64,000 nucleotides of DNA, taken from NCBI GenBank assembly GCA_014871385.1, contig CM026422.1, positions 17,859,199 through 17,923,198 on the forward strand. Direction: 5' to 3'. This DNA is from Ceratodon purpureus (taxonomy: Eukaryota > Streptophyta > Bryopsida > Pseudoditrichales > Ditrichaceae). Positions 1 through 64,000 of this stretch are shown piece by piece; the stretch's first letter is position 1, and each line of letters opens with the position of its first letter. The position numbers and the translations under genes were made by a program. The notes under the pieces were generated by a model. It searched no databases. It was not told the origin of the DNA and saw nothing but the letters and a program-made list of their open reading frames with translations.

Positions 1-254
1 AATTCTAAGAAGATAAAAACCAGTATAACATTTATAAGGTATTACATAAAATTGTAATAGAAGCACTATCATGCATAGAATATCTTTTGTTTGGAAATAT
101 GAAAAAAAAAAAAAAAAAAAAAAAGACTTTAGAGAAATATATACATAAGTCTAGATATAAATATAAGGCAATGAGAAATAAGACTAGTAAACATTATGAA
201 AGAAGGTGTGCGGATGAGAAAAGTGAAAAAGCTAACCACATAACCATGCCACTA
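1..254. other. AT-rich flank of the piggyBac gene
   Basis: No gene is visible. The stretch is AT-rich and holds an A-run at about 102-124. If the piggyBac gene is spliced after its cysteine-rich domain (a GTAAGT donor lies at about 425-420 on the minus strand), a short last exon could be here or left of the window. No TTAACCC-type left piggyBac end was found, so the element probably extends past the edge. Confidence 0.4.
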
Positions 255-3200
255 TCATTTTCTCCCTATTTCTACGATTACTAGAAGCGATTTAGAGTAC
301 ATCGTGATTACGATTAGTACAACAATAGAATGAAGGCGGAATAATACTAAATCCAAGTCACTAATTAGTCCTACACTATAACATAGAAGTAGAAAAACAT
401 GAACATAGTTTTTAGAGTAACTTACATTTCGAGGGCGTTGTCGACGAAGGTTATCGTGATACTTTTGGAAACATGAGTTCGGTCCTTTGAAACACATAAA
501 CTTGTTGTCACAAGAAGAGCAATAGTAATGTGGTCTTTTACCCTTTTGGTCTTTAGACTTATTGCATACCACACAAGGATTTCGTTTATTTAAATGTACG
601 GGGTAACAATATCCCCGCCCCACCGGTGGAGAACATAAGTCATCTTCTTCTCGTACTCTCCACCTTAGTAATAATGCTTCACATAAATCGGTTCGAAATT
701 GGAGATGACTCATTGGCTTGCGAACCGGTGACATATTCTTGCACTTGTCAATATATATCAAAAACATATTCACCACGGTCATATCAAGCAAGAAAAAAAA
801 TACTCGATGCCACCATTTATGTGACCGATTTTGAGTACAATATGATGCCCGGAGTTGATCGGCAACGTCCACTCCCTGCATGTGCGTTGTATATTCCAAA
901 TGCATCGGCGATGTTGGAATATCCTCTCTAATGGCACCATTTCGACGCGGGACGGTTTGCACTAACAAACCGGGAGAGGTGGTTGGTTGTGCATGAGTAG
1001 ATAAAAGTAAAACCGGTTTCTTATCTTTCCATACAACGGAAACCATGGACCTTGACTCATGCATCCTCCAATCCATCCAACCTTGCTCCTTTTTCCTATA
1101 TTCCTTCGTATTTCTCAACACAAGTGGCACACCAATTCGATTAGAGCGCATCGTCCCCGTTGCATATATCGTCCTTGAAAGTAAATCTCTAAATAATCCT
1201 ACGCTTGTAAAAAAATTGTCCATGGCAATGACATGGCCCCTTCCCTCAATTGCCCTTACCAAATCTAGTACAACATTATGTGCCAATTTAGGTTCCCCTC
1301 TTGCAATCGTTTGCTCATCTCGTACTACTTGACTTTTGCCACAATAAATTGAAAAATTCCAAACATATTTAGATACCGAGCATGCCAAACACCACACTTT
1401 GATCCCCCACTTCTGCGGTTTCTGAGGCATATATTGTCTCAAGGGGCAATATGATCCTTTGAACCGAATCATCATTTCATCAATGGTACAAAATTCCCCT
1501 AACTTCCACAACTTCTTACAATTCTCTTGCATAATTTCTATCAACCATCTAATTTGCCCCAACTTATCATACCCCGGTAAATCTCTCTCGCGGACATAAT
1601 TTGTGGGATTGGTGATATGTAAACATCTTGTAAGAGCCTTGAATCGAGTACGGGTCATAATTTTAGAAATGGTAGAACAATGATAAATAGAACCCCGCCT
1701 ATGCCAATAGGACTCAATATGTGGTTGACGCTTCATACCCATATACAACCATATGGCCATAAAGGCCTTCAACTCCGGCACCGTGAAATCCACCCACCCT
1801 GCACCTCCCATTGAATTTCCATCATTGTCTACCACCGTAGCATACCGATTTGTTTCCCTAACAATGTCCCGTAGAATATAATGAGTCCAAAAAACTTCGA
1901 ACAATTGCAACATAGTCGGAAATGACCTCCAAAATATATTTGCCCTTGAAGTCCCGATAAATTCTTGAGGCTTAGGGTCATAAGTAAAATGAGTCTTGTT
2001 CCATGTAGAATCCCGATACAAAAACTTTACACCGTTGGGATCTCCCATTTCTCCTCTCTCATTTTTGTCATCACTCAAAAACTCATCACTTCCGGAACCC
2101 TCACTTTCACTATTCAATGTAGGTACTGCAAAATCTTGAAACCTTTCATTTCTCCGTGAGTAATTTGGACTCCGTTGATACCTCCAATTTCTGCCTCTGC
2201 CTGGAACAAAGTGTATTCCATCGTCAGTAAAATGCTCTTCATCATAACCCCCTCCAGCAAAGTCTGCTGGAATTGCATCACCTCCAATGCCCCCTAACCC
2301 CCCAAATCGAAGTTCAGTAACCCCCCCATAATTCCCCCCCCATAATTCCCCCCCCCCTTCCCCCGACCCCTCTCCAAATTCTGACAGCCCCGCTGGCGGG
2401 GTCCAGCCTGGAGCCCGCGCTTGGATTCGAATTCCAAGTGCCGGAACTCCATCGAGCTGGGCGCCGTTGGCAGCCTGGGCGCTGAATGCTCCCTTTGAGC
2501 TACCTCCAAACTCGGTCTCCCCGCCTCCCATGCCCTCCTCGCCCAACCAGAAGCCCCTTCGCTCCCCGCCCAACTCAACGTCCCTGCTCCCTCCGCCCAG
2601 CCACGCTTCCCCTCGTCCCCCTTGGGAACGGTTGTTCCCACGCTCCCCTCCCCGTCCAATCTCTTCGCCCTCCCCTTCCGGCGTTCTCACCCCGCGCTCC
2701 CCGAGGGGCACCTGATCAGCCGACGCTGCATGCAGGCTCCCCTCCTCCCTGCCTGCATGCAGCGAGCTCTCCCCGCCCTCTCCCGCAGACCTCCGCTCGT
2801 GCAATACCCGCCCCTCTCCTTGCATTCCTTCCCCTCCTCCCCCCGATGCCTCTCTCCCCTGACGGCCCTTAGCATTTTTTTTCCTCTTATTGAACTTTGC
2901 ATTATACTTGTCGACGTTGTAGTCAGATTCGTTAGGCCACCATAGGTCCTCCAAACTTCTTTCTTCCCCAAAACCATAGGCTCCTTCATCAAAGCTATCT
3001 TCAGTGTGGTCTTCACATGAACTCTCTCTACCATCTTTTCCAAAGCTCTCTTCACTGTCAGAAAAGAGAGGGTTAGTTGCAGCAATTCGTGCTTGTAATA
3101 GTGAATGTAGATCTCCTTCAAAATCTGTAGATTGTGATGGAAGAGGTGGGAGAGAATTTGGAGGTTGAGGTGGAGAGGGAGGTGAGGGTAGAGGTGAAGA

Positions 3201-3423
3201 TGAGGATGATGGAGGAATGTGCGAACTTGGTGGTTGCTGTTGGAATTGCAACCGTGAGCTGCGTCGAGGAGCTTCTAAGAAGCTTTCCTACAAAACTCAA
3301 GAAGAACATGGGTAAGTAAGTAGAAATCTGAAATTGTTAGAACACAAAATCTAATTGAACAAAAAATCTATGTGTATGCCTTACCTCTTTCCCCTTCCAT
3401 GATCTAGCTCCCCGTCGTGGCAT
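255..3423 (-). CDS. piggyBac-family transposase, apparently intact
   Basis: Assembled as exon 1 3423-3385 (ATG; 13 codons; donor GAG|GTAAGG) and exon 2 3287-255 (acceptor TTTTGTAG|G), phase 0, about 1,023 aa if read to the stop at 255. The piggyBac family cuts and pastes DNA at TTAA. The N-terminal ~350 residues are low-complexity (Pro-, Gly- and Glu-rich). The DDE_Tnp_1_7 core follows, with the three expected acidic residues in TIDEMM (about residue 614), AMDNFF (about 703) and GVDVAD (about 823). A C-terminal cysteine-rich domain (CVVC, CSSC, CFQKYH spacing) matches the family's zinc-binding end domain. A perfect GTAAGT donor at 425 suggests the real C-terminus is spliced, so the last ~57 residues are doubtful. 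No frameshift or stop interrupts the core. Confidence 0.88.
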
Positions 3424-4672
3424 CTTAGAATAATATAGCTTGCAAGAAATGTAAACGATTGGATGTTGAAGTGTTCCAGATGAATTCTTTGAGCAGAAGT
3501 TATAGGCCTCTGGAGAGCTTGAAGCAGTCAGACATTGAAGTTGATGGTGGAACTTTATGTGACAGATTTAGTTTGAGTACATAGTGCATCGGAATCTCAG
3601 TGGTATTGGATACTTGTAAGTTTGTCAGTGGATTTGACGAGGTGTTCGGTTGAAAAGGTCATGTCGTTGTTTACTGCCAGACATCAGCTTGGCTCATTTG
3701 CAGGGTCGGAGACTGCAGCCTCTGATCAGTGCGAGCAAGTTTGGCATGGTGGAGATTTGTTCCCATTTTTTATTTTTTTACTATATTGCAACATCCCCGC
3801 TTGTGAATGCAGTGACGTGGAGAATCCATACCGAAGTGCCGAAGGCACCAAACTTTTGTCTTCTGAAATGAGGTTGCAGGTCGTTGTATGCAGGTTGTCT
3901 TTTTGTATTTGCTGAGAATGTGCTTCTGAAATCAAGTTACTAATTATTGTATGCATGTAGTTTCTGTGTTTGGTGAGAGTGTGCTTGAGGGGTTTGAAGT
4001 CATCTTTATTCTTGTTTACAGCCATAAGTCATGGGCTATGGCGGATGTTACACATTCTTATCTACTCACTAACCCTTCACCCCTCCCCAACGCACACAAT
4101 TTCACTCCGCGGCCTGTGCACAGTCGCAGGCACTCTGTACGCAGGCAGAGCCCCGACTTGGACCGCCCCACCCGCCCTCTCCACGGCCTGGCCCGCCCCG
4201 CCCCTTACGGCCCGACAGTGCATACTTACCCGCCAGTGCAGTCTGCAGCTCACCCCGCCCTCGCCTTGGGCTCGGTCGCCCCTCCCACCTTTTTTTATTT
4301 TTGAAGTCCCCAAGGAGACTTTGTCGACTTCGCCTTGTGAAGGAGTCTAGCTTCCGATCCCTCCAACATTCCCTGCAAAACACCTCTGACCCACCTTGCC
4401 TAACCTTAACCGCCCCAAAAAAGTCAAACTGCCTTCTTCGATCCCATTGGCCATTGCCCTGCCCTAGCGGCCCCAGAAGTGGCGTTTTAGGTTCAGTGAG
4501 GCATAACTTTTAATTACTTCATCCAAAAAACAAAAAAAAAAAATACCCCAAGAAAGCTCTCAAAAAGTACTATTACCAGAAAAAAAATTGAAAAAATTGG
4601 AGTAAAATTGACTTTGTAGGACCCTGCCCAAATTCCAAAAACGCCCATTCCAGGACTTTGGCCGTTTAGGGG
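3424..4672. other. piggyBac 5' side, no second gene
   Basis: Contains the presumed promoter and 5' flank of the piggyBac gene. A diverged ~65-bp tandem repeat lies at about 3860-3990 (each unit begins TCTGAAAT and ends GTGTGC or ATGTGC). A GC-rich block lies at 4080-4300, where several open frames on both strands are composition artefacts. I see no recognisable coding region. Confidence 0.45.
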
Positions 4673-4676
4673 TTAA
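4661..4676 (+). repeat. Candidate right terminus of the piggyBac element (GGGG-TTAA)
   Basis: The sequence GCCGTTTAGGGGTTAA ends in TTAA at 4673-4676. piggyBac elements duplicate TTAA and usually end in a C/G triplet next to it, so this fits the end on the 5' side of the transposase gene. The matching left end is outside or not found, so this is inferred from one side only. Confidence 0.5.
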
Positions 4677-4830
4677 TGAATTAATGCAAAAATGTCACCA
4701 AGGACACTATCATCTCGGATGTCACTACTACTTCCCAGATGACATTACAGATGGTAGTGTCATCCAGGAAGTGGTAGTCATATCTGAGATGATAGTGTTC
4801 CAGGTGACATTTCTGCATTAATTAATTAAT
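4673..4830. mobile_element. Foldback MITE bounded by TTAA
   Basis: Imperfect inverted arms of about 60 bp: the left arm starts TTAATGAATTAATGCA and runs through AATGTCACC and ACACTATCATCTC; the right arm carries the complement ending GGTGACATTTCTGCATTAA. The element abuts the piggyBac end and shares its TTAA. A further partial copy of the end motif (GCATTAATTAATTAATGCA, AATGTCACC) lies at about 4831-4875. Likely a non-autonomous TTAA-type element; its superfamily is inferred. Confidence 0.6.
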
Positions 4831-7800
4831 GCAAAAATGTCTGCATTAATTAATTAATGCAGAAATGTCACCATGGACACTTTTGCCACATGGACCCCCT
4901 TGGAAGGGAGCCACATGGACCCCCTTGGAGGGGAGCCACATGGACCTGGGATGCAATTGGTATTTGAAAACTTAATCCCCCCCCCCCCCCCCTTTAGCCT
5001 TCTTGTACTTTTCAGGGGAGGTGAGGAGCTGCAAACGTTATGGGATAACATCCGCTTCCTCAAGATCCCCGAAGACCCCCATAGAACCCCTCAAGACCCC
5101 TCAACTCTAAGACTATCCCAGCTGCGCCATCTCCTCCCCCCTAGCCCCTGCATTAATCAATTAATGCAAATCCAAGTGCATAGTGAGATTTGGGGACATA
5201 GTTTGTCAAAAATGTAATAGCATTAAATTTGTAAAGAATTGGATTTTGAATTTTAAAGTTCAAATTTCAAGAGTTGTAACATACATTTTTTTAGAAAAAT
5301 TAAATTTCAATTTGGATTCGTGCAACAATAAAAAGCCTGTTAAAAGTATGCAAAATATTGCCAAAAATTGAAAATAATAATGATATTTCTCACCCTCCAT
5401 GGAAAAACCAAACTGGTTAAAAATAGAATTTTGAATTTTTTTGCTAAATCATTCAGAAATTTAGTTTTATGAGTAGACTACAATTTTTATGATAGGGTCC
5501 TAAATTTCTATTTTTAACCTTTCCATAGAGGGTAAGATTTACAAACACAATACATGTACTATGTAACATTTGTTGTGTTTGGGAGTTTGTTATCTTGTTT
5601 TATTCTTTTTAATTTATTCTTCTCAATTGAGTTATCTTATTCATGTTCCATTGGTTTTTCTAGTTTGGTTTAATCAACATACTATATTCCTTTAACTTTC
5701 TATTTAATAATATAATATTGTATTCTAAATAAAACTAACACCAATTGGCTACAAATACAACTTTCTCAACATTTTGGCTTCCATCAATGAGGTTATTTTC
5801 TCCATCACCGCCTTTGAAATTAGTTTGAATGGAGTTATTTTGCCTCCATGGAACTAAATTCATCAACCTGGATCTTCTAATTCACTCACTCTCTTCCACC
5901 AAGTTGCTCTCTGATCTAAGTTAATTTGGAGCTGCATTGAAATTGACATGTAATGATGTAAGGTCTCTCACTCTCTTCCATCAAGTTGCTCTCTAATCTA
6001 TGTTAATTTGGAGCTGCATTGAAATTGATACATAAAGTAAGAAGTAAATTTTTGTATCTCTTCCTTGTTCTATGCTCAAATTGAGTCATTTAATCAGCAA
6101 TTCTCAAATTTTCCTCTAAACTCTGTTTATAGCCAACTTCCAAGTTATTCCAAGTTATTCCAAAATGTAATGTTGAGACTGTTCAAATTGGGTTTCTTGA
6201 CAAATCTTGTCATTGCTCACTAAATCTCGTTTATAATTGTTTTACCTTAGAAATTGCCTACTTAGTTCACCAAACCACCATATTTATATGCATAATTGTC
6301 CTTAATGAGTTGTAATTAAGAGAAAGCCGTCATCTTACACCTCCTGCATAGAAGCATCATATAAATCTGTTTTATTGTAAAACCAACTTTGTATGAGCAA
6401 TTTCTTAAACCCACAAAGTATTAATGGAACCTTCTTCACGCTCTCATTCTTTACAACAAATATTACTTTTTCATCCATCGTGCAACCTTATTTTGATCAA
6501 GAATAACCTTAATTCCATTCTACATACCATAAAGCAACTTAGTAGGCACTTATACAAATCTCACTGATTACTTTTTGGGAACCACTCTTTAACTGTTGAG
6601 ATTGACAATAAGACTCCTTTGGAAATGTAGGCTACTATTTTATCTTAACCACTAAATTTTTCTCGGTGTTTTCAAGCCAAAACTTCCAAAAATAGAACTT
6701 TATTGATAGCAATCTACTATTTTCTAAAACTAGACATCATAAAGAATTTGTAACCGTAGGATCTTCTATCTACCTTGTATACAAATGTGTATACCAAATT
6801 GGAGCATGATCCGCCATGTAATTGCGAGACTATAAAGTTCAGTGTAAAAGGTTTTTTGACACTACTTGAGCGGTATACCTAGGTTTTGATGCCAAAATAT
6901 ACTTTGCAAACACATTTTATTTGTAAAAATTCATCAATTCTTGTAGGTATGAAAGTTAGGTTTGCACTCACCATTTTCAAGCCCCATACATACTTGGAAA
7001 GGATAAAAAAATCCTTGTTTTAGTCATTGGGGGTGTGTTGAAAGTGCTTTAAATTCTCCATATTTAAAATATGTAATCTAAACATGTCCAACTAGAAATC
7101 TAAATTTAAATATGTTATTGTCATTGAAAAAAATAATCTCAAAAAATTTCAATGATACTAAAGTAAAACTCGATTTTTACTAATTATTGAAGTACAAACG
7201 ATATAATTTCCTCTAATTTTGAAGGGGTAGCTCTAGAATAGTATATCCTATAGATGGACCTGCTACCATGTTACAAAAATAGGATGATATGTGTTAACGT
7301 CAAATGAAAATTGAAGGTAGAGTGTAAACTTTTGGATGAAAAAGACGTATGGATGGTAATTTTCAATTGGATGAACAATTTGCAATGATGAAAACATTTA
7401 GTTAGTTGAAAAATGTCCATTAGATGAACATTGTCAACAATGTGTATGAATAAAAAACAATAGCCCCATTACGTTGCAAGTATTCACCCTTTGAAATTTT
7501 GTCTTATCACTTTTTGCCTTTGTGAATGACGGGCAACTTGGACAAAATTAGGGAGATGATTGTGATTGATTGCTAATTGCCCAAATTTGGATATTCTCAG
7601 TAAAGACCTTTTTGAAAGAAATGTTTTTCAATTTGAAGTTGTGCAACTATCCAAATATCTATAAATAAAACTCAAAAACTCAATATATACTTACAAATAC
7701 AACACATGTATTGTGCAATATTTCTTGTACTTGGAGTTTTGTTGTTTTTTTTTTTTTTTTTTTTTCTTTTTTCTTTTTTTCACTACTTTATCGGAAAGTG

Positions 7801-10331
7801 ATTTACAATTTCCCTTAATTGGACTGAAATGTCTAAACGAATACGTAGCAAAGGGCATCAACGTTTTAAATCCTCCAAAGCAGTAGCTATATGCTATGTG
7901 CAATAAAAATAAATTCAGTAAATCCCGCCACTCCCTCCCCAATCTGAAGTGTGATACATTATCATACGAATGGATTCTGTCTGGGATTCTGTGCCTTAGA
8001 GAGGTGACAGATTACGGCTGCATGGGTATCGTGAGGTGAGCCCTCGTGGCCCACTACATACCTTAGGGTTTTCTTACATTACATAGCTGCCAAGGCAATA
8101 ATCCCTTGGAACACCACACAATTCTACCAGAAGTCCAGAATCCTTTGCTACACTCTGTGTCTGGGTTTCGCTGGAGCGCACAATTTCATTGTGGTATACG
8201 AGAATAGTTCTGGTGCTGAGTGGAGTGAGCAACGATGGAGTGTTCGCAGCCATCAGCCACACTGGATCAGGTTTTTTAGAGGATTCTGCATTGTCTTCGT
8301 TGCTCGGCAGATGTTCGACTCTGCTATCTAAGCTTCTTTGTTGAATGTTTTTTGGTGGCTCTTGTTGTGTGTATTTTCCTGCTGTGAATATGCGATAACA
8401 AGCTGCAAGAGTTCTTAAGACACCTTGTCTACGGTTCCTAACGTCTCGTGTGGATGTTTGGGTGTACCATGGGGACAGGTGAGGAGCTCTTGCCTCAGCT
8501 CTCGCACCAACGGAATATCCACCGACCTTGTTTGATCACTTTTTCCAGAAAACCTAGCCCTTAATGTTGTTATGTGACATAGGGTTTGGTGTCTGTAGTG
8601 TGGTTTTTCAGTTGCAAGCAATTATCATAGACTCAATAATAAGAAGTAACGGGGGATGGATTATGTGGTGATTGTTATCACCGCTGAGTTGTCTGTGAAC
8701 TTCTCCAGAATTAATATACTCAATTAGTACATTGGGGTTGGTTTCGGGTGAACCGCTGCTACTATGTGTAGGCTTTCTTATAATCTCCACCCGACAGGCG
8801 CTGATGCTCCATCATCCTGCTCGAGGCTTGGTAATCAAACCAGCTAAAGCTGAAGTTCACACTCGGGTGTGCTTTGGTTACTACTTTGTGCATATTTTTC
8901 TCCAAATAAGATAAGTTGTATCAATGGAGGGGCTCTCTCAAACCCTCCATGCATGATCTAAAACAGACAAGTCAGTGCTCTGTATTCAAAGGTCGGTGGA
9001 ATGTAGTAGTCGTAATACTTAGTCTGTTGGATTAGGTAATATTATACGGCAATGAAACATCCATGAGCTAGTATGAATCGTACAATGTGAGAAGTTACAA
9101 ATGACCTCAAAGTAAACTCAGATTGCTGATGATGTTAGACTTAACAGAAATCGCTCTGAAAAAGAGGTGCACTAGGAAAGAGGTTTATCTCCAAGTAGGC
9201 CCTAAAGGACAATTTGACAAAGTGGGGCTTTTTGGGAGTTTGGGCATGTGCCTGCGAATGCAATTTAAACTCATATTTTATGAAAATTTTAATGAAAGTA
9301 GGCCTTGGTGAGAGCTTGGTGTCGGTATTTTTTATTCTAAATTCCGATGTTGGAGTGAAAATTTATACACCTCTGAACCTCAGAAGCTCCTCGAAGGGCA
9401 GGTTTGCAAAGTAAGTTAGCCAATGAGAATGACAGTGAATGCAGCAAATTCTGCCCAAAACTGCCCAAAACTGCCCAAAATTACCAAAATCTGCCCAAAG
9501 ACAAAACTTTGAAATTCCACCAAAAATTGAGATTCTAATATTTTTTCAAAAATAAAAATTTCTATGTATAGAGAAGGCAGTAGAGCATGTTCCCATCGTT
9601 CGGATTTTTGATCTAAAATTTTTTCATATGCTATTTTTATTGTCAAAAAACGGCCTCTGTTTGAGAATTTCAGTTTACCCCTTAGCGGAAAATGATTTTT
9701 TTGGCAACCTTCCACATTTTTTTTGAATATGTTATTTTTTGGACGTGTACAAAACTCAATTAGGAACAAGAATATGGAGAGACTCATTCCATATCTACTT
9801 TAAAAAATGGTTTTTTGGGCCTTCAAAACTCTACTGTCCCCTTTCTGCGCAGGGAAAAAAAACTTGTTTTTCAACTTTGAACGTTACGATCTTGCAATTG
9901 GTGAAGAATGAGTGTGTGAGATTTGGTGGGCATGTAGACATAGAAGTTAGCTACAAGATCTTACGGTTAGATGTACTAGTTAAGACCCCAAGTTTGCAAA
10001 ATCCACCTTGCTTTGAAGAGGGGCTGTTTTGAGGCAGTTTTGAAGAGGGGCTGTTTTGAGGCAGTTTTGATGAAAAATACCCTCAGAACTTTAGGGGTTA
10101 GTATATATAATCTAATCTTCACTAACATACTGACTCCTTGCAATTTTCATTGTATAAAATTTTGTCCCAAAACACATATGGATAAGTCATTTTCACTTAT
10201 AAAATTTACAATGATTATGTGTTAGTCTATTCTTGATTCAAGAGATTCTAGCAATGAGATTCAACAACAAACTTATTGATCTACATCTGACAAAGCTGTT
10301 AACTTAGATTGTAACATCAGAGTCAATGCTG
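4831..10331. other. AT-rich intergenic DNA, no gene recognised
   Basis: Holds a ~29-bp direct repeat (CACATGGACCCCCTTGGA units, 4888-4946), a C-run at 4977-4992, a T-run at about 7746-7765, a short tandem GCCCAAAACT motif at 9450-9480 and a 28-bp perfect tandem duplication at about 10013-10069 (unit begins GAAGAGGGGCTG). Open frames are short and show no recognisable domain. Confidence 0.5.
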
Positions 10332-10452
10332 CACTACTAGAAAGGGAGTCCTTCCCCTCCAAAAAAAAATGGAGGAATCGGTAACAGTTCCTCCATTTGT
10401 TACTGATTCCTCCATTTTTTTTTGGAGGGGAAGGACTCCCTTTCGAGTAGTG
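10332..10452. mobile_element. CACTA-type foldback MITE
   Basis: A 121-bp element starting CACTACTAGAAAGG, with its near-perfect inverted complement at the right end (one A/C difference over about 44 bp). It is flanked by the 3-bp direct repeat CTG (10329-10331 and 10453-10455). CACTA superfamily elements begin CACTA and duplicate 3 bp, so structure and TSD agree. There is no coding capacity; it would form a strong hairpin. Confidence 0.85.
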
Positions 10453-10455
10453 CTG

Positions 10456-11649
10456 CCTTCTTCCAGTGTCTACTAGTTGTAGGTATTAGGTAAGATCTTC
10501 CTAGATATAATTCAAGTTTATTGAGAAGTAAGCACAGGACTATATTTACAGCATTTTCATCACTGGTTGGTGATAATTAGCATAATTGCAGATTTGAGGC
10601 AGATATTAGGTACAAGAGTCACTCAATTACAAGTCATTTGTACATAATTTAGGTACATGCTGTTAAACAGCAAGCCATCAACAGTAGACACCAATGTCGA
10701 AAACAGTGAAAAGCATTAGTAATTTCAAAGCTTGCATAGTAGCACAAGGTTAAAGTAAACCAGCCCATTTCCAAACAATTAAGTAATTGGAATGGTTAGT
10801 GTTAATAAACTGAACTATTTTTTATTAGATTCCATTATCAAAAGAAAAAGATTTTAATGCACTTTATGATACGGTATATTTTTTGGACATCATATGAATA
10901 AGTTCTGAATTTTCAATGGTTTACCATAGATATATTTAATTTCAAACATAGATTTCATGCTTTGTATGTGTAGATTGTCTCTATTATCTAGTAGATTCCC
11001 ATAATTTTTTCTAGATTTGGTAATGTCCAAACTAGAGAGGTCTTAGGAAAAAAGAATGCTAAATTGTATGTAAAGAAGGATAGGGCGAAAACAACACGCC
11101 TTGTCGTCCTTTGTAGACTGCCATGGTGGTGGACCTATTTCCCCCACGGGTTATTGTGGCTGGTAATTCCTAGGTTTCGTAACTTGTGTATAACGCAAGA
11201 CACTATCTCGCATGTTCTCAATCTTTGTGACACTTAACACTAACTCCGCACGTGATACTACCTCCCTCAATCATGCATGTGCCCAAAAGATTGTAACGTC
11301 AGCATGACATCCTCAAGACACCTTCTTTGTTTATGACTCTAGCTAGGGTCACTTTGATTGCTTAGGATTCCAGTGTTCTCCTTCCACTTTGACAACATGT
11401 CTATGGTCTTAATATGCATCTTCAATGTGGTCTGATGCTACGTGTAGGGACTTCTAGGGTTGTTTATTTGCAGAGAAGTTGTCCTCCTTGTCAGGGCGTC
11501 GCAACTACCTCAACAAGCGGATGTAGCAACAAGTGCCCATGTTACTAGGATTTAGATTGGCATCCCGTAGAGTTTACAGGGATGATTAGGAATCCGAGCC
11601 TATCACTCTATTTTTGCCTCCACTCAAGCTAGAGACGTATGTACTCGCG
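10456..11649. other. Intergenic DNA, nothing recognised
   Basis: AT-rich up to about 11040, then more balanced in composition. No ORF of interest, no inverted repeat noticed and no recognisable motif. Confidence 0.4.
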
Positions 11650-12228
11650 ATGGATTCAACAAAGAGAAGCAAAGGCAACAAAAAACCTACTTATGGCATT
11701 GATGGGGATGTAGAGATTGATCTGAGCGCTTTTGACATTCAAAAACTCCAACTTCAAACCATCGAGGATCATGTCTAGAATCCTTCGACGGAGATTTTTC
11801 GACCACGTAATTTGAGATGGCACGTGAAATACGGGCCTTCTCAACGAGGACACAAAAAGTCACATGTTGTGCAGCAATATTACATACCAATGGTTTGTGT
11901 TCCTAATTTTATTGAGGATATGGAATGTGGGAGAGAAGGGGCACACTACATGTTCACGATGAACAAGGAGACTAGAGGACCAAATCAGTCACAAGACGGA
12001 CATAAGACTACTTTAGAGTTGAGAAGGTATGTATATCACTGTCACGTTGTATCATGTCATTACTATAAAGCGGGCGCCACCCTGGCTATGCAACAAAGAG
12101 TGTGGATGACTCATTTTACTTTTTTGCTACATGGATCTCCAATTTCATTGAATCTAACGAGCAAAAAAATAGTGTATCACCACAATAGCTTCATCGACTT
12201 ATTGTTGACGGTTGCAATAACCATGTAA
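11650..12228 (+). pseudogene. Decayed coding remnant of unknown family
   Basis: A plus-strand frame opens with ATG at 11650 (MDSTKRSKGNKKPTYG...), meets an in-frame TAG after about 42 codons and stays open for another ~150 codons to 12228. Composition over the span looks coding. No domain was recognised. Adjacent sequence (12500-13540) has further broken frames in both directions that may belong to the same dead gene. Most likely a dead transposon or gene fragment; low confidence. Confidence 0.3.
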
Positions 12229-13600
12229 CTCTAGGTGCCACATTAGCCGCATGGGGCGTTGGACTAGACATAGTAACTTTGCCACCATATACCTCATACG
12301 TAGCTGCTTAACATTTTGTGCTTCAAGGCCTTTAAACAATTCTTCAAAGAATAATGTGACTTCTAGGCATTGCAAAATGTAAACCAACTTGCAAACAAGA
12401 AGATACTAGCGCGCAGGGTTTCACAATCACCAAGGAAAGCTTAGCGGGAATACAACATTAAAAGAAGGTTAGAGGTTGAGAAATTTTCCCAATAAAGTGT
12501 TATGCACTAATGACAATTTTGCTCCCTCTGAAACCTACGCTTGGCAAGGAGGTACTAGCATTGCAAGCAAAGAGGGGGGCAAGGAAGAGGTGGGCAACAA
12601 CTTTATAATTGCCCATTAGAGGGGGATTAGTGAAGGTGAAGGGGAAGTAGGAGAGGGCAATATTGAGGGAGGAGGGGTCAAAGAAGGATGAACATACCTG
12701 TGCAATTAATGAATGCGAGCTAGAAGCATTCTTCAAGTAGAAACCCGATGTTGGAACTGTGCCTTTTTTTGTGGAGACAAACCCCAATGATCCACACACC
12801 GGAAATGACATTGGCGGCCTTGAATCGAATGTAGAGGAGTCTGATCCCATTACCCAATTCTTACAACTCCTTAGCTTTGCTCCAACACCAAACACCAAAT
12901 GCCACAACTATATTGTAGATGTTGCAAAATCAATAATCTTGATAGGTGACATGTGAGGCTGTGGAGAGCGTCTAAACCAAGCAAGAATCTAGAGTGCAAG
13001 CAAAAGAGCATCATAAAAAAGCATACAAAGTCTCAAAAAAATAAAATGCAAAGTTGCCAAAAGAAAAGCAGCGGCATTATGTAAAAGTGCCACTAGAGAA
13101 AAGAGCGCTAGACCGTAGGAACAATGCACCATAGAAAAGGCCATTGCGCAAGCCTAGAAAACATTGGAGAAAGAAGTTGTTGTGGGCGCAAAGGCGACGA
13201 GAGCATATGAAGCAACATTGATAAAGGTGATTAAAGGTGCAGTTTAGCAAAGGGGCTGTGTCTGGCGTCAGGCGCCTCATCACGCTTTGAAGGCCTTTGA
13301 GAGTGCTCAAGAGCATCAAATTTTGGACGGGGAGTGAGCCTTCATCGTAGGGCAATTCAATCTCGGTGGTGATGCCCCCCACTTCTCTATGTAAATGTCG
13401 CCTACACATGGTGGCTTCTTTGTGCAATCTACCCAACTTCCACACCAACAGCATCGGCACTTCTTCTTTCCATCTTCTTCCACCTTCCCTCCCCTCTCGC
13501 AACTTGACAATTATTTGCATTTTGTGACGCACATTACACAATACCCACTTCTATTTCCATTGTTGTGAATCTTCTTAACACCTAGGGCATCCTTGGTGTC
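12229..13600. other. Region of broken frames, no gene supported
   Basis: Contains short open frames on both strands (for example minus 12907-12500 and minus 13541-13077), none with a recognisable motif or splice support. It may continue the decayed remnant to its left. Confidence 0.35.
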
Positions 13601-14018
13601 TAAGGTAGAATGACCTTAAACCGTGCGGCCCCCCAGAAGCGCAGGGTAGACCGCCCCTGTAGCCGCCCATGGCATGGACCTTATTGCGTGCACAGCAATT
13701 TCATAAATAGTGACTCGATATGGACATGTGTAGGGAGGTGGTTGGTTCATAGATTCATGGTTCATTAACTCTATTTTACACGGTTTTAGCTACATGCGTG
13801 AGCGCCACAAAAGGAGAGTCTACTGATCACTTTAAGGTCATGTACACTTTTCGCTTCAAAAATTTGTAGTAAATTCAGTTTTCGCTATTTAATTCTGGAA
13901 ATTTTTGCATTCACTCTCCCTCCTGTTTCCCCATCCAAGAAAAATTACAAACAGTACACACGAGGTCCACAACCATGCTGAATCTCTTATTCGCACGGTT
14001 TAAGGTCATTCTACCTTA
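13601..14018. mobile_element. Mariner-like MITE with 25-bp TIRs and TA duplication
   Basis: A 27-bp perfect inverted pair lies at 13601-13627 and 13992-14018 (left begins TAAGGTAGAATGACC). Reading the outer TA on each side as the target duplication gives an element 13603-14016 with 25-bp TIRs, as expected for a Tc1/mariner-type MITE. There is no coding content. It ends 140 bp before the left terminus of the 18-kb element. The superfamily call rests only on the TA duplication. Confidence 0.7.
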
Positions 14019-14155
14019 ATCCAATAAGAGTAAGGTAGTGGATTAGAGTTGCAAGGCAACCAATGAAGGAGTTGTTGCCAAATACAAAGCTGGAGGTCTA
14101 AGTAAGAGGCCGAGCTAGATCACGCGGAAGCTGTGTAATAGAGGGATGGGCATGG

Positions 14156-14182
14156 AACACCATATTCGTTATTTTGGGAGAT
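14156..14182 (+). repeat. Left terminal inverted repeat of the 18-kb element
   Basis: 27 bp, begins AACACCATATTCG and ends TTTTGGGAGAT. Identical in inverted orientation to 32386-32412. Immediately outside is ATGG, repeated at the right end. A looser internal repeat of TTTTGGGA follows at about 14195. Confidence 0.9.
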
Positions 14183-14310
14183 ATTCTTGATTTTGGGAAA
14201 TCAGAGTGCAGAGAAATGGCGACATTCGTCATCTCCCATTTACTTCAATCTTGCGGAAATCAATATTGAATCATTAAAAACACCTTAAAGGAACAATGAG
14301 GCCCATGTCA

Positions 14311-15159
14311 TTTAGGTCGAGTGGACCTAAATGCACGAACATACAGGAGAAAACTTAGTAATGTTCATTGATTCATTAAAAACATGTTTAAATAGAGATG
14401 ATGATTAAGTCATTTAGGTCGATCACACCTAAACGCAATATAAACAAGGAAAAAGAATATACCACGTCCCTTGTAATTTTAGTAGTAACTATCCGTTACC
14501 TTTTCTAAACCAAGGTTTCAATAAAAGGCAATGTCCACTCACATAAATTACATTCGGAAATTTGAATAACACAAAAAGTGTGCAAGACAATGAGGCAAAA
14601 ATAGCAGACGAGAAAATTTGACAAATAGATCAATCGTTTTATTCAAAACATAATTACATTGAAATAACACAGAGGAGTCTTATAATCGTCTATATTGTCT
14701 GCGCCATTGCTATACAGTACATAGTATCCTCTATATGGTTATGGAGTCCCTCCGTAAGCCTCAATTCTTGACTTGACAAATTCCCGTTGGCGCTGACGTG
14801 TCCACGACATTCCCTCAACCTGCATCATTGGACTATCAAGAAGACGTTGCAACTTCTGCCTACGCCTGTCACCGATGCTTGACTCTGGCAGAGAGTGGCG
14901 ACGGGTACTGGATGGTTTAGAGTGGGAGTCGGCGGACTTCCTTGCCCTGGATCCAGTAGTTGTTGATCGCAGCCTCGGCATCTGCAAAGGGGATAAATTA
15001 GCATTGGGAAGAGATTTCGGTTTAGGTCGAATCGACCTAAACTGCTGAGTGCAATTGTAAAGGTCGAACGGACCTTGAACGAGGAGGCCTACATAAGCTA
15101 GAACTAGACCTAGACGAGAGTATAAGAAGATCAATCATTTTAGGTGGCCTCGAGCTAAA
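14311..15159. repeat. Left subterminal palindromes, GGTC variant
   Basis: Copies at 14311-14331, 14413-14433, 15021-15041 and 15139-15159, plus a partial copy at about 15061. The first three use arms TTTAGGTCGA / TCGACCTAAA with some mismatches, instead of the AGCTCGA form found further in. The 15139 copy is a hybrid, with an AGGT left arm and an AGCT right arm. Confidence 0.85.
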
Positions 15160-15568
15160 ATATGGACATCAGAATGAAACATCATGAAAGAAACTTACAA
15201 GAATGAAACATCAGAAAGGAATGAAGAGCGAATACTGAGGAATGAAAACCAACCTTTGCCGGTGGTGGTGACGGCATGTCCTCCACATTGTTATAAAGAG
15301 CACGCTTCGTAGGGGTAGAACTCTGTCGTTTTGGAGATAGAACATGCAGTACGGTCCGTGGCCACATAGGAGAAGGGGATTTCAGGGTCTTGGGAACGGA
15401 CAGGTTAACCGGGCTGTCCACAACCCCTTCGTCGACAGCCATAGTTGAATAGTCCATCGTGGACTGCGCTGTTGCAACGGATTGCAACAGAAGCCCTCTG
15501 CTACGTAGAGAGGGCCCGCAGCCATAAGCATAATTCAAAGAATCCACAGAGGCTCGACATGCATTATC
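14739..15568 (-). CDS. Small basic protein of the element, last two exons
   Basis: Exon 15568-15254 (acceptor TATTGCAG, donor AAAG|GTTGGT; 105 codons) joins exon 14981-14739 (acceptor TTTGCAG; stop TAA) in phase 0, giving about 185 residues. The first exon is Ser/Pro-rich; the second is strongly basic with an Arg/Gln-rich C-terminal stretch. No domain recognised. The connecting intron holds palindrome copies at 15021 and 15139 and a partial one at about 15061. The 5' exon or start codon was not found: it could be an upstream exon near 15.7 kb or a splice from the phosphatase exon (possible GTAGAC donor after PYL), so this may be the end of a longer transcript. Confidence 0.5.
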
Positions 15569-15798
15569 CTGCAATACACAAAGCGAATAGAAACATACAT
15601 CCACCAATAATTCAGCAATGGATAAGGGTTCGTCGCAAGGGGCAGAGTAGATCAAGAAAGAAATATGATCTTCGTATTACAAAAGGAGTAGTCTGGATAC
15701 AAAGATTACGCAAGTGGTTAAGATGTACAACATACTAATAGGTGCGCGGCAGTGATGAAATGTCTATTCACAAAGTAGAGAACCGGAACCATGCGAAA

Positions 15799-16965
15799 TT
15801 ATGGTCTACGACTAATTGCCTCATTAATCTTAGCGTATTGTTCACAGGTAGAACGGTCATCATAATACATTTTCTTCCCGATCGGACGCTCGGCCCTGAA
15901 TCTAGCGATTGTCCCCACATAGTGGTGTAGGTCTACAAGATATGGCAAAAGTTTCGACAACAAAAAACGATCATCTGCGGCATCGGGATTCTGGTTGTTC
16001 CAAGTGGAGAGTAGAAGGACATTGTAAGAATTATTCTGACAGTGCTTGATCGGGCTGTCGTCGATAAAAATGGTGTTGGCTTCGGAATATATGCCACCAA
16101 ATTTACGAAAGAGACCATCGGACATCGGCTTAAGGAAGATGTCCTTCTGAGTCCCGGGTTCCTTCATATATACCGGACGACCTCGAAAATCTACGCCCAT
16201 AGGAACTCTCTGACAGTCCTCTTGACCTAGAATTCTGAGCGGATAGACAGGACGAATCGGACCGAACAGATAGTCGCAGATCATTTTTGTCGTCGAAGTC
16301 TTCATCGAACTCCAGACGGTTATGGTTGCGAATGCTGACAACCGACGAAGGAAATCAGCGCAATTGGGCCTGACACAAACAAGCTTGGGGCCCACGACTG
16401 CTGGCTTGGACGCTGAGTGGATGCTAAGGTCATGGCTAACGAATGATTTTCCAGGCCAATTAGGAGTACTGGAGCATAGTATTCCATTAAGGTCGAGGAC
16501 AACGTTCAACCAACCACTCTGAGGTCTTGTCGGGACAGGACTCAATTCTTCACTAGAACTTACGTCACATCCAGATGCCTCGCGCACCTGGAGAGGAAAT
16601 ACCGATGACAGATGGACATTACTATATTATACTAGGACGGGGTTATACGAATGATACAATAAGGACAGTTGCAAGGCAAGTCATTCTCGAAGGAAATAGT
16701 GCAACGAGATATAATGATAGATGAAATACCTGAGCATCCTCGGCTTGGCCTTCTACAACATCCCGATCCTCCACAGGACCCATCGACCCTAATGAATTCT
16801 GAGGTTGATCGCTAGGAAAGACCTCTACGCACGTTGGCAAGGTCAGAGCGCACTGGGCCGTGACATCTAAATCCATATTTGTGCGTCCAGTCTCATCCGC
16901 AGTTTGGGCCATGACAACATCATCCACGATCCGAAGATCTTCCACTTCCTCATTCACTTCGTGAC
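15799..16965 (-). CDS. FCP1/NLI-type HAD phosphatase-like protein (element cargo)
   Basis: Exons 16965-16730 and 16587-15799 join in phase 0 (donor CTCAG|GTATTT, acceptor CTCTCCAG); stop TAA at 15799. The second exon carries an NLI/FCP1-like HAD domain: motif I LDLNGILC, motif II-like TVWSSMK, IFLKPMS, and the C-terminal NTIFIDDSP acidic motif. FCP1/SCP enzymes dephosphorylate proteins such as the RNA polymerase II CTD using DxDx(T/V); here the second Asp is Asn (DLN), as in a divergent plant group, so activity is uncertain. Gene start: an in-frame ATG lies at 16912 (MAQTADETG), or this is the 3' part of the upstream gene via a possible splice 17190-16965, which keeps frame. Confidence 0.72.
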
Positions 16966-17048
16966 CTGGGCATTGCAAGAGAACTATTGAATCATCAGAG
17001 AGTGATCAATGAAGCTGACATAGAAGGGATTGGTAAACAGTTGAACGG

Positions 17049-19788
17049 TTTAGCTCGGGTCGAGCTAAACAGCCCATTTGTATTAATTACAATCGTTTTG
17101 GTACAAAATGCACATTTCAGTGAACTACTCCGGTATTAACACCTCATCTACAAAATTCCGAGTTCAAAAAATCTAAGTTTGGGAGGGACCTGAAGATGTC
17201 TCGGGAGCATCTCCCTGAGTCTGATTGTGGGAGGGAGAACGGGGAGGACTGGGACTACGGTCACGCATGACCTGGTCGGTGGAATGATGGCTTGGCTCAG
17301 GCACTGATGCGGGACTCGGATCCGACTCTGGCAATTTTGCACCACCAGTAGGGGAGCCCAAAATCTCAAGTACTCGCGAAGTAGGCAGGGCACTACCTAT
17401 CGGCTGGACATTGGGCAAAACTGGACCCGCATTCGGGAAAAGAGTGGCACTACTCATGCCTTGCAGAACATTCTGCAGTGCCGCCTGCACGGTCTTCTCT
17501 ATATCCTTTTCCTGCTGTGCCATCCGATCTTGTAATGCTTGATTCCTATCCTTGGTCGCCTGCAATTCTGCGAGAATAGCTTGAATATCCGGATCGGGAG
17601 CGGCTCTTCCCAACGGGGAGGCTTGCCGAGCTGGAGGATTGACCCTCTTTTTCTTCTGAGCCGGCTTTCCAGTACTTCGCGCAGCGCCAGTCTTTCTCCC
17701 ACTTCCGGATCCCAGCTCCGGTGCAGAACCCGGTCTCTCATCGTCCGTACGTGTAATGTCGACGTCTGGAAACTCGAGTCTTCTCCCCACTCCACCCTCA
17801 GATGCTGTCTGACTTACCGGATCAGAAGGCGGAGCATCGCTCTCATTGCTAATGTCCGCAGCACTGGAGGAGGGGGTCTGTTCCTCAGTGGGGGCATCCT
17901 CCTCCAGATCAACATCATCACCCTCCTCCGCAGCTCTGCCTTTCCCTTTCCGCACGGCTCTGCCGTATTCCGGAAACCGTTCCTTATCGACAAAATAAGC
18001 GTCAACACTAAAATTGGTTGGGTCCAGAGTTAATCCAAGTGCCTGAGCTTCGACCATATGAGGAGAGTCACTATCATCCGCGACCACGAAAGACGAGATC
18101 GAGAGCATCTGAAGAAAACAAAGACAAGGTAAACACGGTTTAGCTCGACTCGAGCTAAAGTGTGGAAGTGTGTGCATACATGGTGCATGTGATCAAAACA
18201 GTGGAACGATTTAACTCGACTCGAGCTAAAGTGTGGAAACTTACCGCGGCGGCTATGAGGGACTTCGTTCCCGCATAGAGCTGATAAACCGCCACCCCAG
18301 TACTGCAGAAAGTGTCGAGGACCTGCAGGTAGAACTCCATCCTTAACTCGGATGGATACATTGCGTACCTCCTTTCGTTGAACTTCCTGTTGTCCTTGTA
18401 CAGTGGGTGGTCCGGAGTTCTGTACTCGCTCAGAGGTTCTGGCGTTGACACTTCGTTCTCAAGTAAATTATCATCAATGAGAAACAGGAGTTTGACGGGT
18501 TCCATCGCGATTCTGCTCTTTGGGGGGTGTCCGCCGAGTCGCTCGTTAGGAGCGGGTAAATACTCTGAATGGACTCTTCTGCGACCACTCAAGGTGTTTC
18601 GCTCCACCCAAGTGAGCACCTGGGCGAAGTCCTCATCGTCTCTGCAAATGAGAAGCCAGTGCCGAACATCGTTAAACTGGGGCTGCCCATACTCTTCGAT
18701 CATATTGAAAAACTCCATGAAGAAGGGGTTCTCCAAAGTGTAGTTCTGCCTCGTCTTGTAGGTTGGGAGGAACCGGAAGTCGATGATTCCGAATGTGAGT
18801 GCGCCGCCCGCCAACCTCCATATATCGGAGGGCCAAGATCCGAAGGCGAGTCGAGGCTCCCTGATGAATGGGAGGAACCACATCTCAGCTGAAGGACACT
18901 TAAACGCATGTCGAACCTTCAGGAAGGTTTTAAAGAACTCAACCGCATATGGGGAGAGATCCTTGGCCGACTTGTTGCGGAACTGTGTAGCTCTGGAGTT
19001 AGTCCAGTACGAGTCTGGAATACCCCAATCAAGCAGAACGTGCTTCGACTCCTTAGAGACAAAGTAAGTCTTCTTGAACTGCTTCCAAGCGGGTACATCA
19101 AGGCCGTCTCTCTTGAATAAATGGAGCGTTGGATTAATGTTGTTGAACTCCGCTTGAGCTACAGCCTTACGTTTTCTCCGCTCCGCCCACTCCTTGACCG
19201 AGTAGCAGTCCTCCAATACACTCGTATTCTGCTTGATGGTCACCTTCGGATATGTGTACTTTCGACTTGGCCCAGACTTATGCAGGATGTGCTTACACAT
19301 CTTCTGGTGATCTGCCTCTGTCAAGTTCCCGAGCCATTTGAAGAACTCCCTCGGAAGCGTCCCATCCTTGTCCGGAACGAACCCCTTCCTCTCATAGAAC
19401 TTCTTATGCGGAGGTTCGCTGTCGGGATCAATGAGTCCACCACATGCCGCAGACGCGATCACCTCCTTCCACAGGTCCCATGTTTCATCACTGGATGTGA
19501 TGATAAAAAGCTCGTTTGTTAGGGAGATAGTGTTCTTCCCTCCCTTCTTCGCCACCATGGCTTGATGCTTCGCCACATCGATCATAGCGAAGCGCTCCCT
19601 GATAGCATTCAGAAAGTTCTGCATATGCACAGGAAGAATCCTTAGATGATGCTGTCTCGGAACTACTGTTTAGCTCGACTCGAGCTAAATTGATCGAGAT
19701 ATACCAGAATATTGAAAACGAAAAAGTCTATCAATATTTAGCTCGACTCGAGCTAAACTGCAGGAAGTTTAGCTCGAGTCGAGCTAAA
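17049..19788. repeat. Intronic copies of the 21-bp palindrome
   Basis: Palindrome copies (arms TTTAGCTCGA / TCGAGCTAAA, one central base) start at 17049, 18139, 18210, 19669, 19737 and 19768. All lie between the inferred exons of the leftward unit (one in 17172-16966, two in the 18244-18109 intron, three in the 19818-19619 intron), never inside them. The 18210 copy has one arm change (TTTAACTCGA). Confidence 0.9.
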
Positions 19789-21258
19789 CTGCTAATGCTA
19801 ATGAATCAATGAACTTACGTCGTATGTCTTCGACGCTGGATTACTTTTCGGACCTGTACTCCTGCGGTCCGCAGCACCAGCGGCAGCATTTTTCTTCTGG
19901 GGCTTACCATACCTCTCCCACACTTTTCTAGCGGCAAGTATATTGCTCGCCCAAGTTGGCTTGAATGGTGCGAGATGGTTCACCCGATTATAGAATGCTG
20001 AGATTTTTCGCAGCTTATCATGATCCTTCGTCCAGACGATGTACGCATCCCACCTCCTGAAGTCCCTCAACAACTCCTCACTGGCGTTATCCTCGATGAG
20101 AGATTTGGACGCCGCCACGCTGTGTTGCCCGTTGATGATGTGGAATTCACAGCCTTCCAGATCCGATTCTTGTTGAGGTCGTGCCTTTGTGTCTGGCATC
20201 AGACACAGGGTTTGCTTTTGACCCCTATCAGGCATGTTGACCAGGTAATTCTTCATCTCCTCCATGCCCCTCTTTTCATATGCACGGATAGTCCATGCGG
20301 CCGGTGCGGGCTTGCACCGCGTCACGTCCACACTGAACTTCTTTGGTTGCCCATTCGTTTTGAAGACGAACTCGTCCTGGCAATCAGAAAAGAAATTCTG
20401 GTAAATGCGATTGGCGTTGTCGAAGTCCAGGATCTCTCCAGCCTTGTTCACCTTGGGGAGTTCCCCGAGAACAGAGTTCAAACTTGTTGCCAAGTCCTCT
20501 GCAGATAAGAGCAAGTCCTTCTTGGGCTTTGGCTTGTCAGTTTTCTTCTCGAGTCCTTTCTTCTTCAATGGTGAGTGGGGCGTGGGAGTTGCAGAAGCGC
20601 CTCGGCTTTGGGATGGAACTATCGCTCTCCCCCTACTGCGTCCTGTCTGTTGGCTCCCCATTTGACTCCCGGTTGCTGTCACTCCAGAGACGTCAACTTG
20701 AGATTTTCCGAGGTTCTGCTTCACCTTTGCCTCCGTTGCGCGGAGAGCAAGGGTGCAGACAACATTCCTCAGTTTCCACGCTAGGGATTTCGCCCCGAGA
20801 GTTCGTCCATCCTTTGTTGCCCATTTCTTGTCCAGTATTTCTTGTCTCATCGTGGAGACTATCTCCTCGAAAGGTGAATTGGACAAACTTTCCATTAAGG
20901 AAATGGGGTCGAAGAGGTTCTCCGCTACGTCTACTACTATGGAGAAGAGGTATGGATTAGCCCCGGTAGATGAGCAGAGGATCTTGATTTGGTCTTTCCC
21001 TTATTGTCACACTCGGTGACCTTTGTATCCATATCGATGACCTCGGGATCATCGACTTCTCCCTTGAAAATGGTTGCGAAGGTAAGATATGGGGTGTATG
21101 CAACCCATCGCAGAGTCCAATGTTTGACCTTCGTGGGGTCTTTGAAGGTCCACGGCTCGTATGTGCTTGAGTCATCCCCGTCATTGTCATCTGAATCAGA
21201 TATAGGAACAGGCTTGAAGAAATGTCGTAGCGCCTCAGTTACCCTTGCTCTCTCCTCA
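17173..21258 (-). CDS. Large element protein with DGQHR/ParB-like motif, frame-broken
   Basis: Exons: 21258-19819, 19618-18245 (458 codons), 18108-17173 (stop TAG). Junctions are phase 0 (GAC|GTAAGT to ATGCAG; GCG|GTAAGT to CTTCAG). About 1,250 aa. The first exon carries IINGQHSVAASK followed about 40 residues later by KISAFYNRVNH. This resembles the DGQHR/ParB-like arrangement (dGQHR...F..iN), with Ser for Arg, so DNA binding is only a hypothesis. The middle exon is unrecognised, with aromatic-rich conserved-looking stretches. The last exon is acidic and Pro/Ser-rich with a short coiled coil (about ELQATKDRNQALQDRM). The first exon changes frame between about 21000 and 20937 (frameshift or missed short intron). 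A 5' exon must lie upstream, since 21258 follows an acceptor TCCTTGCAG. Confidence 0.6.
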
Positions 21259-21300
21259 CTGCAAGGAGGACACATTTACCATTAGACAAATTCAAAGCCA

Positions 21301-21989
21301 TTTAGCTCGATTCGAGCTAAATGTTGATACTATTAATCAAGTAACCGATTGCATCCCAGCAGTTTAGCTCGAGTCGAGCTAAACTGCTTGGGCTTTCAGC
21401 ATGGGAGCCTTGCAGTTTAGCTCGACTCAAGCTAAACTGCAAGGGGATCATGCGGGGCATCCTAGCAGTTTAGCTCGAGTCGAGCTAAACTGCAAGGGGA
21501 TCATTGAGGCAGTTGAGAAAATTTAGCTCGACTCGAGCTAAATTGCTCAACGCCCACCATGATCCCCTTGCAGTTTAGCTCGGCTCGAGCTAAACTGCCA
21601 GGACTTTAGAAGGGAGAACTTACAGTTTAGCTCGACTCGAGCTAAACTGTAGGTTTCTCTTCTAGGAAATTAGGGGAGTCACACCTCTAGTTTAGCTCGA
21701 CTCGAGCTAAACTCTAAGGTGCTCCGCAGTTTAGCTCGAGTCGAGCTAAACTGCAGAGCTCCCACAGTTCACAACTTACAGATTAGCTGTAAGTTCAGTA
21801 CTGTGAGAGCTCTGCAGTTTAGCTCGACTCGAGCTAAACTGCAAAGCTCCTTACAGTTTAGCTCGAGTCGAGCTAAACTGCAAGGCTGTATAACAGAATT
21901 TTTCTCGTTTAAATGTGTCAAAATTATTGTTTTTATTCAGTTTTTGTACTTTTTTTTGGAAGCTGCAGTTTAGCTCGACTCGAGCTAAA
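21301..21989. repeat. Left palindrome array: 12 copies in 689 bp
   Basis: Copies start at 21301, 21363, 21416, 21469, 21522, 21574, 21626, 21691, 21730, 21818, 21857 and 21969; most extend to 29 bp by GCAG/CTGC flanks. The spacers are themselves inverted around individual copies: around 21532 the left spacer GCAAGGGGATCAT recurs inverted as ATGATCCCCTTGC; around 21636 TAGAAGGGAGAA faces TTCTCTTCTA; around about 21788 ACTTACAG faces CTGTAAGT. The array lies just upstream of the first identified exon of the leftward gene, probably in its first intron. Confidence 0.9.
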
Positions 21990-23400
21990 TTGTTGACGTT
22001 CTATATGGAGATTTATACAAAATTGGCATTTGGTTTGTTACCTCTCTGCCATTTCTTGATGGATTTATTCAATTTCTGGAAGGAATGTCTTGTCAAATTT
22101 GTTCTTCCTGCAAAAAAGAATCATGGTTGCAGAGGATCAGAACATACATCTATAATTAAAATGTTGTAGAATTGTGCCGAAAAATATGGGTGAATAGTAC
22201 AAATGAACTTGGATTCCATATGTACAGTTCCTATAATAAGCTAATGGGATCTAATAAGCATACGGTGAAACATGTGAATGTGAGCATTGGCGCCAAATTG
22301 TACCCAATTCAGAAAAAGATGTGATTAAACATAACTTCAACTACAACACAAACTACATCTGAATGCAGTCACCTCATCCATAAAACCTATAAATTTCTTC
22401 ACACAGCAATGACACTCATGCAGAAACAGTCGTAACACAGATTCAAATTCACTTGAAATGCATGCACTCTGATTCCAAAACATATAACACGAGAATTCCT
22501 ATCTAAACCTAGCAATTACAGTCAAGCATCGAAGAAACACAGGATTCAAACACAAATAGACACACCCAGAATACAAACACAAGACAGAAGTCGACCACAG
22601 ACAGACACACACATATCACCTAAACAATACGAACACAAACAGACACACACAACTCAGAATTCGTTAAAAAAATTACAGGATGCTTATCCTAAACTAGCGA
22701 GAACATGCCAAGGATTCATAATGGAAAGAGAAAATAAACTAAAAAGCTCAATTGAGAAGACCCTAAATCGCAAAAGTCACTGCAATTGAACTGAAAGAAG
22801 AGGAAACCTGTAAAGCGATATGCTACGCACCTGAAAATTAGCGCAGCAGCTTTTTCAAGGCCTCCAGAAACCCCAATCCAAATCGCACGCCTCCACAGAG
22901 CACCGAAGAAGTTCGCAGAAGAATAGAAGTATCGAAATAAACCTAAACCCTAAAGACGGAGGAAGAACCCAGCACAAGAACACGGAAAAGAGAATTGGGA
23001 AACAAATGCAGACCGCAGCGCCAAACACCTGGAACTCCCTCCGCGCACGAACACTTCAAACCATCAAGAGAAAACCTAAACCCTAGAGACCAACACTACT
23101 TCAAACAAACAACTCACACCCCTTGGAGGAAGCAAACGGAATAGAGGACGCCCCCAAAACTCGCGCGAAACACACTGTAGTGCACATTCTCTCACGGAAT
23201 TCACTCCCGCCACCACCCAAAAACAAGCACAGACACAGACACACACAGAGAAACGAAGGAGCAAACACCTTCGTGGACGAGGTCGCGGTGGGGATTAGTT
23301 CCTCCCCCTCGCACGGGCCCGTGACCGCGCCGCCAAATCGCGTGGCCCCGTCACCGCGGGGTTCAATCCCCCGTCCCCGTGGGATGAAATGAATTTCTTT
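21990..23400. promoter_or_regulatory. Probable 5' region of the leftward unit
   Basis: No long ORF. 22540-22650 is rich in ACACAGACACAC repeats. 22800-23400 has many CCTAAACCCTA-like and GC-rich short stretches and ends in a GC-rich block (23275-23390) before the sequence turns AT-rich. Since the exon at 21258 begins at an acceptor and needs a 5' exon, the start of the leftward transcript most likely lies here. No TATA box or start codon is assigned. Confidence 0.35.
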
Positions 23401-24179
23401 TTTATATATACCTAGAAATTTAAACCTCTACCCTAACGAATACTTTTTCGAATTGATCAAATTCTAAAACGGAACTTAATTTTTTTCACTCTTTTATATA
23501 ATTCCAAAAATACAATCCTCATTTTATGGATTCAAATTAATCCTCTTACATCTATGATCATGATTGTTGTAGTATTAACATATGATAATGTGTAATGGTC
23601 TAGACACTTGTGCAAGCATACAATCTAAGTACTAGGAAAATTATTAACAATTTCTAGGGAATTGAAATTTCTATATTTATTCATGAGAAGCAAATAATTA
23701 AAATTGCGTACAAATTTATTACTTCCCAATAAGGTGCAAATATACAACTTTCGTTAAATATTCATGAGAAGCAAATATTTTCGTACAAATTTGCTTCTAA
23801 TTTGAAACTAATAAATTTGTATTTTTATTATATATTCATATGAAGCAAATATTTTATTTTTATTAAATATACATGCGAAGCAAATATTTGTACAAATTTA
23901 TTACTTTATAACAAGAAAGTATAATATTTGGTTCCTGCATCTCTTTTAAAAAAATTAATATTAATTGAATATGAGACGTCTACAAATTTAATTAACATAA
24001 TAATCCTAATTAACATAATAATCATTTCAGATATATGAAATTAATATTTGTTCAAAGACAAATTTAATTTTAATACACAATATTGGAGTTTAAATAATAG
24101 TTTGCAAATATATTGCAAAAGCATCAAATATGAAAACACTATAAGCAATGAAAATTAATTTACTATACTCTAATTGGAA

Positions 24180-26790
24180 ACATATTTACATAAATGTTGT
24201 CATCATATTCTTAAAGTACATGTTAGTATCATAATTTATTTATAATATAATAATATAGTATAGTTTACTAAGATACTAATATATTCATTTACAATTTTAT
24301 AATTAATTAATGATAATAATACTAGAATTATAATCTATATTCAAATCTATATACAAATCTAAAAATGATAGATAAGTATATTCATGGTATGCCTTGTATG
24401 ATCAGCATTTTTAAAATAATAATAACTATAATACTATTAATGATTTAATAGTATTATAGTTATCATTAATAGTATTATAGTTATCATTAATAGTATTATA
24501 CTATAAATGCTTTAATAGTATTATAGTTATCATTAATAGTATTATAGTTATTGATAATAATGGAATGCCTTGTATGATTAGCATTTAATGATAATAATAC
24601 TTCAATTTTATATATAATTAGTATTTTTAACAATGTACTTCATATATATGCCTTGTATGATTAGCATGTATATTACAATAGTTTTAATCAATTCTTTCAC
24701 GTTCTACCTTGACTAATATTTTTACAATTTTATTACATTCTAATAAGAGAGTGGAATGCTTGCTTCATTTGCATAATTTAAAAATACAGAATTCATAATT
24801 CATAGATTCAAACGAAATTTACTACTACATTTACTAGTTAGCATGGACATATAAGAATACGAAATACACAAATATGAAAGCATCAAATGAAACACTGGTT
24901 TTCGTCTAGAAGAGCCCTGTTTTGAAGGCATTCCATTCCAAAAATAGTTTACAATCCACACGGGGAATACCAGCAGCAAAAGTTACCAAAAGATGAAAGT
25001 CATATCTTTTCACATCTATGGTTTCCAAATATTGTATAATCTAACGGTTGTGCTAACTACTCCTGGAGTCCCCATTCCATATCTGAGGTGTTTAGCAGCA
25101 AAAAGTAAAATCGTAGAAGTATATGGAAGATGCCTGCGAGTTCTGGAGAAAAGATAAAAACAGGATCAGATGGTATGATGTTTACGGTTCAAAACGGAAA
25201 AGTGCATGTCAAAAGCAAGGACTCATCCTCCTAACAATCAGAACGAACACAGCATGAGCTACTACAATGCTGCGCACCACATACAGCAAACGCAATCTAT
25301 TATTATGAAAACATCAAACTGAGGACAAGGTTAAGGGTTCCGAGGAGATAACAATTCACCTACTCATTCATGTGGTGGGCTCTCCAAATCCACGCTCCCC
25401 TCCTCATTAGAATCAGACCTCCCCAGAGGTGAGGGGAAAATCGATGTTAGAAGCGGTCATAATCGCCACTAGCTCTAGAGTATGTGCAAGAGTCCAATCC
25501 CACTCCGCACCAGGCTGCATTACGCGTGCAATGTAGTTCCATGGGGGAATCTCTACGCCGCGACCACGGGCGCGTTCCACCGCCATAAACCACGGACGAA
25601 CCTCCTCCACTCCTTGTGGCCAAACAACCGGCTGCCACTCATCCTCATTAGAATCAGCCATGGAGAAGCCCTCGTTGGAGGTGAGGGGGAAATCGATGTT
25701 GGAAGCGTTCATAATCTCCACTTGCTCTAGACCATGTGCAATAGTCCAATCCCACTCCACACCAGGCTGCATTTGGCGTGCAATGAGGTTCCACGGAGGA
25801 ATCTCTACGCCGCGACCACGGGCGCGTTCCACCGCTATAAACCATGGACGAAGCTCCTCCACTCCCTGTGGGAAAACAACCGGCTCCCACTCGTCTGGCG
25901 AGTAACTTGACACCCTAAAACCACCGCCCGCCCTCCTCATCACGGCAAATGAACTAGAAGCAGATGAAACAAAAGGGAAACTAAGAATGAAATTACTGTT
26001 TCGTCGCCCTAAGGAACTTATGCTTATGAAGCGGCATTGGGGGAAGCCGAATGTTCCAGAGTAACGAAGGGGACTTTGACTAGACTCGGTAACGGGACTT
26101 TGACCGATGTGGGCTTTTGAAAGTCCGGATTTACTGAAATGTGTCATTTTACTCTATTATTAAAGAATTGATTAATGGGATTGTATGCTTAGACAAGCAT
26201 CTAGAGCCTCTCTCGACATTATATATTAATACTATAATTATAATTATGATCATTGGTTTAATACGTTTCATTTGAATCCATAATTTATGAGTTATTTTTT
26301 TTAAAATGAATGAACCAAACATTCCACTTTCTTATTAGAATGTAATAAAATTGTACAAATAGAAGTCAAGGTACAACATTAATGAATTGATTAAGGTTTG
26401 TGTAATTTCCATGCCAATCATACAAGGCATACCATGGTTTAAATATTCGCTTCTCATGAATATATATAAAAAACCATAAACCTTTTAAAAAATATAAAGA
26501 ATTTGCCATAATATATGAATTGATTTCTATAATCAAATACTATTATTTTTAACAATGTACTTCGTATATATACTTGAATATATTTGTATATCATTTTTAG
26601 ATTTGTATATACTTGAATATAGATTATTATTCTCATATTATAATCAATAATTAATTCTAAAATTGTAAATGAATATATTAGAGCCTTAGTATACTATACT
26701 ATATTATAATATTATAATTAAATTATGATACTATCATCTACTTTAAGAATATTAGGCTTACATTTAGGTCAACGTATTTTCACCCCATGC
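24180..26790. repeat. AT-rich large inverted repeat flanking a small ORF
   Basis: The left arm (about 24180-24845) and right arm (about 26250-26790) match in inverted orientation with moderate divergence. For example, 24730-24755 (TTATTACATTCTAATAAGAG) is the complement of about 26325-26350, the GTAAATGAATATATTAG motif on the right (26665) faces CTAATATATTCATTTAC on the left (about 24275), and GATACTAT/ATAGTATC-type ends match further out. The core between the arms is about 1.4 kb and contains the repeat ORF. On the right, a ~200-bp section (26400-26620) is repeated directly at 26783-27000. 24427-24553 is a tandem AATAGTATTATAGTTATC repeat. Confidence 0.75.
25413..26147 (-). CDS. 244-aa protein with two tandem ~85-residue repeats, unknown
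   Basis: ATG at 26147, TGA at 25413. After a Ser-rich N-terminal ~75 residues come two copies of the same unit: each starts DEW(E/Q)PVV.PQGVEE, continues RPWF.AVERARGRG and IPPWN, and ends with MQPG.EWDW and NIDFPLT. The copies also match at DNA level, so the duplication is fairly recent. A second possible start (MRRAGGG) lies at about 25938. No domain recognised. It sits at the centre of the AT-rich inverted repeat inside the 18-kb element and is much more GC-rich than its flanks, so it is plausibly a real cargo gene or an inserted unit. Confidence 0.55.
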   Translation of the reverse strand: MTHFSKSGLSKAHIGQSPVTESSQSPLRYSGTFGFPQCRFISISSLGRRNSNFILSFPFVSSASSSFAVMRRAGGGFRVSSYSPDEWEPVVFPQGVEELRPWFIAVERARGRGVEIPPWNLIARQMQPGVEWDWTIAHGLEQVEIMNASNIDFPLTSNEGFSMADSNEDEWQPVVWPQGVEEVRPWFMAVERARGRGVEIPPWNYIARVMQPGAEWDWTLAHTLELVAIMTASNIDFPLTSGEV

Positions 26791-27473
26791 CAATCATACA
26801 AGGCATACCATGGTTTAAATATTTGCTTTTCATGATTAAATATAAAAAATTCAATCTTCTAAAAAACGTATATAATTTGCCATGAGAAATGAATTAAATT
26901 CTATAATCTAATACTATTATTTTTAACAATGTATTTCGTATATACTTGAATATACTTGTATATCATTTTAAGATTTGTATACATTAGATTTTAGTTAATT
27001 ATTCTCGTACTATTCTTAAGTGGACATTAAATTGTTAATAAATATATTAGTACCTACTTGTAAATGAATATATAATTATATTATATATATTATAATCCTA
27101 ACATGTATATTAAAAATATACATGTTAAGATGTAGAGTTCCAAAAATGAAAGAACAAATCTACACCATTCACGGCGTAAAGAACACATTATGAAATAAAT
27201 AGAGACATAAATAAAAGTACATGAATATATATACATGATAATTATATCTGACTAAATTTATAGAATAAATCAATGTTTCTAAATTTGATTTCATATATCA
27301 TATATAATAATGAAATTGAGCAAAAATACATATTTAGTAAATGGAGGTATGAATATTTGCAACGATATACTTCCCTGTATCAACCAGACTCACGAATTTC
27401 AATTAGGTTCAAACAATTTTCGATTTAATTTTATTCCATGTACGACATATTTAATGTCCCTAAAAATGCCTTA

Positions 27474-27560
27474 ACCCTAATACCCTAAACCCTTGACCCT
27501 GGACCTAAGACCCTAAACCCTTAACCCTGAACCCTATACCCTAAACCCTGAACCCTGATA
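27474..27560 (-). repeat. Degenerate interstitial telomere-like repeats
   Basis: About 87 bp of CCCTAAACCCT/CCCTGAACCC variants, the complement of the plant TTTAGGG telomere repeat with many substitutions. It lies in the probable promoter region of the transposase gene and could be an interstitial telomere relic or a telo-box-rich promoter element, which is common in plant promoters. Confidence 0.6.
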
Positions 27561-28153
27561 GAGGAAGAAAAGTTCGCGGCCAAAAGTCAACACTCTATCT
27601 GGCGCTATAGGGACTTCCAACCCATCCCATTTGATTAAATGCACCAAATATTTCGCATCTGCATCTATCTAAAGGGCCGAGAAGTGTGGAAAGTGGTAAT
27701 TCCCGCGCTTTCTCACACCCCGAAATGTGGAGGGTCGAATGGTCATGCATGATTCCCGCCTATTTTCAAAACTGAAGCGGCATGAAAACGGTCACACGTT
27801 AGAGAATGACCTGTGGAATCGTCCCCGGTCGAAGTCTTTTCTCTACTCACTTGCTTCTCTCGCTTGTAGGAGCTCTCGGCGCTCACTTGGAGGTTGTTGT
27901 TTTCTGGGCGGAAGCTGTATTGCGCCGTTTCTGTTGTACGTCTTCTCTTTAGTTTTCTCCGATCATCAGTACACTTCATTGATATCTGCTTGTTGTATGC
28001 TTTCTATTGATTCAAGTCATGGTGTATTTGCAGTGTCTCTCTTTCCTTCTTACAGACGTTTTAGAGCGGACACCGTAAGCGTACTCTGAGTCTGCGACTC
28101 AGAATTCCGAAGATGGAAGCACCTATTAAAGCGCCGCTTTTTGCGAACGGCAG
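27561..28153 (+). promoter_or_regulatory. Probable promoter and 5' leader of the transposase gene
   Basis: Relatively GC-rich compared with the AT-rich left flank. Short frames only. The transposase ATG at 28604 follows a good acceptor (TGCATTTCAG, ending at 28599), so at least one leader exon should lie upstream, most likely in this segment. An ATG at about 28113 (GAAGATGGAAGCACC) could start a short upstream coding exon, but no donor was fixed. Confidence 0.35.
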
Positions 28154-28504
28154 TTTAGCTCGAGTCGAGCTAAACTGCTGCATCCAAAGAGCATCATGAG
28201 TTTAGCTCGACTCGAGCTAAACTCGTGTTGCCCTTTGGATACAGATGTTTAGCTCGACTCGAGCTAAACTACCGCACCCAAAGGGCGGAAGAAGTTTAGC
28301 TCGAGTCGAGCTAAACTTCTGGCGCCCTATGGGTGCGGTAGTTTAGCTCAAGTCGAGCTAAACATCTGTATCCAAAGGGCAACACGAGTTTAGCTCGAGT
28401 CGAGCTAAACTTCTGCATCGAAAGGGCAGCAGCAGTTTAGCTCGACTCGAGCTAAACTCATGCTTCTCATTGTCCAGGATCAGTTTAGCTCGACTCGAGC
28501 TAAA
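28154..28504. repeat. Right palindrome array: 8 copies in 351 bp
   Basis: Copies start at 28154, 28201, 28248, 28295, 28342, 28389, 28436 and 28484, with near-constant 47-48 bp spacing. The block 28201-28409 is itself one near-perfect palindrome of about 209 bp centred at 28305: spacers CCCTTTGGATACAGAT and CCGCACCCAAAGGGC on the left recur inverted on the right, with only a few mismatches. The array precedes the acceptor before the transposase start, so it is probably in the first intron or leader. Confidence 0.92.
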
Positions 28505-28603
28505 CTGCGCCTGGGATATGTTTCCCTACAAATTTAGAGATTAATTCTCTTTAAGGAGTATAATATGTTCTAACAGAATTGGTTCTGTTGCATTTCAGGT
28601 ACA

Positions 28604-31441
28604 ATGGACTATGTCTCAGATGACGAGGTTCCCGTTGAAGTGCCCGTAAACCCAGACCTTCCAGACTTCGTGGTTGTACCCTCAAGACAATGGCAGAACA
28701 AGACTGTAACAATATATAGTGACGACAATATCCCGTTAGCAGAAGGTTTGATCCGGAACCCACGGTCCAGCTTGGTATCTGACACGGTTGGTCCCCTTGG
28801 TGATTCCGTTGTCGTCGTCCAGGTATCAAGTTCTTTGGTCGAAGAAGAGTCAGAGGATGATTGGAGGTACTCCTTCAAAACGTGGCCTATCAGCCACGTC
28901 TATCTGGATGGAGTTAGCCTAGAGCACCATAGTCAACGTGATGTGTATAACCGTTGGGTTGCGGAGCGTAACCGATCCCTGGGAGATCGTACCCGATCGT
29001 ATGATAACTCCTCTAGGAATACCCCCCCTCCTATATCACGTCACGCTGAGTTTCTGATGACCCAGCCATCTATCAACTCTGTAGCGGCAAACACGTGCTG
29101 CGCTCACCTATGCGTCCAACACTATCCCAGAGATAAAATCTCTAGTCTACGGTCGCGTATGTACGACAAGACCACAGTGCAGTTCCGTAACCACATAAAA
29201 CTCGACGTGCATAGACAGATCCACAAGAATTCAGCGGGGAGGAGTGTAGTGACTCTGGAGGGCATAGATGTTTGCCCCTTCGCCTGGATGAAGATTATGG
29301 GAGTGAGCTCCAGTACATTCTATAGAAATGCCCAGTATGCTGCTGCTGGTTTCGAGGCTCAATTTCACGGTAATACTGGTTTATGTAAACCTCGAAATCA
29401 CACAGTCGTAGCAACTGCCGTCCTAGGGGCCATCCTGGACAGGCATGCCGACCACATGCCCCACAAGAGTCGTGTTCTGCCTTCAGGGGAGACAGTTGTA
29501 GCTAAAGTTCTGCCTTCCAGTTTCAAATGGAAGGAACAGATTCCCATCCTCGATGAGCATTTAGCGGACTGCGGATTGCCTCCTATGTCCGCTTCTAACT
29601 TGAGCAAGATCAGGAGGCTTAGCTATCGAGAATATTACGCCAAACGGGCAGGAGACAACTTTGCTCGTTGCTCAAAATGTGATGAGTTCCAGTCCCAGAA
29701 GAAGTTGACGGTTACAGGATCTCAGGCGTCCCTGTTGTGGTCTAAGAAAATGAGGCTGCACAATGACTCTGCAATGGCACATAGGGACTTGTACTACCTA
29801 AATCGATTCAGGTCGAAGGCTACTCCGCATGAAGTTCTTACTATTATGCATGACAAGATGGACCACTCGAAGACGGCGTCGCCGGCCTTATCCCACAAGG
29901 TCAAACACTTAGACGGTCTCATGAAGCTTCCTCTCGCTGTCACGGGAATGCTTGCTCATGGGCATGTGGACCAACGTTACGCCCATTATGGCCTTGACAT
30001 TTACTCACACGACGCTAATTACACGGTTGGATCGTTTGCGAAGCTCCTTCAGGACCTTGAGTCACCCCCTAAATCCACCTCTAGGGAACTCTTTCAAGAG
30101 AATCCTTCCCACCCATTGTATGCCGCGCTTTTGCATGGTTCAGAGATGTGTTTGGATCCTCTTGGCCCTCCTCCTGAGGTTCCTGTTGCTGCTAAACCCT
30201 TGCCTCCCATTCTTAACGTCCAAATGGATAACGCTGTCAGTGATAACAAGAATAGGTTTGTATTTTCATTCTGGTCCCTATTAGTCGCGAAGCGGGTGTT
30301 TCGCGAAGTGTACGTGAATTTCATGCTGGTCGGCCATACTCATGACGATATTGATGCCCTTTTCGGGCGATGGAGCATGGCTTTGCGGAGGGAGGACTTC
30401 CCCACAGTACCTCTCCTCATGAAGTCCTTCATGAAACATGAAGTAGTACCAACAATTCCGCATCTTATTCAGGAGGTCCCAGATTTCAAGGAATTCATCG
30501 CGGAGTGGATGCTTGATGGCGACGATACGTTAATGGGTCACACTAAAGCTCATCAGTTCAAATTCTATGTAGATTCTTCAGGATGCCCAGTCATGAAGTA
30601 TAAAATCTTCTGTCACGACGACGACTGGTTGCCAAAAGGAGATGGTTGTGGCATCAAGTTGTGGAAGGAGGATTCAAAAGGTCGATCTTTATGGCCCCGT
30701 GGTGTTCCTGGTGCCGTGGCGCCTCGCGAGATGCGGCACCTGCCTGATGTGATTAAGGGCTTGTCGGGTTTTGTAGATCATTGGGAGAGGCTATCTTCGG
30801 ATTCAGTCGAGTCCAGAAGAATCTATGAGCCACTCTCATACTATTGGAACGATGTTAAACAGGCTCTTTCCATTCCCTTTGATGTTGTCCCCGCCTTGGA
30901 GCATGGTTTTTGGCCATCCACGCGGCTCGCTCACTCCGTCGAAGACGAGTTTCAGGAAGATGGAACTTTGCGCGAGGAGTTCGCAGAGGATGATCACTTT
31001 GTTGGTCACAAACGAGATCGCCCAGGACCGTCGTTCCGTGTTGCGCGAGACCTTTTTGCAGGGTACTTCTTAGCATTACGACCCTGCGATGAAGACGATC
31101 GTCCTTTTTGGCTTGCGCGGGCCTTGACTGACCCTAATTCGAACCCTGACCTCCCAAACACGCTCCAAGTAGAGTTCTACCGCCCAATTTCCCGAGATGA
31201 AAATGTTTTGAAATTCTATACCGGCTGGGATGTGGATGGGAGACTTCGTTGGACAGTTGAGAAGGATGTACCCGAGTCGTGGCAGAGTACTGATGCAGTC
31301 ATAACAGCTTGGAAATCCAAAGTTAAAAAAAATATCAACGACCGGGGCGTTGGCAAGGATCCAACGCTGAAGATCCCACTGAAACAACTGGACATTATAA
31401 AGGCCTCCTTGGAGAGATTTGTGTCTCCGGATTCTGAATAA
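28604..31441 (+). CDS. DUF7869-like putative DDE transposase of the 18-kb element
   Basis: 945 aa, ATG 5 bp after a splice acceptor (TGCATTTCAG), TAA at 31441, no internal intron. The N-terminal ~150 residues are acidic. A cysteine/histidine stretch CCAHLC...HYPRD comes near residue 165, a VCPFAWMKIMGVSSSTFYR segment of helix-turn-helix type near 225, and CSKC near 360. Acidic candidates for a RNase H-fold DDE core follow: MHDKMD (about 416), QMDNAVSDNKNR (about 540) and VGHTHDDIDALF (about 576). The last two are the hallmark of DUF7869 proteins. The C-terminal ~130 residues (PFWLARAL... YTGWDVDG) resemble a small beta-rich chromatin-reader-like module. As the only transposase-like gene between the TIRs, it is the probable mobiliser. 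Whether DUF7869 is catalytic is inferred. Confidence 0.8.
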   Translation: MDYVSDDEVPVEVPVNPDLPDFVVVPSRQWQNKTVTIYSDDNIPLAEGLIRNPRSSLVSDTVGPLGDSVVVVQVSSSLVEEESEDDWRYSFKTWPISHVYLDGVSLEHHSQRDVYNRWVAERNRSLGDRTRSYDNSSRNTPPPISRHAEFLMTQPSINSVAANTCCAHLCVQHYPRDKISSLRSRMYDKTTVQFRNHIKLDVHRQIHKNSAGRSVVTLEGIDVCPFAWMKIMGVSSSTFYRNAQYAAAGFEAQFHGNTGLCKPRNHTVVATAVLGAILDRHADHMPHKSRVLPSGETVVAKVLPSSFKWKEQIPILDEHLADCGLPPMSASNLSKIRRLSYREYYAKRAGDNFARCSKCDEFQSQKKLTVTGSQASLLWSKKMRLHNDSAMAHRDLYYLNRFRSKATPHEVLTIMHDKMDHSKTASPALSHKVKHLDGLMKLPLAVTGMLAHGHVDQRYAHYGLDIYSHDANYTVGSFAKLLQDLESPPKSTSRELFQENPSHPLYAALLHGSEMCLDPLGPPPEVPVAAKPLPPILNVQMDNAVSDNKNRFVFSFWSLLVAKRVFREVYVNFMLVGHTHDDIDALFGRWSMALRREDFPTVPLLMKSFMKHEVVPTIPHLIQEVPDFKEFIAEWMLDGDDTLMGHTKAHQFKFYVDSSGCPVMKYKIFCHDDDWLPKGDGCGIKLWKEDSKGRSLWPRGVPGAVAPREMRHLPDVIKGLSGFVDHWERLSSDSVESRRIYEPLSYYWNDVKQALSIPFDVVPALEHGFWPSTRLAHSVEDEFQEDGTLREEFAEDDHFVGHKRDRPGPSFRVARDLFAGYFLALRPCDEDDRPFWLARALTDPNSNPDLPNTLQVEFYRPISRDENVLKFYTGWDVDGRLRWTVEKDVPESWQSTDAVITAWKSKVKKNINDRGVGKDPTLKIPLKQLDIIKASLERFVSPDSE

Positions 31442-32385
31442 ACATGTAGCTTTGAAGTTGGTGGTCTTGAAGTTCTGAATTTAGTCAGATCCCTTATATT
31501 CGTTTGAAGACGACTGAACTGAATACTGTTCGTCCTTCTGTTTTCAAGACAAAGGTAGATGTTTAGCTCGAGTCGACCTGATCAGTTATAGCGTATTAGT
31601 TCTAGCGTATTTATGTTTTGAATACTAGATAATTACATATATTTAATTGGAGGGAACACTACTTAAGTGTTTCTGTCCATTCCTTATTTATCATGTGTAC
31701 CACATTATAGACCGCAGTTTAGGTCGAGGCGACCTAAACTGCATTTGGCGTTGAAGTTCGTACTTTACGAGTGCGGGATACCAACAGGTCACCTATAGTT
31801 CTTAGTGTAGCTTTTTACTTAGTACCCTAAAGCGTTGATTCTATATCATATGTACTGCCACATAACAGCCATTTAGGTCGAGGCGACCTAAACGACATCT
31901 AGCGTTGAAGTTCCTAGTTTGGATCTCTGAAGTAGAGCCGATAACATACATTTGTTGGCATGGGACTATTATGAAGTCCGTATGTTCTTGGATTGCATAT
32001 CATACTCCGGAAACTGTAGGCAGCTATGTTAGTCGAACAACTTGATTGTTTGTACAGGTCTGAAAGAGCCTGTCACGGATTCAACATTTAAGGAGTGTCG
32101 ACCTAATTTGTATTTCCACACATATATATAATATAAGATTTCCCGGCATATCCGTTGTGTCCATTTCTTGTTATTTGTTTGATGTTCATTTAGGGTGGTT
32201 CGACCTACCTTGTATTTTTTCAAGTATTTCTAGTAAACCACTACCTTCTTTCATTTCCCATTAGTACTGTGTGATCATGTCCCAAATTAATGGAAATTGC
32301 TTATAAGCTTTTCCTTGTCAAGTATGGGACCATTGTGCCCATTTTAACTCGACCTGACCTAATGCATTATTTTGGGAGATGATAA
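31442..32385. other. Right subterminal region with GGTC-type palindromes
   Basis: No gene. Palindromes of the GGTC form lie at 31718-31738 and 31872-31892 (arms TTTAGGTCGA / CGACCTAAA); a hybrid half-copy lies at 31562 (AGCTCGAGTCGACCT). Weak copies are seen near 32196 and 32344. At 32368-32400, TTATTTTGGGAGAT and its complement form a subterminal hairpin that includes part of the right TIR. Confidence 0.8.
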
Positions 32386-32412
32386 ATCTCCCAAAATAAC
32401 GAATATGGTGTT
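32386..32412 (-). repeat. Right terminal inverted repeat of the 18-kb element
   Basis: Exact inverted copy of 14156-14182, followed by ATGG at 32413-32416. The same 14-bp TTATTTTGGGAGAT motif occurs again just inside in opposite orientation, so this end can fold on itself; the left end has only a degraded version. Confidence 0.9.
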
Positions 32413-32486
32413 ATGGATGTTGGAAATTGATAGACATGGGGTTTTGGAAGGACTGTTAGTAGATTGTTAGTAGGAGAGACTTGGTC

Positions 32487-33465
32487 TACAGTCATGTACA
32501 GCTCATTTACGAATTCTTGCATTCACAGGGTAAAAAAAGCTTCATTGCTGCCAACTTTGCCGCCGTCCCAAGAGCTCAAATACTGGCATTTTACCATGAA
32601 AGTTTTACCACAACATCATTTTTAAGTTTATAACATGTGTACCATATTTCAAGGCCATAAGATCTATACAAAAAAAGATATTCAAAATCTACCAACATGT
32701 GTAGCTAAGAAAAAACAATTCAATACTACCAACTTTGACACCGTCCCAAAGATTGGGAAAACAGAGTTTGGCCATGAAAATTTTAGCACGAGATCATCTC
32801 TATGGTGTGGAAAATTTCAAGTTTGAAAGATTTGACCACAAAGAGATATTTGAAATCTACCAATTGACAAGTGTTTTTTTGAAAATTTTCACAACTATAC
32901 ACGTTGGTAGATTTTGAATATTGTTTTTTGTTTGAATCTTTTGAACTTGAAATTTGTCACACATATTATCAACATAAATGTTATATCATGCCAACATTTT
33001 CATGGTAAAAATAAAAAAATTTCAACCCTGGGGAGGGTGTTGAAGTGGGCAATAGTGAAATTGTTTTTTTCAAAAAAACACTTGTCAATTGGTAGATTTC
33101 AAATATCTCTTTGTGGTCAAATCTTTCAAACTTGAAATTTTCCACACCATAGAGATGATCTCGTGCTAAAATTTTCATGGCCAAACTCTGTTTTCCCAAT
33201 CTTTGGGACGGTGTCAAAGTTGGTAGTATTGAATTGTTTTTTCTTAGCTACACATGTTGGTAGATTTTGAATATCTTTTTTTGTATAGATCTTATGGCCT
33301 TGAAATTTGGTACACGTGTTATAAACTTAAAAATGATGTTGTGGTAAAACTTTCATGGTAAAATACCAGTATTTGAGCTCTTGGGACGGCGGCAAAGTTG
33401 GCAGCAATGAAGCTTTTTTTACCCTGTGAATGCAAGAATTCGTAAATGAGCTGTACATGACTGTA
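32487..33465. repeat. 979-bp hairpin with 399-bp near-identical arms
   Basis: Left arm 32487-32885, right arm 33067-33465, spacer 181 bp. The arms align without any gap (paired coordinates sum to 65952 throughout) and show only a few mismatches. The spacer contains diverged versions of arm motifs such as GGTAGATTTTGAATAT and GAACTTGAAATTTG, so the arms and spacer derive from a common module. No TIR-type transposon ends or coding found. Transcribed, it would give a long dsRNA suited to siRNA production. It begins 71 bp outside the TSD of the 18-kb element. Confidence 0.9.
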
Positions 33466-34765
33466 CATGTGGTCATGGTCACACTGGTTCTAGATTGCAG
33501 TCCACTTGATTTTTGATTATTAGTAAAATAAGGTCAAGGCACCTATAACCGACCAGTTAAGAGATTTGCCACTCCGATTGGAAGTATATAAGTAGAGGGA
33601 GATTTTTCCTTGAACGAGAAATAGGTTTAAGGAGAAATGCAAATTTAAATGCTATGTTTACTTCAACATCTAATTTATTGTGAATTTTGAAAAACGTTTT
33701 TTTGTAATAGATATAACCGATATGTAGACCCACCTAAACCGACCACCATGACACCATAACTTGATCATTGTGCTATTACCAGAATATTCCCATATGATTC
33801 CATATTGAATTACCAGAATATTTCATAAGTCTATTGAACAGTTATGGGTACCTGGTCAGCTACGGGTGCCTCGACCTTAGTTTGAATTTTCACATCTCTC
33901 AGATTTTAGTCTCTCATGCTCACAGTAATGGGTATTTTTGTAAGTGGTTATCAACACAACTTAGTTTGAAAATGGCTGGTTAGTATCAGAAATATATATT
34001 TTACAACCAAAATGTACACAGGCGTTACCTCTTCCACCCTACTTAATGGTGACAGAAATGTAACTCCACTGCAGATGGATTCTGGAGACTATGATATGAG
34101 TGGATGAGATATGAAAGCAGAGAGTACAAGGCTGGCCGCTGCCATGATTCATGGTGCCTGTTGAGCCACAGATGTGCACATGTGACATGTTACGACATTT
34201 AATAAAGAAAGCTGTGCTCACATATACGAACTTACAAAGACCCAGTATTTTGTCATATGAAAAATATCTTATGTTTATTGTTTCGTCAATCAATCATGTC
34301 TTAATCTAGATACAAATCTACAGTCCGAAAGTGGCCTCCCCATGCCAGACAGCATCATCGGTTTCAAGTCCACAAATCTGGACACTGCAGAATAGTAAGA
34401 AGAATCCCTTCTCGAAGAAAAATAATAAAGCTGACAAGACCAGACACGTTTCTGAGGCTTGGAACTAACAGTATTGAGCAAGCAGGCGGTGGATTCACCA
34501 CAGTACAAGGAATTAACAAATAGCAAACAACAGGCATATCATTGTCGAAACTTCAAGACGAAAAATCACAGTATGACTCACAAAATTCTTGTAAATACAG
34601 TCAAGGGTTACCCACCAGACTAATCACCGGACTTCGTTAACTATGTTCAGATTCTACACCAAAAAAACACTGATACATTTGTATTATACATATAAAGCAC
34701 TATACCCCTCTACGTTACAGCGGATCATTGAAATCCTGGCTCTCAGAACTGCGCTCTATAGATCA
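33466..34765. other. Intergenic and 3' flank of the carrier gene
   Basis: AT-rich; the right part (about 34300-34765) is probably the 3' UTR and downstream flank of the carrier gene, which is transcribed leftward. No other gene is supported. Confidence 0.4.
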
Positions 34766-37364
34766 TCACTCATCCGGACCTCCTTTCACCTCATCTCGAC
34801 GTTCTTCGTTGATAGCAATAAAAGCACGCTTCGCCGCTTCATAAACAGCAAATGTAATGGCGGTCATAGGCACTATCTCCACATACTCTATCGGTAGACC
34901 ACGGTAAAGGCCCAGAATGCCCTCATTCTTCACGATACCTTTCAAGGCTTGGAAGACATTGCTGTATTGTAAATTCCTGCCAACGTTCACGGCTTCCTTC
35001 GGCAAAGCACTTAAGCTGATCTCCCTTCGAGCAACTTCAAGAGGGTAGGTTAGTGTTGTACCCACAGCAGCAGCTGCTGCACCGATTGTCAGCGACCCCC
35101 AGTTGTCAAGCTCTTTCTTTCCCTTCTCCTGCAGATATTGGTCCTTCAGAGTCTCGTAAGTGTAGAAGCTGGCAGCTGCATTTGGAACCATCTTAATAAG
35201 AGCTGGTGTAATGCCTCGCATCAACTCTTGCAAGCCCTCGTTCTTCAGAATTTTGAAGAAGGCATCCGCAAAACCTTTGTAGGCGTCGCTCTGCAAACAT
35301 ATGACGCCTCTTGAATCAACTTACGTGATGGTCACATTCCTCGATTTTCCTCACAATGTGAAACATACGAGAAAGCATTATGCACTGTAAAGAGCTACGC
35401 TGTTTTGGTTCGTTACTGTATACCTCACTACATGCTACTAACAAATTTATAACATGTATACTGCATAAAAATTGTGCAACAGCCCCTAATTAACCAAAGC
35501 AGTTTAAGTAGTCCTGCAAGTCATCATTTGAGTGTGTGCAACGAGTTGTCAGCTAATAGGTATCTGTTGTCGTATTTGTTAATCTCTGTTGCGCATTTCA
35601 AAGACATGTGACAATGAAGAGATTGACTTACATTCAAAACTATACGGTCATTAAGCACCATGAACGGATAGACGAAAAACGTGGACGTAAACCCAGCTGC
35701 AGCGCCCGCTAAGGTGGCTAGAGGGATAGCACGAGGCAAGGGTAGCACTTTGGGATCTTTCACATTTTTCTTTTTCTCGGTTCTCTTCACTGCTTCAAAC
35801 GTGGCAAACTGCATGCCACACAAACAGTGCACATCATTTTCTTAGAGCAGCCTTCTCCTTCTGATCAAGTACACAATCTCACAACCAGAAGCATTCACTC
35901 CGAATGGACCTTCAATCTCCATCTTTCTCTAACTAGCAGCTGCGAAGCCTAATTAGGTAGTTTTGAAAGTCAAACATCCTTCATGTGTAAAATTTTACAG
36001 CACCTAGCGAGAAGATCTAACATCTCTCTTAAAATTAACTAAATTAACATACAGAAAGCTCATGCAGTAAACATTCGAAGGGATTTCGAGTTCACATAAG
36101 ACCCATACCTGGATACCCTTCTCAAGAGCTGTTTTAATTATGCTTATGGAGAAACTGCCTTGCATTACGCTTTGAACTCCTTCCACTTGGGTCACCTTAT
36201 TAACAACTTGGCCGACCGTGCGGCCTCCCTGACCACCCATGACACGAGTCTTGATAATTTCAAGTGGAGTGATTAAAGTCCCAGCCACTCCACCTGCTAC
36301 GATACCACAAAGTAACTGCACAGCACCAAAACCAAATTGTCAGTGAAAAAAATTAAATTGGGACAATACACTGTGTATTAGACATAGTAATGATGTTTGG
36401 CAAGGCCTGCCACATCAATATGTTTCAGATTCAAAGGATGCTATTTGGCACTGCCAGTGATAAATATTGGAGAATTAAAAAACAAGAGAAATTTATAATC
36501 TCTGATTAAAGGTTACAGTTAAAATCAATTAATTTCAAAAAAAAAGAGGGTGCCATTTAGGTTGACCTGCTTGACCACCAAACTCTGGACTGGCCCGATA
36601 AATGGAAGCTTCATCTGCGGGACTGGTACTCGGTGATCCTTCGCAAATTCTTTTGCCTCCTCCCCAAGCTCCTCTGCCTTGTCTCCAAATTCCTCAGCCT
36701 TAGCGAGCACCTCTTCCTTCGTCTTCCGGATTTCTCGCTAAATTGGCCAAAGAGAGAGATTAACAAAATAGGAAGCAATTTAAAGAGATAAACATGTCAA
36801 GCCATAGCAACTGGAGAAAGAAAAAAAGAAATGTCATATGCAACAACACAAGACCAGAAATGTCCTGAAGATAATTGATTCCTTCAACTCAAAAAATTCT
36901 ACAAGGCTGCTGCGAAGCGAAAATGCTGTAGTCAGAGTAATCCGCATTCAAAGGAGATCAACACAACACGAAGGAACCAACTTCACCCGTATATAATTTT
37001 CAAGAGTACAGTTCATCATGTGACCTAATACGTAGAACCTGCAAGCCTCTCTGAATTGAAGACAGAAAATTAATCTTATCAAAGAGCTTGAGGATGTAAG
37101 TACCTTCGGATTTTCAAGGCCATTAGTGACACTGGCAAAACCAAGGGTAGCTCCTCGATTGGCCATGTTGCCAAAGCCATTCAGCCCACTTGACCTATTT
37201 CGGCTTCCCAACCGCGCTTTGTTGGGTTTCACCAGGCTGTTGTGAGCCTCTTGCAGCCGTTCTTCAAGCCATTGAAATCCATCTGCCGACACCAAACCTC
37301 TCTCGGGAGCCCACCTAGAGACCAGGTAATTCGTGTGAGGGGAACCAGTGGAGCTATCCGCCAT
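34766..37364 (-). CDS. Mitochondrial-carrier-family protein, BT1-like
   Basis: Five exons, all phase 0: 37364-37104, 36737-36567, 36315-36109, 35808-35632, 35290-34766; 446 aa. Start chosen at CACAATGGCG (37364). Residues 1-145 form an N-terminal extension with an acidic/basic helix (KAEEFGDKAEELGEEAKEF). Three carrier repeats follow: repeat 1 GGVAGTLITPLEIIKTRVMGG, repeat 2 GAAAGFTSTFFVYPFMVLNDR, repeat 3 GTTLTYPLEVARREI. The family exchanges nucleotides or other anions across mitochondrial or plastid inner membranes; the BT1 group carries adenylates or ADP-glucose. Repeat 2 lacks the usual Px(D/E)xx(K/R) (PFMVLND), which may weaken gating. The substrate cannot be read from sequence. Introns are about 340-480 bp, except the one of about 250-300 bp after exon 3. 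Confidence 0.88.
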
Positions 37365-38945
37365 TGTGATCAAAGGGTTATCCGAGTAAACTGCTTATCA
37401 GGCGTGGTGTTCCTATCACAGACAAATTAAAGTAAGCATCAGACCAGGAACACTGGTAATCATGTAGCAACGAAGATCCCAAATTTTCCAAAATATCTGT
37501 TTCAAACCATGCAACACTGACAACATGCAAACAGAACATTCATCTCCCTATCCAGGGCACCTGCACAGTGCCTGAGATTTACAAAGCGAGCACACACGAT
37601 AACCGTGCATTCAACAAGTTCCTCAAAACCACAGGCCCACTACGATGAAGATCACAGTGTAAGCCCTCTACATAATCCAGATTCTTAACACTCGCAATAC
37701 AATCGCCCCACGGATCATCAAGACAACTGGAAGTATAAAACCAAACCTTGTGTAAGGTCAACATATCACAACGCCTCACAGACGACGCCCAATAAGTATT
37801 CCAAAACTCCCTGCCCTACAAGCTCAAAAATTCAAACAAGAGCAATTCCTAAGAACCGCAATCCTATGATAACTGCTCTTCGATGCAGAAAACACTAAAC
37901 AGAAAGCACATCATTCCTCCAGAGAATCAACAGACACCAGTAACAACAGCTATACAAGACTGAAAGCAAAGCGAAGAAAACAAGGTCATCCTCTTCGCCA
38001 TAGCAGCAACCTTCATCAACAACCTCACAACACGAGAACCTACAGCACAAAGTACCAAACACTGATCCATCATTCCCCAAAAAGGACTAAAAACTACACT
38101 TACCAACTTCACAGCAGAAGAGAAAACCACTCAATCACATCAACAAACCCCGAACAAACCACCACCATTCCCTTCAATCACCTCAAACAATGACGCCACA
38201 TGAAAAAACCTAACAATCATGTCCTCCACTCCCCTCCACATCCCAATCTCAAACTCCACAATCGAAAACTACAAACCAGTCACACAAAAACCCGAATCAA
38301 CCAAAAAAAAACCATCGCCAAATGCATACAGCACGAAAACCACCACCAACGCCCTTACAGTGGCATGCCAATTGCGCGCTCCAGGATCAACTCCACACGC
38401 CGAGATCGAGCACCATGATGAATCCTAAGCGAGAGCGCCTTTGTACAACCACATCGATCATCGCCCATGCTGAGGCAAAAGAACGATCATGCTGAGCCTC
38501 CGATCGACCGATCATGGATGCATCGCAGGCGTCTTTAGGCTCCGCAAGGACAAGTGCCCCGGCCCCTCCGCCACGCGGTCATGGGCCATTTGGCGAGCGC
38601 CGGGGGCGTGATCCGCCAGCTCAGATGCCCGGCATGGGAGCGACATCGCCCAAAAGCAGCCCATCCATCGACCCAAGTCGAGGATTTTCCATCCCAGGCA
38701 AGCAAGTTACTTGTGGTAAACAATTTTCTAGATGAACAGGGCGATGCGCGCACAGTTTCAGCGGTGACGATCGTCATCTTATCTCGATGAGAGCGCTCTG
38801 GCGGCGACGATCGTCTCGCTAAAGGGTTTAGGGTGCATCAAAGTTGAGCTCTTCTCTCGCCTGTTCGGTTTTCTTCCTCAGGGTGTGTTTCTGAGCGCAC
38901 CAGGAAGGGGGAGTTGCTGCGGAGTTTTTGGGAGGAGCCGTGGCG
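37365..38945. promoter_or_regulatory. Shared upstream region of carrier and pyrophosphatase
   Basis: A 1.6-kb interval between two divergently transcribed genes. On the minus strand, a possible leader intron acceptor (TGATAG) lies near 37415. The right end (38440-38940) is GC-rich and likely holds the promoter and 5' leader of the pyrophosphatase. No further gene; the short frames have no support. A bidirectional promoter is possible. Confidence 0.4.
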
Positions 38946-41391
38946 ATGGTGCTCGGGGATGTGTTCGTGCTGGCCTTTGTGCCGGCGGCCTGTGTCGTGG
39001 GGATTGTGTTTGCGCTGACGCAGTGGTATATTGTGTCGCGTGTGAGCGTTGGAGGGCATGTGTCTAACAATGGGTACATGCATGTCGATGAGGATGGGGT
39101 TGATGACTCCAGTGTGGTTGCGAAGTGCGCTGAGATTCAGGCTGCGATCTCCGAGGGGAGTGAGTCGTTTCTCGCGACGGAGTACCAGTATTTGGGTGTG
39201 TTCATGGGGATTTTCTCCGTGATTATCTTCGTGTTTTTGGCGTCGGTTGGCGGGTTTAGCTTTGACAGGCAGCCGTGCGACTTCGACCCCGCGCAGTCGT
39301 GCCCGAGCTCGATCGCGAATGCGTTCTTCTCGACCTTGGCGTTCATTTTGGGCGCTGTGACGTCGACGTTGTCGGGGTATTTGGGTATGAGGATTGCTAC
39401 TTATGCCAATGCGAGGACGACTTTGGAGGCGAGGCGGGGAGTTGGAAAGGCGTTCATTGTTGCGTTCCGATCTGGATCCGTGATGGGGTTCTTGCTGGCT
39501 GCGAACGGGTTGTTGGTTTTGTTCCTGACCATCTTGGGCTTTAAGTTGTACTTCGGAGATGACTGGGTTGGTTTGTATGAGGCTATTACCGGGTATGGTT
39601 TGGGAGGTTCGGCTGTGGCGTTGTTTGGACGTGTGGGTGGCGGTATCTACACCAAAGCTGCGGATGTGGGTGCTGATTTGGTTGGAAAGATCGAGCAGAA
39701 CATCCCCGAGGATGACCCCAGGAACCCTGCCGTGATTGCTGACAACGTGGGAGACAATGTGGGAGACATTGCAGGTATGGGAGCTGACTTGTTCGGGTCG
39801 TTTGCCGAGTCGACCTGCGCTGCTCTTGTGGTGTCGTCCATCTCGTCCTTCGGTACCGACAGGAACTTCGTCGCCATGTGCTTCCCATTGATCATCAGCG
39901 CTGCTGGTATCTTTGTGTGCCTGTTGACGACCCTGTTCGCCACGGACCTTTTCACAATCAAGGAAATGAAGGAGATTGAGCCCACCCTGAAGAGGCAGCT
40001 TGTGATTTCCACCGTGTTGATGACTGGTGCCATCTTTTTGGTGTCATGGTATGCTCTGCCCGAGACTTTCACCATCAATGTCGTGGGTCACGAGCCCAAG
40101 GTCGTCAAGAACTGGCACATCTTTTTCTGTGTTGGTTCGGGACTGTGGGCTGGTTTGATCATTGGGTTTGTGACCGAGTACTTCACCAGCAATGCCTACC
40201 AGCCCGTGCAAGACGTCGCTGACTCGTGCAGGACTGGAGCTGCCACCAACATCATCTTCGGGCTTGCCTTGGGTTACAAGTCTGTCATCATCCCCGTGTT
40301 CGCCATTGCTGCTGCCATCTACTTGAGTTACAGCTTGGCTGCTATGTACGGTATCGCCGTTGCTGCCCTTGGAATGTTGAGTACCCTTGCTACAGGACTC
40401 GCCATCGACGCTTACGGTCCCATCAGTGACAACGCCGGAGGTATTGCTGAGATGGCTGGCATGAGCCACGAGGTGCGTGAGAGGACCGACGCTTTGGACG
40501 CTGCCGGCAACACCACCGCCGCCATCGGAAAGGGCTTCGCCATCGGATCAGCTGCATTGGTGTCCCTCGCTCTGTTCGGAGCATATGTGAGCAGAGCTGG
40601 AATTGCCAGCGTCGATGTTATCCAGCCCAAGGAGTTCGTCGGTTTGATTGTTGGTGCCATGTTGCCATACTGGTTCTCCGCCATGACGATGAAGAGTGTT
40701 GGAAAGGCTGCTTTGGCCATGGTTGAGGAGGTGAGGAGGCAGTTCCGCACCATCCCCGGATTGATGGAGGGCACCACCAAGCCAGACTACAAGCGATGTG
40801 TGCAGATCTCCACCGATGCCTCTATCAAAGAGATGATTCCTCCCGGTGCCCTTGTGATGCTGACACCCCTCATTGTGGGAACCCTCTTCGGAGTGGAGAC
40901 TCTTGCAGGGCTCTTGGCTGGTGCTTTGGTGTCTGGTGTCCAGATTGCCATCTCTGCTTCCAACACCGGAGGTGCTTGGGACAACGCCAAGAAGTACATT
41001 GAGGTATGGAGTTTACGAACATGAATTTGTGCGGTTGGTAGTTCTCGTCTATGACGTTAGTAGAACTGTTTAAAAAAATTGCGGTACTACCGACGGTTTA
41101 TTCTCTTCGAAACAGTGTTCTTGTATGCATATGAAAAGAGTTGAAGGCTGGATTTCTGATGCATTCCATGTTTTGTTGCAGGCTGGCAACTCTGAGCACG
41201 CCAAGTCTTTGGGCCCCAAGGGTTCTGATGCTCACAAGGCAGCCGTTATTGGAGACACTGTCGGAGATCCTTTGAAGGATACCTCAGGCCCATCTCTGAA
41301 CATCTTGATCAAGCTTATGGCCGTGGAGTCTCTAGTGTTCGCTCCTTTCTTTGCCGCGAACGGAGGATGGTTGTTCCGCATCTGGACTTAG
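38946..41391 (+). CDS. AVP1: Type I (K+-dependent) vacuolar H+-pyrophosphatase
   Basis: Exon 1 38946-41003 and exon 2 41182-41391 (GAG|GTATGG ... TTGCAG|GCT), 755 aa, near the usual ~760-770 for plant type I enzymes. The protein hydrolyses pyrophosphate to pump protons into the vacuole. Visible hallmarks: many transmembrane segments, the PPi/Mg site [11 protein letters not shown] (about residue 240) followed by [20 protein letters not shown], and the C-terminal [17 protein letters not shown] motif. [10 protein letters not shown] (about 519) has Ala where type II enzymes have Lys, which marks K+ dependence. The start at ATG 38946 is the first in-frame ATG ([11 protein letters not shown]). Only one intron interrupts the coding region, far fewer than I would expect for a seed-plant homologue. 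Composition is GC-rich relative to flanks. Confidence 0.97.
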
Positions 41392-42560
41392 TGAGATAGT
41401 CAGCTTGACAATTGGTAGTGTATGAATCTTGTATTTGAATTGTTCAGAACATTTTGCTTTGGGATGGGGAGAGAGCCTTAGTTTAAAGAATAGTGATAGT
41501 GAGCGTAGTTTGGTGAGTGTGTTTAGTGAATACACTCCTATTCTTATTCCTGTGGGAATTGCCGCCCCACCACCATGGTGTTGTGCATTATGTTCTGGCT
41601 TCTCGCAAGTAATTTATAAGGTTACTGCAGTCATAGCAGAAGATCTGCTCCTTATTTTTATCTTATCACAAATTTAATCGCAGATTGTAAGGTACAAATC
41701 TCAGCTCAATTTACGATAACTGAAGTGATTTAGGCTGGACACACAATACGAGCTCTATTACTGGACCCAATGCAAGCCCATGTGATCGTTATACCTCAAC
41801 GTTCACAGATGATCTTCGGCTTTTTCCACAGTGCGTTCAATCCACGTGCATTCTTTTGGACTGGGTCCAGATATTTCGGACCACCCTTTAAGTCCCAAAA
41901 GCACCAATAAGCGTACCAACAAATATGCTCTTTCGAGTTCAGTGGACAACGAATATCTTCTGAAATACCGAAACAACAATTTCTGGATCAGTCATATTTG
42001 TTGAAGTACCTGTGGTGCACTGAAAGTGTGATAAACAGGGGCCACCACCATTTGCTGCAGTGATACCGAAGTACAGTATATTCTTGTGTACTCCAATGTG
42101 ATCAGTTTATACTCATGTAGATAACCCTGCGGCTTTTTTGTTTTTAGAAAATACAGCAAATGATTATGATTTACCTGAGAAAATTCGAACATGTAAGATT
42201 CCTTTAGCTGATATCGGAACATTCTATTATACCTTGCATCAAAGAATCATGCTACTTTCCAGAAGCTGCGAAATTTGAAAGACAATGACCTTTACCTGCC
42301 AGAAGTGAGACTCACTCTCTTTTCATTCTGAAGATGAGAATGCTTGTGAATGTTCCAATCTGAACGTAGCATCGAAAATGTGCCATATGTGACCACAAGA
42401 GCACGAATCGAAGTCATAGTACTGGGTGAAGTTCGCTGCAGTCAAATGGTCGATTTCGTTCCTATTTTGCGCAGTAACTAATCTGCATTATATTGCGTTT
42501 TCACGGCCCCCCATAACCTCATCTTCGTCACCGTTGAGTGACTAAAGTTTTGCCATAAGT
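41392..42560. other. 3' flank of the pyrophosphatase, no gene
   Basis: Includes the presumed 3' UTR (to about 41690). The remainder shows no supported ORF or repeat. Confidence 0.4.
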
Positions 42561-42599
42561 TCAATTAGTGCATTGCACCGAAGAACAGATCGTCCAAGA

Positions 42600-43780
42600 A
42601 CTACAGTGCGAGTTTTTGCAGCTAGGTAAAGTCTGAGAGGTCAACCACCAAATAGTTATGCGGAGCAGATGCTGAATAATAAATCTCAAGGTAAACAGAT
42701 CGTAAGACCAAGCCTGAAATGGTAAAATCTTCTCAAAATCATCCAAGTACATAGACAATGAAAGGGGAGGAAAGAGCCCAACGAGAGCCTGGTTCTCAAA
42801 TTGCTCCTTCTTTGTAACCATGAGACCAGACTCAAGCATATGCTGGGACGGTTTACTAAATTCCAGTAGATCAAGCAGGCTGTCACAGATATTAGATACG
42901 TATGGAGCAAAGTTGGTTGACATTGACACAAGCGGTGGTTGTCCATGGGCTTGAATGATATTAAGAAGATGCTACCTTTGTACGCAACGGTTGCCCATGG
43001 ACGATAGGATGCCCAGTTGGTTGACATTGACCCAAGCGATGGAGCAGGTTCCAACAAGGCTCTAGGAATATTTTATGCTCATCTTCCTAGAGGACGTGTG
43101 CACATGCATTCTGTTTTAGTCGACTGGTTGTACGCCTTGTTGAGGTATATGCTAGTGCGAGTTTTTGCAGCTAGGTGAAGTCTGAGAGGTCAATCACAGG
43201 TAATATCTTCTCAATATCATTCAACCCCATGGACAACGAAAGGGAAGGAAAGAGCCCAATGAGGGCCTGGTTCTCAAATTGCCCCTTCTTTGTAACCATG
43301 AGACCAGACTCAAGCATATGCTGGGACAGTTTTTTACGATCGCTGATACTCCAGATTTTTACAAGCAGGCTGTTGTAGATGTTGGATAAGTATGCAGCAC
43401 AGATTGTACAAAAGGATGCACAGTTGGTTGACATCGACACAAGCGATGGAGCAGATTAGAACAAGGCTCTAGGAATATTTGATGCTCATCTTCCTAGAGG
43501 ACGTGAGTACATGCATTGTGTTTCAGTCAACTGGTTGTACACCTTGTTGGAGCATATTGTGGCTTACTGATGCTACTCTTCTGTTATCTACAAGGTTTGA
43601 TGAGTCATCCATTGTAATATTGGTAAAAGTGCCGGTGATCAGGAGGATCAACTCGTGTCAAGTGTGTGAAGTATATGCGCATGCTGAGAGGACATGTGCA
43701 TGCTGTGAGAATGAAATTGTAGCTAAGGATGAGTACCTGCTGATGAACTTGAATTTAACGTCCGATAGGGATTTCTGAAG
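42600..43780 (+). pseudogene. Tandemly duplicated decayed coding segment, unknown
   Basis: Two related blocks (about 42600-43140 and 43155-43560) share GCGAGTTTTTGCAGCTAGGT, GCTCTAGGAATATTT and CATCTTCCTAGAGGACGTG. On the plus strand both encode a DAQLVDID.SDGA...NKALGIF.AHLPRGR...MH.V.V.WLY.LL stretch; the second copy has an in-frame stop. A third partial LVDIDTS occurs in the first block. The minus strand is also open (MLESGLMVTKK... in both blocks), so the coding strand is not certain. I read it as a dead duplicated gene or transposon fragment. Confidence 0.4.
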
Positions 43781-44454
43781 CAGATAATAACAAATATGCG
43801 AAGCCAGAAATACTCGGAACTGTATCTACAGTACTAAACTAGCATGTCGGTCTCGCTCGTTGTTGTTTCTTTGACTTGGGTTTTTGGAAGCAACAAACCA
43901 CAAAACGTTCATACCTCCGCTTCTACTTCTTCATTTTGTAATATGGCTTCGGATCTAATTTGTTTTTAGTATTGAAATATTAAGCGCTATTAATTTGATA
44001 TTTCATTTGTATTTCTGTTGATTCGGTCTTCGTAGAGCTTGTGAACTTAAAGTTTTTCAACTATGGATTGAAGATGAAAGTAGCATTCTAATTCACAATT
44101 TGAAGTTGATTTTCTCTCAGACTTGGATCATATGAATTCCTCTGAAACTTGGAGGTTCATAAAAATCAAATTTATCAAATCGAGTGGAAGTGATCAGGTT
44201 CAATTCACATTCGGAATCCTAGAACCAGCACACAAAGCCATCCAGATGGTACTGCTCGCTGCAAATGTTCAAGCCAACACGTTTACAGTGAAACACGTCG
44301 AGTCTACCAAACTGGTTTCTAAATCTTATATCAGTTTTGTGTCGAGAAAAATGCCTCCTCTAACCAAAGCAATAAGAGATATAAACAAACGACCGCACTT
44401 ATAGGACAAAAGAGAAGTCCACAAAATTAAAGACGGAGAGTGGTAATCTTCATG
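43781..44454. other. Intergenic, 3' side of CDC25
   Basis: A plus-strand frame at 44123-44404 has no recognisable domain and overlaps the likely 3' UTR of the gene on the other strand. Nothing else seen. Confidence 0.35.
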
Positions 44455-45947
44455 TTAGGCGGTGTGAGTACAGACAAGGTCCTGGCAAGAGCAGACAGGG
44501 CGGCCAGATTCAGCCCAACCGTTGAAGCCCCGCTCTAGAACCACAATGTTGGGAACTTTCTCAAGTTTTCCTTCAGCCACGGCAGTGTTCAAATGCGCAT
44601 TCAGAATTCGCGCACAAGTAGGCCCCCGAACCTACACATGGCAGACATCACAACCAGTTGGCAACCTTAGAAATTCCCTAATTATCTGTAACGTTGCTAC
44701 AAATGAGCAGTGCCGGAACTCGAGTGACAAGAAATTGCTTTTCGGAAACACTCATATCGAGCTTTGTTCTGGAGAAAAACACACCTGACTGAAAGAACAA
44801 TGGAAAACGACAGTCTCTTTGTTCTTGACCTCCTCGACCAGCTTCGGAAGTTTCTCCTCAAAGCTGCCACTGGAAAAGTGCATGGAGCCTGCTATGTGTC
44901 CATCGAAAGCACGCTCGTCATCCCTGTCAATGGTAGTGTACAAAACCGCCATTAGCACTCCACAATCGCTACACCAACAATGAAGAGGAGGTAATCTCCA
45001 TAAACCTTCCATCTCATACTTCATTCTTATTCGTAAGGTAATTTGAGCGACGTCGAGAATGCTGAACCCTCATACAAACCTGTCTCAAATCCAATGTAGT
45101 AACCCTTCGCAGCGCTGATTATCCCTCAGTCCCTTACCCAACAACATAAACAGATCCCCTTCTAAAACAGATGTCTAGAATCAACACTAGGAAGTCACAA
45201 ACGCAAGCCATTGCAGCATCCTACGCGATGCAAATTTCTAAAATGAGCAATGACATAATATAAAGGCTTAATCCATAATATTATTCACTGAACATCGAAA
45301 CAACACGCGTCCCAAACCTCTCCATAGCAAAAAGGAAAACGAATCGACAATCAAACGACATGCAGACCCAGAACTACAACACTCACTCCCACCCTCTCTC
45401 CTGCTCCTGTTTACGTGCTCCTCGTACATAAACCCCCAGCTCCACTTACACTAAACAAATTTTAGGTTATCACCATTATCCCCACACCAAGCGAAACATA
45501 AACAGCACTTCACTACAACACCAACATCACAAAGACAACTGCGATGGATTCTCTCATCAAAATCCTCCAAAACAACGCAAAGACAAACCCCAAACGGAAC
45601 TCATCGAACAAAAATTCCAATGCATTTACACCTCATCACATGTCGGGGATGAAAAAAACAAACAAACAAACAAACAAACAAAAGCCTCCAAGAATTTCCT
45701 TCCGAGAGCTGAATTCCCCGCGCCACCTCATCGAATCATAGACCGCATGATGATTCCCCTCCAGTCTCACCATGCTCCGATCGATCTATAGCAGCCACCG
45801 AGTGACTCAGAAAGTACGAGGAAAAAAACATGGAAAGTTGTGCGAGAGCGGAATGTGAGACCTGACGTCGACCACTGCGATGTTGGCCCCCTGCAGGCGC
45901 TGGAGCTGCGTGCCGGAGACGTAGGTGATGGCGGAGTGCGTCGCCAT
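44455..45947 (-). CDS. CDC25: CDC25/ACR2-type rhodanese phosphatase (arsenate reductase-like)
   Basis: Three exons: 45947-45862 (ATG in CGATGGCGACG), 44923-44785, 44631-44455 (TAA); 133 aa, close to the ~130-146 of Arabidopsis CDC25 (At5g03455). A single rhodanese domain: ITYVSGTQL, VVDVR, DGHIAGS.H, SGSFEEKL, then the catalytic HCx5R loop (HCSFSQVR, Cys then Arg) split by intron 2, then GPTCAR and LERGFNGW. The C-terminus VCSCQDLVC matches the zinc-binding cysteines of the plant enzyme. The family has phosphatase activity in vitro and arsenate reductase activity; the in-plant role is debated. Intron 1 is about 940 bp, with a donor GTCAG|GTCTCA that is weak but keeps reading frame (DVR|DDER). 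Confidence 0.92.
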
Positions 45948-47964
45948 CGCCGCTTGTCTGCTTCCCCAACTTCGATCCCTGCGCTTCTCTCTTCCTCGCT
46001 CTTCGTCTCTCCGAACTCCGGAGTCCGCTCTCTTCCCCAGCTCCTACTGAGCACATATCATTCATCCTCCTTTGTTCGTGGATGTGATGATTATCATCTG
46101 GAGGAGGTGGATGGCGTGCGTTTAAGGGAAGTGGCTGTTCAAGTTAGAACTGAAATTCTGACGAAGTTGGATGACGACATTCGTTCTTGAGCGCTGACGT
46201 GGTTTCTGAACCGGATGGATTTGTATTATGCGTTGGATGAGGCGCACCTTTGTTCATCTTTAGGATGGATAGATGCATGAATGGTGGTGTTTTTGGTCGA
46301 AGTCGTTTGGAAAGACGCTCCTCAGTCTCGGGAACACTTTCAGGCGAAGTGAAGTTGGTGAATTTGGCATGGCATTGGGCAGACACACATGCTTCAAAAC
46401 AATGGCGGGTGCCGGCCGGTGCCGGCAGGCGCCAACAAGTATCATCCAACTCTGTGGAGTTCGCCGGTGGTCTTCTCCCGCCCAGCTTCACCTCCGCCAT
46501 ACCTCGCCATAGTACCGCCCCTCGTTTCCCTTCTGGCATCATTGTTTCCCCTTCTGGAGTCCCTCGGCATTCGTAGTGCATGTGCGCCAGTGCTAGCCAC
46601 TGCCAGAAGCCACCGGATTTCCCCCCAACCATGCCTCGCCACCTATCATGGCGGATGGCGGGTGCGGGGCAGAGTCTTGTCATGTGTGTCTCTTTATTGT
46701 GCTCTCACTTTTTACCTTTTTGCGATTGAAGACTCGAGGAGAATAGGGTACCATATTGAAATTACCATATACTATGGACCACAATTTATATGGCCCTTAT
46801 TTAAAAAAAAAATCACCACATACAGTTTTTATTTTTTAAGAATCATGTGAGCAAAAAAGTTTTGTAAGAAAAAAATAATTTTAATTGAGTTAAAAAATAG
46901 TGTGACCTTCAAGTCTTTGTAGTTGTAAGGAACCATATCAAAAGTTTGACTCAAGAACAATGTTTAACCAAAATTAATCATGATTCTAAATTTTGATATG
47001 AAATTATAGACTTCAAAGCCGCACTACAATCGTCCCTCTTTATTATGACATGTTTGGGAAGCCCTAACTTCAAGGTGGCAAGCATGGATTAGTCACAGAA
47101 ATGACTTGTCCCATATGTATTGCTTGAAACAATAATATGGTCATATTATAGAGTGTCATAATATAGAGGTAATGTTATGGAGGTCAAATTATGGAGTGTC
47201 ATAAAATTGTATTCTGAGCCACAAAGACAGCCACTGATTTTGAGCCCACATTATTGACTGACCTATACTATGTGGTGATTTTAGTGAATTACATGCCCTT
47301 TTCAAGCATGGCTAGCTAGTATTTGGAACATGGGATGTACGGCCTCCTAATATCAAATGCATTGAGATGGAACAGCATTGGATAAAATTATTTTGAGTCT
47401 GTCCTGTTACCAACAAGGGTGCTGACAAGATACATAAGTGCTCCTCTTTGCATAATGGTATAACTCTTCATATTTGTTGATCACTCATGGGAAATGAACA
47501 AACTAAAGTGCTTACATCATCTTTTGTAGAAGGATGTCATCCTCAGAAGGGTTATTCCAGTAAATATCCTGGATTTATGCTCACCATTCCCTAGAATCCA
47601 GTACAGTTGCAGGTTTCTACCAGTATTGTGCAGGGTACGGCTTTGGTGTGGCCATCTCAAATCCAGAAAAAGGCTAGATTTGCAATGTCTTATTCTTTTA
47701 AGTCCTGAACATGATAATGTATAGTACAATACAATACAATGGTTTCAGTCCCTGGCCAGCGTGCCCTCTTGCTTAAATCTATTGTTTTAACCTTTGAAGT
47801 TTAAACGTCGAGGGCCATTTTTCAGTTTTCTCTTATTTTTGAGGTTCGTTTTTATCCACATTTCTCACTTTCTAATTTTATTTTTTCACTTCTTGGATGA
47901 CAAGATGAGTCTAAATTTATTTATTTTAAATGAATAAAAAAATTTAAAAAATTAAAATTCATGA
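45948..47964. other. Intergenic: GC-rich block then AT-rich, no gene
   Basis: Upstream of CDC25. 46270-46690 is GC-rich and open on both strands, but no frame has a known motif or a splice context; composition artefact is likely. An (ACAA)n microsatellite (45656-45682) lies inside CDC25 intron 1. 46800-47960 is AT-rich without recognisable content. Confidence 0.4.
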
Positions 47965-48039
47965 GGGGTATCGGGAGAATTGAACTCCCGACCTCTTGCA
48001 CCCTAAGCAAGAATCATACCACTAGGCCTTTAATTCCCC
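47965..48039 (-). tRNA. tRNA-Pro (AGG)-like, acceptor/linker irregular
   Basis: On the minus strand a D-arm GCCTAGTGGTATGAT, anticodon arm TTCTTGC-TTAGGGT-GCAAGA (anticodon AGG) and T-arm CGGGAGTTCAATTCTCCCG match plant tRNA-Pro closely. The 3' acceptor ATACCCC can pair with GGGGAAT at the 5' end with one mismatch, but the linker to the D-arm is 3 nt longer than normal. Internal A and B boxes are intact. It is either a divergent or a recently damaged tRNA gene; function is uncertain. Confidence 0.65.
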
Positions 48040-49260
48040 ACCAGGATTAAATTTGGAAAAAGTAAAACAAGACCGCAAAGGATCGGGAGGCAGGGAAACT
48101 AGCCGAGGCAAGAAAACCCGCCAAAAACCATCCAGAGGATGAAAATAAATCCTGAAGATCGGAAGGGATGAAACAACATCCGGGGAGAGTAAATCTCGGA
48201 AGAGATCAGTCTAAGGAAAACTGGAGCAACCATCCTAACCTACAACTAAGTAGAACCTGGACTAAAAGCCGAAGTCCCAATGGAAGGCCAAAATTCTAAA
48301 TGAGTAATTCAGCAGGAACTGAAAACTGAATCTCGCAAGAGTACTGGGAGAACAGAAAGAAAACAACAACTAAATCCTAATCAAAGAACCAAATGCCGTA
48401 CACCTTGTAGTCAGTGAAGAAACCGTAGATTGCCATGAAGGAAAATGAAGAGAAACTGATCCGAGGAGTTGATGACGAGAAGGAAATAGGAAGTTCGTGC
48501 CCAATAAGGCAAAGCACATCAGACGTAGCACCAAAATTAAGAAACCGTCGTTTCAGCTGAGGGTGATTCATCTTGATCCCCATCGTATGTGAATGGAGCT
48601 TTGTCTGGTCTTGCATTAGATGCACCTGCTCCATTCTTCGTTGAAGCTGCAAGCGGTTCCTTTGGGGAGGTAATCGACTGCTGAGGTTGTAAGGCTCTTG
48701 CGATGTGCGTGTTTGAACCTGCCAATGAATGTCCGTCATCGCTGTCGTCGGAGTCAAGAATGATCGGCAATGCCAAAGAACTTCCCACTCGACCAGCATT
48801 CCGGGGCAAACTTCGAGAGTACTTCGCGAAACAGATCTTAGCAACCTTCCCGAGTCTTTGAATTTCTTGGTAGCATTCGTCTGACCAACTATCCTTATCG
48901 GCACTTGCAATAAGCTTTCCAAGAGCTGGAAGTTCGGGGTACTTGTGAGCTAGGGGCTCCTACCTCCAATAGATGCAGGCAAGCCATCCAAGTAAAGCAC
49001 CCTTCACCGCCGGGTTTCCACCCGTCCAGTCCAGAGGCAGTTTTCTCTTCATCTTCACTCCAACGAAAAGCACTTGTATAGTTTGATCAGTCGACAAGGA
49101 GTCCCGAATCCGCAAAGACAACAATACAAAGAACAGAGTATCTGATGCATTTGGTTGAATTCGATCAAAGAGAAGCTGATGAAGGTCAATCCGGATCACA
49201 TGCAGATCATGGTATGATTGAAAAATCAGACTCATGAAAGGGTCCCTCATAGTTTTACTG
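48040..49260 (-). pseudogene. Disordered-protein remnant next to the LINE
   Basis: Frames at 49250-48960 (M..., ends CIYWR and stop) and 48809-48537 (NAGRVGSSLALPIILDSDDSDDGHSLAG...) can be read as one minus-strand coding sequence broken by a stop and a frame change, with ASADKDSWSDECYQEIQRLGKVAKIC between. It is Ser/Asp-rich, with no known domain. The position 3' of the LINE coding sequence suggests it belongs to the same or a nested element. Confidence 0.35.
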
Positions 49261-49459
49261 TGAGGTGATTCGGTATATGTATGAATTCATTAATTATGAG
49301 GTCTCTTGGAGTTACATCTGTAATTATGGGACCCAGCTAAAGTTAGATGGTTGAGCTGAAATGAATTATAGGTCAGCTATTAAGTTGTCAAAACCAATCA
49401 TTAGCCAGAGTAATGGTTGTACCACCATCAAAAATCAGCGTCCCATATGGCCAGCGGCT

Positions 49460-50150
49460 TCAAGATGTCCCAATAATAAAGAGCGGTTCTTCCGCATTGA
49501 TGAGCACTTTAGGTGTATCTGTTCCCAACGGAGGTTGTCGTTGCATTTCACGAAGCAATAGCTCTAGATCGTCATGTCCTTGCTGATGATCAGGGGTGTC
49601 TTGTGTGTTGCTAAAGGGGGGTTGATGATGTGCAGCCAATGTCTCATGTATCGTCCCTTGTTCATCTTCATCAGTAATGTATCCTTGAGGCTGCGGATAA
49701 TCAAAAATGGGTGGGGAGAAATTGTTGAAATCGGAATAAAAAATCCCTTTTGATTCCATAAATCTCCGCACTTCTTCTTCTTCCTCGAAAGTGCAAGGTT
49801 GAGGCTTTGGATGATCCTCAACTGCTCCTGGTTTGTAGAAGTTGTGGTAGGGTTTCGCTGTTGAGATGATGAGAAGGGCTCATCGGGGAGGGAATAGAAT
49901 GTTTGTCAATCTCCTATGGTTGTGATGGAGGCAGTACAAAATGAGGCGCCTGAGTGAACCAAGTCGTAGACAATCTAGGTGGAGTAAAGGATGGTATTGA
50001 TAGGTGCTTCGCTGCAGGAGTATCCCATGGATCCGAATTGCTAGCTGCTTGTACTGCCGGTGAGGGCCGGTAAGAAGTTTGAGCATTAGCTGAAACTGAA
50101 CAGTCCTCCTCCTTCGTGATGTAGCCTTGCGGTTGTGGAGAAGCAAAATG

Positions 50151-50182
<32 letters not shown>

Positions 50183-52240
50183 ATTGTTGAAGTTAGAATA
50201 GAAAATTCCTCTAGACTCCATGAATCTCCGAACCTCCTCCTCCTCTTCAAAAGTGCTTGGATGGGGTTCATGATGATCCCCAATATTACCTGGCATGTAG
50301 AAGTGAAGTGCATTGAATCTCTTAGGAAGAGAGTTCTGAAAATCTTCAATCTGGGTCGGAGATAATGGGGAAGTAGGTCTGTGTAAGTCCTGTAGCTGCG
50401 TGGGACTTAGTTCCTGGGAGTTGAAAGAGACTTCATGCCCGGATGCCACGATGGGTTGCTTATGTGATTTTGATGAAGTCGTCTTTCGGGGAACACCTTC
50501 CCAAGAAGAAGGCTGTGGTTGCTTAAGTTCCTCGGCTTGAGGGTCCGAGGAGGGTGCTTCTTTGGCTGAAGCTGAAGAATTTCCCCGATGCGAGGGTCCC
50601 GCTTCATGATCATATAGCCCTGTTCGAAAAGGTAACACTAGAAACATGTGTTGGGCTGGTTTACGGGTGGCCGCTGATCGATATTTGGCTATTGATTTCT
50701 TTGCGATTGCAAAGAGTGAGTCAATGTCTGCTTGAAGGTCTGCATCAGCCTGAAGGGCTTGGCCATTGAGTGGATCATCGTTTGAGTCCAGCTGAATGTT
50801 AGCAGGTCGAGTCTCCGCTGTGTGAGTAGCCATGCCTTGAGGTAAAAGGATTGCGGGCGGGACGAAATTCCATATTAATCTGTCCCCGTCCATCTTAGAG
50901 AATATAAGATCTTTAGTCCAGATTGATAGGAATACTTGACGTTTTTCCATGCAAACCTCCTGAGATCTGTGATGACGGAAAATATCATCGTAAGCCTCCA
51001 TGCCGCAGAGGACAGTGGAGCGCCAAGCATGATAAATGGCCGCACCCACGTGAAAGGATTTGTGTCCCAATTCAAAACCACATTTTTGACACCAAAGGTG
51101 CCAGAGGAGGTTCGATCAGAGCAGATCCCAAGGAGTGTTTTAGTCTACTTTTGTTTTACCACAGGAACTCCATGGGATGGGCGTATATTTGGGCTTATCA
51201 GCCGAACCTTCCATTAGACCAGTGAGGGGTTCACGCCAGTCCCGACAATAAGGGCCGAAAGTGGAAGTTTCCCGTAAGGCTAGAAACCTTGTCCAGGCAA
51301 TGCTCAGATGTTGGCAGTCCACTAATGAGTGGCGAATTGTGTCTTGAATATCCAGATTATAGAGACGGCAGAAACCGTCACCACCAATTCGAATACGCCA
51401 TTTACCAGTTGGAAGTCTTCTAACAAGGGCTAATCAATTCATCGCTGAGACTTAACGTTGTTTCCAATCATGCCATATTCTGCGATAGAATTGGGCATAG
51501 TGGTCATACCTAAAGCCTCTAGCGAGAAGTTCTAAAGTAAGCCATAATTCTTCTTGTTTAATGTGAAGTCCTAGCTTATATCCTTTTCGAACTGTGTAGT
51601 TGAAAAAAGGTAAAGCTGGGCTTTTGAAACAAGGTTTCCAAAGCCATTGCTTTGGATCCCAAGGGAGATCCACAAGGAAATTGTTACCTATTAACCAAAG
51701 GGAATGCTTTGGTGGAGGTTTATTGGGGGGATTGAAATCCTTAAGATCCGGGCCTAATAATCCTTTTCGGACCGCAACTCGAACCTCCTGGTAAAGTCTC
51801 CGAGGCAGCTCCACTTCATTAGGTAAATGTAATGTGAGTAGATGCATGTCTGTAACCTTATAAATATGAGCAAATAATTTGCCCTGAAGTTTGTACTGCA
51901 AGTGGTATATCCATTTGAATTAACCATCAAGATTCTCTGAGATCCAAGATTGGAGTGAAGCTATGTAACGTGAGGTTGGAACCCAGGGAATGCTAGCAAT
52001 CAAAGGGGTGCGTTGTTGATCCACTGTGGCGAGCCGTGAGTTAGTTGTGTGACGAATATCCTCAATGGACATCCAGTCCTGAGTGTCTTCATTCCAGAAG
52101 TCGCCTATAGTTGTGAGTCCATTTTTGGCCCACGCTAAGAAAAGCGAACCTGGTTCTGTCCTCCACTGAACACCTTGATCAAAAACAATGAATCGATTTC
52201 CAAAAAGCGGTTCTCTCAATATTTCTGCGAGCGTTGTGGG
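49460..52240 (-). pseudogene. LINE (non-LTR retrotransposon) ORF2 3' remnant
   Basis: From 52219 leftward to 49880 one frame is kept but broken by several stops (near 51918, 51450, 51430 and between 51140 and 51070). It carries the post-RT region typical of plant LINEs, ending in a zf-RVT-like stretch CRLYNLDIQDTIRHSLVDC (H-x4-C kept, second Cys lost) and the AAIYHAWRSTVLCGMEAY C-terminal segment. No reverse-transcriptase or endonuclease domain is present, so the copy is 5'-truncated. It continues into a Ser/Pro-rich tail containing a tandem duplication (about 49640-49860 and 50090-50310) in which EE(E)VRRFMES.GIFYS.FNN occurs twice. Confidence 0.7.
50152..50181 (+). repeat. Poly-G tract, 30 G
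   Basis: An uninterrupted run of 30 G on the plus strand (poly-Pro on the minus strand) in the LINE tail duplication. The paired duplicate (about 49705) has only TGGGTGGGGAG, so the tract expanded after duplication. Its length is prone to sequencing error. Confidence 0.9.
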
Positions 52241-52866
52241 GGGATCTGTTCAAGACCCGGTTGAATGGAGCACCAGCTATTGAAAACTCCTTGCCAAAGA
52301 GCCGAGCGAGAGAACTTGAGCTATTTGATTGGATGCATTATCCAATTCATATGGTCAGGCCACTGACCGGTTCTTTTGAAGGAGATATGGTCCAAACAGA
52401 AACATTAGAAACAATTTCGGATCATGGGAGGGCCCTATAAGGCGGGTCGGGGCAGCACATATTAGTTGACTTACAGGGCGGGCAGTGTGCTTTGAGGGAC
52501 GGGCAGCTCCCAATGTGTCAGCATCCGCATGCTCTGAAACAAATGATGGATGGGTTAGTTCTGGGCCGTGGGCTTACATGGAGTCACCCGTGGCCAATGC
52601 TGCGAGGAGATAGGGTCATGGTCATGATGGGGTTGGAAATAAAGAAATGTGTAAACAAAGAATATAGTGTGCGGAGCTTTAGGGACAGACTGGCGGCAAA
52701 TCCAGGTGTATGAGCCAACTGTGCCGATTTGGGCGGGAGAGCTTGTGGAGGGGGTAGCACGCGTGGACTAGTTCAGACCGTTATGAACGTCATTCAGCAG
52801 GGGGCGCTAGTTTGCTGCATGAATTGTGAAGCGAGGTTGAGTGTGAGTAGTAGTTGATTTAGCAGG
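52241..52866. other. Upstream region of the transposase-like gene
   Basis: GC-richer than its surroundings, with no gene recognised. The LINE remnant ends near its left edge. It contains GGGCGGG(T/C)-type short repeats at 52440-52510. Confidence 0.35.
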
Positions 52867-55800
52867 ATGGCCTTGAGAGATGTGACGAATATAGTGCCTG
52901 GTAATTATGCAGTGCAGATTTCGATGGACAAGAAATATACTCCGGTCATTCGGAAGGGGAGGATAATTGAAGAGCAAGTGAGTCGTTCTAGTTTCCCTAC
53001 ACGGAGAGCAGCAGGCGAAACACATATTGATCTGTGGGTTGATGGGAGCTTGTACCCGCCAGATCCTGCGACCAATTCTCCGCCGGAATTCAAGACTACC
53101 AAACAATATTTAGAGTTCCTGTGCCATGGTGAGAGTGGAATGCTGGGTTATACAAAGCGCTTGAAGATTGCTGGTTTGAACAGTGATGGAAGCACGCGGT
53201 GGAGGCCAATGGCTGAATCATTGCAGAGTACCGTCACATTGTTAGAAGAAAGAGTGAGAGGCTACGAGAATGAGATACAGCAGCTGCGAAGTCAATGTGA
53301 TCAACTCCACGTAGAAATGAGGACCATGTCCACTGCTGAAGCATGTCACATAGAGGAACGTCAGCAGCTAGAAAGTAATGTGAAAACACTGGAGTCCGCA
53401 GTCTTAGAGTTGAAGGTGTTGCTAACTCAATCGGAAAGTACTGTGGGGGCAGAGGGCTTACGATGCCAGGAGGAGGTGCGGGTGCTCCAAGAGAAACTTA
53501 AAAAATGCCAAGCTGATTATGATAGGGTCGAAAAAAAATGTAGGTCGATGGTGAAGACCCCTCTTGGTTATCGCGAACGGGTCCGGAAGAGAATGAAGAG
53601 CCTACACGAGCTTGCGAGTGGGTCAGGACATGCTAAGCGTCGCAGGACCATGGTGAGAGCACAATTACAACCATCTATCGTTGAGAGCGTGCAAACGAGT
53701 AATAGACTTGGCGGGTCCAGGAAACGGTTGATGGGAGATTCATGTGCTCAAGGTGTAACTGCTGCAGCCGTTGCCAGCATGCTATCTCAAGGTGAAGCAA
53801 ATGCGCTTATTGACCAACCTAGAATGAGCCAAGCAAGCGCCGGTGTAGCGAAGAAGGTTCTCCAGAAGATTGGCGACAGTGTGGGGCCTGATGCCATGCT
53901 GGACGCATGTGATGGAGCAGGGGTGACTCATCGAGGATACAAGGCGATCTATCGAACACTGAAGAACCGGATTGGGTTGATTGGTCCTGGTATGACCGCG
54001 AGCATTTTGCCTGCTCCACATCGACTAGCTAGTTTGCGACAAGATATGAATGCTAAGTTGCCTCAATTCATCGGCGAGTACTACCATATTGAGGGTAGAC
54101 GTGTGATTCCAGCAGTTCGTCAAGGGAAGAAGGAGATAACGCCAGCAAAGGAGGTCATCCTTCATAGCAAGAATAATTTGTTTGTGGACCTCGAAGTTGT
54201 TCAACGATCTATGGTTCTGTTTTACAACATCACTGTTGAAGGTACTTTGCTGCGTCAACTCAACTTAGCTGTTCATTCATTTCAACGTATAGATTCTGCC
54301 ATTTCCATATATGCAGTGCTGCCCAGTTGTGGATAAGTAGAAGTTGACTTACCAACAGTAGAGAGGGTCTTGTTGTTCTAATTTTATGATTTATAAGGTA
54401 TGTGATTATGAAATGCACGAGTCAATGTGTGTAAAGGGATATAAAGCAACATTTAAAATTTAAATATCAAATTATTCAATTACTTTGTAGTCATGCTTTT
54501 GCATTACTATTGAAAAAGTGAAATGAAAAAATTGTAATGTAAACTTCTGACAGTGCTTCAGAGTGTTGCAGAGTGCAATGGTGGACCGCTTATCTTTGTG
54601 CTGAAGCTGGACGAAGCGGAAGTTCAACAGGGCAAGAAATACGAGCGTGTCAGCTTAACGTTGATGAACCGGGCACTCGATCCAGCGATCCAGAAGAATG
54701 ATGACAGATATTTCTCAGTGCAGTCAGAGCAGGAGATATGGCCAATTGCATGCTTCCAAGTCGGTAAGGAGTCATTTGATGTGCTTGACTGGGTTTTTAA
54801 AAAAACCAAGTTCCCAGAGGTAATAGAAGCACAAAGCAATGGTCAAGAGTTGTGCGTGGATGGTGTTGGATCTTTCACCGTGGAATGGCACATGAGTGCA
54901 GACATGAAAACTATCAAGTGCATGCACGGGCTTCAGCATGGCCCTTCCAGCAAAATGAACTGCATTTATTGTGAACAGGTTAGAGAGCAACCGAAGAAGT
55001 GTGCCAATGCTTCAGCGGCACATCGTGAGCATGCAAGTCGAGAGAAAGGTAAGTGGCAGGGTGGACTATTTGCAAGCGGAATCCAAGGAGAACCATGTGA
55101 TGCCGCTACTCACCCTCGGTGGAAAATGGTGCTGCCAATTCCTCTATCAAGAACACACATGTGTACCTTGCATGCACAGGTTCGCATGGTAGAGAAATTG
55201 CTTCATCTCCATTTCATTTTTGTATGGAACATGCAAAACGAAGAGAGGAGGGCCGTGGCGATTGAGTCCATGGAGAAGTCTTTGTCTGCTATTGGGGTGG
55301 AGGGAGGGAATTGCCAACTGAGGAAGGACGAAAAACTGTCTGGTAAAGCAGGTAACGTCGTGATGAAGCCGAGCTTGAGCGGAGTAGTAGCAAGCAGGCT
55401 TTTCCAGCCTAGCTCTTGGTCAAATCAGGATAGGGCATGGAAAGATGTGGTCATGTCCGAGAATAACCACCTGGAGAATGGTCAAGCACGAAGGAACCGT
55501 TTTCAGGTGTGGGAAGCCTTGGAAGAACTACAACCATACCTCACTGGGCTTGTGCTAACAGCGGAGCAACGAGGAGCTTGCAAGGCGAAGCTGGATCAAT
55601 TTGGAAAGGCTTTCTTAAAAGCATTCGGAGAAAACCATGTTACACACTACATGGTGAGTTGGAGCTTGATGTGGACGTCGTGATTTCTTTCTACTATGGA
55701 TATGTGGAGCGAGGGGTCCCAGTCAAGTTTTGCTTGAAGCAAGGCTATGGTTAAACATTTGACGGCATTACTTGCTATATTGATTGGTTTTGCAGCACGT

Positions 55801-56368
55801 AATTGTGCGGCATGGAGCATGGTTTGTGGAGAAATATGGATCCTTGTCGGTCTGGAGCTGCCAAGGGATGGAGAAGTCGCATCATGCTGCAAAGGCGGCT
55901 AGTCAAGCACATACGCAGCATGGAGGTACGAAGGATCGAACAAGTATCATAGTGCAACAATATCAACATTGGTACAGGAATATTCAGCATAGATATGCTA
56001 GGAAGATGGCACAGCAGTCAACGGCAAGTGCCTGTTCTGCTGCGGAAGCCAGCCACGTTGCGGAGGAGGCTCAACGTCGACGTAGGGCGTGGACCAGTTC
56101 TGGAGCTGCAGCAAGGCTCAGTGAGTGGCGCGAAGGACGTGTGCGGCAAGGACGGAGGTGGGTGCCAGTTGCCGAAACAAATATCCGTCAAGAGGGCCTA
56201 GACACAGGTGACACTATTGATACAACACCTGCGGCTTCGACGGAAGATCATATTGCATCACAATGGGAGGATGAAGATGGTCCAAGTAGGACAGTAGAGT
56301 ATGCGGGGAGTACAGAAGAGAGTCAAGAAACAGAGTACGGTGAAGACCATGTTACGAATATTAATTAG
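52867..56368 (+). CDS. Three-exon RNase H-fold transposase-like protein
   Basis: Exons 52867-54241, 54554-55653 and 55796-56368; junctions GAAG|GTACTT to CTGACAG and ATG|GTGAGT to TTTGCAG keep frame; 1,015 aa, stop TAG. The N-terminal third is coiled coil (about residues 125-230), then a basic stretch (KKCRS...RKRMK). The second exon carries SADMKT (about 572), GLQHGPSSKMNCIYC (about 590, CxxC), and the third carries WSCQGMEKSHH (about 848) then HWYRNIQHRYARK. I recall DDE-type transposase families in animals and early plants with a D-M-K / C-x2-C / QG.EK.H layout; catalytic roles are inferred. No TIRs were found, so this may be a domesticated or isolated copy. The ORF is fully intact. Confidence 0.65.
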
Positions 56369-56721
56369 CTGGTCTATATTTCCATTGCGCACATAATTTT
56401 CCCTTACTTTAACGTGCATGGTATAGAAATTCAGAAACGGTGGGAATTATAAAAACAAGGTGTACTTTGCTCGTCCTCCTAGATCCTGGAAGTCACATGT
56501 GACAATTTAAGCATCCGATCAAGCTTATAATTTGCAGCACATTGTAGCCGTTGTTGTTCGTTCCCAAAAAACCCATATATACCGTATTAGTTTTTTTTGC
56601 AAATTGTGAACAAACATTAGTTTGCATGGGCGTTGTCGTTGTCCTTCCGTAACAGAAGACGTCGTGGAAGTTTACATGGGCGTCGCCGTTGTTCTCGTTT
56701 TTGCAATAACATGTACATAGG
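56369..56721. other. Short intergenic gap between convergent genes
   Basis: About 350 bp between the stop of the transposase-like gene and the stop of the coiled-coil gene on the other strand. Probably both 3' UTRs; no feature recognised. Confidence 0.4.
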
Positions 56722-57290
56722 TCAAGTCTGCGTCTCTGCATCAAGCATTGTAGCATTCTGAATTGGGCTCGGTGTAGAAAGTCTGAGTGACTGCTGGCGT
56801 GCTTGTGCAACCTTTGCTTGAGCATGAGTCAACGCTTCAACCGCCGCGTGGTGTGCTGCACCCTGTGTTGCCCAGGTGGACTCGAGCTTCAACACCTCCT
56901 CCCGAAAAGCGGCGTCTGCTGCTCGCAACAAATCAAGGTCAGTGGCCAACGACTTCACCTCCGCAGCCTTCTTTGCGTAGTCGGCAGGTGGAGCGCCCTT
57001 GCGTAGGAGTTGCTTTGCCTCCTTCGATGCTGCAAGATAAGCTGCATGAAGCGCAACTGAGGCCTCGTCGTCTTCCTCACGCAATTTCTCCAAAGCAGCA
57101 TGGTGCCTTATCCGCGTCTCCTTCAAAGGCGCTTCTGTCTTAGCAACCTCCTTTGCCGCCGCTGACTCCTCCTCCTGTGCGTCAGCAAGTGCGTTTGGAG
57201 TCTGCGTCCATTTGTTGCAGGTAACCGCTGTTTTGCAAACATTGATGTTAGTAGGTCTTGATGAACTGATTGTACGTGGTGAGTACATAG
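56722..57290 (-). CDS. Coiled-coil 3' exon of the 58-59 kb gene
   Basis: Minus-strand exon of up to 188 codons, stop at 56722; likely acceptors near 57225 (AAAACAG) or 57205 (GACGCAG). Ala/Glu/Lys-rich heptads (AAAKEVAKTEAPLKETRIRHHAA...) form a long coiled coil. It aligns with the middle of the 62.8-64 kb paralogue, notably GAPPADYAKKAAE against GTPNQYKEQAEA. It ends DAETQT and stop, so the RING-like C-terminus of the paralogue is absent here. The link to the upstream exon across a ~1-kb intron is inferred from the paralogue's order. Confidence 0.6.
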
Positions 57291-58259
57291 ATTCTCTAGA
57301 GAAGAAAACTCCCCATAAACTAGAGGCAGTGTTTTAGATTTGAGCTCGTGATATTCCACCCTCATTTTTAGCAAATTGCAAAGTCGTTAAATATCAAAAA
57401 CAAATAAACACTCTTCTGAAGTAATTATGAAGGCACAAGTCAGAAATGATTAAGCGAACGCCGACATCTATCTTTCTTTTTTTTACTAAAAACATTGCAA
57501 AGTTGGTCGAGTATCATTCAATAGAAGAACACTGAAGACTGAAGCTGAGGGACTCTGCATTTTTTAGTTCTTTCCACAAATTGCCGACATTTCCAATGTG
57601 CTAAAAAATATAACTACTTCCCAATCTGCCAACACGAACTTCTCAACGCTATGTATTACTTTTGAGAAATTTCAAAATAAATCCCACTCCGGGTATCAGA
57701 GTGGTCTCACGATTCATACAGGACATGCCTTGTATGAATCAACAAAACAGTCCGCAAATAATAGTGGTTAGGAATCGAACAGACTCCATAGGAATTGCAA
57801 ACTACTACTAACAGTTACCAGACGGTGACTTTGAGGATGATCAATTTAGACCTATGACTCACTGCACTTGAACATACCAAAAATTGAAATAGCCGAGGCC
57901 AGAAGATCGTTCTGCTCTACTCTAACATTCTTCATATTACAAACTCTTCTAAAATAAATCAAAGTCTGGGATAGATTTGTTAATTCTGATCTTATCCCTA
58001 ATCACATGACTTGTAAATAATAGATTGAGAAGTTGTTCCTGGACATTTATCTTGATTACGTATGAATCATTCCCAACACTGTTCAGACTGGACGAGACAG
58101 TGAAAGGATGAAACATTGAAACCCAAAAAACCAATTTGACAGAACTTTCACGAAACCTTAGAAGTAAAGAGCATCGTCGATACAGAGTGGAAAAAGAAAG
58201 ACAGAAAACGAGAAACATTTAAGCATATAACATAAAGATTCAAAACAGGTCTTCCCAAA
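57291..58259. other. Inferred ~1-kb intron or intergenic DNA
   Basis: No coding. Contains a hairpin GATTCATACA...TGTATGAATC at about 57714-57743 whose core GCCTTGTATGA also recurs in the AT-rich centre of the 18-kb element. Confidence 0.35.
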
Positions 58260-59042
58260 TTATAGATGAAAGTGGAATATTACAAAGTGGAATAAAGCAA
58301 AGGCAACTGAAGAACCTGAAGTGGATGCCCCAAGGTCGAGGTTCACCGCTACTGCGCTCCCGCACGACAATTGTGCAATGATTTTGCACAATCCTTCGAC
58401 TTGGCAGCGCGTCGCCACCGGCCCAAGCTTTAGGGGATTGCGGCGCTGATTCTTCTGTCGAAGCGCCATGCGTGACATTGCTTCCGCAAGCCAATTCACA
58501 GGTAAACCATAGACAAAAGTAGCGTAGCACGCCCTCAAGAATCGGAGAGAATAGTACGAATTGTCAGGCTTGTTCCCGTAGACTTTGAAGTGCTGGATCG
58601 CAAATTGCTTTCGCTCAGCAAGATCTGTACACCTCGAGATCTCGTACCGGTTTGGTTGACCACCTGGCCTCCACACAGCTACAATCTGCTCTTCGGTGAT
58701 GAAGGGATAGGCCTTCGGCAAAAGCGTAAGCAACGGACCTTCGGAGCAGAGGCCCACCTGAGACATGAAGAACTCAGGGCCGTAACGCGCCTCACGCCCA
58801 AGCAGCATTGGTGCTGCAGCCACCATGCGATGACGAAGTTCGGGGAGGATTCCAGACAGATCAAACGGTTCATCAAACTCCTCCATTGTCACTGCCCGCC
58901 CGTTCGCTGGCTCGTTGTTACTGCCGTCTGAAGAGGAGTCATCGGAAGCATATTGCGATGGAGAACCATGAGGAGTCGGGGGTGGGCTGCGGCTTGGCTT
59001 CCGCTTGGCGCGCTTCGCCATCTTCTTGGAACGCAACGTCAT
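58260..59042 (-). CDS. Unrecognised family A, 5' exon (paralogue of 62.8-64 kb)
   Basis: Start placed at 59042 (MTLRSKKMAKRAKRKPS), with MAKRAK at 59021 an alternative. A basic, Ser/Pro-rich, then acidic N-terminus is followed by a conserved block shared with the second member: KAYP.ITE..., VWR.G.QPNR.E...CTD, VYGN.PDN.Y...RFL.A.(F/Y)ATFV.G..VNW.AEA, NPLKLGPVA.R.Q(I/V)EGLC.II. The exon probably ends near 58370-58310 (several GT choices) and joins 57.2 kb; the reading to 58260 is likely intron. It lies convergent to the transposase-like gene. No function assigned. Confidence 0.6.
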   Translation of the reverse strand: MTLRSKKMAKRAKRKPSRSPPPTPHGSPSQYASDDSSSDGSNNEPANGRAVTMEEFDEPFDLSGILPELRHRMVAAAPMLLGREARYGPEFFMSQVGLCSEGPLLTLLPKAYPFITEEQIVAVWRPGGQPNRYEISRCTDLAERKQFAIQHFKVYGNKPDNSYYSLRFLRACYATFVYGLPVNWLAEAMSRMALRQKNQRRNPLKLGPVATRCQVEGLCKIIAQLSCGSAVAVNLDLGASTSGSSVAFALFHFVIFHFHL

Positions 59043-59153
59043 GGGAGCGAGAAGACGGAGAAAACCAAGGTAAGAGTGACCCAGTTCTGTGAGCTTAGGT
59101 GAATAACAACAAGCGGCAAGATAAACAGAAAATTCTAGGAGGATGTCAAGCAA

Positions 59154-59871
59154 TCAAGCAAGATCTAAAGCATGGATGCAAACTGGACCAGAGTAGACTG
59201 TGAAGCTGAAGCAAAACCCAGACATGGCGATTTAGCATAAAGGTGTTGTGGAGAGACGGACATGGCCACCAATGTTCCAGCACTGCCAGTACCAAGTGTG
59301 AAGTTAGTGGGACTTGACGGTTTGGTGTCATGGCAAATATTTACATGATCCCCATGGCTCTCAAGGGATTGCGTTCATTGCATGGGGAAGGGACGTTTGA
59401 GTCTACAGTGAGTCACACTACTGTAGGAAAACAGTGAGTAGTATCATTACATGAGAAGTGAAGTTAGTGACCACCGTAGGATGAGGGTGCTTCAACAAAG
59501 ATGTGGTCGATGGGCTCTGAAATTACGGTAATCGTGGGAAGTCTGAATTGAAAGGTTTAACGGTCCTAGGTGACAGGTGATAAAGGATACGGGACTGAAG
59601 CAGTGAAGGTAGAGCTGGATGGATAGGTGGATAGCAGGAGGGAAATGGGTAGGCTCAGTAGATGGGAAAAAGGATGGGGGTGGACGCCTATTGCCACCTT
59701 GGAGCTTTTATATAAGTCAATTGCTGATAAATAACAAAATATGAAAACAACGGAAAGTAGCCATAAAATTTAAAACGAAAGGCATAAAAGTATATGATAA
59801 ATGAAAGAACAAAAACTGAAGCCCAAAAAGGGTAAAAACATAATCCCACAACAAAAGTTTGAAGAGATCAT
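59154..59871. other. Intergenic, nothing recognised
   Basis: Upstream flank of the 59-kb gene. No inverted terminal sequence matching the 52-kb side was found. Confidence 0.35.
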
Positions 59872-62105
59872 GAAGGAAGAATTAGTTCTTATTCATGTTT
59901 CAATGAAACTTCATTTGCCATTGAGTCTATTTTACACCCACTCATAAAAGATAAGTCCACTTCAATGTTTCCTTTGATTTTCGATCATTATGAATATTGC
60001 TTTCGATTCTTGCCGTGCTGCACTCTTCTACTTTTTAACCCCCAAATGCCTAAGCCTATGACCACGGAAATAGACTTTGACTTTGGATGCTCTGTTTTTG
60101 CACTATAAATAATGTAAAATACAGATTTTTAATTTTTCTTAGATAGATACACATGTAATCTACAAGCAATATTTCTTTCTAAATTAATGGTTTTATTATG
60201 TAATTATTATAAATTTTCAAATCAAAACAAACAAAGAAAATCCATATCAAATATGGATTATATTAAAAAAACTGGTATACTATTTGACCCACCGTTGCTT
60301 CAATTTAATTTTTAATTTTTTAATTTGGGAATGCTATCTGCTTCACACGGTTCTCTATTTCGGTTTGATCTTTTTCCCAGTTATAACTCATACATTTGTT
60401 TATTACTCATACATTTGATTCAATTTCATGTTTCTTTCAAGTTTGAATAATTATTAATTTCAGTTTTTATGCAATCCCGGGTTTGGAATATGGAGATGCT
60501 TATTAGTTATGTAGACGTAAGATAAGCCTTGAAGCCTGATATGCTTGGGCAATGATTTAACGCCCTTGCCTAATTTGGCGTCCACTTAAAGCCATTAGGA
60601 ATTTTTTATTTTTTTATTTTTTTAAATTTTTAGCATCTCAAATTTGATATAAGTATGCTCGAAACATTCACCATCTCGTCAAAGCCTTGGTGGCTTGGTG
60701 TTCCGAGGCTTCGGTTTCGAACTGACGTGGCAGCCCCAGGGTGCTGGTGCCGGGTTCGAATCCACCCTCCGACACCCACCCCACCACGCTTTCGGTTCGC
60801 CAGTTGATGGTGCAAAAATAAATCTTTTTTTTTAATTTTTTAATTTCCAGAATGGAGGTTTTGATATAAGTATGCTCGGAACATTCACCATCTCGTCAAA
60901 GCCTTGGTGGCTTGGTGTTCCGAGGCCTCGGGATTTGAACTGCCGTGGCAGCCCCAGGGCGCTAGTGCCGGGTTCGAATCCACCCTCCGACACCCACCCC
61001 ACCACGCTTTCGGGTGCCCAGTTGTCGGTGCAAAAATTATTTTTTTATTTTAGTTTTTTCTTTTATAAATTATTTTCACTGAGGTGTTCTTTTACTGGAT
61101 ATGAAGATATTACTATCACCATTTTTTCAATATTTAGAATTATGTTCAACCATTAGCATAGTCTTGTATAATTCTAAAACTAAATTAAGCAACTGAGTAT
61201 TCAAGGTTCTTTCCAGAAGTATCTTTATATTCCAAAGTCGTATCGAGTGGAGTACCTGCATGGAAAATTTGGGAGACTCATTCCTTTTTTTGGCTCTTGC
61301 AAAAATTGGTTTCTAGAAGTAGCGGTGAAAACGTTGATAAAGTAGAACATGCATGACGTCACGTATATTTTTGTTTTAGAAAAATCTGAAGGGTGGTTAG
61401 GTATACTTTTTGACCCACCCGAGTTAGTTCTGTGTACACTGATTGAGGTTGTATTAGATCTTATTCATGTTTCACTTAAACTGGTTTTTTTCATTCATCT
61501 ATTTTTCACCCACCCATAAAGGATAAGTTCACTCCAATGTTTCTTTCAAATTTCAATTAAGAAGGAAATTGTTTTCACCCTGGCCATGCTTCACTGCCTT
61601 TTTTTTAAACTGTGAAGTAACTGGGTTCAATTATGTGCACTCTAATTAAGGATGAATTAGTTCTTATCCATGTTTCACTGAAACTTCATTTCTCATTTCA
61701 CCCACTCATAAAAGATAAGTTCACTTCAACGTTTCCTTCAATTTTCACTAATAATAAATATTGTTCTGACCATTGCCATGCTTCATTGTTTTTCTTTTTT
61801 TATTTGGTTCTGATTGGGTTTACTTCTGTTCACACTAATTAAGGATGAATTAGTTTTTATTCATGTTTCATTGAAACTGGATTTTTTCATTAATCCTATT
61901 ATCATTCACCCATAAAAGATAAGGTGACTTTTAAAGTTTTATGTTTCTTTCAAATTTCAATGATTATGGCTATTGTTTTCACCCTTGCCATGCTTTAGTG
62001 TGCATTGATTAAGGATGAATTAGTTCATATTCATGTTTCACTGAAACTTCATTTTTCATTCATCTATTTTTCACCCACCCATAAAAGATAAGTTCACTTC
62101 AATGT
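59872..62105. repeat. ~190-bp AT-rich repeat family, five units
   Basis: Units at about 59872-60035, 61440-61610, 61641-61800, 61838-61995 and 61997-62105. Each contains ATGAATTAGTT..TATTCATGTTTCA, TGAAACT, CACCCA(C)CCATAAAAGATAAG, TTCACTTCAA.GTTTC and, in most, TTGTT.T.ACC.T.GCCATGCTTCA. The last four are nearly tandem. The gap 60036-61439 holds the SINE-like pair and AT-rich DNA without other features. No coding. Confidence 0.75.
60643..61038 (+). repeat. SINE-like unit, two direct copies (~178 bp each)
   Basis: Copies at 60643-60819 and 60860-61038 match from TTTGATATAAGTATGCTCG to GTGCAAAAAT with few differences. Each holds a perfect pol III B-box-like GGTTCGAATCC (60753-60763, 60971-60981) and, about 55 bp upstream, TGGTGGCTTGGTG as a weak A box. 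The tRNA fold around the B box is broken, so this is more likely a tRNA-derived SINE than a tRNA. T-rich stretches follow each copy. Confidence 0.6.
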
Positions 62106-62840
62106 TTCAAGATTCCAAGCCTCAAGTTTGAAAGAACTATGTCGGGCACCAAATTGAGGAAGGTGGTTTAGTCAAGTTCCAGGCGAATCAGGCTTCATTA
62201 ATCATAACAAAGTGGACCCTAGGCTTAAGCAACTGAGCCTGCATCCATTTCAAATTACACATGCAATTCAAGGTCTGGAAACATAGAAGTTTATGGACAT
62301 AACCAATTAATTGCATAACTTTTACACAACTAGTTAACAGTTGCGTAACTAATTAGCATATCTAATCAGGCTTGCAGCTAATACAGAGTAGACACTGGGC
62401 TTAAGCAATTGAGCCTGCAGGTTTAGGGTCTAAATGCACGTGCAACATAACTAATTCGTTGCATGACTGGTTTGCATCGACAGCTTTGCATAACTAATTA
62501 GCATAAGTGGATATGGCTTCAAGCGAAAACGAGGACACAAATCTTAAGCAACTGAACGAGGATCAAATTGAAATTACTCATGCAATTGGGAGTATGTAGA
62601 AGAAGAAGTTTTCCAACACATACATAACTTGCCATTTAAACGGGTGCAAACTTAAAAGCCTTGTTTTAAACATAGGAAGTTAGGTTCGAAAGTTCCTAGT
62701 GTAATAACCGTGGGGTTCAAAATGGAGCTTCAAGAAGTTCAAAGGACGGAAACTAGCGGTCTAGCTTGATTATAAGGCAAAAGACAGTATCAACAGAATG
62801 TGCTACCTACACCCCAAGCAAGTGCACATTGACAGTCACA
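62106..62840. other. Diverged repeats, no gene
   Basis: The motif CTTAAGCAA(C/T)TGA(G/A)C recurs near 62225, 62400 and 62541, and GCATAACTAATTAGCATA-like stretches recur between them, pointing to an old tandem repeat with a ~150-180 bp period. No coding. Confidence 0.45.
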
Positions 62841-63998
62841 CTATATCTGCATGTACTGGCTACACAAGACCGCAATGTCCTTCAGCTTCTGGTGAGTGGC
62901 TTCGATCTCAGGATCTTGAAATACATGGACTTTGCCGTTAAATTGTGCAACCCACGCTGGATCCATGGTCAGGTTACAGGAAGGGCAGACATATGCGGGA
63001 GCAGCGTCGACCATCTCCGCAACGCAGACAGGATGGAAGAGGCAATTGCAAGCTCCGAGGATGGCTGCTTTGGCAACGAATCCTTTGCTGCAAAGGGGGC
63101 ACGTTTCCGGGAGGGGTGGCACTTCAATGTCGGGAACAGATTGGTCGGAAGGATACTTGAACACCGGTCGCGGACGCAAAATCAGGTTCTGGCGCTGTGC
63201 ATTCCACAACTCCATCACTGCTTCCCCGAGCACATCTTGGGCCTTGCCGTGAGCTTCTTTCGCATGGTCCAGGGGTCCATTTGCTTGCGTGAGTGAGTTG
63301 AGAGTGTCGCGTCCAAGCATGTGCTCCTCATGCATCTGTGTCAGCTTCACCGACAGGACTCTTGCAGCTTCAGCCTGTTCCTTGTATTGGTTTGGCGTCC
63401 CGCTACGGAAGACACGCTGAAGCTCCCTCATCGCGTCTCCGTGCTCTGCTTCAACTCTCCCGATGTCGTGGACAGTGGTCTTCATCAAGGTCCTCTCTGC
63501 CTCAGCATGTCGGCGTTTGATTGCCTGAAGTGCGGCCGATGCTTTTGCCTCAGATTCCACGGCGTCGTCAACCAACTGCTGCGCTGCACGGACAGAAGCA
63601 GGCATACTTCGGTGTGCTGGAGCATCGTCTGTCAACTCTTTGATGATCAAGCACAGGCCCTCGATCTGTCGACGCAAAGCAACGGGTCCGAGCTTCAAGG
63701 GGTTCTTGGGAGCCATGGCGAGGCGCTTCGATCGGCGACATGAGGCTTCAGCAACCCAGTTCACTTGGAACCCGTGGACAAAGGTCGCGAAAGCTGCTTT
63801 CAAAAACCGCATAGCAAAGTAGAAGTTGTCGGGACGATTTCCGTAAACCTTGTAGTTAAACTGTAGAAACTTCTGTGCTTGTTCCTTGTCGGTGCAGTTC
63901 GCCACCTCGAATCTATTTGGCTGCGCACCGACTCTCCACACTTGCTTGACTGCTGCCTCCGTGATCTGCGGGTAGGCTTTGCAGACATCGTCCACCAT
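62841..63998 (-). CDS. Unrecognised family A with coiled coil and RING-like C-terminus (partial)
   Basis: Open for 385 codons from the window edge to the stop at 62841. Homology to the 58-59 kb member begins at once (KAYPQITEAAVKQVWR), so the true start lies beyond 64000. Order: conserved block (about residues 1-125), a coiled coil (about 140-270), then a C-terminal zinc-binding RING-like module: CPLC, a C-N-C-LFHPVC stretch and CPSC about 60 residues before the end. RING modules usually act in E3 ubiquitin ligases; the first-loop spacing here is not canonical, so function is inferred. Coding is uninterrupted in a single exon, whereas the paralogue has an intron between block and coil. Confidence 0.7.
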   Translation of the reverse strand: MVDDVCKAYPQITEAAVKQVWRVGAQPNRFEVANCTDKEQAQKFLQFNYKVYGNRPDNFYFAMRFLKAAFATFVHGFQVNWVAEASCRRSKRLAMAPKNPLKLGPVALRRQIEGLCLIIKELTDDAPAHRSMPASVRAAQQLVDDAVESEAKASAALQAIKRRHAEAERTLMKTTVHDIGRVEAEHGDAMRELQRVFRSGTPNQYKEQAEAARVLSVKLTQMHEEHMLGRDTLNSLTQANGPLDHAKEAHGKAQDVLGEAVMELWNAQRQNLILRPRPVFKYPSDQSVPDIEVPPLPETCPLCSKGFVAKAAILGACNCLFHPVCVAEMVDAAPAYVCPSCNLTMDPAWVAQFNGKVHVFQDPEIEATHQKLKDIAVLCSQYMQI

Positions 63999-64000
63999 TG

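Follow-up and report, generated by a model that had tools for sequence, protein, structure and literature searches.

What is the stretch at 14156–32412 that stands out in a 64-kb window of the Ceratodon purpureus genome (the window being the whole stretch of DNA that was analysed), and what purpose could its genes and its many short palindromes serve? An earlier note made from this DNA had proposed a complete plant cut-and-paste transposon that carries several genes and is enclosed by perfect 27-bp terminal inverted repeats (TIRs) and an exact ATGG duplication. We followed up this proposal in the window, in the rest of the genome and in related families.

Borders, copies and superfamily

The segment 14156–32412 is a complete DNA transposon of about 18 kb. 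The left TIR (AACACCATATTCGTTATTTTGGGAGAT, 14156–14182, forward strand) and the right TIR (32386–32412, reverse strand) are identical in 27/27 positions, the element termini read AACACC, and the target site duplication (TSD) ATGG is present and exact on both sides (14152–14155 and 32413–32416); the borders given in the earlier note were correct. The length of the TSD could be settled across copies: it was exactly 4 bp, never 5, in 20/20 further copies, at varied target sequences. In a smaller fetched set of four copies with both ends, the TSD was exact in three and agreed in 3/4 bases in one.

Searching the 362-Mb genome with the TIR 27-mer (at most one mismatch) gave 163 forward and 159 reverse matches, while the reversed pattern used as control gave 0 and 0. 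The matches are therefore not due to chance; a single insertion or an artefact is ruled out, and the possibility that the TIR is found only here falls away. The copy counts refer to TIR ends, and pairing used 100 of the 322 ends, perfect matches only. Among these 100 ends listed, 31 inward adjacent pairs of at least 17,562 bp were found and 38 ends were unpaired. The span of the pairs was 17.6–19.9 kb in 23 and 26–39 kb in eight, the latter presumably containing nested insertions. The 301-bp left end was 99–100% identical at the best 40 of 186 candidate places. In all, the genome holds clearly more than a hundred copies of high similarity. Contig C6, which at 110 Mb accounts for about 30% of the assembly and is probably the V sex chromosome, carries half of these 40 left ends.

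In ten fetched copies the left gene unit was detected in 10/10 and the transposase in 8/10. The two copies without a transposase match, both on C5, were longer than the fetched stretch and had parts that matched at 79–80% or not at all; long pieces of the fetched copies were otherwise mostly 95–99% identical. The transposase frame was free of stops in 35 of the best 47 family copies (1759 candidates). The cargo set hence recurs across copies, and also in the diverged family B3 (see below). Together with the TIRs, the TSDs and the genome-wide copies, this upholds the description as a plant element of the cut-and-paste type that is complete, multicopy and equipped with cargo. Evidence for an empty site is weak: one related site was recovered, for copy C3:24096702 and not for the window copy, and its joined flanks align across the junction with window positions 6931–7212 at 69% identity, with gaps near the junction. 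This part of the window is a repeat, to which the insertion site of that copy is related. Just beyond the right end of the element lies a 399-nt inverted repeat (32487–32885 and 33067–33465, 99% complementary, 181 nt apart), which is probably another foldback element.

The superfamily is most likely Sola or Sola-like; this assignment uses the TSD length, the catalytic triad, the element size and the moss as host, all compared with the features given in a review. According to the available text of this review, Sola elements have a 4-bp TSD and a DDD transposase, some are longer than 15 kb, and they are present in the moss Physcomitrella (PMC10741241). The element resembles them in all four features: beside its size and host, the 4-bp TSD was found in the 20/20 and three of four copies above and, exactly, in 5/5 pairs of related ends checked, and D417, D542 and D584 of the transposase are invariant across 39 aligned proteins. 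It differs in its palindrome arrays, its ParB/Srx-fold gene and its phosphatase gene, which are unmentioned in the same portion of the review (PMC10741241). We therefore file it as a known kind of transposon (Sola-like) that carries an unusual gene-and-site system.

Three other assignments were rejected. KDZ/Zisupton requires a TSD of 7 bp (Kyakuja) or 8 bp (Zisupton and the named Dileera family) according to the part of PMC12730594 at hand, against 4 bp here. EnSpm/CACTA elements have CAC termini and a 3-bp TSD in the same part (PMC12730594), against AACACC ends and 4 bp. For Ginger, the available text of PMC2836005 gives TGTNR termini and TIRs of about 40–270 bp (Ginger1) or 50–180 bp (Ginger2); the AACACC termini and the 27-bp TIR do not match these, and the 4-bp TSD length alone fits. 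No title listed in a search of open-licence literature (Ceratodon transposons, new moss superfamilies, ParB-like proteins and transposons) was recognised as this element.

Genes of the element

The transposase of 945 aa is encoded by a single open reading frame (ORF) at 28604–31441 on the forward strand. The DUF7869-like character assigned to it earlier was borne out by a match to PF25273 (DUF7869, E = 2e-42). Structural models support the view that this protein is a DDE/D transposase with an RNase H fold (integrase-like core): in them, strands 1 and 4 end at D417 and D542, and the helix that follows strand 5 starts at D584, the catalytic residue there being D581, D582 or D584. A phage collection gave no match to the transposase at E 1, and an open-licence literature search found no publication on DUF7869.

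The leftward multi-exon unit was likewise recovered as a gene, L1, in which removal of two GT-AG introns joins three ORFs into a single reading frame of 1128 codons that closes with a stop. On the reverse strand it comprises a first modelled exon (20986–21257, approximate), exon 2 (19819–20985, upstream limit approximate), an intron (19619–19818) with palindromes at 19669, 19737 and 19768, exon 3 (18245–19618), an intron (18109–18244) with palindromes at 18139 and 18210, and exon 4 (17173–18108), which is joined by an in-frame splice and ends in the stop. Values of pN/pS were pooled over the window copy against ten copies and are not independent, as all pairs share the window copy. They amounted to 0.92, 0.15, 0.21 and 0.35 for L1 exons 1 to 4 and to 0.51 for the transposase; exon 2 had the lowest value of all parts. 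The first-exon stretch of the window copy shows a length change against 10/10 other copies compared.

Models support a ParB/Srx fold in L1 exon 2, in agreement with the fold of the ParB N-domain; for parts of the protein outside the coverage of the fold match lists, other folds are possible. The phosphate motif of the ParB/KorB CTP clamp, GERRxR in the available text of PMC11790492, is absent from L1. The window protein has GQHS, and the relatives in an alignment of 32 have GQHS, GQHN or GEHS and similar at this place; a canonical CTP clamp is therefore doubtful. Exon 3 encodes a conserved region with 79 homologous proteins and no Pfam family above cut-off, and L1 as a whole had nothing above cut-off in Pfam either. 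NCBIfam gave a weak DGQHR match (E = 0.0085) in 1/32 members. PDB sequence searches with the transposase, L1 exons 2 and 3 and the phosphatase-like ORF returned nothing credible. Two homologues of L1 parts, P0119 and P0202, come from metagenomes and are labelled uncultured cyanobacteria; we take them as putatively mis-binned moss DNA.

The phosphatase-like gene (15799–16587, reverse strand) was also correctly recognised from the sequence, as it matches PF03031 (NIF, E = 1.1e-13). HAD enzymes usually have the motif DxDx. The predicted NIF protein has DLNG, with Asn at the place where the second catalytic Asp is usual, and its pN/pS is 0.32. Two small ORFs on the reverse strand, of 131 aa (14739–15134, pN/pS 0.80) and 157 aa (15182–15655, pN/pS 0.51), are uncertain gene parts and were excluded from the exon set; the stretch before the phosphatase gene gave 1.2. 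A further ORF of 244 aa (25413–26147) includes a tandemly duplicated segment, whose two copies of 229 nt are 88% alike and lie 252 nt apart; it has one stop in 7/9 other copies of the element compared. Degenerate telomere-like CCCTAAA repeats lie at 27469–27557 in the AT-rich middle of the element.

Palindromes in the element and its relatives

The palindromes described in the earlier note are real and commoner than chance. The element has 40 general 19-bp palindromes, where shuffled sequence gave 2.2 on average, and the flanks have six each, where shuffling gave 1.7 and 3.8; these counts were unfiltered, and 26 of the 36 'A-internal' palindromes are the motif, whereas the consensus sets for P0015 and B3 were motif-filtered. 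Counted with at most three mismatches, the element holds 33 copies of the 21-mer TTTAGCTCGA-N-TCGAGCTAAA or of the variant typical of the ends, TTTAGGTCGA-N-TCGACCTAAA; the rest of the 64 kb has none. Directly upstream of L1 stands an array of 12 palindromes (21301–21989), and directly upstream of the transposase an array of eight with a period of 47 (28154–28504); the latter has 5 to 12 units in eight other copies in which the fetched stretch covered it. One palindrome lies between the two leftward genes (17049–17069). The left subterminal palindromes at 14311, 14413, 15021 and 15139 (14311–15159) are mostly of the end type, as are two of the right ones at 31562, 31718 and 31872 (31562–31892). 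The modelled exons (transposase, L1 exons 1–4 and NIF) make up 40% of the element and overlap 0/33 palindromes; the palindrome at 15021 lies inside the uncertain 131-aa ORF.

The same genome contains related families with diverged transposases (51–55% identical to that of the window where measured), and palindrome arrays stand upstream of the transposase in four families. Their half-sites are YTTAGCTCAC in B1, TTTAGCTCAY in B2, TTATCCTCGA in B3 and TTCAACTCGA at the single-copy locus C3:53134. Across families the layout with one central base is constant and both halves change together, with exceptions: the outermost base is asymmetric in B1, the innermost pair is often non-complementary in B2, and TTTAGCTC is common to B1, B2 and the family of the window element, so that most of the difference between the sites of these three falls on the inner two bases. 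B1 and B3 have ends that start with AACACCATATTC, and their first 12 bases are shared with the window TIR; AACACCATATTCRTTA has 334 + 344 matches in the genome (control 0). At C3:17005276–17005438 lies a short derivative of 163 bp that has the shared ends; its flanks, TTTA and TAGA, form no exact 4-bp repeat. The wider group therefore does include short forms.

The cargo was sought in two diverged families, B3 and C3:53134. In B3, the L1 exons are 31% identical to those of the window element, and a phosphatase counterpart at the corresponding place is 37% identical (E = 1e-35) with DLNG in both; order and strand are the same, and the B3 palindrome sits before L1 and between L1 exons. At C3:53134, the transposase and the palindromes are kept, and a search of 20 kb at E 0.01 detected neither an L1 nor a phosphatase homologue. 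Beside this relative, at C3:56850–57746 (reverse strand), lies an ORF with a GNHR stretch, by eye putatively of ParB/Srx type. B1 has an array of another palindrome variant between transposase and right end. Among homologues in other sequence records that were predicted past the splice donor, the ends fit the translated palindrome (LAR-x-ELN / FSS-x-RAK or close variants) in 15/48 for exon 2 and 9/79 for exon 3, counts that have no chance control; a transposase start fits it in 1/83, likewise without such a control.

A candidate palindrome-binding system and its alternatives

The site is palindromic, repeated, located outside modelled exons and family-specific yet nearly symmetric, and we therefore infer a co-evolving dimeric DNA-binding protein. 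We give a probability of roughly 0.6 to the joint reading that this is a recently active multigene transposon that encodes its own system for binding the palindromes, comparable in its action to VANC anti-silencing or ParB/KorB loading. The best candidate for the binder is L1, because of the VANC-like layout and because ParB-type proteins bind palindromes. The transposase would cut at the TIRs and insert with a 4-bp stagger. The L1 protein, with its predicted ParB/Srx-fold domain and exon-3 region, would recognise as a dimer the palindromes of its own family in promoters, introns and subterminal regions; by accumulating on the element it could keep up expression against host silencing, or serve autoregulation. 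The phosphatase-like protein might target a partner in chromatin or transcription in the same location, and the family-specific half-sites would limit the effect to the element's kin, as with VANC and VANDAL. If this is true, the element would join VANC as an example of plant transposons that handle their own chromatin by a dedicated sequence-specific system, here based on a fold that bacteria use in partition and plasmid regulation. A likely function could then be given to the proteins currently classed as DUF7869. One genome, moreover, contains several families whose sites differ, and for two of these a matching protein has been read, which would make a set for studying the evolution of specificity.

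VANDALs are Mutator-like elements. In the available text of PMC5735166, VANC of Arabidopsis VANDAL binds short motifs in intron, intergenic and terminal non-coding regions and undoes methylation; the motif arrays are tandem and differ between related elements. The window element shares the non-coding layout of motifs (0/33 in modelled exons of the window copy, with the gene-unit layout checked in B3), the tandem arrays, the differences between families and a dedicated gene other than the transposase. The likeness is one of layout. The VANC21 motif is YAGTATTAY, with no palindrome mentioned in that text (PMC5735166), and L1 has a predicted ParB/Srx fold, with no match to a Pfam family above cut-off.

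The comparison with bacterial proteins concerns fold and site: parS and NBS are palindromic, and L1 resembles ParB, Noc and KorB (with the sites parS, NBS and OB) in its predicted exon-2 fold and in the palindromic form of its candidate sites. It differs from them in the missing GERRxR, the 21-bp site and the location in a eukaryotic transposon. A more specific version, which we regard as tentative and which draws on this analogy, is that a ParB-like coating protein loads at parS-like arrays in promoters and introns, spreads over the 18 kb, marks the element for expression against silencing and perhaps pairs its ends, protein and site diverging together. As a curiosity, and possibly a coincidence, the KorB operator TTTAGC(C/G)GCTAAA in the available part of PMC2680271 has the same outer six bases as TTTAGCTCGA-N-TCGAGCTAAA.

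The main rival to L1 as binder is the transposase, because C3:53134 keeps palindromes and transposase without a detected L1. Spm/CACTA has subterminal TnpA-binding repeats that are bound by an element protein, and the numerous short sites, with binding by an element protein predicted, are similar here; TSD and ends differ (3 bp and CAC in the available part of PMC12730594, against 4 bp and AACACC). On this model the transposase itself, or L1 as a transposition helper, would bind the palindromes for end synapsis and self-repression without any anti-silencing. The distinct variant TTTAGGTCGA near the ends and the B1 array between transposase and right end agree with it. We nevertheless consider it rather unlikely, as 26/33 palindromes lie away from the ends, within 17049–28504 in promoters and introns, and the lowest pN/pS is that of L1 exon 2.

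It is improbable that an ordinary Sola transposon merely picked up passenger host genes and that its palindromes are functionless satellite-like repeats. NIF genes do exist in plant hosts, and the C3:53134 relative shows no cargo. Size and TSD are also within the published Sola range, in which some elements exceed 15 kb (available text of PMC10741241). Against this stand the same gene set, order and strand in a family at 31–37% identity, and purifying selection as read from pN/pS; on these two grounds random capture of host genes was rejected as the main reading. The palindromes, moreover, are family-specific with both halves changed, outside the modelled exons. Very improbable, finally, is a function as RNA, in which intronic and promoter hairpins would feed or decoy small-RNA silencing. 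The complementary arms of 10 bp and the inverted arrays with 106-nt arms (96% complementary) would suit it, but a one-base loop is impossible in an RNA hairpin unless pairs are lost, and the 10+1+10 layout and CTC core common across families resemble a protein site.
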